Shown here in pieces: positions 1-64,000 of a DNA stretch of 64,000 nt; within the stretch, counting starts at the first letter, position 1; the number at the start of each line of letters is the position of its first letter. Source of the stretch: Muricea muricata (taxonomy: Eukaryota; Cnidaria; Anthozoa; Malacalcyonacea; Plexauridae); the NCBI GenBank assembly GCA_963855995.1, contig OY979730.1, forward strand, positions 2,356,501-2,420,500. The letters run 5' to 3'. The position numbers were made by a program, and so were the translations under genes. Under the pieces are notes generated by a model. The model saw only the letters and a program-made list of their open reading frames with translations. It was not told the DNA's origin and ran no database searches.

Positions 1-331
1 AATTCTCATACAAGGTTCACCAACATGTTCTAATGCAATAAACCGTAAAGCTTTTGTTGTTATGTTCCCCTAAAGTTTTTTTTTATGGCTACATCGTTGT
101 AAGCATTTTTGTTTCCAGATATCTGAAGATAATGGAGATAAAGTTGGCTTTTTTCAGTAGCAGATTGAGCTATACAAGTTATCTTATTTGCTTTCCAACA
201 CAAAACATGTCGTAGAATTTATTAGGCTGCAAAATAATGTAGAAACATTACCGTTTCGTGTGAAACTTATTTCCTGTTTACGAAATCAACCGTGTAATTC
301 GAGTGATATGTCGTCATTATGCATTCTCCTC
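1..331 (-). pseudogene. Relic of an F5/8C (discoidin) exon pair from another receptor copy
   Basis: Bases 1-122 read on the minus strand match the second F5/8C exon of the intact receptor gene (4276-4411): the ISGN start, the Tyr-Asn-Asp stretch and the Glu-His-Val-Gly-Glu-Pro-Cys-Met-Arg end are all recognisable. An A-run followed by a 2-base shift breaks the frame and gives an early TAA. Bases about 245-331 resemble the first F5/8C exon (4815-5119), but no open frame survives. The order is that of a minus-strand gene extending left of the window. I read it as a dead, partial tandem copy lying downstream of the intact gene. Whether its remaining exons exist cannot be seen here. Confidence 0.7.
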
Positions 332-1415
332 TATCATTCTTGAGTCATTGATACACATCGCTATCTGCACATTTTTGACTGAGAAAGAAGCAGTTCCGGC
401 AAAAAATGAAAACTGCAATATGAAGGCATTAATGTAGCCACCCATTTGTGCTGAAAACATTTCATGATGCACTGCCACAGTTTAGTTGCTTTTTTAGTAA
501 CATAGCTTTTCATGTTTTCATTTGCTCTAAACATCTTCCCTGAAAAACTCGAAGATTCCCTTAATTCATAAGTAATTAATTATGAATTAAAATAACATTT
601 GAATTTTTCAACTTAGATATTTAAAGTCATGAAGATGTGACCACCTATGTTACATTTAAAGGGAAATGGCAACAAATTAATTTCTTATCGTTTTATTTGA
701 AAGAGACTCATTTGAAAGGGTAAAAGACAATATATAGAAGTCTATTACAGAATTTTTATGCCTGCTTTATTCTTGAGATATTTTGATTAGAAATATTGAG
801 ATGTCCGTCATCTTATATATTTGTAGATATGCATCTTACGTCACAACTGGGGTCACAATTTTATTTCCTTATGAAACAATGACTAATATTCGACTATAAC
901 CGCATGTACGGTGAGTCCTCTGGATTTCAACACTGTCCCGACTGAAAAAGTTTTAAACAATATCTACAATGTTGGTAGGTATTTAGGAGTAGCTTTACGA
1001 TGGCTAAACCCTGTTGTGACGTCACCAAAACGTAGTTAATGAGGGTAAAAATTAATCCTAGATGGCGGACAGTTCGTTTATTTAGTTCGTTCTTAGTACA
1101 TGCTTGCTAATTGAGCCAAAAGTGCAAAATAAGGTTTTAAAGAACCAGTTTCAGTTGCCAGCCAGAAGTGGTTCTTGTATTTTGGTTGCTTGATTGTCAA
1201 AATTTCAGGCTGAGGGTTCGTAACCCACTGGTTCTTTTATGCGGAGTTTTACTGTACGCAGTCTTCATGGTATGATCTAAGTCAAATCAAATTAATTTAT
1301 TGTCAAACTAATTTACAAAATCAGTGAAAAACGTTGCTGTCCACAAATAGCAAAAGCTAGTCGAGTTGGAACACTCACTATGTTCTAACTTGTTTCTGAA
1401 ATAAGACAAAGTTGT
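332..1415. other. Receptor 3' flank, no gene seen
   Basis: AT-rich sequence between the discoidin relic and the stop codon of the intact receptor gene. No supported coding exon is visible on either strand. It should contain the receptor's 3' untranslated region. Confidence 0.5.
1296..1301 (-). promoter_or_regulatory. Candidate polyadenylation signal AATAAA of the receptor gene
   Basis: On the minus strand this hexamer reads AATAAA, about 115 bases after the receptor stop codon at 1416-1418. Position and strand fit, but such hexamers are common in AT-rich DNA. Confidence 0.4.
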
Positions 1416-9816
<8,401 letters not shown>

Positions 9817-9996
9817 CTTTTCAAATCCGCTAGTATAAACGCTTTAGTTCCACGTGCGTATTATAGACACGGAAGTCGAACTGAACCAATGTAGCGAAAC
9901 GAGATAAATTAAATATTCATTGAACTCGACATGTCTGTGGTTTTCTAGTTTTACGAATTATCATTGAACCTGTGACAGAAAGAAATGTGTTAACTG

Positions 9997-11010
9997 TTAA
10001 GTATATTCACATTCAACGTAATTTACGACCAGAACGTTGTCAAACAAATTTTTTTTATTATTCCAAACATGTATAACACGATTCCCCCCCCCCCCCCTCC
10101 CCTTAACCCCGGATTTTACGCCGAAGGAATTGTGATGCTTAAAAAACAAAGAATTTGCAAAATCTCTTATCCAAACGTTTACGTTCTGTTTAGAGCAGAA
10201 GACAGGAAAAGACAGGCAGTTACTTTCGTAGCTCGTGCGTTTCTGTCGAATCTGTGATTGCGTCCCGCGTGACATCTTCGTTCTAATTCGTCTTATCCTT
10301 GTGCCTGATCTTGACCTTGATTTTGGATATGGCAAATATATTTTCCAAAACTTTTGTTTTACAACAAGGAAAGAACTGCGATGATGCGTTTCCAGTAGTT
10401 TCTGGTCTTTTTCCCGACTGAAAGTAATTGGAAGTTCACCTTGAGCTGAGTAGGTTGATAAGGCCACCTTCCTTTGCGTTTATCTCACCGCTGTACATGT
10501 TAGTTAATACTCGAGGGCGTGGTATAAAAAGACATGTATCTGAGTGTTTTCATCAGTGCTTCCCGATGGCACAGGCTTTTTGTTATAAGACGTTGCAGAA
10601 TCGTATCTAAGTCGACGACAAATGACATTATCAGCGTTGTTGTTTAAACTTTGCAATACACCAACTTTGCAATAAACCTTAACAATCTAGGTCCCGCAAA
10701 GTTTTGTCACTATCTTTATAAAATCTTCATTGTGCACGGATAAATACGATAGAATCACGTCATGCACTACAAAATGATAATCAAGAAATAATCCAAAGCG
10801 ATGCGGAATTTCTCAAACTTCATTGTTTTTATTTGGAATTTTGGAATTACTCGTACTAAAGACAAATCTAGTTCTAGGTGCCCTTGAAAATATGCGTGCA
10901 ATGAAAGATTAACATAATGTTAAATTTTACAAAATTAAACTTTTCCTGCTGTACTTACCACAAACCCTATCAAACGTTCGAGTAATATCATCAATGTTTC
11001 AAATTACAAT
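9997..11010 (-). pseudogene. Decayed receptor exons: SUEL, SRCR and Ig relics
   Basis: Three dead exon fragments lie in minus-strand order. Near 10955-11010 is the 3' end of a SUEL exon, matching 6117-6165. Near 10535-10790 is an SRCR-like stretch matching 5370-5560, with indels. Near 10330-10500 is an Ig-like stretch related to 11690-12000 (NAKEG, SAQGELPITF), in which the first Ig Cys is Ser and the core Trp is Arg. The surrounding frame runs on without a domain. No signal peptide or TM exon is attached, so it is the remnant of a third receptor copy or of exons moved between copies. Confidence 0.7.
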
Positions 11011-12439
11011 CAGTACCTTATCACAGTTATTGTAAAACGATAAGAACTAAGCTACGCTTATTTCTTAAACTGATACAAACACAGCATTCATACTATGTAA
11101 TGTACTATTAAATATACAGTATATGTGATGATGTAGTTATGGTTTCATTAATGTGTCTCAAATTGCAAAGAACCTCCTTAAATTCCAGTTTTTTACTGAT
11201 TCGCGTTATTCTTTTGTACTTCATTTAAATCACAATACACATGACCATCATCATCTCTCTACCCAGGCTTTTTCGGAGCTGTATACGTCGACTGTTCATT
11301 TACCACTTGTTCATAATTTCCTTCATCTGCAAAAGGAATTTCATAAATTCCTTTTGAATTATTTCTCTCCTTGCTTTTCTTCTCTCGGTCATCCTTTAAG
11401 GAATTGAGACGACGGTTTTGAAAGATGGAAGAAGCAATAATAACCATTGCAATGGCGAGCAAAACTGCTAGAACAGTAATTCCGGCAAGATATTGAACAC
11501 CTACATGAAAAAAAGCTATGGTTGCTTGAAATTAGAAGAATTAGTGTAAAAAAACCATGAAAATTAATTTTTCAATCAATAATATGAACAAAAAATCGTG
11601 AGAGCGTATCTTCATGTCTGGTTGATGTTTAGACTGTCTGTTTAGTTGAATTGTTTCATAAAATTAATACAAAATATGTCTTCTTGGACCGCCTGTGTCT
11701 TCTTGGACCGAACTTGTATCCTCTAGTTTCTGGACAGAAATTGTGTGAGTAGTTCTTTGAAATCGATCTTGGATATGACAAATATATTTTCCAAAACTTG
11801 TTTTATTTTTTACTTTTACAACAAGTAAAGAACTACCATGAGGCTTTTCCATTTCCATAAAACTTTCCAGTGGTTTCTGATTTTTTTCCAACTAAAAGTA
11901 ATTGGAGGCTCACCTTGAGCAGAACACAGTAGGTTGACAAGATCACCTTCCTTTGCTTTGATGTCACCGCTGGACATGTTGGTCAATACTCGTGGACCAC
12001 CTGATAAACATAAATTACAAAAAGTATGATCGAAACACATCACGAAATGTATTCGCATTATTTTCCCAGTCATTACCAGTCTGCTTTCTTTATTCGTAAC
12101 ATTAGCATTGACGTTTAGCCATCGAAGAAACCAGTTAACTATATGCTGTGTTTACCTGTATATTTGTTCGTGGTCGAAACAGGGCTCCAGTCTGTGGAGT
12201 AATATTCACCCTGGTAGTAAGAAAAATCTACCTTTAAGTTTAGACATGCATATTATGTAATGACATGCTCTCCGGCTAAATTTTGGGTGATGAAAATTTC
12301 GAATGCGTCGCTTGAAACGATTATCAACTTATCATTACAGGTTTTAATAGAAATTACTAGAGTTTACTCGAATTTAGTTTTACACCGGTGTACGCTGCTG
12401 TTCGTACATATAGAGAAGATAGTGAAATGAGCGCTATGA

Positions 12440-13020
12440 CATCTACATCTACATGCGCGTCTTTCAATGGCTTACTGTCTGGTTACAAGAACGATGTCTT
12501 GTTCCTCGAGGAGGACGGAGTTCTATCACCAGATTTCGTGAAGGTCATGTGGTATGTGAGCGAAGTAAAGCGACGTAATGCTCATATCATACAGTTCGCG
12601 CTCGGAGGGTGGTCTGGGGAGAATATGATCAACGCACATCCGGACACGTTTGTCGTGCGCACCGCGTGATCAATGCGTGGGATCGCGTATGGTATTAACC
12701 AATCAACGTGGTTGTATTTTAAAAGTCTCAGGAGCGACTATTATGCTGATCCGCAAAATGATTGGTGTGAATCGATGGGGTTAGTGCTTGGAAACAGTAG
12801 CGGCGCCAGCGCGATAAGTGAGGGGGACATATTCATATATTCGTGTTCTGAACACGAATATATGAATATGTCCCCCTCACTTATCGCGCTGGCGCCGCTA
12901 CTGCTTGGAAACACAACAATAATACTGGATTTAGAATTGTTGTTCCTACGTTGAGTCGTATTTGGCATATAGGTGAGTCAGAATGCCCATATCCGAGTAA
13001 CTTGAGACTTTAAATGGCAA
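12440..13020 (+). pseudogene. MGAT2-like exon 2 fragment with element insertion
   Basis: This is close to exon 2 plus the start of intron 2 of the gene at 20072-22543: the same FLEEDG segment, QFALGGW and the intron sequence after the GTGAGT donor. The acceptor CAG is changed to CAT, an in-frame TGA occurs near 12667, and a 109-bp palindromic element interrupts it at 12795. Exons 1 and 3 are missing. It is inserted, in the opposite orientation, within the dead receptor paralogue. Confidence 0.85.
12795..12903. mobile_element. 109-bp perfect-palindrome hAT-type MITE with 8-bp target duplication
   Basis: Two identical 54-base arms beginning CAGTAGCGGCGCC face each other around a single T. The element is flanked by the direct repeat CTTGGAAA (12787-12794 and 12904-12911). 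The uninterrupted paralogue at 21520-21530 shows the empty site. Eight-base duplications and CAG-starting termini are typical of hAT transposons; the family assignment is inferred. No base differs between the arms, so insertion was recent or the arms are corrected. Confidence 0.9.
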
Positions 13021-13178
13021 CTGAAAAAATAATTCTTTGCTTCGATTTTCAAGAATTTATGCGGGTTCATTAAATTTTACATGAAAGGCAATTTTCGAAA
13101 TGCTTGGGATGTCCGAGAAAGCCGTTTTGCGCCGCAGGTATGAATTCTCATTGCCAATTGTCGAGAACACTTATTATA

Positions 13179-13320
13179 AGTAATAACATGGCTTTGAGGT
13201 TGCTTGGTGATTAAATGTCCCGAAAGCCGAGGGACGTTTGGTAAAAGCCAACTTTTACTAAACCTCCCGAGGCTTGAGGGACATTTAATCACTAAGCAAC
13301 CGCAAAGCCATGTTATTACT
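13179..13320. repeat. Inverted-repeat element, first copy
   Basis: Arms of about 70 bases starting AGTAATAACATGGCTTTG pair with few mismatches. A truncated relative is at about 49750-49850. The sequence downstream (TACGATTAGCTAGTAATCG, then CGTCACTAGTAAAACAAAGG) is shared with that second locus, so the hairpin is part of a larger dispersed repeat. Confidence 0.7.
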
Positions 13321-13709
13321 TTGTAATTTTATTGTCACCGAGACAATAGGAACGCTTTTCCCTAAAATTTAACTATAGCTGAAATGGAATAAAACTTTGT
13401 GTGTTGTAATTAATCTCTGTAGTGGTGTAGTTAGGGATTTGGAAGGGGCAAGTGTGCAGAATGTAAATATCAACATTAACATTAACAAAGGTTAATTGGG
13501 TATGCTCATGTCTGTCTTGCATAACTAATAAGCGCAGGTGTTTGGCATAAACATTAGATACGATTAGCTAGTAATCGTACCCAGTGCATAAATACTAGGC
13601 ACGACTAGCCACTGATCCTACCTGGTGTATATTCATCGGATTATTTAGTTGTTAATCGTCACTAGTAAAACAAAGGATTTCGAGGTGACTATGATATTAC
13701 ACTAGTATA

Positions 13710-13937
13710 ACGGACGAAGAATTAGATGCGAAAATAGTATCTATTCTTAGCTTTTCGCCAAAATCTGGGGAAAGAATTATACATGTTGGGGCTCTTACTG
13801 CCAGAAATATCAAGGTTAAAAGAGGGAGAGTGCGTGCATCTATTTCTCCAGTAGATCCAGCAAAGAAGTTCGGCATACCCCTCTTCAGATGTGAATACAT
13901 TTCTACTCAGGTCATTAAAAAGATCTTTACCAAGTAA
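13710..13937 (+). pseudogene. Fragment of a DDE integrase-like transposon protein
   Basis: A 75-codon open stretch (TDEELDAKIVSI, GERIIHVGAL, VRASISPVDPAKKFG) ends at TAA 13935-13937. It resembles the N-terminal helix-turn-helix part of the integrase-core proteins that are common in cnidarian and fish genomes. The catalytic core that should follow is missing and no start codon is apparent. It is a small truncated remnant abutting a dispersed repeat. The family call is from memory of the pattern. Confidence 0.5.
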
Positions 13938-14045
13938 AAGGTATGAACAAATTTCCTGAAAGTATGGATTTAGACTGATTGCAACCTCTGGATTGCAACT
14001 GCAACTTCGTGCGCCCGCGATATATTGAGCCCGCCATCAGTTCTA

Positions 14046-14130
14046 AGTAGTTTTATTTTTTCGAACAAGTCTTATTTTCGAACAAGCATTATTTTCGAAC
14101 AAGTCTTATTTTCAAATAAGTCTTATTTTC
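14046..14130. repeat. Degenerate short tandem repeat TTATTTTCGAACAAGTC
   Basis: Four to five imperfect copies of a unit of about 17 bases. The overlapping open frame is a by-product of the repeat. Confidence 0.6.
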
Positions 14131-16400
14131 TTTGGAAATGTTTAATTTTTGCAACATGTGCTTTATTTCATTTCGAAAATTGTTGTGCGTGTATGTTTAC
14201 CAGTTTGATTTTTCCAAACAAGTCTTGTTTTTTGCAGAAAGTATTTTTGTCCCGTGCGGCGCGCCATATATTTACACCTCAAAATCAAACTCAGAATATC
14301 AAAGTTTTTCTAACATGAACTAAAGTGTATAGTATAACACCCAGTGGAAGCACACTATATTTACAATGTTGTGTGCTACTACTGAGTGCGACAGTTACAT
14401 ATAAATAATGATACAAAATTTTACATTTGGTTGGCGGGCTTTGTCATGCTACATCGTATGTTGCTCATTGTAGCACTGAGTGAAGCGCTATGGCTTTCTT
14501 GACATTTATGCCAAGTTTCAAACGAAAATTCGGGAAAATAAAAAAGATACAGTGAGTTATTCGGCATTTCGAAATTACGCGACAGAAGACAGTGTTAGTA
14601 GTGGTAGTAACTTCGCAGAACAAGCAGTCAAACTCGCATTCTTACAATAGTGAAGAATCAGCTAAACAAAACAACAAGAACATAGGTTAGAATAACAACA
14701 ATAACACGAGTTAGATGGGGGATAAGCAAACAGACTCGAAGTCTCGACAAGGCAGATCCCGTTAACAAAATTAGAAAGCTAGAGTCAAGACTTATAACAT
14801 TACGGACGATGACAGAAAATACCTAAAATAACAAAGGATGTCAAGGTTAAATCTTACTGAAGAGCAACACTAACCTACCATTAGAGAATGTATATCACTC
14901 CAAAAATAACTCTTAATCCTGCATGGCTTAATTCATCTTGAATTTGATACTTTAGGATTTAGATGTAAAATTGCAAGAGAAAGTGAAATCGGAAAGAACA
15001 CGTTGTGAGAAATTAGCCTCAGTGAAATATCAGTTTTATTCTATCGCGAAGCTCAAATGTTTAAAATTTTTAGTCTACTGCGTTGTTATATATAGATTCA
15101 TGTGCTTGGTGTCTTTGATATAGTCAAGGATAGTTTTTACAATATTATATCAAAACTGAAAAACGACAGAATCACAACAGTATCGTTATAGTCTAGCGTG
15201 CAAGTATGAACTTTAAGTTGGTGATAAATGACATGAAAAAGAAATATTTTTTAGTTTGTTAATCATTCGCGATATAGGTTTCTTTGGTGATGGCTTGCTG
15301 CTTACCTCGAAAACAGTTTTTGCGAAAAGGTTGCATATTTTTTTAGTCAAAGAATATCAGCTTTATATTACTATTTACTGTAATTGTTTGTGTTTGTATA
15401 ATGATACATCCAGAATATTTGGTGGAAATTCACTCGCTTACATCTGCCAGAAAGAGAAATACCACTAGAAATTGCAGCAGATATCTCAAGTATGAACAAG
15501 TCTTCAAAAAAACTGACCGAAATTAGAACGTTTATCCTCAGTATCGTTACAATTTGTCGTCAATCCAATGTAGGGATCTATTTGAATTCGTGAATCTCTT
15601 TTAGGGAATGCACACCAGGTCTGGACTGTGGTCTTACGGTACCCTTTATATTTTACAGATAAACCTTCGCAAGAGATCTAGGTAATACCAGCATATTTAT
15701 CCCAGTCAGCACGATCGGCACAAGCTTCAGAGTCTAAACCTCCAGAGCTAACATAAATATAAAACATATCAAGCCAATACCCAGATTTAGCTCTATATAA
15801 AGGAGAGAGACATCCAGGTCTTTTCAGGTTTAACATTGCGCTATTATCACGAAACCGAAACTGAGCAACTGGATCAAGACAGTTGTTGGAAAGTTCAACA
15901 AAAGTCAAGTTTCCCCATGCTCTATTTCCCTGTATTATTCTTGTATCAATGATACACATCCCTGTCTTCACATGTTTCACAAAGAAACCAGTGGCAGCTG
16001 GAAGAAAGTAAAAATAGAGAAAATGAGCGTTTCAACGACATTGATAGTGTTTTGAAATGCACCTCTATGTCCACTTGTAGATCTTTTATTTGTCGAAACG
16101 TAGATTCATCTTATGTAATCTAGTTCGGGTTAATTATCAACTGTTCATCCCACCCACTCCTAAAATTTTGGTTTTGTCCCCACACTGCAGTGGGGGACTT
16201 GGCTCAAACATTGTGGTTGAAAATTGATCTCTCGTATCATGACTGTATACATAGCTTGAAATATTATTGGTCCTGCACAACATTACTGCGTATGTGAAAA
16301 CACGTTATATATATGAATTAGAATACTTTTTATGAACAAGAGAATACGTACCCTGAGCTAGGAGGAGTATCACTATCCATAATGCAAAGTTTGGAAACAT

Positions 16401-17605
16401 CTTTTCTGATGAGGGAAACGCTTTAATTCAATATAAATACGGAAGACGAAATGAATCAATATAACGAAACAAAATAAACTAAATATTGGCCTCGACATGA
16501 GGTGCGTTATGAGTAGTAATCATGGAACATTGTCAAACAAATAATCAAACAAATTATTTTAGACCTATTATGGTTAAAGCAAGCATTTTATAATGTATGG
16601 AAGTAATGTGTTATATTTTAAGTATTTTAGGACAAGAATTTGGTGAAAGCAAAAGTTCTTATACCTACTGTTCTAAGACCAAACAAAAAATTTTCAATGT
16701 ATACTGTTTCTCTGTTGTAAACGTCTACACTGTTCTGTTTGGTGGAGACTAAGAAAAAGAAAAGACAGACGGTTACTTTTTCATCATTAGCCACACGAGC
16801 ACAAGTTAAAACAAAGGAAAAAACAAAGAAATGCAGTGAAGTGTGCGACATAAGCATCAACATAAGCACAAGCGTAAGTCAGACTACGAGCATAAGACTA
16901 CGAGCATAAGACTACGAGCATAAGACTACGAGCATAAGACTACGAGCATAAGACTACGAGCATAAGCTATAGTAGAGCAAAAGTAAAATAAGAGAATTCT
17001 TTCTGCTTTGTCTTCTTAAACCTTTGAGGAAAAGTTATCCTTTGTTATGTTGCTCATGCGAGAAATCTGATTGTTTTGGTAGAATAAAAAATAAAAGGTA
17101 TTTCGTGAGAAAAATAGTACTCGCTATCTATCGAGGATCGAAAGAGTGGCCAGTTAAGTGGCAACAGTTAGTCACTGATATGAATAGTGCATCCGAGTGA
17201 GTGCAACCTCGTTGCTGTGTGCCTGGGTACGAGGTTGGTACACCGGCTTGACGTTGGTGTTATCAACTTCTCGTTTGACAAAACCAAACATGGCCGCTGA
17301 CTAAGAGCGGCTTTGTCAAAACAATATTGAAAATTACAGTCAATTCCATATCACATCCTTGCGTCTTCCGTTTGATAAAGACTTGGCAAGTGGGAGCCTT
17401 TGCAATGGGATTATCTCAGGCAACGTATGCAGCAAGACGATATGATTCGTTTCGATTTTAATCGAGCTTTTGGAAGAGGTCTGAGCAACACACTAAAATT
17501 GACCCGGCTAACGTTTGCGAGAAACTGTCAAATTTATTATCAATATTTACAGTAAGTGAATAACATTAAAACTTTAGTATTTGAGGGCATATATCTAATG
17601 AAGGA
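16401..17605. other. Intergenic, divergent 5' flanks; contains a 14-bp tandem repeat
   Basis: This lies between the dead receptor's start (minus) and the aldo-keto reductase start (plus). At about 16881-16967 the unit AGCATAAGACTACG is repeated around six times with almost no change. No coding exon is supported. It should hold the reductase promoter. Confidence 0.6.
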
Positions 17606-19378
17606 ATGGCATTGAGAGCTGTTCGAATAATAACGTGTGTACCTCTGATATCTTTGACTTTATGTTTGTCACAAAGTGACCAGTGCAGCGACAAGAACTG
17701 TGGTATATTCAAGAACTTATACAAGGATAATAGACGGATTCGACTCAACGATGGCAATTACATTCCAACGTTTGGTCTGGGTGTATGGAAGATTCCAAAT
17801 GGCCAAAACACTGTAAATGCTGTAACTTGGGCTCTTCAAGCGGGCTACAGGCAAATCGACACTGCAGCTCGATATGGGAACGAAGAAAGCGTTGGTGAGG
17901 CTATACGAGAATCGGGAATACAAAGAGAGCAGATATATATCACGACAAAGCTTTATGATGATTGCCATGGCTATAATGAAACTTTAGAAGCGTTTCACAA
18001 AAGTCTTAAACGGTTAGGATTAGATTACATTGATTTGTATCTGATTCACTCGCCAATGAACGGCAAAATTTTGCCGACATGGAGGGCTATGATGGAACTT
18101 CGGAACAGGAAACTTGTAAGGTATGTTTGGGGCAAATTTTAAAACGTTTAAGCCCTTTATATACGTCGAATTTTATCCCGCCGAATGTTATTCGGACAAC
18201 GGATTATGTAGCAGGTCATCGTGGGTTATCCGTCGTTTGAATTGCCCTTGATGGGCCGAAAAAGCGACTTGTAAAGTAGGTCTTAAGCCCAGTTTCCACT
18301 GAGTCGTGAATGTCGTGAGTATATCAAACTGACCGACGTGATAAAGTATGTTCGCTGATCTACACTTAATATGACTAATTTGAATACAGCCCACAAACGA
18401 AAAGGTAGATCTAGACTATATCACATCGTCGAGAATGACTTTGCTACTACAGTATATAACGACCAAATGAAAATTATGTCTTGAAGACATCCAGTTTAGT
18501 GCATGTTTTGTAAGCATATTTAAATTTGTGCTATCTCATGTTCAATGTGTTATAATTTCATTCATTATTATGCAAATAATTTAATTGTAAACTCGTAATT
18601 GTAAAAATTGTATCATTTGTATGCATCTCCAATATAAATAATACGCACGTAATTTTGTTACCTAGTAACCGTAACGCAAATTCGTGCACTATTTGGTCGA
18701 GTATTGGGGTCGTATACTAGATCGAAACGTCGCTTAGCAGTACAAAAAAGTATGTTCTGCTCAATTGAAAACATATTTGCAAAAACTCGCGTAATACTTG
18801 GCCCATCTTTTATGGTCATACATACATAGATAACACTTCCTATTTATATTCTATTTATCATTTTAAGCCAGCACAAACTCTTAAAAAATTGTATATAATA
18901 TGATCTGTGCAATGCTAGAGTTAGCAGCAGTTTTCAATAATCTTTCAGATCCATTGGCGTTTCAAATTTCGGTGTCCATCATCTAACTGAATTGCGAAAA
19001 GCTTTTGACGTTGTTCCAGCTGTTAACCAGATTGAGGTCCATCCTTATTTGCAAGAAATAGAGTTGGTAATGTATTGCAAAAAAAATAGCATCGTAGTTC
19101 AAGCTTATTCTCCGCTCGCTGCCGGCCGGAAATTGAACGAGCCAAGTTTGGTAACACTGGCCAACCAATACCAGAGGAGTCCTGCTGTAGTTCTGATAAG
19201 ATGGTGTCTCGAGAAAGGTTATGTCTGCATCCCAAAAAGCAGTAACAAGAAGCGCATTGAGGAAAACATGACTGCATTGGAGTTCATGCTTGCTAAGCAA
19301 GATGTGGAGTTCTTGGACAGTTTGGACGAAGGATTCCGTACTTGTCATGAAAAAATTAAGCTGCCCTGGACTGGTTAA
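17606..19378 (+). CDS. Aldo-keto reductase with N-terminal signal-like segment
   Basis: Two exons, 17606-18120 and 18949-19378, join in phase (AG + A) to give 314 residues, normal for an NADPH-dependent aldo-keto reductase. The catalytic tetrad is present: Asp85 and Tyr90 (DTAARYGNE), Lys115 (TTKLYDD), His148 (LIHSPMNG). The GLGVW start of the barrel, NQIEVHPYL, YSPLAAG and the cofactor-binding IPKSS are all seen. Unusually, residues 1-25 (RIITCVPLISLTLCLS) form a hydrophobic stretch ending near a Ser-Gln-Ser, followed by a Cys-containing linker. Family members are normally cytosolic, so this could be secreted or ER-targeted, or the true start could be a later Met. The substrate cannot be inferred. 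Confidence 0.88.
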
Positions 19379-20071
19379 AAGTGCTAATGCATAAAGTGAC
19401 TTGGAGCTGTGCTGCTACGATCTTGGAAGGCAGTAGAATTTGTGAAATTACGGCATTAAAAGCACTATTTTTCTAACATCGTATTTGACTGTGGCAAAGC
19501 TGACAATTGGCGTTGGAACGGCACTTTACGGCACGATCCGATGCAATAGGATACGTTACGTTACATGACCATACCATACGGTTGAAGTAGAAAGATCATA
19601 GGCAGACATCCGGTAGATTATAGAGATTCAGGCCCCGTTTACAATAGGTTAGGGTTTTGCCCTCGTCAACTATCACCGGGAAGAAATCTCGTGCTCGTAA
19701 CCTAATCATAATCGTGACCGAATTGAAACCGTTTTTATCCCGGTCCCATGTAAAAGGGACCTAATATGAACATTGTAAAAATAGTTTTTTAAATTTTCCA
19801 TATAATTTTCTATTTGGCTTCTACGAAGTCGTATTACTTCTCTGTATCAAAGATGAAGTAATAAAAATGTGTGTTGTGTGGGTCAAAACAGTGTAAAAAT
19901 CATTAGTTCACCCCGAGCATGCATGCTATAGATAATTGTTGCATACGAACATTGGTATCTTAGCAATTGGACGCCACGTTAATAATTGTGATGAGGAGAT
20001 AAAAGTATTAACATATATCAGAAAGCACAATTTTTGTACAGCACTGACACAGAACCTTACAATACAACATA
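19379..20071. other. Intergenic; reductase 3' flank and GT copy 1 promoter
   Basis: No coding exon is seen. About 19629-19761 looks like a short MITE with near-complementary ends (AGGCCCCGTTTACA and TGTAAAAGGGACCT). An AATAAA at 19860-19865 lies on the plus strand. Confidence 0.45.
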
Positions 20072-22543
20072 ATGTTTAAGATACGACTGGTCTTAGTGTT
20101 TCTGTTGTTGTTACTTCTGTTTTTCTCGTGTCTTTTATGGAAGTTTGTTACAGAACAGGACATGAGGGCAGAGCGGTCGTTTTCAAAATTACAACTGAAT
20201 TGTAAAGGAGTGAGCCAGGAACTAGAGTTGATAAACAATGCGGTTCAAAGCGTGCGAAATGAAATCAGTCAGTTAAAACAACACAGTCCTCCAGTGGTTG
20301 TGAAAGATTTCAAGAAGAGGAAGAAAACTTTACCAAAATGGATCGAGCGTTTTGCTGCACCGCACTGGTCAGAATTTAAACCGTGGCGTGGAGTGTTAGT
20401 ATTTTTCGTAACCTATCGTTATGCCTATCTCAGAAAATGCCTCGAATCAATCGCCTTCGCTTCGGAAGATATCGTCAAGTCCTCGGTTTGCGTGTTCGTG
20501 CTGGACAGAACGCCAGTGACAACCGAGCGGGAAATGAACCAAACGCTGGCAGTGATCAGAAATGTGACTTTCTGTAGAGTTGTTGAGTGGAAAGTTGAAA
20601 AGGAAGCACACGGCATTCACGAGGACACGAATTTTGCTTTGAGGTTGAAAAAGCACTGGTGGTTTGTGCTGGAGAGCGTTTTCAATGCCACGATAACTGG
20701 TAAGCAGATTGCCCAAAGCTGTTCCAAGAAAATTGTTATCAAAGTTGTTAGACATAACTTGTATGTATGTGTATGTATGTATATATTTAAGTTTACCTCG
20801 CAGCCAAAGGCTGAATTACGTAAATTACAATAAATTCTACTAATATAGTATAAATATTTACAAAAATACTTACAAAAGAAAGTTGAATTGTATCTAAAAA
20901 CTCCAAGAATGAACAATATTAACAAAGATTATGTTTGTTACACATCGCATATATAAAGGAGTTTTTAACTCTATTTGTGAGTCATAGGAATGTTAAAGGT
21001 CCTTTCTTGCCTCAAATTATAACTAGGTTGATTCCTGTCCGGTAAAAGATTATGGATTTTATGATTTACAAGTATTCAGGTATTTTTTTACGTGTGAAGC
21101 GGACTTGTGCTTAGAGGTCATGTAACCTCGAACCAATACGACCTACTCTATTTCTAACGATATTTTCTTTCTCACATCTACAGGCGCGTCTTTCAATGGC
21201 TTACTGTCTGGTTACAAGAACGACATCTTGTTCCTCGAGGAGGACGGAGTTCTATCACCAGACTTCGTGAAGGTCATGTGGTATGCGAGCGAGGTAAAGC
21301 GACGTAATGCTGACATCATACAGTTCGCGCTCGGAGGGTGGTCTGGGGAGAATATGATCAACGCACATCCGGACACGTTTGTCGTGCGCACCGCGCGATC
21401 AATGCGTGGGATTGCGTATGGTATTAACCAATCAACGTGGCTGTATTTTAAAAGTCTCGAGAGCGACTATTATGCCGATCCGCAAAATGACTGGTGTGAA
21501 TCGATGGGGTTAGTGCTTGGGAAACACAACAATAATACTGGATTTAGAATAGTTGTTCCTACGTTGAGTCGTATTTGGCATATAGGTGAGTCAGAATGCC
21601 CATATCCAAGTAACTTGGGACTTAAAATGGCAACTGAAAAAATGATTCTTTGACTGGGTTTTCAAGGATGTATATATGCAGGTTACGTCACAAATGGGAC
21701 ACGTTTAATTACTGACTTGTATGGTAAATCCTGGTCGAGCATCTAGCATCTTAGATGACTTCGCTGCGATCAAACTAAACCGATGAAATCCTGTCTTTTG
21801 TAACATTGAACTATAAGTCAACTCGAAGGAAGGGAAATTTGTCGTAATTTTTCAAAATTGCAGTTGTTTTCGTCTTTCGTAGGCATTTCTTTTTTGTCTG
21901 AAGTTTTGAATTTTTCAATTAAATATAACTTTTTAATGGCTTCAATTTGATATGCGTTCCGATCTTTCGCGTTAAGTATTTCGACTCAAAACTAAGAACA
22001 ACTAACTTGGCTTTACCCATTAACTGGAATTTTGTATTGAGTTAACGTTCCAGTTGTAGTACAGTTCAGGTGAACACAGTATTCAAAAGAAATTTCCCAG
22101 CATTTATTTTTAGAAACTTGATAACATTTCTTTAGAAATCTTGTCTGAAACATTAGTTGCTTTGGTGCTAGCTCTGAGAAACAAAATATGAATTATTAAA
22201 CCTTCGTGGGAAGTTCCTTGCTCTTTTTCAAATCCTTGCTCTATTCTAAATCTCTGTAGGTAAGCGCGGTCTGGGACCTGGAGGCGACTTCAATTGGGAA
22301 CGTGGAATGACACCAAAACCTAACTGGGAGTACGCGAGCAGATTACTGGACCTGAAGCGCGCTCAAGTTAATCTGGGTCTCAGAGATTTAGTAGGTTTTC
22401 TTTGCAAGAAAAGGATAGAATTCTGGTTTCTTAAAGAAACGGAGTGTCTAAACAGCTTGAGAAGGTGGAAGGGAAGTGATAGGAATAGAATAATGTGTGC
22501 CAAACAGCCGCACGTCACAGATCCTTGTGATGTTTATGTTTAA
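20072..22543 (+). CDS. MGAT2-like: MGAT2-like Golgi N-acetylglucosaminyltransferase, copy 1
   Basis: Exons 20072-20699, 21184-21585 and 22260-22543 (both introns phase 1) give 437 residues, close to the usual length of alpha-1,6-mannosyl-glycoprotein 2-beta-N-acetylglucosaminyltransferase (GT16). Residues about 4-24 are a type II membrane anchor, followed by a coiled-coil-like stem. The catalytic region has FVTYRYAYLRKCLES (like the MGAT2 start strand), KKHWWFVLE (like its HHWWW motif), the metal-binding acidic triplet Glu228-Glu229-Asp230 in LFLEEDG, NDWCESMG and RIWHIG. The C-terminal 95 residues differ from vertebrate MGAT2. The expected role is GlcNAc transfer to N-glycan mannose in the Golgi; the acceptor may differ given the divergence. 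It is the most diverged of the three copies and the source of the fragment at 12440-13020. Confidence 0.82.
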
Positions 22544-22908
22544 GACTGCGAAAAATAACGTCGAGGTTTCATCGGAAGGGAAATGCATCCGGCCGCAAGA
22601 AAAAGGACTCCTTAAAAAGATTAGATTGAAGATATAGAAATATACCTTCAAATATTAAAGTCTTCATGCTATTCCAAAATTATTGAAAAATAATTGAAAC
22701 TCCGTTACAAGTCATCTGAGTAGAATAGCTGTTGTAATGAATTGATTTATAATATAGTAATATAGTTGTAATATTGTATAGTATAACAAAATGTTCATAT
22801 ATTATTTGGACAGTTTCAATTTATTATAAGAGCTATTCTTCTGAAGATGACTTGTAATACATGTCGAAACGTACGGAATAAAATGTTGGCAATTTACGAC
22901 GTATCAAT

Positions 22909-23287
22909 GGAGCATTCCCAATTAGACAAACTTTTAAATTCGAAAACAATTTTTGCGCAGTTGGAAAGAGCTTCCTAAATTTAGTGAAATTGCGAAGTTT
23001 GGTTGCAAAATATTGTACAATGTTGAAAATATAGTCGTGTAAAGCTTGCGAATTTTCTGTACTTCTGTATTACGCGGAAAAAGCGTTACCACATTTCCAC
23101 ATAGTGGTAACGATTTTCCGTGCGTAATACAAAAGTATACAAAATTCGCAAACTTTACAGGACTATATTTTCCACATTGTACAATATTTTGCAACCAAAC
23201 TTCACAATTTCACTAAATTTAGGAAGCTCTTTCCAACTGTGCAAAAATTGTTTTCGAATGTAAAAGTTTGTCTAATTGGGGAATGGC
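22909..23287. mobile_element. Foldback element, about 380 bp, first copy
   Basis: Long arms beginning CATTCCCAATTAGACAAAC pair across a centre near 23098 (TTCCACATAGTGG). The arms diverge by several bases, so it is older than the 12795 palindrome. The second copy at 26820-27202 is part of the larger block duplication, not an independent insertion. Confidence 0.8.
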
Positions 23288-23664
23288 CAATTATTTTTTG
23301 TTTCATGCTATTTACTTTGTGTAAATATTGATTATAAATTTGACAGTATAGCCATAGGTGGTTCAATTTGACTGCATTGTTTAGAACTTTCCAAAAGCTC
23401 GATTAACACCGAAGTGAACCATGTAGACTTGCTGCTCAAGTTGTCTGAGATAATTTCATCTCAAAAACTCGCACATGTTAAGTTATTATTAAACGGAATA
23501 CGGAAGAACGTGAGATGATATTGATTATAATTTTCAATATTGTTTTAAGAAAGATCTTACTGTTCTATTAACCGTGCTCTTAGAACACACTTATGTTTTG
23601 GCACACGCGTTATATGCATTCGAGTGAAAATGTCGGCTTTTTTATTCATGCCGGACAAGCTAAT

Positions 23665-23806
23665 TAGAGATGTTCAGATTTGACTACTGCTACCGTTATT
23701 TTTAAAGAATTTGATTGGTTAATCGGGTAGGTCCAACACATCTGATTGGCTGAACGATAGATTATGGTAACGGCAGAGGTATTGGAAGCCAAATCTGAAC
23801 CTCTCT
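23665..23806. mobile_element. Short foldback element, about 142 bp, first copy
   Basis: Termini AGAGATGTTCAGATTTG and the near-complement CCAAATCTGAACCTCTCT. The inner arms match around CTGATTGG. A copy sits at 27581-27726. Confidence 0.7.
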
Positions 23807-24565
23807 CATACATGCCTGACTACGGCTGGAATCGACGCAACTTGGGTAGCACTGCTTTCACTAAAGCGCAACCTTTGCTTTCACTAAGTCTTAAAATACT
23901 TTGAAATGTTTGTCAATATGCTTGAGGTAGTTATAAAGTGTTTGCTGTAATCATCATAAGGCTATAAAGAAAGACTTTTTGTTTGATAATTCAGTTCGAT
24001 AATGTTCCATCATTACTATTCATAAAATGACAAAAACACAACAGACTTCATGCGGAGTTATATGAATAATATCTTTTAGGTTCTGCATGCAGGCTGTGTA
24101 AGGAACGCATGTTCAATATAATTTCGTCTCGCCACGTCAACTATCAAGGCCTTCCCTGTTCATAATATGTAATCATAAAGCATTTCCTCGTCAGAAAAGA
24201 CATTTCTAAACTGAACTATGCATCGGTACTGATATTTCTACTAGTCCAAGGTACGTGTTGTGTTGTTTATAAAAATCATTTTAATTTCTATTTTACCGGT
24301 ATTGTCATACACGTAAAATTTGTCGTGCGGAACCAGAAGTATTTCAAAACTATGGATACAAACCTACGACAATTTTAATGTCAGTTACATTCTGTCAAGT
24401 CGATCTAAGTGCGGTAATTGACAAAACTAAATTTTAGTGGTTTCAAAACACCACTAATGTAATGAAAGGCTCGATTGATTTGTTTTTACATTTCTTTTAA
24501 TACCCGCTACTGGCTTCTGTGTGTACAGATAGCAATTTGTACAGACGACACAATTATACACGTAC

Positions 24566-24595
24566 GTAACAGATCCTTGTGATGTTTATGTTTAA
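24566..24595 (+). pseudogene. Stranded last codons of the MGAT2-like gene
   Basis: Codons for VTDPCDVYV and the TAA stop are followed by 3' flank sequence like that of copy 1, without the rest of exon 3. A second fragment is at 25331-25360. Confidence 0.75.
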
Positions 24596-24657
24596 GACTT
24601 GCGTATGTTTAATGCAGCGAGAAAAAGCAGAGGTTTAATCGTAAGGGAAATGCATCC

Positions 24658-24854
24658 CAGTGGCGGATCCAGGGTAAAAAAATTATAGCAGCTCAATTTT
24701 AAATTCAAAATAACTTTATAACAATGTCATAGGTTATGAATTTCAAAAGAATAAAATCTAACCAATGAAGTTGCTTTGAAGGTATTTTAAAATGTAAATA
24801 TATCCTAGAATGAGCTGTGGCAATTTATTTTCACTTACGCTAGATCCGCCACTG
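24658..24854. mobile_element. 197-bp hAT-type MITE with 8-bp target duplication
   Basis: It begins CAGTGGCGGATCCAGGG and ends TAGATCCGCCACTG, and is flanked by ATGCATCC (24650-24657) and CTGCATCC (24855-24862). The related sequences at about 22582 and 25412 lack it and show the empty site. The termini match the common hAT consensus CAGTGGCGGA. Confidence 0.9.
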
Positions 24855-26819
24855 CTGCATCCGGCCACAAGAAAAGGGCTCCTTAAAAAGATTAGATCAA
24901 AGATATATTTTTAGAATATACAATAACAGCCTTTAAATTCAGTCGTCAGAAAAGACATTTCTAAACTGAACTATGCAGTATATCGGTACTGATATTTCTA
25001 CTAGTCCAAGGTACGTATTGTTTTGTTCATAAAAATCATTTTAATTCATAATTTACCGCAGGTACTGTCATACACGTAAAATATGTCGTGCGGAACCAGA
25101 AGTATTTCAAAACTATGGATACAAACCTACGACAATTTTAATGTCAGTTACATTCTGTCAAGTCGATCTAAGTGCGGTAATTGACAAAACTAAATTTTAG
25201 TGGTTTCAAAACACTACTAATGTAATGAAAGGCTCGATTGATTTGTTTTTACATTTCTTTTAATACCCGCTACTGGCTTCTGTGTGTACAGATAGCAATT
25301 TGTACAGACGACACAATTATACACGTACGTAACAGATCCTTGTGATGTTTATGTTTAAGACTTGTGTATGTTTAATGCAGCGAGAAAAAGCAGAGGTTTC
25401 ATCGGAAGGGAAATGCTTCCCACCGCAAGAAAAAGGGCTTCTTAAAAAGATTGGATCAAAGATAAATTTTCTAGAAAATAGCAGCTGGGAAATTTGTCTG
25501 AGCATGCGCCAGATAAGCCTGCGTGAACGCGTGGAAATTGCGTGATTTACGCGTGATATTTAAAAATCATGTAACAAACATGGATCACAAGTATTTTCAA
25601 TGGACTAAACGACCTTTTAGCGTAATTTTTAAGAGCACGCAAACAAATCAGGTGAGTAGATATAAACATGAAGGCCAAGTTCCAGCTAAAATCATGTTGG
25701 AGCAAAAGGCTGATTTTTTAAAATTCGACTCAAACTAGTCAACGCTCGTACTCGAACAACAGTACAAAAATGTGACTGAAATCGATCGACTAAACGCATT
25801 AGTCAATTGAAAAATATCCTTACCATTTGTACGAAAACATTTATACAGTATCAAAGACATCATTGCACTGACAGCCCACGTGATTGTGGATGTTTTATCA
25901 CTTTCACGACCATTTCAACAACAACCGTAATTTAAAGTACTTTTCCGGTAGCGAGTTTCATAACAAACTATTGGCCATGAGCGGAATTTATAAAACAAAA
26001 AAATTGGTTTCGAAAGGAACATAAACATATTGGAAGTAACAGGAAACACATAACTTTTTGGAGCAAAAGCTAAATTTTTCAGTATTAAGTCAAACGTAAA
26101 TTCAACATCGCGCTTAATTCTTGGCAACCCACTCGCATGTCAAAGTTTGGAAATTTGCTTCAACAGACGATGTCATCAGTTCAAAATATGATTAACTGAC
26201 AGCTATATCAGTCCTTTACTGAAATCAATAAAAAATTGTGAACAAAATTATAACTGGCTCCTCAAAGAAACTAAATTCCGAGCACCTCTGAAACCAATCT
26301 GTATTTCGCAAATAATATGCTAATTACATTTTGTGTTCAGCCGCCAACAATATTTTTGCACAGCGGTGACAAATTTCCCAGCTGCTCTAGAAAATACAAT
26401 AACAGCCTTTAAATTTTACCCTCTAACGTAACATCTGTCGCTCCAACAATTCCTGTCTCTGCATTGGTCACATTGAGACAAGCATGAAGTCTATGTATGC
26501 TATATTCCTGTCATTCCTTCAATAAAAATATACCTTCAAATATTAAAGTCTTCATGCTATTCCAAAATTATTGAAAAATAATTGAGACTCGGTAAGCTGG
26601 CGACATTTTTCCTATACGTTTTGACAAGTATTACAAGTCATCTTTAGTAGAATAGCTGTTATAATGAATTGATATGTATAATATACTATAGTATAACAAA
26701 ATGTTCATATATTACTTGGACAGTTTCAATTTATTATAAGACCTATTCTTCTGAAGATGACTTGTAATACATGTTGAAACGTATAAAAGAAAATTTTGAC
26801 AATTTACGAAGTATCAATG

Positions 26820-27202
26820 GACCATTCCCCAATTAGACAAACTTTTAAATTCGAAAACAATTTTAGCACAGTTGGAAAGAGCTTCCTAAATTTAGTGAAA
26901 TTGCGAAGTTTGGTTGCAAAATATTGCACAATGTTGAAAATATAGTCGTGTAAAGCTTGCGAATTTTCTGTACTTCTGTATTACGCGGAAAAAGCGTTAC
27001 CATGCACATTTCCACATAGTGGTAACGCTTTTCCGTGCGTAATACAAAAGTATAGAAAATTCGCAAACTTTACAGGACTATATTTTCCACATTGTACAGT
27101 ATTTTGCAACCAAACTTCACAATTTCACTAAATTTAGGACGCTCTTTCTAACTGTGCAAAAATTGTTTTCGAATTTAAAAGTTTGTCTGATTTGGGAATG
27201 GT
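26820..27202. mobile_element. Foldback element, about 380 bp, second copy
   Basis: Duplicate of 22909-23287, carried by the block duplication. Its right end reads GATTTGGGAATGGTC and the arms remain complementary. Confidence 0.8.
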
Positions 27203-29146
27203 CAATTATTTTTTGTTTGATGCTATTTACTTTGTGTAAATATTGATTATAAATTTGACAGTATAGCTATAGGTGGTTCAGTTTGACTGCATTGCTTAGA
27301 AATTTCCAAAAGCTCTATTAACACCGAAGTGAACCATATTGACTTGCTGCACAAGTTGTCTGAGATAATTTCATTTCAAAAACTCGCACATGTTAAGTTA
27401 TTATTAAACGGAATACGGAAGAACGTGAGATGATATTGATTATAATTTTCAATATTGTTTTAAGAAAGATCTTACTGTTTTATTAACCGTGCTCTTAGAA
27501 CACACTTATGTTTTAACACACGTGTTATATGGATTCGAGTGAAAATGTCGGCTTTTTTATTCATGCCGGACAAGCTAATTAGAGATGTTCAGATTTGACT
27601 ACCGCTACCGTTTCCCGATTTTTAAAGAATTTGATTGGTTAATCGGGTAGGTCCAACACATCTGATTGGCTGAACGATAGATTAAGGTAACGGCAGAGGT
27701 ATTGGAAGCCAAATCTGAACCTCTCATATATGCCTGACTACGGCTGGAATCGACCCAACTTGGGTAGCACTGCTTTCACTAAAGCGCAATCTTTGCTTTC
27801 ACTAAGTCTTAAAATACTTTGAAATATTTCTCAATATGCTTGAGGTAGTTATAAAGTGTTTGCTGTAATCATCATAAGGCTATAAAGAAAGACTTTTTGT
27901 TTGATAATTCAGTTCGATAATGTTCCATCATTACGATTCATAAAATGACAAAAACACAACAGACTTCATGCGGAGTTAGGAATAATATCTTGTAGGGTCT
28001 GCATGCAAGGCTGCCTAAGGAATGCATGTTCAATATAATTTCGTATCGCGACGTCGAGTATCAAGAACTTCCCTGTTCATAATATGTAATCATAAAGCAT
28101 TTCCTCGTCAGAAAAGACAATTCTAAACTGAACTCTGAATTATATCGGTAATGATATTTCTACTAGTCCAAGGTACGTATTGTTTTGTTTATAAAAATCA
28201 TTTTAATTTATATTTTACCAGTATTGTCATACACGTAAAATATGTCGTGCGGAACCAGAAGTATTTCAAAACTATGGATACAAACCTGCGACAATTTTAA
28301 TGTCATTTACATTGTGTCAAGTCGATCTAAGTGAGGTGGGATGGCAAAACTAAATTTAGTGGTTTCAAAACACTACTAATGTAATGAAAGGCTCGATTGA
28401 TTTGTTTTTACATTTCTTTTAATACCCGCTACTGTCTTCCTTGTGTACAGATAACAATTTGTACAGACGATACAATTATACATATGACATCTGTGGGGGC
28501 TATAATACCTGTAGTAAGGCATTAAGGGCTTTATCAAAAGCTTTTATACACTTAACTATTTCAATTAAGTTTGTCTTTCCAAAAGCATAGACTATGAATT
28601 ATGAGCACGCAAGATTATTTAAGCAATCATATTCGGGAAATACCTTTGTAGCAATAGCGGCTATAATTAACTAGTAACGGCTCACGGGAACGTTAGAGTC
28701 TATAGTTACGTAGTAACGAGTTTCCATATACTTGTACAAGGATGAGTTATATCTTACCAATTGCCCTTTTTAGAGTATATATTGGTAATTTAGGTGAGAA
28801 AACTGTGAACTCCATACATATCTGGAGTGAGAATCTCAGTCATTTGGTCTCCAGAAAAGTGAAGCCCAGAGATGACGGAGAGTGAAGGAGCAAAAAGACG
28901 TCAACCTTAGTCCTGTGAGCGGTCAGCACAGACTCAGTGTTGACTGCGCAGATGACTGAGATTGATGCCAGGGGCGTAAATTAAGGGGGTGGGATGGGTG
29001 GGTGTCCCATGTTCGCTCAAATTGACTCATTGGACATTTGTATGCATTTACAGGATATACCACTAACAAGCGTATTCAAGAGGCGTGTTGACATATTATC
29101 ACATAGCTGTTTATTGTGCATCACAGTGGCCAGTACACAGTACAAG

Positions 29147-31921
29147 ATGATCTTCAAACAACGATTAGTTTTAGCATTTCTGCTGTTATCCATGCTATTT
29201 TTCCTGTGTATTGTATGGACATTTGTAACAGAACAGGACAGGACTACTAAAGTATTGTTTTCGAAATTACAAGTGCATTTTAAGGCAACGAACCAAGAAC
29301 TAGACTTCATAAACAACGGAGTGCAAAGTATAATAAATGAAATCAGCCCGACAAAGAGAAATGAAACTTTACCAAAATGGATCGAGCGTTTTGCTGCGCC
29401 GCACTGGTCCGAATTTAAAACGTGGCGTGGAGTATTCGTGTTTTTTGTCACCTATCGTTATGCGTATCTCAAAAAATGCCTCGAATCGATTGCCTTGGCT
29501 TCGAAAGATATTGACAAGTCCTCGGTTTGCGTGTTCGCACTAGATAGGACACCGAAGACAACTGGTCAGGAAATCAATCAAACATTGGCATTGATCAGAA
29601 AGGTGACTTTCTGCAAAGTTGTTGAGTGGAATGTTGAAAAGGAAGCACATGGCATCAAGAAGAAAAATTTTGTTATGAGGTTAAAAAGACTTTGGTGGTT
29701 CGTGTTGGGAAGCGTTTTTGAAGCTACGATATCTGGTAAACTTGTTAAAGTATTGATAAATTCATTTAATGTTCAATCAATTGGTTGTCACATAGTTAGC
29801 AACTGTCTCAGTATTAATTAGCTGAGATTCTTAATGCCAAATGCCTTCAAATAATTGCCCTGCATATAACAGTTGTGAGATTCGGTAACCTCTGCTTAGT
29901 AAACATCTACTCTCTAGTAAAGATCTATTCTCTAGTAAAGATCTATTCTCTAGTAAAGATCTATTCTCTAGTAAAGATCTACTCTCTAGTAAAGATCTAC
30001 TCTCTAGTAAAGATCTACTCTCTAGTAAAGATCTATTCTCTAGTAAAGATCTATTCTCTAGTAAAGATCTATTCTCTAGTAAAGATCTATTCTCTAGTAA
30101 AGATCTACTCTCTAGTAAAGATCTATTCTCTAGTAAAGATCTATTCTCTAGTAAAGATCTACTCTCTAGTAAAAATCTACTCTCTAGTAAAGATCTACTC
30201 TCTAGTAAAGATCTATTCTCTAGTAAAGATCTATTCTCCAGTAAAGATCTATTCTCTAGTAAAGATCTATTCTCTAGTAAAGATCTACTCTCTAGTAAAC
30301 ATCTACTCTCTAGTAAAGATCTACTCTCTAGTAAAGATCTACTCTCTAGTAAAGATCTACTCTCTAGTAAAGATCTATTCTCTAGTAAAGATCTATTCTC
30401 TAGTAAACATCTACTCTCTAGTAAACATCTACTCTCTAGTAAAGATCTACTCTCTAGTAAAGATCTACTCTCTAGTAAAGATCTACTCTCTAGTAAAGAT
30501 CTATTCTCTAGTAAACATCTACTCTCTAGTAAACATCTACTCTCTAGTAAACATCTACTCTCTAGTAACGATCTATTCTCTAGTAACGATCTATTCTCTA
30601 GTAAAGATCAGGGGCCGGTTGGACAAAAGATGGATAGTGTGCTATCCACTGGATAGTGATTTTTTACCCTGTCTTAAAAATGCTTTTAAATGCAATTAAA
30701 CTAGATATACTTTAGCCAAATTTTAAGTTTCCTGCTTTACCTTAATGCTAAACACTAGATTTGACCATTCCAGTAAAACAACAATTTTACGATGTTTAAA
30801 AAAGTCGCTATCCGGTGGATAACTTTATCCCGCTTTCGTACAACCGGCCATGCTCTCTTTCAAACCTACAGGTACATGTTTCAATGGCTTACTATCTGAC
30901 TACAAACGATGTCTTCTTTGCTCAGTAGAGATCGACTTATTGTGTCTTAAATCACTGATTTCGCTTTTCTACCACATGTGCTTATTGTATCTTTCCCTCC
31001 ATTATGTGCATAAAACATCACATAAATTTGTACGCAACATAATTCATAACACAACACTACTCTCCAGTGGTAGTCAGTAATGATCTACTCTTTCACATCT
31101 ACATGCAGGCACGTCTTTCAATGGCTTACTGTCTGGTTACAAGAACGACATCTTGTTCCTCGAGGAAGACGGAGTTCTATCACCAGACTTCGTGAAGGTC
31201 ATGTGGTATATGAGCGAAGTAAAGCGACGTAATGCTCATATCATACAGTTCGCGCTCGGAGGGTGGTCTGGGGAGAATATGATCAACGCGCATCCGGACA
31301 CGTTTGTCGTGCGCACCGCGCGAGCAGTGCGCGGGATCGCGTATGGTATTAACCAATCAACGTGGTTGTATTTTAAAACTCTCGAGAGCGACTATTATGC
31401 TGATCCGCAATCTGACTGGTGTGAATCGATGGGGTTAGTGCTTGGGAAACACAACAATAATACTGGATTTAGAGTAGTTGTTCCTACGTTGAGTCGCCTT
31501 TGGCATATAGGTGAGGTTATACGCTAACTCAATAATGCTAACTACCAAGGGTTAGCACTAACCCTGCTTTGCCCTAAAAAAAGAAATAATTTTAAACTTT
31601 TATACGAAATAGGACGTAATCTTTGCTTTATTTCTAGGTAAGCGCGGTCTGGGGCCTCGAGGCGACTTCAATTTGGAGCGTGGAGTAACGCTAAAACCGA
31701 ACTGGGAGTACGGGAGCAGATTACTAGACCTGAAAAGTGCTCAAGTTAATTTGGGTCTCAGAGATTTAGCAGGATTTCTTTGCGAGAAAAGGCTAGAATT
31801 CTGGTTTCTTAAAGAAACGTTGTGTCCAAACAGCTTCAAAAGGTGGAAAGGAATTGATAGGAACAGAATAATGTGTGTCAAACAGGAGTACATCACAGAT
31901 CCTTGTGATGTGTATGTTTAA
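29147..31921 (+). CDS. MGAT2-like: MGAT2-like Golgi N-acetylglucosaminyltransferase, copy 2
   Basis: Exons 29147-29735, 31109-31510 and 31638-31921, phase 1 introns, 424 residues. The open frame extends upstream to 28994, but the start at 29147 (MIFKQR) aligns with copy 1 and places the membrane anchor at residues about 6-24. The acidic triplet is Glu215-Glu216-Asp217, and the HWW-like motif reads LWWFVL. Compared with copy 1 the stem is shorter by about 13 residues. Intron 1 contains a 40-unit minisatellite and a decoy fragment of exon 2. Copy 2 is nearly identical to copy 3 and belongs to the tandem duplication. The function is expected to be N-glycan GlcNAc transfer in the Golgi. Confidence 0.82.
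29896..30610. repeat. 18-bp minisatellite, about 40 units, in intron 1 of GT copy 2
   Basis: The unit CTCTAGTAAAGATCTATT has C/T and AAAG/AAAC variants arranged in blocks. Because 18 is divisible by three it stays open as repeated IYSLVK, but it lies after a good GTAAAC donor and has no counterpart in copy 3, where only about two degenerate units remain (38715-38765). I treat it as non-coding. Confidence 0.95.
30872..30925 (+). pseudogene. Decoy partial exon 2 in GT copy 2
   Basis: After the acceptor-like CAAACCTACAG, about 40 bases resemble the start of exon 2 (FNGLLS) and then diverge. Splicing here would stay open for about 70 codons and stop at 31078-31080 without the EED triplet. The same fragment is at 38781-38835 in copy 3. 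Confidence 0.65.
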
Positions 31922-33201
31922 AGCAACGAGAAATAACAGAGGTTTCATCATTGTCGTCGAGAGAAATATTGTCCCAACACCCAGTGGGAATTTTTTATTT
32001 GATTTTATTCTATACTTATGTGCGGTAACTGCGTCTTGCCAAATTAGTATCATATAATAATCAGAGTTCATTCTGGCTTTTCATTGCTGGAGAACCGTGA
32101 TTTATTAGAGGACAGACGCACAACTAGCGCCATTTCAGTGACAAACCAATCACAGCCATTTCAGAATTATGAACAGACAATCGCGTGTTTTGTATAGATC
32201 ATGATCACGACCACGTCAAATGATTCGTAAAAGTCTTGTTCGCACCGTTTTTACTGTACAAAACAAGTAGATAACATTTCGCCGTTGTCTGTTCAATTAC
32301 AGAGACACACTAGACGTTATAATGTAGTAAAAACATCACTGACCACTTTTCTTACCACGTTAAGACGTCATACCGTCTATCTATAACTCAACCAAAAAGG
32401 GCAAATTGTTATCTATTTGTCAAATGTTTTGATTGCATGTTAATATTACAGGTAAACTAAGTCCAAGCCGAAGTATTTTAATCTTGTTAACTTAGTCACA
32501 GAATGGTCGAAATACTTGGTGTAAGACGACTTCTAACTATCGTATAATATTGATGTGTAATAAAATCTGTAAAAAAGTCGAAGTGAATGTAGGACCAGCT
32601 GTAGAGAATAAATCGTTGAACGACGACAGAGAATTCTGTAACACCCAGATAATATCACATTTACCTCAACGAGAAAATATTCTCCCATAAAAACATGGTC
32701 ACGTTGAAAAACTATAACACAAGTATATTTTTCTAAAATATACATTTATTGCACTCTTTAAATTTTACATTCTTTAACGTAACATCACTAAAAATATATA
32801 AATAGGCGTTTGATATACCTAAACTTTTAAACTTTTCCTTTCAAGTTTTGCTTCATTGCAGCCTTTTTTATTTCTTGCTAATAATGCTGTCTTGTTTTTG
32901 TCGATATCTCGATAAATCCGAGACTCGATTTCACATAACGAAGATTGAACAGCCACAAACGTAGGTGTGCAAGGGAATGTAGTTGAAAAACACACAATGG
33001 ATCTAATGGTGAACTGCGTTTGTATTCGGGCCACACACCAGCCAGGACACAACACACGCTCAAGAATCCAACACACATAATCACATACTGATTTGAGATG
33101 GATTGTTAATTGGTACGTCGGGATGTTGTAAGGATTTCACACCGACGAGATCACCAGCCATCTTTCTTGAATCCTGGTTAATGACAGAAAAATGTGAAAA
33201 T
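31922..33201. other. 3' flank of GT copy 2, no gene seen
   Basis: Shared with 39821-41047 except for small indels. A conserved minus-strand open stretch (32819-33076, counterpart 40670-40930) has no recognisable domain and could be untranslated 3' sequence of the AGBL5 tail. Confidence 0.4.
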
Positions 33202-35505
33202 TTAGATGCCTGAGACACAACGACTCTGTTTCCTCTGTTGGAATGAGAAGGAAGAAAGGAAATAAAATGATCAACAGGGAAGTTTATAAAGACGAATACG
33301 AATACTTGCTGGGATGTTTACAAAACAAAATTCGGAATGAAATAGAGAAATACTGGACGATCTTACAGACCAATTGAAAAACGAAATTACAAAGTAATGT
33401 TATGAAAGAGGGGCTATACCTTCTGAACTGCTCGTTTCGACTTTCTCCTTCGAGATAAGATTGGTCTTCTTAATACTGTGGCACTCTCTGGGATCTCAGC
33501 ACTAGAGAAATAATCCTGTTTATTAGCAAATCTATTGTGAAGAAATTCACATGAATAACTTCTTCGCATGTACATGAATCCGTATCAGATACACAAAATG
33601 TCGACACTCAGAACAAGAAAACCATACCATATGCTTTCGTTTTTCGACTCGACAATCTTGGTACATTCTAGAAAAGAGTGCAACTCATTAGACTTTGCTT
33701 GAAACGTCGAATTCTGTTTATATCATTTCAGGTAGTGAAAGATCCTATGTTTTTGTGTGTTTTTGACAGCCAACTACAAGCCCTGGCAACGTTAGTTCAC
33801 GATATAACTTAAACGAAATTGAGAGGAGGTTAAGAAAAAGCAAAACATGGAAAAAGCACAACAATGCTCTCACCAAAATGTTTGACAGCCATCGAGTTAC
33901 GTAGTTTGTTGTGTCTACGCTCCAGATCATTGCCAGTAAAATTTTTATTCCCATCTAATTGCTCTTGACTTTCCACTCTCACATTGGCAGCATTTTCACG
34001 TAGCTTCTTCAGAACACCTGGTTTCTGTCGTTCAAGACACGTTGAGGAAATGTGGTCGCTAAAATGCGTTGAGAACAGCTCGAAGTCAGTTTTCTATTGA
34101 GCAAAAGAGCTAGAAGACACTTTCCCAACTGAATGATGAAAACTTTTTAACTTCTAACATTTTTTTTTCAAGTATGCAAAGCAGTACTTACGCTTTATCT
34201 GTTCGCTCGGTTTTGGAGTTTTGTGGATTGATAACGGGGTTTGAAAGAAGTAGTAAGGGTGTCTAGAAAAAAGTTAAAATCAACTATTTTGAACCACCTT
34301 TGTTCTCAACCACAAGTATCCGGGGCCGGCTGTTGCAACCCTGAGCTAATGTAAAATTCAAAATAAATTTTCCAGCAGTTTTTTTTATGATTTTTCCCAG
34401 CAGTTGAAATTTTTATGATTTTTGTGATTTCTTTGTTTACCGTTTTAGCCATGTCAAGACGTTTCCTGCCTTGTTCTTTCGCCTTCGGATTAATCTAGAA
34501 GAAATACATTGAAGCATGTGATTGGTTCATTACCTCCTAAGGAGATGTCTGATTGGTTCACTATCGTTCATGGTGACGCCAGACTAGTTCATTGTGTTGC
34601 ACAGTAATACCGTTCACAATCGATGGATTGGTTGCCAATGACATATCATACAAGTAAGCTGAGTTACTTGTGTATTCCTCTCTGGGTTGGACGCAAGACC
34701 AGAAGAACTAAAGCATTTCTTTTCCGGTGAGTAGCGACTGAATAACCATTGCTTAGCTGTGACGCCTTTGAAAACAAAATCATCACATACGACGTTATAG
34801 ATTTCAGTGGAGGCACACTCTAAATCGGGGCACAGTCACCAAAGAGAACTAAATGTTCATAGCATGTCTGGCATTGTGTTTTGGAGCTAAAATGTGTAAC
34901 TTTATGCCATTTGATCACTCCAGTACAGCATAAGCATCAAGATTTACTGCGCATTATAGCCTGCTTCAGTGAAACCCAAACCATAAGTTGTTGTAGCCAT
35001 AAACCTGGACACATTTTTGTAGAAAAACCACACAAGCAGCAGGAATAAGATTCGAATAGGCCTTAAAACTACTTCTTTTGAAGGCTGTATTTTGCAGGAA
35101 ATGTAAGGGGAGGTAAGGCGTTACTATGATCTCTTCAAGTCGACAAAGAGTAGAAATAATATTTCTACCTGTCCAGTAATAAGAAATATCATTAAACAAT
35201 AAACACTGATATTTGATAATGTAGACATTTATTTGAGGAGGTGCGAAAATTCTTGGGGGAGGTGCTAAAAATTTCAGTAGAGGTGTGAAGTGGTCCCAGG
35301 GGAGGTGCGCACCTCCCCCAAAAATCCAGCCTCGATTTTTTTTTATGAATCGGATAGTCTCACCTTGTGTATTTGTACACTTTGCCCATCTTGGTTCTTT
35401 CAGTTTCCCGCAGGGTCGCTTGTAGCTTGGACAAAAACATCGCCGTTGGTCAGCGTGACTTTACTAGCTAGAACAGCGCGATTAGCGGGCGATGCAGTTG
35501 TGCAA
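33202..35505 (-). pseudogene. Duplicated 3' tail exons of AGBL5
   Basis: Exon-like segments match those under the functional gene one for one: 35364-35505, 34441-34494, 34192-34262, 33874-34058, 33628-33713, 33420-33501, 33202-33234. Splice sites are conserved, but the first has an in-frame TGA (GGA AAC TGA). The upstream catalytic exons are missing: only a fragment of the large exon remains at 37318-37607, beyond the repeat array. It cannot encode a deglutamylase. Confidence 0.65.
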
Positions 35506-35602
35506 CTAAAGGAAAACTTGGCGATGTTTAGTTCCATTTCACAGAATAAACATCGTGGGATAATTCTGATCATCTTCAGGCATCAATGGGTTGACCATGT
35601 GG

Positions 35603-37316
35603 TTTACTAACGTTGTAGCATAGTTTTACTACTACTACTGCAGCTTAGGTTTACTACTACTACTACTACTGCAGCTTAGGTTTACTACTACTACTACTAC
35701 TGCAGCTTAGGTTTACTACTACTACTACTACTGCAGCTTAGGTTTACTACTACTACTACTACTACTGCAGCTTAGGTTTACTACTACTACTGCAGCTTAG
35801 GTTTACTACTACTACTACTGCAGCTTAGGTTTACTACTGCTACTACTGTAGCTTAGGTTTACTACTATTACTATTGTTGCTTAGGTTTATTACTACTACT
35901 GTAGCTTAGGTTTACTACTACTACTATTGTTGCTTAGGTTTATTACTACTACTGTAGCTTAGGTTTACTACTGCTACTGTAGCTTAGGTTTACTACTGCT
36001 ACTGTAGCTTAGGTTTACTACTACTACTGTAGCTTAGGTTTACTACTGCTACTACTGTAGCTTAGGTTTACTACTATTACTATTGTTGCTTAGGTTTATT
36101 ACTACTACTGTAGCTTAGGTTTACTACTACTACTATTGTTGCTTAGGTTTATTACTACTACTGTAGCTTAGGTTTACTACTGCTACTACTACTACTGTTG
36201 CTTAGGTTTACTACTATTACTGTTGCTTAGGTTTACTGCTACTACTACTACTGTAGCTTAGGTTTACTACTACTACTGTAGCTTAGGTTTACTACTACTA
36301 CTGTAGCTTAGGTTTACTACTACTACTGTAGCTTAGGTTTACTACTACTACTGTAGCTTAGGTTTACTACTACTACTACTACTACTGTTGCTTAGGTTTA
36401 CTACTATTACTGTTGCTTAGGTTTACTACTATTACTGTTGCTTAGGTTTACTACTACTACTACTACTGTTGCTTAGGTTTACTACTACTACTGTAGCTTA
36501 GGTTTACTACTACTACTGTAGCTTAGGTTTACTACTACTACTGTAGCTTAGGTTTACTACTACTACTGTAGCTTAGGTTTACTACTACTACTGTAGCTTA
36601 GGTTTACTACTACTACTACTACTGTTGCTTAGGTTTACTACTACTACTGTAGCTTAGGTTTACTACTACTACTGTAGCTTAGGTTTACTACTACTACTGT
36701 AGCTTAGGTTTACTACTACTACTGTAGCTTAGGTTTACTACTACTACTGTAGCTTAGGTTTACTACTACTACTACTACTACTACTGTTGCTTAGGTTTAC
36801 TATTATTACTGTTGCTTAGGTTTCCTGCTACTGTTGCTTAGGTTTCCTGCTACTGTTGCTTAGGTTTCCTGCTACTGTTGCTTTGGTTTACTGCCACTCT
36901 TGCTTTGGTTTACTGCCACTCTTGCTTTGGTTTACTGCCACTCTTGCTTTGGTTTACTGCCACTCTTGCTTTGGTTTACTGCCACTCTTGCTTTGGTTTA
37001 CTGCCACTCTTGCTTTGGTTTACTGCCACTTTTGCTTAGGTTTACTGCCACTTTTGCTTAGGTTTACTGCCACTTTTGCTTAGGTTTACTGCCACTGTTG
37101 CTTTGGTTTACTGCCACTGTTGCTTTGGTTTACTACCACTGTTGCTTTGTTTTACTACCACTGTTGCTTAAGTTTACTACCACTGTTGCTTAGGTTTACT
37201 ACCACTGTTGCTTTGTTTTACTACCACTGTTGCTTAAGTTTACTACCACTGTTGCTTAGGTTTACTACCACTGTTGCTTAGGTTTACTACCACTGTTGCT
37301 TAGGTTTACTACAACT
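35603..37316. repeat. Variable tandem array of (TAC)n-AGCTTAGG units, 1.7 kb
   Basis: Roughly 70 units of 19-30 bases, each TTTACTAC(TAC)n followed by a TGTAGCTTAGG-type end. The unit type changes along the array: TGCAGCTTAGG at the left, TGTAGCTTAGG and TTGTTGCTTAGG in the middle, TGCCACTCTTGCTTTGG and TACCACTGTTGCTTA at the right. The same array, only about 0.3 kb, is at 43950-44245 in the other duplicate. Confidence 0.95.
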
Positions 37317-37317
37317 G

Positions 37318-37607
37318 TCGACGAAGGATCTGCGTCCGTGCTTAACGCATCCCGTGAAAGCCGCAAGCTTAAGTTTGATACCTTGTCAGTGATGCTCTTA
37401 GAGCTATCGTCTGTTATTTTCACAGACGTTTGACTAGCATTGTTTCTTGTCATGGTTGACTCATCTGCCTCAGCTCGTGCAGAAGTGACTCTATCGTAAT
37501 CCGGCTCTGCAACTGTCTCGGTTGTGGAATATCCATCGCAATTTGATTGCCGCTTTACATTCGATGCGTTTGTACCACACACGCCTTCTTCGAGCTGTTT
37601 GTTGTTT
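37318..37607 (-). pseudogene. Fragment of the AGBL5 large exon
   Basis: Matches 46164-46450 within the insertion of the AGBL5 catalytic exon, with scattered substitutions and an open frame. It is cut off abruptly at both ends, on the left by the tandem array. It marks the junction of the tandem duplication. Confidence 0.85.
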
Positions 37608-37830
37608 CATCAGACGCGACTTTCACCTCATAAATTGTTTCAATTTTCTGCCGACTGACGGGCAAATTTTTTAGTAACTCGTTTTTAATGAATCCAGTTT
37701 CGAATGCAGTCTTAATATCTATCGAGTCCGGGTTTTGTAAAAGCCAGTCGGGTTTTTCTAATGGTAAGTCCGATTGTCTGGTCCGGGTTTTTATCGAGTC
37801 TAGGTTTTCTACCGGGGGGGGGGGGCTCAT
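37608..37830 (-). other. Unrecognised open stretch at the duplication junction
   Basis: Read on the minus strand, this is open and looks protein-like (LEKPDWLLQNP, DIKTAFETGF, NLPVSRQKIETIYEV). It joins directly to the AGBL5 fragment in another frame. I do not recognise a family. It has no counterpart upstream of copy 2 and may be a piece of a transposon or of a distant gene. Confidence 0.3.
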
Positions 37831-37972
37831 GTTCACTCGAATTGACTCATTAGACATTTGCATACATTTACAGGATGTACCACCAATAAGCGTCTTCGGG
37901 AGGCACGTTGACACATTATCACATTACAGTTTATTTTGCATCACGTGCACAGTGGCCAGTACACAGTACAAG

Positions 37973-39820
37973 ATGATCTTCAAACAACGGTTAGCTTTCG
38001 CATTATTTTTGCTGTTATCCATGCTATTTTTCTTGTGTATTGTGTGGACATTTGTAACAGAACAGGACAGGACTACTAAAGTATTGTTTTCGAAATTACA
38101 AGTGCATTTTAAGGCAACGAACCAAGAACTAGACTTCATAAATAACGGAGTGCAAAGTATAATAAATAAAATCAGCCCGACAAAGAGAAATGAAACTTTA
38201 CCAAAATGGATCGAGCGTTTTGCTGCGCCGCACTGGTCAGAATTTAAAACGTGGCGTGGAGTGTTTGTGTTTTTTGTCACCTATCGTTATGCGTATCTCA
38301 AAAAATGCCTCGAATCGATTGCCTTGGCTTCGAAAGATATCGACAAGTCCTCGGTTTGCGTGTTCGCACTAGATAGGACGCCGAAGACAACTGGTCAGGA
38401 AATCAATCAAACATTGGCATTGATCAGAAAGGTGACTTTCTGTAAAGTTGTTGAGTGGAACGTTGAAAAGGAAGCATATGGCATCAAGAAGAAAAATTTT
38501 GTTATGAGGTTAAAAAGACTTTGGTGGTTCGTGTTGGAAAGCGTTTTTAAAGCTACGATATCTGGTAAGCTTGTTAAAGTATTGTATTGTGAAATTCATT
38601 TAATGTTCAATCAATTGCTTGTTGCATAGTTAGCAACTATCTCAGTATTAATTAGCTGAGATTCTTAATGCCAAATGCCTTCAAATAATTGCTATGCATA
38701 TAACAGTTGTGAGATTCGGTAACCTCTGCTTAGTAAAGATCTTCTCTCTGAGAACGATCTGCTCTCTTTCAAACCTACAGGTACGTGTTTCAATGGCTTA
38801 CTATCTGACTACAAACGATTTCTTCTTTGCTCAGCAGAGATCGACTTGTGTCTTAAATCACTGGTTTCGCTTTTCTACTACATGTGTTTATTGTATATCT
38901 TTCCCTCCATTATGTACATAAAGCATCACAAATTTTTACCTAACATAATTCACAACACAACACTACTCTCTAGTGGTAATCAGTAATGATCTACTCTCGC
39001 ATTTACAGGCACATCTTTCAATAGCTTACTGTCTGGTTACAAGAACGATGTCTTGTTCCTCGAGGAGGACGGAGTTCTATCACCAGACTTCGTGAAGGTC
39101 ATGTGGTATATGAGCGAAGTAAAGCGACGTAATGCTCATATCATACAGTTCGCGCTCGGAGGGTGGTCTGGGGAGAATATGATCAACGCACATCCGGAAA
39201 CGTTTGTCGTGCGCACCGCGCGAGCAGTGCGCGGGATCGCGTATGGTATTAACCAATCAACGTGGTTGTATTTTAAAACTCTCGAGAGCCACTATTATGC
39301 CGATCCGCAATCTGACTGGTGTGAATCGATGGGGTTAGTGCTTGGGAAACACAACAACAATACTGGATTTAGAATAGTTGTTCCTACGTTGAGTCGTCTT
39401 TGGCATATAGGTGAGGCTAACGCTAACTCAATAACGCTAACTACCAAGGGTTGGCACTAACCCTGCTTTGCCCTAAGGAAAGAAATAATTTTAAACTTTC
39501 CTACGAAATAGGACGTAATCTTTGCTTTATTTCTAGGTAAGCGCGGTCTGGGGCCTCGAGGCGACTTCAATTTGGAACGTGGAGTAACACTAAAACCGAA
39601 CTGGGAGTACGGGAGTAGATTACTAGACCTGAAACGCGCTCAAGTTAATTTGGGTCTCAGAGATTTAGCAGGATTTCTTTGCGAGAAAAGGCTAGAATTC
39701 TGGTTTCTTAAAGAAACTTTGTGTCCAAACAGTTTCAAAAGGTGGAAAGGAATTGATAGGAATAGAATAATGTGTGTCAAACAGAAGTACATCACAGATC
39801 CTTGTGATGTGTATGTTTAA
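37973..39820 (+). CDS. MGAT2-like: MGAT2-like Golgi N-acetylglucosaminyltransferase, copy 3
   Basis: Exons 37973-38564, 39009-39410 and 39537-39820, phase 1 introns, 425 residues. The start is chosen by alignment with copies 1 and 2, although the frame is open from 37688. The type II anchor spans about residues 6-26; the acidic triplet is Glu216-Glu217-Asp218. It differs from copy 2 by scattered substitutions (for example SFNS for SFNG at the start of exon 2). Intron 1 lacks the minisatellite of copy 2 but keeps the decoy exon fragment. It ends convergent with AGBL5, whose last tail exon starts about 1.2 kb away. Function as for copies 1 and 2. Confidence 0.82.
38781..38835 (+). pseudogene. 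Decoy partial exon 2 in GT copy 3
   Basis: Counterpart of 30872-30925, with the same acceptor-like CCTACAG and FNGLLS start. It was therefore present before the tandem duplication. Copy 1 lacks it. Confidence 0.65.
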
Positions 39821-41047
39821 AGCAGCGAGAAATAACAGAGGTTTCATCATTGTCGTCAAGAGAATTACTGTCCCAGCACCCAGTGGGAATTTTTTATTTG
39901 ATTTTATTCTATACTTGTACTTATGTGCGGCAACTGCCAAATTAGTATCATATAATAATCAGAGTTCATTCTGGCTTTTCATGGGTCGAGAACCATGATT
40001 TATTAGAGGCCAGATTTACAACTGGCGCCATTTCAGTGACAAACCAATCGCAGCCATTTCAGAATTATGAACAGACAATTGCGTGTTTTGTATAGATCAT
40101 GATCACGATCACGTCAAATGACTCGTGAAAGTCTTTTGTTCGCACTACGAAGCTTATTATGGCCAGCATTTTCCGCTTTTTTACTGTACAAAACAAGTAG
40201 ATAACATTTCGCCGTTGTCTGTTCAATTATAGATACACAGTAGACGTCATAATGCGGTAAAAACATCACTGATCACTTTTCTTACCACGTTATGAAGTCA
40301 TACCGTGTATCTATAACTGAACCGACAACGGCAAATGTTATCTATTTGTCAAATATTTCATGTTTTGATTAACTGAGTGGAGTTGGTTGGTCAGAACCAA
40401 TTGCATGTTAATATTATAGAATTCTAATTCGAAGTGAATGTAGGACCAGCTGTAGAGAATAAATCGTTGAGCGACGACAGAGAATTCTGTAACACCCAGA
40501 TTATATCACATTTACCACAACGAGAAAATATTCTCCCATAAAAACATGGTCACATTGAAAAACTAAAACACAAGTAATTTTTCTAAAATATACATTTATT
40601 GCACTCTTTAAATTTTACATTTTTTTAACGTCACGTCACTAAAAATATATAGATAGGCGTTTGATATACCTAAACTTTTAAACTTTCCCTTTCAAGTTTT
40701 GCTTCATTGCAGCCTTTTTTATTTCTTGCAAATAATGCTGTCTTGTTTTTGTCCATATCTCGATAAATCGAGACTCGATTCCACATAACGAAGATTGAAC
40801 AGCCACGTGTGTAAGGAAATGTAGTTGAAAAACACACAATGGATCTAATGGTCAACTGCGTTTGTATTCGAGCCACACACCAGCCAGGACACAACACACA
40901 CACACACAAGAATCCAACACACATAATCACATACTGATTTGAGATGGATTGTTGATTGGTACGTTGGGATGTTGTACGGATTTTACATCCACGAGATCAC
41001 CTGTTATCTTTCTTGAATCCTGGTTAATGACAGAAAAATGTCGAAAT

Positions 41048-44000
41048 TTAGATGCTTGAGGCACAACGACTTTGTTTCCTCTGTTGGAACATAGACAATC
41101 AACAGAATGGACTGGAAACGCAAGCTAAAGTATCAATGTTGCTGACGCGACATCCGTGATACGGCTTGACATGCTGTACTTTGGAACCCTGTAACTTCAC
41201 TTTAAATATACTTCAGGACTTTCTATTTACATATTTTAAACAAGAACGGCAATCTCTAGGGAACTATCGACTTTTAAAATTCTTTATGGATATAACAAAG
41301 CTAAAACCCAACGCTGAATGTTTGCATTCTTTTTGACTGCAGAAATGTCGCCATTGTTGTTGTTGAAAAAGGTTTACGGAAACATTAAATGGTGATTTTC
41401 CGCCTCGTTTATCTCTCTGAAAAGTTTTAAAAGTCGATAGTTCCATTCACATTTCTGTTCTTGTTTAAAATATGTAAATACGAAGTCCTGAAATGTATTT
41501 AAAGGGAAGTTACAGGGTTCCAAAGTAAAGCGTATCACGGATGTCGCGTAAACTTTAGCTTGCGTTTCCAGTCCATTCCTTAGATTGTCTATGGTTGGAA
41601 TGAGAAGGAAGAAAGGAAATAAAATGATCAACAGAGAAGTTTATAAAGACAAATAGGAATACTTGCTGGGATGTTTACAAAACAAAACTTGGAATGAAAT
41701 AGAGAAATACTGGACGATCTTACAGACCAATCGAAAAAAGAAATTACAAAGAAATGTTATGCAAGAGGGGCTATACCTTCTGAACTGCTCGTTTTGACTT
41801 TCTCCTTCGAGATAGTATTGGTCTTCTTAATACTGTGCCACTCTTTGGGATCTCAGCACTAAAGCAATAATTCTGTTTATTAGCAAAGCTGTTGTAAACA
41901 AATTCGGATAAATAATATCTTCGCATGTGCAAGAATCCGTATCAGATACACAAAATGTCGACACTCAGAACAAGCAAATCCATACCATATGCTTTCCTTT
42001 TTCGACTCGACACTCTTGGTACATTCTACAAAAGAGTGCAACTCATTAGACTTTGCTTGAAACGTCGAATTCTGTATATATCATTTCAGTTAGTGAAAGA
42101 TCCTATGCTTTTGTGTGCTTTTGACAGGCAACTACAAGCCCTGGCAACGTTAGTTCGAGATATAGCTTAAACGAACGCAAGACGAGGTTAAGATGAAGTA
42201 TGGAAAAAGCAAAAACAATACTCTAACCAAAATGCTTGACAGCCATCGAGTTACGTAATTTGTTGTGTCTACGCTCTAGATCATTGCCAGTAAAATTTTT
42301 ATTCACATCTAAATGCTCTTGACTTTCCACTCTCACATTGGCAGCATTTTCACGTAGCTTCTTTAGAGCACCTGGTTTCTCTCGTTCAAGACACTTTGAG
42401 GAAATGTGGTCGCTAAAATGCGTTGAGAACAGCTCGAAGTCAGTTTCCTATTGAGCAAAAGAGCTAGAAGACGCTGAATGACGAAAACTTTTTAACTTCT
42501 AACATTTTTTTTTCATGTATGCAAAGCAGTACTTACGCTTTATCTGTTCGCTCGGTTTTGGAGTTTTGTGGATTGATAGCGGGGTTTGAAAGAAGTAGTA
42601 AGGGTGTCTAGAAAAAAGTTAAAATCAACTATTTTGAACCATCTTCGTTCACAAGTACAGGTATCCGGGGCCGGCTGTTGCAACTCTGAGCTGAGCTAAT
42701 GTAAAATTCAAAATAAATTTTCCAGCAGTTTTTTTCATGATTTTTCCCAGCAGTTGAAATTTTTATGATTTTTGTGATTTCTTTGTTTACCGTTTTAGCC
42801 ATGTCAAGACGTTTCCTGCCTTGTTCTTTCGCCTTCGGATTAATCTAGAAGAAATACATTGAAGCATGTGATTGGTCCATTACCTCCTATGGAGATGTCT
42901 GATTGGTTCACTATCGTTCATGGTGACACCCGACTAGTTCATTGTGTTGCACAGTAATACCGTTCACAATCGATGGATTGGTTGCCAATGACATATCATA
43001 CAAGTAAGCTGAGTTACCTGTGTATTCCTTACTGGGTTGGACGCAAGACCAGAGGAACTAAAGCATTTCTTTTCCGGTGAGTAGCGACTGAATAACCATT
43101 GCTTAGCTGTGACGCCTTTGAAAACAAAATCATCACATACGACGTTATAGATTTCAGTGGAGGCACACTCTTAATCGGGGTACCGTCACCACAGAGAACT
43201 AAATGTTCATAGCATGTCTGGCATTATGTTTTGGAGCTAAAACGTGTAATTTTATGCCATTTGATCACTCCAGCACAGCATAAGCATCAAGATTTACTGC
43301 GCATAATAGCCTGCTTCAGTGAAACCCAAACCATAAGTTGTTGTAGCCATAAACCTGGACACATTTTTGTAGAAAAACCAGACAAGCAGCAGGAATAAGA
43401 TTCGAATAGGCCTTAAAACTACTTCTTTTGAAGACTGTATTTTGCAGGAAATGTAAGGAGAGGTAAGGCGTTACTATGATCTCTTCAAGTCGACAAAGAG
43501 TAGAAATAAAATTTTTACCTGTCCAGTAATAAGAAATATCATTAAACAATAAACACTGATATTTGATAATGTAGACATTTATTTGAGGAGGTGCGAAAAT
43601 TCTTGGGGGAGGTGCTAAAAATTTCAGTAGAGGTGTGAAGTGGTCCCAGGGGAGGTGCGCACCTCCCCCAAAAATCCAGCCTCGATTTTTTTTATGAATC
43701 GGATAGTCTCACCTTGTGTATTTGTAACACTTTGCCCATCTGGGTTCTTGCCGTTTCCCGCAGGGTCGCTTGTAGCTTGGACAAAAACATCGCCGTTGGT
43801 CAGCGTGACTTTGCCAGCTAGAACAGTGCGATTAGTGGGCGATGCAGTTGTGCAACTAAAGGAAAAACTTGGCGATGTTTAGTTCCATTTCATAGAATAA
43901 ACTACGTGGGATAATTCTGATCATCTTCAGGCATCAATGGGTTGACCATGTGGTTTACTACCGTTGTAGCTTAGGTTTACTACTACTACTGTAGCTTAGG

Positions 44001-47000
44001 TTTACTACCACTGCTGTAGCTTAGGTTTACTACCACTGCTGTAGCTTAGGTTTACTACTACTGCTGTAGCTTAGGTTTACTACTACTACTGTAGCTTAGG
44101 TTTACTACTACTGCTGTAGCTTAGGTTTACTACTACTACTGTAGCTTAGGTTTACTACTGCTGCAGCAGCTTAGGTTTACTACTGCTGCAGCAGCTTAGG
44201 TTTACTACTGCTGCTGTAGCTTAGGTTCACTACTACTGCTGTAACTTTAATTTACCGTTATTTTACATTTTACTAGCTCATATTCCATACTTATATTCGC
44301 TCAATGCATTACCTTGCTGTTCTTGCAAGTGTTGTTTTTGTCCTCTTGGCCACAAATGAGGTGCTCTTGCTACTTCGTATCGTTCGATAAACGCAGTTCT
44401 TCACACCATCCAAACAGTTATGTTCTGACATTGGTAATCTTGACCAAGGATTAGCATTCACCATGTCTAAGGCTGAAATGGCTACGGCACGACCCACCTG
44501 ACGGTAAATTTAAGCTGTAATTTTAGATTAAGCAAAAGAATTCGAGGTTTTGTTGCGAAATAGATCGGACCAGCAAGCCTCTTTGACTTGGTTCGTGGGG
44601 CCGATCTTCATTTCGCACTCGCGACACTTGTGTGAAAAGGAATAGTCAACGCCCTCTCGAAATTCGTGGGTTTTCCCCGCGTACTGTGGCTCCTTCCGCA
44701 CAAAAGATCGCGAACTGGCCAGAGCAGCAGTCGACATGCTTCAGTTTACGCAGTAGTCAGTGAAATTGATTTTTACGTTAACAAAAACTGTCATCTTCAT
44801 ACCAAGTGAAGCTCTCTGACTTCTTTCACTTGGTTTCCTCCTCCCCCCCCCCAGCAGACATCTCTACACCTACTTGAGCATACTTACCTCTTCGTATATT
44901 TCAGGTGTATAACGTGGTGGGAATCCGGGGGGTGGTGGCGGCGTTGCACGACCTCCATCACATGTTGCAGGTGGAAGTGCGTTTGTACTTCGACCACTGT
45001 TGTAGTTGCATTCTAACGTATAGCTATACGAGTAAAACAAGAGCACAAAGACGTGTTGCGTTAAATATGATGGAAGAACTCTCGGTACTATATATTATTA
45101 ATCAACTTCAGCCTCAATCTGTTTTCTACTCTTCTGGCTCTGCTCCTAGTTACAGGGACTTTAATATAATAATACTGCATTGGAGTTGCTCGTGCTATGA
45201 CGGTATTGTGGACACTTTATGCTCCCAACGTTCTTGCAGTGAGATACTGTTTCTGTTTATTATCATTGTATCATGTATATTGACTTGTACTTCGTACCGA
45301 TTTATGAGAAAAACCTCAACTAGAAGCGAGAATAAACTGCACCTTTCAAGACAAAAAGCATCACTATATTGCACAAACATTCTACGTTTTTGTTCGTAGG
45401 GAAACGTTGTTCTCGCCCCGTAACGTACTCTCTCTGTTACGAACATTAAATGAGCCCCTTCCCCTTGACGTCCGCTATACCGAAAGTTGACTCAACTCGT
45501 TAGAAAACGCTTAACTCACCAGTAAGGTAAACCAGTCATTTTATACGCAGCAACACGACCGCTGCCCTCTTTAGACATACCGTCGCGTTTATCACGACTG
45601 TACATGTTCTTTTCAGTGAAGTTACACGCGGCGAAATCAAAATGACTGGAGTTTATAGAGATCAGTTTCGGAAACAACATACATTGCACGTAACTCTCTT
45701 CATCTTCAAAATAATTGCCGTACATGAAGCAGCCTCGTTTCGATGCGTGACCATGCAGATCCACATAAAACGCCAACTTAGTGTCAGTTACCCCTAACGC
45801 TCCCTCATTGACCTTGTCCACACCACTTGTAACCTCCTGATTCCCAAGGGGGGTTTCTTGGATCGTTGTGTGTGGGTTAGCACCTTTCTGAGAGGGATTT
45901 AATGCGCCTTCTTTACACTCTCTAGCAGGCGTGGCTGCACTTGATTCCATTTTAAGAACAAGTGTATCTTTCGATATTTCTTCATCAGTAGCTAGACCAT
46001 TCCTAGCATCATCCGCTTGACTAATGCCATTCGTGGAGTCAGCTGAGCATGGTATACAATCCGATTCATTTGTCAACTGAGATACACTGTAATTGCTACC
46101 GCCGTGCAGCCCATTCGATGCTACTTGTTCTTGGGCTTTCACGACAGAGTCAGAGGCCTTTAAGTTCGACGAAGGATCTGCATCCGTGTTTAACACATCC
46201 CGTGAAAGCCGCAAGCTTAAGTTTGATACCTTGTCAGTGATGCTCTTAGAGCTATCGCCTGTTATCTTCACAGACGTTTGACTGGCAGTGTTTCTTGTCA
46301 TGGTTGACTCATCTACCTCAGCTCTTTCAGAAGTAACTCTATCGCAATCCGGCTCTGCAACTGTCTCGGTCGCGGAATAGCCATCGCAATTTGATTGCCG
46401 CTTTACATTCGATGCGTTTGTACTACACGCGCCTTCTTCGAGCTGTTTCTTGTTTGGCAAGTCTAATAATCTGCACATATTATTTGGGAATGCGTTGTCT
46501 TTACCAGGTAAGGTTGCCTTATCTGATCCAGCACAGTTATTGTGAACGGAAGTGTTGTCCGTAATACAGTCACTGGTTTTAGCATTATCACAAGCTGAGT
46601 CGCTGCCTTCAGAACTTTCTATCCTGTTCATAATACAAGCTTCACCCTTGCTGTCTGCTACAAGATCACTAACTGATAATCCTTTCTGCAACCCAGGCTC
46701 TAAGCGTTTCCTTGTGTGTTCGGCTGCACTACAATTCTCCGTTTTGGTGTTTGGCCCATTGGTCGAAGTGCTGCTAACGTTCTTGTTGTTGTAGTCTGCT
46801 TCAATTTCCAAACTTTTTTTAACCTTGCTTTCACAGCCGGTTGTCACCGCGTCTGTGCAGTTACCTTGTACTGATATTCCAGCCGATGATCTCTGGTTCT
46901 CCACATTTTGTTTCTCCTGAAAGCTCAATGCACTACCTTGAGAGGGAACGTCTTTACCTGCATATGGGCACAGGTCATCAGGATTTTTTGAGTTCAAAGG

Positions 47001-49081
47001 CTGTTCACCGTCAACACCATGACCCAATGACCTCACACCATTGTAATGGTATGCGATAAGAGATTTAGCAGCAAAAATAGTTGGGTGAAGCTCAGGATTT
47101 GGATCAAGATACACACGATTCAGATTAACTCCTCTCTGATCCGTGCGATAATGACCACGCTTTACGCCGTCAGGATTCAGTAATGGTATGAGCTTGAACA
47201 CAAATCTGTCTCGCAATGCTGCTGCCCTAGGGTCCTCTGCACGAGTTATGAAGTCAAGAAAACCTTTGAATACGTAACTGGATGGAGTCTCGCCCGGATG
47301 GACACGGCTTGTTAAGATAAACACCTGGAAGACGAAGTATATGAATAATTAATACGTGCAAAATTATTTCACGCTCAGATTCCAAATTTACCTTTTTTCC
47401 GTTAAAACACTTTGCTCGATTTGTTTTTAAATCTGGGAATAATCCAGCCAGTCTTGGTTCAACATCTTCAAGGATTCCTTCGCTTGAAGACACCGTTATC
47501 AGATCCACTCTGAGGTCATCAATAGACTTACATATCAATTCTCTGTGGTAATATATAGCGTTGCTAGGCTTAGCTTTCAATTTGTTTTCCAACCCATGCA
47601 GGTACTGTTGGATTTCCTCATAAGAGTACGGATAACAAAATGCAAAGTAGCACAACGCATGTTTTTGTTCAGGAAAACGATATGTGAAGGACAGTTGAAA
47701 TTGGCCGTCAACTACCTGAAACAAAATAATCTGTTCATTATTCTATATTGCATTCCATTTTGGGAAAATGATGCGCATGGCAGCACTGCTCAACTATGAT
47801 TATAGTAAACTTCACATGGTGACTCTCAACATCATGTAAAACCATGCACATTGCTAAATAGATGTTCTTGCATGAGAAAATCAGAGAAAGTTTTGACCAC
47901 TATAAACACAATCATTTCACAGAGTTTCAAAAATTTTAGCTTTGGTATTCTGTATGGTATATTGAGTTAACTTTTGAAACTTTGCCTGAAGTGTCTCATG
48001 GTCACTTAAATTAAACCAGTTTGGTGCACTATAAACACGTTTTTAAGAGTTTCCAATTGATGATATTCTGCATAAATATTCAAATACGCTCCCCGTTTAC
48101 CATACAAAGTAAAAAGATAAACTTGTTACATTTGCGGCAAAAGAAATGTTTCAAAAATATTTAACCAATTCATTTACTCAATTTTAGCAGTCCCCTGATT
48201 AATTCCTCAAATTTTGTTAAAATGTTCACTACAGCACTTCCTGTTTATTGACCAATCAGAATGCTCACGAATACGATATAACATTCTGATTGGTCAATTA
48301 ACAGGAAGTTGTGAATCTTTTAAGGAACTACTTCAAAATTTTGAGGAAATGATCAGAGCAACTGCTAAACTTGAGTAAATTAATTGGTCAAATAGTTTCG
48401 GAACGCTTCTGGGGGGGGGGGGCAATAACTTCAATTGATCCAATGTTCCTTGCTTTATACCCAGCAAAAAATAACTATGTCAGGCCACAACTTGCCTGCA
48501 ATGGCATACAAATTGCGTTTTTTCCAGTAGTTACTGGTATTAGGTGCTGAAGAAAATTACATTTATAGGTGCTAAATATTTTATAAACAAACATTTCTAA
48601 AAGACAAAAAACAAACCTCATGAGTCGGTCGATCTCTAACTCTTTCCCATTTATTTCGACCGGGCACAACTTTAACAAGCGGTGTCATGCCTTGATTATA
48701 AAGCTTTCCCTGCTTGTTCAAATTCATGATAGTAAACTTAACAAGCTTGCTGGGCTGACATCCTTTCACGCCAAAATAAAACCAAGTTCGGTTCGAGTTT
48801 TCGTACGATGTCCCAGCGCAGTCTCGCGAGGTCCACAGATTATATTCAAAATCAGGAGTAAGCGATAAAGTTCCGATATTTCTCGTGGGATTATTTTGTT
48901 CTGGCAAAGACGTGGATGGCAAAACAGATGCATTTTGTTGTTGAATGCTCGTATTATTCACTTGAGTCACTTCGCATGTCGAGTTCGTCTCGCGTTTGAC
49001 TCGCTCTACACGGGCTAAATTTCCCGAATCGAAGTTGGAAAAGAAAGTCAAGGGTCCAACCTTTGTTTCTATCTGAGTCAT
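41048..49081 (-). CDS. AGBL5: Cytosolic carboxypeptidase 5 (tubulin deglutamylase)
   Basis: Firm exons: 48617-49081, 47392-47715, 45520-47324, 44888-45023, 44313-44497, phases agreeing. Landmarks of M14 carboxypeptidase CCP5 are [16 protein letters not shown], zinc ligands His272 and Glu275 (HPGETPSS), [14 protein letters not shown], third zinc ligand in [10 protein letters not shown] (about 787), catalytic Glu in YTLECNYN, and the family-specific AVAISALDM block. CCP5 removes branch-point glutamates from polyglutamylated tubulin. About 415 residues of Ser/Thr/acidic, probably disordered sequence interrupt the catalytic domain. Probable tail exons: 43713-43855, 42791-42844, 42537-42607, 42228-42412, 41986-42071, 41777-41858, 41048-41080. 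Exon 43713-43855 carries one extra base compared with its duplicate, which would end translation just after it, and I could not thread 42228-42412 into the next exon. The C-terminus is thus uncertain. Confidence 0.88.
41090..41593. mobile_element. 504-bp foldback transposon with 7-bp target duplication
   Basis: Begins CATAGACAATC and ends GATTGTCTATG, with arms of more than 200 bases (ACTGGAAACGCAAGCTAAAG; CGACTTTTAAAA). It is flanked by GTTGGAA at 41083-41089 and 41594-41600. The duplicate locus at about 33235-33245 is the empty site, so it inserted after the tandem duplication. It sits directly before the acceptor of the last AGBL5 tail exon. Confidence 0.9.
43950..44245. repeat. Short version of the (TAC)n-AGCTTAGG array in AGBL5 intron 5
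   Basis: About 12 units of the array seen at 35603-37316, with TGTAGCTTAGG and GCAGCAGCTTAGG ends. It starts less than 70 bases beyond the donor of exon 44313-44497. Confidence 0.92.
44528..44737 (-). CDS. Hypothetical small protein, 69 residues, within an AGBL5 intron
   Basis: An intronless open frame from ATG to TAA lies on the AGBL5 strand between its exons 44888-45023 and 44313-44497. Its base composition is more GC-rich and codon-like than the intron around it. It contains [10 protein letters not shown], a Cys-x-x-Cys pair. I do not recognise it. It could be a retained exon of an alternative transcript, a retrocopy fragment, or chance. Confidence 0.25.
   Translation of the reverse strand: MSTAALASSRSFVRKEPQYAGKTHEFREGVDYSFSHKCRECEMKIGPTNQVKEACWSDLFRNKTSNSFA
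48161..48392. mobile_element. Foldback MITE in AGBL5 intron 1
   Basis: The arms TTTACTCAATTTTAGCAG, ACTTCCTGTT and ACCAATCAGAATG pair with their complements across a short centre near 48276. About 230 bp, non-coding. Confidence 0.8.
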
Positions 49082-49744
49082 CTTTCAATTGCTTTTGCTA
49101 AAAACAGTTTTTTACCCATTTTTCTTTCGAAATACAGCAATATTTCATGCTAACCGTCCGCCATATTTGTGATTGCGTTGCAAGTTGTCATTAACAACGA
49201 ATCGTTGTTTCCTATTGGTCGATTTGAAAGTACGAGATACCAGTGAGCTTCATACATCTCTGGAGCGTGAACTGACATCCAATATAATTAAGGTCAGCCT
49301 GATTTACATCATTACATGTGCACTTCCACGTTTCCCTGAACGAGTTTATGTTAAATTCACCGAACTGTTACCCGGAAGGTCATATGTTCGCACAAATGGA
49401 AGAAATAACAGGAACTTGCAACATTACTCTATAACTGCGTAGGTAGTTGACCAGCCCGATCTCATGCCAGACATGAATTGAAATCCTGTTTATTTAAGCG
49501 TTTCCTGTTCGATTGTAAACACCCAAGACCAAGTATTTAGATCCGGTAGAATTTGGAAATACACAGCCACGTTTTGTGTCACAAGATCAATATGATCACA
49601 TGATGAATTCGACCACCTGTGTGTCCAGCCAATTTTTACACCAAAGCAGTCGACAACAGTTAAAGCAAGCTTTCTAGTGATGTAATAACCTATATCTTTC
49701 GTGCACTAGATACACTGGCAAAGTTAGTTTGAGATATTGAACAA

Positions 49745-50185
49745 TTGTTATAAGTAATAACATGGCTTTGAGGTTGATTAGTGATTAAATGTACCCGAAA
49801 GCCGAGGGAGGTTTAGTAAAAGTATACCTCCCGAGTCTTGAGGTGTGCATATAAGCTGGTTTATAGTTACGTGTTTGGCAGTGAAATTTGAGTAATAAGA
49901 CGAAGTATACGAAGATAGGTACGATTAGCTAGTAATCGTACCTAATGCATAGATATTAGGTACAATTATAGTATAGTATAGTATAGTATAGTATAGTATA
50001 GTATAGTATAGTATAGTATAGTATAGTATAGTATAGTATAGTATAGTATAGTATAGTATAGTATAGTATAGTATAGTATAGTATAGTAATTATTTTAGCA
50101 ATTATTCAGGTTATTTAGTCGTTAATCGTCACTAGTAAAACAAAGGATTTCGAGGTGACTATGATATTATATTAGCTAACCTATA
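49745..50185. repeat. Second copy of the dispersed repeat seen at 13170-13710
   Basis: It shares AGTAATAACATGGCTTTGAGG, ACGATTAGCTAGTAATCGTACC and CGTCACTAGTAAAACAAAGG in the same order. It is interrupted by about 24 copies of TATAG (49967-50088), absent from the first locus. Confidence 0.75.
49967..50088. repeat. (TATAG)n pentanucleotide microsatellite
   Basis: About 24 perfect units. Confidence 0.95.
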
Positions 50186-51395
50186 CATACATTACATAGC
50201 GGGTAGCAGCTAAGTACATTGCAAAATAACAAATTTAATTTGGTCGTACAGTACAACGGAAACTCCGAAAATTGACAACATGTGAGAAGCTTTTATTTCT
50301 ACGTTTCGACTATTACTATTAGTCACTGATCAGGAGTACGATGATGGCCAGTAGCTTTTGAATTTAGTCATGCTATACGAATAGTATTTATTTTAAGAAT
50401 TCATTTTTATTGTCGATAGGCAGAGAGTTGTTTGATTAGCATGACAAAGTTGTTTGGCTGACTTCATCACTGGAACTTACGTTTGTGTCAGAGGTCTAAC
50501 TTTTCAAGTGCCGAATCTAATACAAATGAACTAAACTCTTTGTTTTAGCTCATTTACATTAGGTTTGGCACATGAAAAATTCCACGTCTGAAACAGGCCT
50601 TACTAGCTAGAAATCAGCCCATACACTTTCAATAATGTCTTAATGATGTAAAGTAAAAGTGAATATCTAAGTGCGTAGTGCAGTCCAAAGTGCAACGAAA
50701 AGATATAGATTCGCCCGACACGATATAAATAGAATTGAAGCGAAAGGTAAAAATAAAGGAAATTTTATAGGTAGCGAAAGTCTGTGCGTTTCTATGTAAA
50801 CTAAAAGTTCCCTTTGTATTTAGTGATTTCATTTTGTGAAGTGCGCGCTAAGCTTAAATCCTTAATTCACCATGAGCAAATGGAACTATGCATAATTATC
50901 TAAAAGCATGTGCCCCTCTTGTCTTTATTAATCTCTGAAGAAACACCACGAAACGTAGAAAAACCAACGGAAAACCGCACGTTGAGTTCTTCGCAACGGA
51001 CGTTAATTTCAATTTCCGTTCAACTAACTTCGTTTTCAAAGGAAGTATCGGCTTTGTGCCTTCTTGTAATTGGTTAATTAGCGGTCGGGGTTCGACTTCC
51101 AGTAACTAATTATAAATGTCTTGTTGGTTTTAATCGACCCATAAAGCAAGCGACTCGCGACTCGCTCTTCATTTTCGAACGCAGCTTTCTAGGAGGTAAG
51201 TTAAAGATTTCAAAATAAATGAAGGATGAAATTAGATTGTGTACTGTGAATATGTTATTGAATATAAGATCATGCTTATATTGTGCATGCATTATATCAC
51301 GAATATCATATAGCCAATCGAGTATTGATGTGGTGAGTTTTAACTTGCCCTGTTTTACACTGTGTCTTGCGTAGGAATCCTAAAGATATACAAGG

Positions 51396-54300
51396 ATGTC
51401 GGTTACTAACCCAGACGAAACAGAGTTATTACTTTTGATAAACGATCGCCGTACACAACTACAAGGTATTAAATTAACAAATTAACTTTGTTATTTCACT
51501 TTGATCAGCTCAGCTGTTCTTGACATGTGAATATGGGTGCTTGACAGCCCCGCAATTGAGCAAGGCTCCTTATCGTTAAAGAAGAGCGAGTGAATCTGTA
51601 CAAGTTAACGATCATAAACAAAGGGAAATCTATTCTTTTCCTCTTTGAGTACTACCGGAGCATCGATTGCATGTGTGTAATGACTGCGCATTTACGCAAT
51701 ATCGATACCGAAGCAAGATACCAATCATCGCGGGCGCGTTTTTCTACCTTGGATCACTGATATGTATTAAAAAGCTGGATAGCGCATCTATTGTTGGATT
51801 TTGAAGCCGGAAGTACGTCACATTTTTATGCTTGCAGCCATGCTGGATGGCCCCACTTGAGCATCGAATGCTATAGATTTCTACTATACAGGATGTTTTG
51901 TTTTCGTTTTGAAACAATAGTTTCACGTTAATTTTAAGGCAAAAGCTTCCCAAAAATCAGTTTTCTAACAGAAACTACGTTGATTCACTCCTTGAGTGGG
52001 GCCATTCAACATGGCCGCCGATCTCAAAATATGACGTGTTTCCGGCTTCAATTTTATTTGGGATTTGCAGTTACGATGCACTATCCAGTCTTAATAAATA
52101 TCAATGCCTTGGATTCATGAGAAAGAGTTGATTCACGGTGAATCTTAATTTCGGGTAGGGAATTAGCCCGCAAAGCAGGTGCCTGGAGGCCAGTGTAACG
52201 GTCTTTCCGTGGTGCTTATACAAATACAAGCAAAACCGCGAGAGACTTGTCGCATGACCGTTAAAGTCAGTCCTTTTGCAACTTGTCATCCGCAAACTGT
52301 CACTTGTTAAATGTGTTCAAACAACTTGCAGCGAGCCTGTGAATAACAAGTTTTGAGCATCAATTTGCAACAGACAACGCATCCTGATATCGGCTTAGAG
52401 TCTGTTGTCCTGACCAACCGAAACTGATTTCGTAGACTGATTTTTATTGCTCCACCGTTCAGTACAACACTATTTATGTGTAATTTTGATATTATAGCTG
52501 CTCTTATCGACGATCTTCCATCTGAAGTTGATGGGATCATTGTGCCGCCGAGTGATGGGATCATTAAGCCACCCGATTCAGTTGAAGTGGACGAAATCAT
52601 TGCGCCTGGGAACGGGAGAGAAGATGCGGATTTTGTCACAAGGTGTCCTTTGGAGCGGCGAAGGAATGGAAGAAGGCGCAGCAGAGATGAAATAGATAGT
52701 CAGTTGATACGATCTGAATGTGACGAAGAGCCCAGACGTGTATTGAGTGTGATGGACATGGAAATACACAATGGTGATGATCCATATGACGCTGTGGTGC
52801 AACCATGCTGCTTATTCCCCTGCAGGTCTGGCTATCTTCAAAAGATATGCGAGGACCTCTTTCGTGCTGTTGATTACGAACCGGAGAAAGTGGAGGGAAT
52901 ACTTAACGAAGGTGAGTAAAGCCAGGCTGATTACAAGAGGATAAAAGTTGAGAAGTGAGAGTTTGCATCAGAGTTTTCTCAACTCTCACGATCCACGTCA
53001 AACGACAATGAGAGCGAACTCAGGCGAAACATTCCTTAATATTAAATTATATTACAAGTTCAACTCTCGTGGGCGAAAATAGCTCATCAAAGTTTGAACC
53101 ATGTTAACTGCAAGTGATGGTTGCATAGATAAAATATCGGTTTTTATATGACATAAAGTGTTTTTGTTTTTTAACAATATAGTACAAAACCCCAGTACAC
53201 TGGTTGAGTTATTTACAAAACGAGATGTAGATGGTCTACCATGCATTATGAAAGCCATCTCAACGCAAAGTGTATGTTGCATCGAGCTATTATTGGAGCG
53301 ACTGCAAGATCTGAATATCGACAATGTCGACAAAATGAACGCTCTTCAAACGCCCAAGAATGGGAACGTATTTCACATCGCTGCACAGGTAGTGAAAAAC
53401 GAAGAAATCATAAATATTATGAGCTCGAGTCGTTACGAGATGATGGATGAGCTAGCAGATCGACCAGACAATCAAGGTACTACACCGCTTATCGTCGCTT
53501 GTAAGTGTAAAAATCACCTTGTCGCTCGAATGCTAGTCGAAAAAAAAAGGGCGAAGATAGACCATTTGGATAGTAACAACAACTCTCCTATATATTTGGC
53601 CACTGTTACTGGAAGCTTTCAAATGCTGCAACTGCTTCTTGAGGGTAAGTCTTGATTGGTTTTATGTCGTTCGCTACAATATACCAATCATGAAATTTGA
53701 TCTTTATCGTGTTGAAGCCTGATTGACACTTGTAAGAAGCGGCGATTTCTCCTTCTCACCTATTTGAATGAACAAACTAAAGTATTCGACAAACATTGTA
53801 TTGCTTCTGCAATGGTAAAGAATTCACTCATTCACATCGGTCAGAAGAAGTCATCTCGGATTCTTACGACTAGTGCGAACCAGGCTTTAGAGAACAAAAT
53901 TCAACTTACTTTAACAAATTTACATAATCTGAAGATTCAGTATAAATTAGAGAGACTTGTCGTATAATTTATACCCTAGCTAGTGGGCCATATAAATGGG
54001 ACAAACGTGAGAATTCCGCTGACTGGCACAATGGGCGATCTGTAGTAGACAAACGTCCCAGAATATGAATTCCTGTAAAAGCAGTTGGCGCAGGAGGGAG
54101 TTTCTGGAAACACGGGAGGAATATTCTGCGGATAAAATTTTCAAAAAACTTGTGAGATATTTTCTAGGAAACTGAGTAAGTAATTTAATAATCGGTTTTA
54201 GTTTCATTCGAGTTCTAAGAAATTCTTTTGAAATTGTAACCTGTTGTGACCCCAGAAATTTTGATGGTGTAAATAGATAGTGTGTTTATGAATAAGTTCT

Positions 54301-57300
54301 ATGTGGTGTACCTTCCTTTGGCTCAAATGTGTTGTCTTTTACATGCTTAGCTTTTCACCTTTACGGTACTTTATAATCCTCAAAACACGGGTTAAGCCCC
54401 GTACAAACAAACAAGTTTTCCTTGACAAGTTTTATTTGCTCGTGTGTACCCGAAAAAATTGACAATTTTTCCTTGACAAGGAGCGTGGTTTAAAAGCTAG
54501 TCGTACCAGCTTTTCAGCAAGGAAACTTGCTCGTGTGTACGTCCAACAAGGAACTCTTAACAAGGGAATTGTTTGTTTACGTACTTCATGCGGCCTCGTA
54601 AAAGTCGTCAATAAAAATATTGTCAAATTTCGCGTACACAGGAACATATAAAGCCTGTCAAGGAAAAATTGTTCGTCGTACAGACGCATGAGTAAACTCG
54701 TCAAGAAACTCGTAAAGGAAATCGGAAACTCGCAAATTGACTTACCTGCAGCCAGGGGATAAATAGGCAGATAATATCGTCACTTAGCAGTGACGGCAGA
54801 TCTTATTTGACCGGTGAATATTGGCTATAAGCGAGAAATATACTTTTGTAATGATTTCTTGGGGCATGCGATTGACATCCGAGTTAAACGAAAGGACAAA
54901 GCATTCTTTTTCACTTTCTGTTAATTAAATATTCTGCTAGGCAGAACTCCTGTGGTTTTATATTACAAATACCGAGTGGCTATTTTCATTCGTAAACAAG
55001 TATGGCGAGTCACTCGAGTGTTGTACATAATGTACTAAAAATATCAATCCCATGGGACGTCTGGATCAAAAATGAAGTACACAAGAAAACGAAACGGCAC
55101 CGTTTTATAGATGATATCAAGAAGTGCATCTGCGCTTTGCTCAACAGTGGCGGTGGTGAACTGATTCTCACACCCGAAATAGACAAGAACACAGCGGCCA
55201 CGGAAAATCTTTTTCAATTTCAAGATGTATTCCGTGCCATAGAACAGCATTTTCATGGAGTTATTGGAACAGCTTGTGTGAGCTCGCATCTCACGAGTTC
55301 AAGTCGAGAGATGAGTAAGATTATTTTAGTAAAGGCACTGTATTCGCTGTGTACATTGTCTTACAATATGTATCTACCAACTGAAACACAAGTGCTTCCT
55401 ATCAACAGTGACGAACTTGATACTGTCGTTGATTTGCTAGATTTTAACCGTGTGGTCGATGTAACTGATTTTGAAAACAGTCCCGCGATTAATCAGTTTG
55501 TCAAGAACTCGTTGGTTGAAATTAAGGAATGTAAAATAGTGCAGTTCAAGCATTTAAAATCCGAAAAATCTGAGCACAACGACCTTGCCGCTCGCATTAT
55601 CAGCAATAAGTTTACATCGTATGTTTCTGCTTTTGCCAATCACATCGGAGGCCGTATATACATTGGTATCGAGGACACGGGACGTATTGTTGGACAAACC
55701 ATCGGCGAAAAAGAGCAGAAACTATTAGGGACGAGACTGGAGCAACAGATGACTAAGTCCATGTTGTGGCCAGACCACTGTAGCCCTCCTGTGAAAGACA
55801 AACAATGGAAAATTGAATTTCACAAAGTCGTCGCCGTTGATGATGAGGATGATGATGAACGGGTAGTCATAGTGATAACAGTCTATGCTTGCCCAGGCGG
55901 CGTTTTTGTCAGAATGCCTGAAAGTTACCATGTTGTCGATGGAAAAGTCGAGGCGATCGATTTTCCAGATTGGAAAGCTAGAATACGACGTAGTAATAAT
56001 TGTATTCCTCGTTCGATGTCGAAATGCGAATGGAGCTCACAGGAGTTGAGAAAAAAATGCGATGCGTTGGATGGGAAATTGTTACGGCACATAAATTATG
56101 GCGAGTGGCAGGATTTTAAGAGGGAGGCCAGCAAGAACCAGCCCAAAGCAGAGACTCCTGACAGAGTAGAGCTGGAGTTGGTGCTGTTATCGAAGTGGTA
56201 CGTCTATCGCTACCGGAAAGGCGAAAAGAACGATTTTCAAATTGCGCACGAACTTATGGCAGAATTCGAGGAAAAATTGTGCAAATCGAAGGATAACTTG
56301 GTGTTTCAAGTGAGAGGACGTCTCTGCTATTCTGCACTACAACGTACTCGAGGGGACCATGAGGGTAGTTATAGAACAGCAAGGGAATGTCTCTCTGATG
56401 TAGATAAATTATCCCCTTGCATCCTAACTGCGGAATATTACGTTCACTTTGCTACTGTGCTTACGATTGTAGAAGGAAACGAGGAGCTTCGAGAAAAACT
56501 AAAAGGGGATCTATACGGGGGGAAATCGTTTAAAGACGAGGCGATGGTCTTTTATGAAAAAGCGCTTGAACATTTACGTCTGATTGACTATGTTCCGTTG
56601 TCAAAAGCTGACATGCAACAGAAATGTCATATTAACATTGCCATTCTAAAATTAGGCTGTTCCCTCTCAGGTGATGTTGTAGAGCATGTTGTTAGCGCAG
56701 ACTCCATCAACACCGCAAGCGAATGCCTGAAGCGTGTCCATGAGTCGACAGTGCAAGATGCTAATCCTCTAAGTAGTTTTAGATGTTGTCATTTTAACTT
56801 CGCCATATCGAGTCTATACTACCGAAGATCACAGCACGAGACGCAGCCGGATAAGCGTATGAATTTACTGACGAGTGCTCTTCGAAATGCCGAAGATGTA
56901 GAATTTCGCGCCGGCAAATGTAAATTCTACGAACTCTCGAACTACGCGCAAAAACACGCCCAAGTATATCAGGACGAGTTGAAACCGCTACGAGCGATGA
57001 ATGAACAAGACTGAGAAGCGTTCGCCAGTGTGCATGCCATCCTCGTCAAAGTGCCTTAGTAAGTCGCTGTTGCCATTGGACGCTGTACATGTTTTGATTT
57101 CCCTCTTACTTTCCCATGGCTGGTAGTTAATAGCACACAAAAAATGTTCCTACGCACTGCTTACAGAAGCAGTAAAGTTGCAACTGTACTAAGGTGACTA
57201 GTGTTGCCCAGCGGATAGTGATTTTTTAAAAGTTTAATTTCTTAACATGTTTAGTAAATGGTAACATCCATATTGAAGTTCAACATTTAGCGCTCCTGCT

Positions 57301-60300
57301 GCAATCACAGGATCCGCGACAGTTCAAATAAGTACTGTACTTGTTTCTGTTCCAAGGTGAGCGAAACACAACAGACCAGTTAGAGCTGTTCAAAAAGCAC
57401 AAAGTTTACCGGGACAAAAACCGAATTCCCGATACAATACTTCGAGCCATTGTGGAAAGTAGATGTCCGGAAACTTTAAAGGTCTGTCTGGAAGTTCAGA
57501 ATGGAAGAGACCACATCGTTCAATGTTTGACACAGGAGCTGCAATCAAATCAAACTTTCATTCACGATGTATGTCAGACACCACTGGTTGAGCTGGTCAA
57601 ACTGGCTTTAAAAGAAACAGAACTAGTTTTGGAGAGAAAGAATCGCAATGACGCCACGCCGTTGATGGTGTAAGTAATCAGCGATTGATGAAATTATTGT
57701 TGTGGAAACATTATGTTTCGTATCAGTGTTTCTCTGTTTGCCCTCCTTGGGCACCCGAGCCGACCGTTGTTACCATAGATATCTCATATACACTAGATAG
57801 CGTATCTGTACATCAAAAAGTGAAGCCAAAAATCTCAGCGGTATCCTCTCATGACAATAGGCGGCCGCCATATTGGTCGTTCCCACTCATCCAAAAAATG
57901 TTTCAGAAAACACTATACTTTTCTGCATTAAATACTTTTTAGCTGCATAAAAGAGGACTTATTGTCAACTTTGTCCATTTCCGCAATACAAAATACACAA
58001 ATTATCATGCTCCGTGTCAACGCCGTGGCAACCACCAGCGCTTTCGATCTGGCTTCAATCTTCGCCTGCCCACAGTGTAGGATGCACCATCTAGTGTATA
58101 TGAGATATCTATGGTTGTAACCCAGTAAGATTATTATCAGATTATTGTATCCAATAAACTATTGGGATTATCACGGTTAGGGTTGGGGTTTGGGTCAGTG
58201 TTCATTTTGTATGCATGAAATGACAATTGCAGTAAGTATAGGAATTATCAAACGTTGTGACCAGTAATTTGGATCGGTTGCCTTGGGAAGCATTGTTGTG
58301 AAAATGTATTCCAACATTTTTGTTACGGAAACATTGCTTCATAGTTTGCCCACAAAAAAACAATGTTTCCGCAACAATGTTTAGCTCAGAACTGGGACGC
58401 CGGAGGAGGGGGAGGTACTTTTGCCGAAGGTCGCCGACAAAATTTTAACCATGTTCAAATTCTTACCTGCGAATTTAGAGGGTCAATTGCATTTTTATTA
58501 ATCTTACCTATCACATTCATGGCATTACATCTGTTGCATCTGTGATCACATTAGGTATTATTAATACGAGTCAGATTTCCTCTATTTACAGTGCCACAGT
58601 GGGTTTTATTATCACTAAGGCACCTTGAAAACTAACTGTTCAAAAAAGAAGCGAAAAAGTTTAATATTCTTTATACTTGAAGAACATGTTTGCCCTCCCC
58701 CTTGCCCCTCCCAGCAAAAGGCAAGAGAGGTGGCTTACCCGCCTGCCTCGCCCAGTTCTGGCGTCCCTGGCTGTGAAAAAAATTCAAACCCCAAATTCCA
58801 AACACTGGATGTAAACTAGTTTTGTGTAATACATACTTGTGCAATTGGTCTTGATAATCTCCTTTTAACGACCGTATTTTTATATGACAGAGCTGTCGAA
58901 GCAAGACAATTTGAGATAGTTAAACTTATACTGAATACCACGACAGGCCAGAATACCGTATCATTTCAGACGAAGAATAACGCAACAGCGCTTATGATAG
59001 CTTGCCAAAAAGGATTTCCGGAGATTGTTGAATTTATCATGATGGAAATAGAAATGCCAGTTACAGATCTTGGCCTAAGTGACAATAAGAAGAGAAATGC
59101 CTTCCACTATGCTGCACAGAACGATGCGATATTGCCTGTGATGATTGGTATATGTCAACGTAAGGTACGCCATAATTAAGGAAGTCAACACTTCATGTTG
59201 TGACAGCCTCATTGGCAGAGACGTAGACAGGGGGCGAGGAATACTCTCCCTTTTTTGCTCATAGAAAGGTTCCACGAAAACGATGCGGTGCCAAATACGA
59301 CGTAATAATGTCTTATCACCTCCATGGATAGATATTCAAGCTATTTTCACCTCGTCATTGACACGGCAATGCCCAATTCCAACTTCGCGGCTTCATCAAA
59401 ATCAGAGCTTTCTCTTCCCCTTTGAACGATCTGTCTACGTCCCTGTGTGGTGATCCACCGATGTGGAAGTTAACTGAGGGCTAATATAAGAAGTCATGTT
59501 CCAATATTTCACTGCGAAAGTTACAAATAGACCCGAGAAATGTTGGCTGTATATTATGTTAGCTGTATATAACAGATACCGTAGACTGCCATTACACACG
59601 TTAAAGTTCTCAAATACACAATCAACATTTAGCAGGTCTAAGCTTCAGTAAGGGGGAGTGGTTAGAGGAGGGCTGAGGCACCACTCCAATTGATATAGCC
59701 CCTCGGTCCCAATTTACCATGAGTGCTGGTAATCACGTGCACAGACACTTTGGCAGTGTAACTAGCCTTAATTCAAGAAAACCAAGACGCTGATGTTGAA
59801 TAACGTTTCTTTGCAGGAGAATTACCAGGATTACGAACGTTATCTAACAAAAAAGGACGAACATGGATATATTTCCCTACATTACGCTGCTTCGCACGGA
59901 GCCTACAAGGTCAGTCACATTCTTGAAGAAGACATTGTTATGCTCTGTACAAGGATTGGGTAAATACCAACCTAAAATGATCAGGCTTCGTGATTGGCCT
60001 TTTGAAACAATAGTCATCATTGTTTATGATTCGTTCTTTAGAAAACCAATTTCTATAGTTTATTGTCTTTCATTGTTATGACAAACCACTCACGAAGCTG
60101 TTAGTATAGGTTGGTTGTGACCTAAAAGTCATAAAATGTTCCTAATAAGACAGATGAGAAGAAAGGTTAAAATTGTAAAAGAGCATTTAAATGTGCCGTA
60201 AAGAATTTCATTTCAGGTAGGGTCGTTTTGCACTTTTTCACAAGCTTGGTTCAAGTTGATTCTTAACACAACTTGACGAAGACATTAGGCTTGACGCAAC

Positions 60301-63300
60301 TTGATGGCAAATTCGCACCAAGCTAGTAAAATCCACAACTTGCATCAAGTCTGTGGTATTTTTGGCTGTGAACGTGTACGTAGGTAACCAGAATGCAGCC
60401 CAAACTGTACAATGCCATCTAGTATTTTTTCTACAATTTCAGAATATGGCACTACTGCTAGAAAACAACGTACCCTACGATGCTCTCAGTATCAGCACAA
60501 AAAGAACAGCCTTACACTTTGCATCATACAGCAACATCGACACAGTTAGAGCCTTGCTGGATTACGTGGAAAGACAAGTTACTAGGGATAAATTGAAGGA
60601 ATTTATTGACATGGAAGATTCGCGAATGTATACGAGTCTTCACATCGCAGCGAGTCTGGGAAAGTGGCAAACCGTGACGCTATTGTTGGAGAAGGGTGCG
60701 GCGATCAAGTGGTACGAACCATTGCGTTTTGAATATGGCTTTATAGCTTGATATAGAGTCTGTTAATCATAGGTATATATATGATCCCACTTGGGATGTA
60801 GCCATTTTTAAGGGGGAGCTCTGTGGGAACTGAATTGGGCATTGCCATATAGCAACGCTGAGCAGGGCCATTTTGTGTGGCCTATCATCTACTCGGAGTT
60901 GACCAACCGGCATCAAGCCTGTTCAGAAGTTGCAGCAGACGTGTTCTCAGCAAGTGATGTGAACGCATCCTAGTATCGGCTTGATAACTGCAAGGTAGCA
61001 AGCCTACAGGAGAGTTGCTGAGACATGCGCGTTTTTGGCTGTCTACTATAGTTAGGGCTAAGAATTTGATTCGAAATTTTCGTTGTTGGAAAACCTTTTT
61101 CATTAACATGCAATACCGACTTTTTTTATATTTAGTGACATGGAAAGCGAAACGCCTCTTCATTTAGCCTGTGCCACTGGCTGCATCAAAACAGCAAAAT
61201 TGTTGCTAAAGACTGATGAAACAATCATCAACAGCGAGAATCGTGCTCGTCAAACACCAGCCTGCTTTGCCGCCGTTGAGGGTGAGACAAAGATGCTAGA
61301 ATTTCTGCTAAAGAATAATGCCAGACTCTGGACGCAACGTCATTGTTGGAGTGCCCTCGACAGCGAAACATGCTTGGATTGGGCAGTTTTGAATAGGAAA
61401 CCAGAAACTGTTAAGTTCATATTGGAACAGAAGTCTTGGAAAGAGGTGATTCGGGTTTTGTGTTGAAGATTTCACGTGCTATTGTCGAGTCGCACATGTT
61501 ATTGACTGGTTTCACATGTTATTAATGTGTTTCACATGTTATTAATGTGTTTCACATGTTATTAATGTGTTTCACATGTTATTGATTAATGCATATTGAT
61601 GGACTTCAGATGCTGTTGATTGTCGCTCGTGTGATTCTGTTCATTGTTTGTTGATACTTCCTTTGCAGACCATGGAGAAATCTAAGTTTGGCGCGGATGG
61701 CTTATTAGGGAAAATGGTAATATCTATGCCAAACGTAGCAATCGACGTTCTGAATAAGTGTGAAGAGAGAGAAAATGAACAGACGAAATACAATTTCTTT
61801 GCTTTGCAAACGACAGGTATTATTGCCTGAAGCATTTGTAAATACTTTAACGAAAAATTATTCACAAGATAGGCTGGGAAAGTGAATAGATGTATTGTCT
61901 TTTGATTTCAGAATCTTCCAGCAAGAAAACGTCAAAGACTGTGACGGACATGAAAGCCTTGGCAGCAATGGCAAAGTTCTCAAGGATTGAATGTTTAAGC
62001 CATCCTGTGGTGAAGAGGTTTTTGGAACAGAAATGGTCACTTCGCACCAGATTTTGGTACATGTTCTGTCTTGTGATCTACACAATATTCCTAAGTTTTT
62101 TTACCACCTATATTACGATCGTCACAGAAGGTAGGTGTCAATGAGACGGTGTGGTCATACACACTTGTTGCAAGTTGTCAGTTTTACGAGCTTGTTAACC
62201 TGTCAACAAGATGCCATGCGTTTGCCAGTTTGATCAAGTTGCAATAAGTCTATTAAAATCAAGCTTGTTGCAGTCATGCTTGTTAACATTTGCAAAACTT
62301 AAGTTGTTCAAACGTGTACCAAGCCTCTGCACAACAACAACTTGCAACAGACTTGTTATCAACGTGCTGCCATTTGAACGCATCCTGCTATCGGCTTGTT
62401 CAAAAACAAGTGTATCACAGGTGGCCTTCATGTGATCTTATTTTCGTGCTAGGTAGTCCATATTATTCCTGTAAAATCATCAAGATCCTTTGCTATATCT
62501 TTGCCAGTGTATGTGCCGTTAAAGAATTCTTCCAGGTAAGAAAGCTGCTTCTTCGATTAATACCTACTTCCCACCAGTGGCGAAACCAGCCCGACAATTT
62601 GGTCATGCTATGCAAATTTAAATCACTATTATTATTCATTTCTTTAAAAATTGATTCCTTATACGGATTATAGACCGAGAAAAATTTGCATTTGCATGAC
62701 CAAATGTCGGGCTGGCTTCGTCATTGGTTCCCACTTAGTCGACATGCATATACTCAAGGAAACAATGAAGGGGGTACATCCAGCATGACCTGGTATGGGA
62801 AGTATTTATAAAAAAATTGATTCGCAATATATGATGACCGATGTCTTATCCCCACCTGATTATCAAGGTGCTCTCACCCATTGTTGCATCCTGTTTTCGA
62901 CAATAACTTATGTTTAGCCGTGCATAATTCTGGTAATATTTTCTATCCACAGTTTTTTCATCTGAGGCTCCATTACTTCTGTAATATATCCACATATCTT
63001 AAACTGGCCATGCATATTTGTGTATTTGTGTATCTTGAAAATGACACGAAGAGCAATGTTCAGCGTCAATTCGGTGCCGTAGCGATTTTTCTCGCTTGGA
63101 TAAACTTCACCTATTTCCTGAAACGATTTCAAACTTATGGCATCTACATCATTATGGCAAAGAAGATATTCCTGACGTTTATCAAGGTTAGAAATTTTAT
63201 GGAAGCGTTTTTAGTTGGCTGTTTTGCTGCTCTAGCTCGTGCGACAAATTTCCAAATCCTTGTTTGTATAGGGGAAGAGTAGTTGGGAATGTCACAAAAA

Positions 63301-64000
63301 TAAACTTTTTGAGAAGCATTTATGGTATCTTCATCACTTATGTGAGGGAATTTCCTCAGATTGTGAGAGCGCTGACCTAATGAGTTAGAGCACAAAATGA
63401 ACTGAATTTTGATGCAACGAAATAAGCCACCGTGCATAATTGAGCAATACTTCATTATTTTTCTTATGATAGAACAATGTAGAAATGCAACGTTGTCCAA
63501 GCAACGACACTAATCTCATAGAAATATGCAACGTTTAACTGTTAAACTAAATTTTAGTTTAGGCAAAGGGAAGTTCTCACAAAAAACATAATAAAATTAG
63601 TGCTATTGCCAAATTTGTTGGTAGAAATTGTTGTGTATTTTTGTACGTGCAAAACGCATGGTTTAAAAATCTTATCACAAAATTTTGCAACAATTCTAAT
63701 TTTATCATGCTCTTTCCAGAAACCATTTTCAGGCCAATGAGAACGCTAGACTATCGGGTCGCAGCTGAGTGATATTTTCAGCATATTGTGACGAGTTGTC
63801 AGATTACTTAGTCTACAGAATCTCTCTTTCAGGTTTTTCTTCCAGTTTCCGTTTTCATATTCGCGTTTTCGATGACATTTTTCGTGCTTTTTCACGAAGC
63901 TTCAGAAGAACATGGCTTTGACAATATTCTTCTTTCTTTTGTCACTGCATTCGCGATGATGGCCGGAGATGTGGACTATCGTGATACATTTCTTGTTCAA
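51396..64000 (+). CDS. TRPA1: TRPA-family ankyrin-repeat cation channel (3' end outside window)
   Basis: Exons: 51396-51465, 52498-52911, 53183-53644, 57357-57669, 58891-59164, 59817-59909, 60443-60711, 61136-61445, 61669-61816, 61912-62130, 62453-62535, 62953-63186, 63833-64000. They sum to 1019 codons with all phases consistent. Residues about 1-160 are a charged leader without ankyrin repeats. About 160-740 are ankyrin repeats (TPLIVACK, ATALMIACQKG, NAFHYAAQN, TALHFASYS, TPLHLACATG). S1 is near 829-850. The S4-linker region reads AWINFTYFLKRFQTYGIYI, and the pore MMAGDVDYRD (Gly1008, Asp1009) matches the TRPA MLGDINYR signature. TRPA channels are calcium-permeable sensors of electrophiles, temperature or other stimuli in the plasma membrane. 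The stimulus cannot be read here. S6 and the C-terminus lie beyond the window. Confidence 0.92.
51747..52116. mobile_element. Foldback element in TRPA intron 1
   Basis: Arms with ACCTTGGAT, GAAGCCGGAA and ATGGCCCCACT pair with TTCCGGCTTC and AGTGGGGCCAT and end at ATCCAAGG. About 370 bp. Confidence 0.75.
55002..57014 (+). CDS. Intronless Schlafen-like (AlbA_2) protein with helical C-terminal half
   Basis: A single 670-residue frame lies wholly inside TRPA intron 3 (53645-57356), same strand. Residues 39-58 (CALLNSGGGEL) match the first lobe and 171-231 (VEIKECKIVQFK, then YVSAFANHIGGRIYIGIED) the second lobe of the Schlafen/SLFN-like AlbA_2 fold, which in several Schlafens forms a tRNA/rRNA endonuclease. 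By spacing, Glu176 and Asp225 correspond to two catalytic acids of mammalian Schlafens; the middle Glu is Gln181. Residues about 345-660 are rich in helical stretches with Ala/Tyr/Leu spacing suggestive of TPR-like repeats, but no strict TPR is proven. No helicase domain follows. It could act in RNA control or antiviral defence, or be a catalytically altered relative. The lack of introns suggests a retrocopy or mobile origin. Confidence 0.8.
   Translation: MASHSSVVHNVLKISIPWDVWIKNEVHKKTKRHRFIDDIKKCICALLNSGGGELILTPEIDKNTAATENLFQFQDVFRAIEQHFHGVIGTACVSSHLTSSSREMSKIILVKALYSLCTLSYNMYLPTETQVLPINSDELDTVVDLLDFNRVVDVTDFENSPAINQFVKNSLVEIKECKIVQFKHLKSEKSEHNDLAARIISNKFTSYVSAFANHIGGRIYIGIEDTGRIVGQTIGEKEQKLLGTRLEQQMTKSMLWPDHCSPPVKDKQWKIEFHKVVAVDDEDDDERVVIVITVYACPGGVFVRMPESYHVVDGKVEAIDFPDWKARIRRSNNCIPRSMSKCEWSSQELRKKCDALDGKLLRHINYGEWQDFKREASKNQPKAETPDRVELELVLLSKWYVYRYRKGEKNDFQIAHELMAEFEEKLCKSKDNLVFQVRGRLCYSALQRTRGDHEGSYRTARECLSDVDKLSPCILTAEYYVHFATVLTIVEGNEELREKLKGDLYGGKSFKDEAMVFYEKALEHLRLIDYVPLSKADMQQKCHINIAILKLGCSLSGDVVEHVVSADSINTASECLKRVHESTVQDANPLSSFRCCHFNFAISSLYYRRSQHETQPDKRMNLLTSALRNAEDVEFRAGKCKFYELSNYAQKHAQVYQDELKPLRAMNEQD
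57766..58122. mobile_element. Foldback element in TRPA intron 4
   Basis: Arms starting GTTGTTACCATAGATATCTC and running through ATACACTAGAT pair with ATCTAGTGTAT and GAGATATCTATGGTTGTAAC. About 355 bp. Confidence 0.8.
61493..61585. repeat. 20-bp tandem repeat in a TRPA intron
   Basis: About four and a half copies of TTTCACATGTTATTAATGTG. Confidence 0.9.
62575..62726. mobile_element. 152-bp hAT-type MITE in a TRPA intron
   Basis: It starts CAGTGGCGAAACCAGCCCGA and ends TCGGGCTGGCTTCGTCATTG. Flanking repeats are CTTCCCAC (62567-62574) and GTTCCCAC (62727-62734). The arms are about 45 bases with small differences. Confidence 0.85.

What the first reader, a model, noticed from the sequence alone, without database searches (positions are those of the whole stretch)
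1..16400. Birth-and-death cluster of mosaic receptors resembling an allorecognition or immune locus
One intact gene sits among at least three damaged relatives (1-331, 9997-11010, 11259-16400) on the same strand. Dead copies keep signal-peptide and TM exons at the same phase but differ in the middle. Such turnover is usual for polymorphic recognition loci. The immune role is inference.
Basis: partly seen in the sequence, partly recalled or inferred. Interest (0 to 1): 0.75.

Follow-up and report, generated by a model that had tools for sequence, protein, structure and literature searches.

The report
Mosaic lectin-type receptor with dead relatives
One apparently working cell-surface receptor gene, built from several sugar-binding and adhesion modules, sits in an animal genome among broken copies of itself; the turnover is real, but nothing in this sequence shows that the locus tells self from non-self.

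Summary
The observation largely holds. Gene A (9816→1416, minus strand) has 12 exons and an unbroken 947-codon frame: signal peptide, orphan domain X, SUEL lectin, SRCR, F5/8-type-C, two FN3, a juxtamembrane region with an RRRR site, one TM helix and a 37-residue tail. Three damaged relatives share its strand: B (16400→11178), C (11006→10311), D (394→1). Only B keeps both signal-peptide and TM exons. Three relic heads on the opposite strand (about 22.6-28.5 kb) were missed.

The mosaic claim is strengthened. B and C carry an Ig exon that A lacks. A and B differ less at synonymous sites in X (26 of 111) than in TM plus tail (24.2 of 41.7; Fisher p=1.8e-4), so their modules have different histories. 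TM plus tail was under purifying selection (dN/dS 0.22); X not clearly (0.68).

The allorecognition reading is not shown: A has no Ig domain, polymorphism could not be tested, and a neighbouring glycosyltransferase-like array turns over too, with a fragment lodged in B. Coral papers report such turnover widely, though mostly in immune-type families. Best reading: an adhesion/pattern-recognition type receptor with a tyrosine-motif tail. Organism and expression are unknown; "cnidarian" is inference.

The parts
9768..9816 (-). Gene A exon 1: signal peptide (ends in phase 1)
   Evidence: ATG, GTACGT donor
6699..7193 (-). Gene A exon 2: orphan domain X (6 Cys), phase 1-1
   Evidence: no Pfam or PDB match up to E 10; two-row profile best PDB hit E 0.52
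6117..6419 (-). Gene A exon 3: SUEL lectin domain, phase 1-1
   Evidence: PF02140, E 1.8e-10
5259..5558 (-). Gene A exon 4: SRCR domain, phase 1-1
   Evidence: PF00530, E 2.2e-12
4815..5119 (-). Gene A exon 5: F5/8 type C domain, first part
   Evidence: PF00754, E 5.9e-16
4276..4411 (-). Gene A exon 6: F5/8 type C domain, second part
3703..4005 (-). Gene A exon 7: FN3 domain 1 (weak donor GTCACT)
   Evidence: PF00041, E 1.2e-27 for both
3149..3439 (-). Gene A exon 8: FN3 domain 2
2827..2902 (-). Gene A exon 9: start of juxtamembrane region
   Evidence: phase-matched
2420..2720 (-). Gene A exon 10: juxtamembrane region with RRRR furin-like site (aa 822-825); PTP_tm-like below cut-off
   Evidence: PF18861 E 0.0057, 17.4 bits against cut-off 26.3
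2240..2318 (-). Gene A exon 11: linker
1416..1621 (-). Gene A exon 12: TM helix and 37-residue tail with acidic cluster plus YSHL, and YVNQ
16352..16400 (-). Relic B: signal-peptide exon
15518..15997 (-). Relic B: X exon with in-frame stop, 69% aa identity to A
12156..12210 (-). Relic B: linker exon (end read by eye)
11715..11998 (-). Relic B: Ig (I-set) exon with frameshift; absent from A
11178..11501 (-). Relic B: TM and tail exon; 43 codons that A lacks; in-frame stop in the tail
12439..13060 (+). MGAT2-like exon fragment lodged in relic B (12439-12796 and 12899-13060)
10945..11006 (-). Relic C: SUEL 3' end and splice site
   Evidence: 0 of 200 shuffles
10553..10796 (-). Relic C: SRCR fragment, disrupted
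   Evidence: 71.8%, E 3e-32
10311..10516 (-). Relic C: Ig fragment, disrupted, close behind the SRCR fragment
274..394 (-). Relic D: X start (394-320) joined to F5/8C end (316-274)
1..132 (-). Relic D: F5/8C second exon and flank, runs off the window
   Evidence: 85.6%
23301..24560 (+). Relic head E: upstream homology, SP-exon remnant, marginal X-start remnant; MGAT2-like 3' end follows at 24561
24943..25323 (+). Relic head F: 95.6% copy of the end of E; MGAT2-like 3' end follows at 25324
27216..28482 (+). Relic head G: segmental copy of E; X-start remnant not significant against B on its own

Best explanation
Gene A encodes a single-pass type I receptor. Its ectodomain stacks an orphan cysteine-containing domain X, a SUEL lectin, an SRCR, a discoidin-type domain and two FN3 domains; most likely it binds glycans or surface ligands of microbes, symbionts or neighbouring cells (inferred). 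Its short tail, with an acidic cluster before YSHL (hemITAM-like, recalled motif) and a YVNQ site (Grb2-SH2-like, recalled motif), would be phosphorylated to recruit SH2 proteins (inferred). The family changes by local duplication, exchange of phase-1 exons or gene conversion, deletion and death; that history is shown by the relics and by unequal module divergence. The turnover is shared with a neighbouring glycosyltransferase-like array, so it reflects a rearranging region and need not reflect selection for diversity.
For: Intact 12-exon frame; domains; X, SUEL, SRCR, FN1 and FN2 exons are 1-1 and the two F5/8C exons are 1-1 together; Ig exon in B and C only; synonymous differences X 26 of 111 against TM+tail 24.2 of 41.7 sites, p=1.8e-4; purifying selection on TM+tail, dN/dS 0.22, p=2.7e-5; tail and RRRR motifs; MGAT2-like fragment inside B, 95-96% identical to the copies; coral tandem-duplication passages.
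Against: No expression, ligand, polymorphism or orthologue data. X has no known fold. The tail motifs are short, were not tested, and the hemITAM match is loose. TM+tail is only 58 codons, aligned by hand without gaps, and its dS is near saturation (TM part 1.39). B is a pseudogene, so part of its divergence is post-mortem. A developmental adhesion role fits the domains about equally well.
Confidence: 0.5

Rival explanations
1. A functional allorecognition or histocompatibility locus: A and its (partly dead) relatives are polymorphic self-markers or receptors, kept diverse by selection.
For: Cluster with pseudogenes resembles the Hydractinia complex (at least 41 loci, and 44 pseudogene-like models, in passages of PMC11067881; 40 genes in passages of PMC11876637); tyrosine-motif tail resembles the ITIM/hemITAM tails reported for Hydractinia and Botryllus (PMC12065747 passages); coral-amplified families are said to be mostly likely self/non-self receptors (PMC10236652 passages); second half of X has dN/dS 1.04.
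Against: A has no Ig domain whereas Alr proteins are IgSF; only one intact copy in the window; X dN/dS is not above 1 overall (0.68) and the difference between its halves is reached by 53 of 1000 permutations; unrelated neighbours turn over too; no polymorphism data.
Confidence: 0.07
2. Neutral turnover only: gene A is an ordinary adhesion or developmental receptor that happens to lie in a duplication-prone region; the relics say nothing about function.
For: MGAT2-like array with 3 copies and segmental duplications at about 91-93% between 22.6 and 44.3 kb; unrelated families co-expand in coral non-syntenic regions (PMC12314368 passages); the FN3 part is closest to titin, RPTP F and delta and Dscam (60 of 173 hits shown).
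Against: Constrained TM+tail with a less constrained X fits a signalling receptor whose ligand side changes; SRCR and rhamnose-binding lectins are described as pattern-recognition molecules in cnidarians (PMC7563517 passages); coral tandem expansions are reported to be mostly immune-type families.
Confidence: 0.33
3. Assembly or sequencing artefact: relics are collapsed haplotypes or errors.
For: Tandem duplicates are hard to assemble (PMC10236652 passages).
Against: The A/B matches are 71-80% identical, beyond ordinary allelic difference (recalled); similarity outside exons was found only near the SP exon and promoter and at the exon edges; several independent lesions; no Ns in the window.
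Confidence: 0.03

Closest known systems
Hydractinia allorecognition complex (Alr genes)
   Same: Clustered single-pass membrane proteins with many pseudogenes, and tyrosine motifs in tails (passages).
   Different: Alr ectodomains are immunoglobulin superfamily; A has SUEL, SRCR, F5/8C and FN3 and no Ig hit above cut-off; polymorphism not tested here.
Invertebrate SRCR superfamily and cnidarian scavenger-receptor-like proteins
   Same: SRCR domain in a mosaic with FN3 and other modules; tandem clusters in sponge and sea urchin (passages of PMC5119243 and PMC10855680).
   Different: The passages seen name CUB, trypsin, MAM, fibronectin and Ig partners; the SUEL plus F5/8C plus orphan X combination was not named in them.
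Botryllus fester co-receptors (FcoR)
   Same: Type I receptors, birth-and-death clusters, Y-x-x-I/L/V and hemITAM tails (passages).
   Different: IgV, sushi and C2 Ig ectodomain; paired loci; polymorphic haplotypes reported there, not tested here.
Receptor-type protein tyrosine phosphatases
   Same: Two FN3 domains that match RPTP F, delta and S chains, RRRR site and weak PTP_tm-like juxtamembrane region.
   Different: No phosphatase domain; 37-residue tail. Titin is the top FN3 hit.

Membership tests
Hydractinia-type Alr family | Immunoglobulin-superfamily ectodomain | tested here: not met
   No Ig family at its gathering cut-off in A (Ig_RIMBP2 16.2 bits against 27); Ig present in relics B and C
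Hydractinia-type Alr family | Cluster with related genes and pseudogenes | tested here: met
   A plus relics B, C, D and heads E, F, G
Hydractinia-type Alr family | High allelic polymorphism tied to fusion or rejection | not testable with these tools
   One haplotype only; the genome search not answered in 12 calls
Hydractinia-type Alr family | ITIM/ITAM-type tail | tested here: inconclusive
   YSHL after an acidic cluster and YVNQ in A; no pair of YxxL/I motifs in A or B
SRCR superfamily | SRCR domain above curated cut-off | tested here: met
   PF00530 47.6 bits, cut-off 26.1
Scavenger receptor class I | Only SRCR domains in the ectodomain | tested here: not met
   SUEL, F5/8C, FN3 also present
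SUEL / rhamnose-binding lectins | SUEL domain above curated cut-off | tested here: met
   PF02140 41.5 bits, cut-off 31.4
SUEL / rhamnose-binding lectins | Sugar binding | not testable with these tools
   no assay
Receptor protein tyrosine phosphatase | Cytoplasmic phosphatase domain | tested here: not met
   37-residue tail with no Pfam match up to E 1
Receptor protein tyrosine phosphatase | PTP_tm-like juxtamembrane domain | tested here: inconclusive
   17.4 bits against cut-off 26.3; no PDB match below E 0.26
Birth-and-death gene family | Duplicates of different ages, some dead | tested here: met
Birth-and-death gene family | Copy-number difference between individuals or species | not testable with these tools
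   no second animal genome reachable

The most novel reading that the evidence does not exclude
A lectin/SRCR-based (non-immunoglobulin) self/non-self recognition complex: a family of phase-1 mosaic receptors with a constrained tyrosine-motif tail and an exchangeable ectodomain, whose N-terminal X domain is an undescribed recognition fold that spreads between copies by gene conversion.
Probability: 0.07. Interest if true: 0.85.

Novelty: new member of a known kind. Interest (0 to 1): 0.35.

Why it matters
It documents, module by module, how a mosaic animal receptor changes: the TM and tail stayed constrained while the outer modules have different histories, and copies died by deletion and by capture of neighbouring gene pieces. 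If the family proved polymorphic it would give a non-immunoglobulin candidate for how corals and anemones tell self from non-self. As it stands it is a caution that a birth-and-death pattern alone does not identify an immune locus.

Tried and rejected
Rejected: A and B as simple tandem duplicates (synonymous divergence differs between X and TM+tail). Rejected: A as an RPTP (no phosphatase) and as a class I scavenger receptor. Not supported: a canonical ITAM in A or B (the tail comparison was out of frame and is replaced; one search stopped with an error after printing the tail figure). Weak lead: X as a beta-trefoil (recalled resemblance; an internal repeat score reached by 6 of 200 shuffles). 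Led nowhere: relatives of X in genome contigs and viral contigs, 70 stretches matched in each and none was confirmed; PDB with the X sequence and with the two-row profile (best E 0.52). Three paper searches that asked for a rhamnose-type or SUEL lectin with SRCR and a coral, anthozoan or cnidarian term gave 0 papers. Searches (4 papers; 21 papers, 19 listed), and passages of PMC8260672 (0 occurrences of SUEL and SRCR), showed no such architecture in what I saw; I used the listings and the passages named in the report. A vs B 3' UTR: no similarity (111 of 200 shuffles reach it).

Full report
OBSERVATION. Reading the strands and rebuilding exons by script gives one intact minus-strand gene, A: 12 exons from 9816 to 1416, 2844 nt including the stop, 947 codons, all 11 introns GT-AG, one weak donor (GTCACT, after FN1). 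Pfam finds SUEL (1.8e-10), SRCR (2.2e-12), F5/8 type C (5.9e-16) and two fn3 (1.2e-27), all above their cut-offs. The first domain, X, has no Pfam match up to E 10 and no PDB match up to E 10 as a single sequence; as a two-row profile the best PDB hit is E 0.52.

RELICS. tblastn of A's exons on the window and self-blastn place B (16400-11178), C (11006-10311) and D (394-1) on the minus strand. B keeps SP, X, linker, Ig and TM/tail, with a stop in X, a frameshift in Ig and a stop in the tail; no SUEL, SRCR, F5/8C or FN3 remnant was found within B at E up to 1. C holds a SUEL 3' end (0 of 200 shuffles), an SRCR fragment and an Ig fragment close behind it. D holds an X start joined to an F5/8C end (0 of 200 shuffles for each) and an F5/8C second exon. 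Only B, 1 of 3, keeps both SP and TM exons, so that clause of the finding is too broad. Three more heads, E, F and G, lie on the plus strand: F matches A (80.7%, 3e-7) and B (71.4%, 2e-15), G matches A (80.7%, 3e-7), and E is tied in by its identity to F (95.6%) and G (91.5%). Their start codons are lost (by eye). The X-start remnant is marginal in E (0 of 200, score 25 against a shuffle maximum of 24), not significant in G (2 of 200), untested in F.

MOSAIC. B and C carry an Ig exon that A lacks; B's is I-set at E 3.6e-11 with the frameshift masked. A's single-exon modules (X, SUEL, SRCR, FN1, FN2) are 1-1 and the F5/8C exon pair is 1-1 as a unit, which permits shuffling. A and B differ at 26 of 111 synonymous sites in X but at 24.2 of 41.7 in TM+tail (Fisher on rounded counts, p=1.8e-4). 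Either X has been homogenised by gene conversion or the two ends have different ancestors; the data do not separate these. TM+tail has dN/dS 0.22 (p=2.7e-5 against equality). X has 0.68 (p=0.12; bootstrap 0.40-1.14); its halves have 0.45 and 1.04, a difference reached by 53 of 1000 permutations. B's time as a pseudogene biases these ratios towards 1. Outside exons, similarity between A and B was found around the promoter, the SP exon and the start of intron 1 (0 of 200 shuffles for promoter and intron start, 0 of 50 for the whole of intron 1) but not in the 3' UTR (111 of 200). A's tail is 43 codons shorter than B's, in frame (offsets).

FUNCTION. The tail of A is [37 protein letters not shown]. 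An acidic cluster before YxxL resembles hemITAMs and YVNQ resembles Grb2-SH2 sites; both are recalled motifs, not tested. RRRR at residues 822-825 in the juxtamembrane region is furin-like, and the region matches PTP_tm only below its cut-off. Ligand binding by SUEL/SRCR/F5/8C is inference from the families.

CONTROL FOR THE INFERENCE. Next door is an MGAT2-like gene array: copy 1's middle exon matches MGAT2 (1.6e-9), and two further copies are 93-94% identical to it over that stretch and about 75% over the first-exon stretch. The three middle exons differ by dS 0.07-0.11. In passages of PMC12314368 expansions are again called likely immune, but functionally unrelated families also expand together by hitchhiking. 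The step from turnover to recognition is therefore weak, not excluded.

COMPARISON. [quoted passage not shown] 40 genes on chromosome 3 (PMC11876637 passages). ITIM and hemITAM motifs in Hydractinia and Botryllus candidates (PMC12065747 passages). SRCR mosaics in cnidarians and other invertebrates (PMC5119243 and PMC10855680 passages). Gene A fails the IgSF feature of Alr, so it is not filed there; it could still work like such a receptor. That the organism is a cnidarian is my inference from the gene types; no call identified it.

LIMITS. The organism's own genome, structure prediction and any second animal genome were out of reach. Expression, polymorphism and orthology are untested.

Noticed in passing
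window 22634-24560 and 26522-28482: Segmental duplication, 91.5% identical, carrying relic heads E and G.
   Followed up: partly
window 20048-22543, 28985-31949, 37634-39848: Three tandem MGAT2-like glycosyltransferase genes on the plus strand; the second and third lie in duplicated blocks (28996-35925 and 37816-44240, matched in four main pieces at about 91-93%).
   Followed up: partly
window 17311-17570: A stretch about 0.9-1.2 kb upstream of relic B is 76% identical to stretches upstream of relic heads E and G: shared distal upstream element or old mobile element.
   Followed up: no
window 12797-12925: Palindromic sequence between the two MGAT2-like fragments inside relic B (by eye), possibly a mark of template switching.
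   Followed up: no
window 37318-37607: A 290-base piece 93.8% identical to part of the M14 carboxypeptidase-like ORF at 46166-46455: another displaced gene fragment.
   Followed up: no
window 35614-37318 and 43956-44247: Long minisatellite arrays (TACTACTGTAGCTTAGGTT-type units).
   Followed up: no
window 53152-57014: Plus-strand ORFs with ankyrin repeats (53152-53655, E 1.1e-14) and a Schlafen AlbA_2 domain (54996-57014, E 1.3e-14), possibly one gene; later ORFs up to 61466 look ankyrin-like by eye and were not scanned.
   Followed up: no
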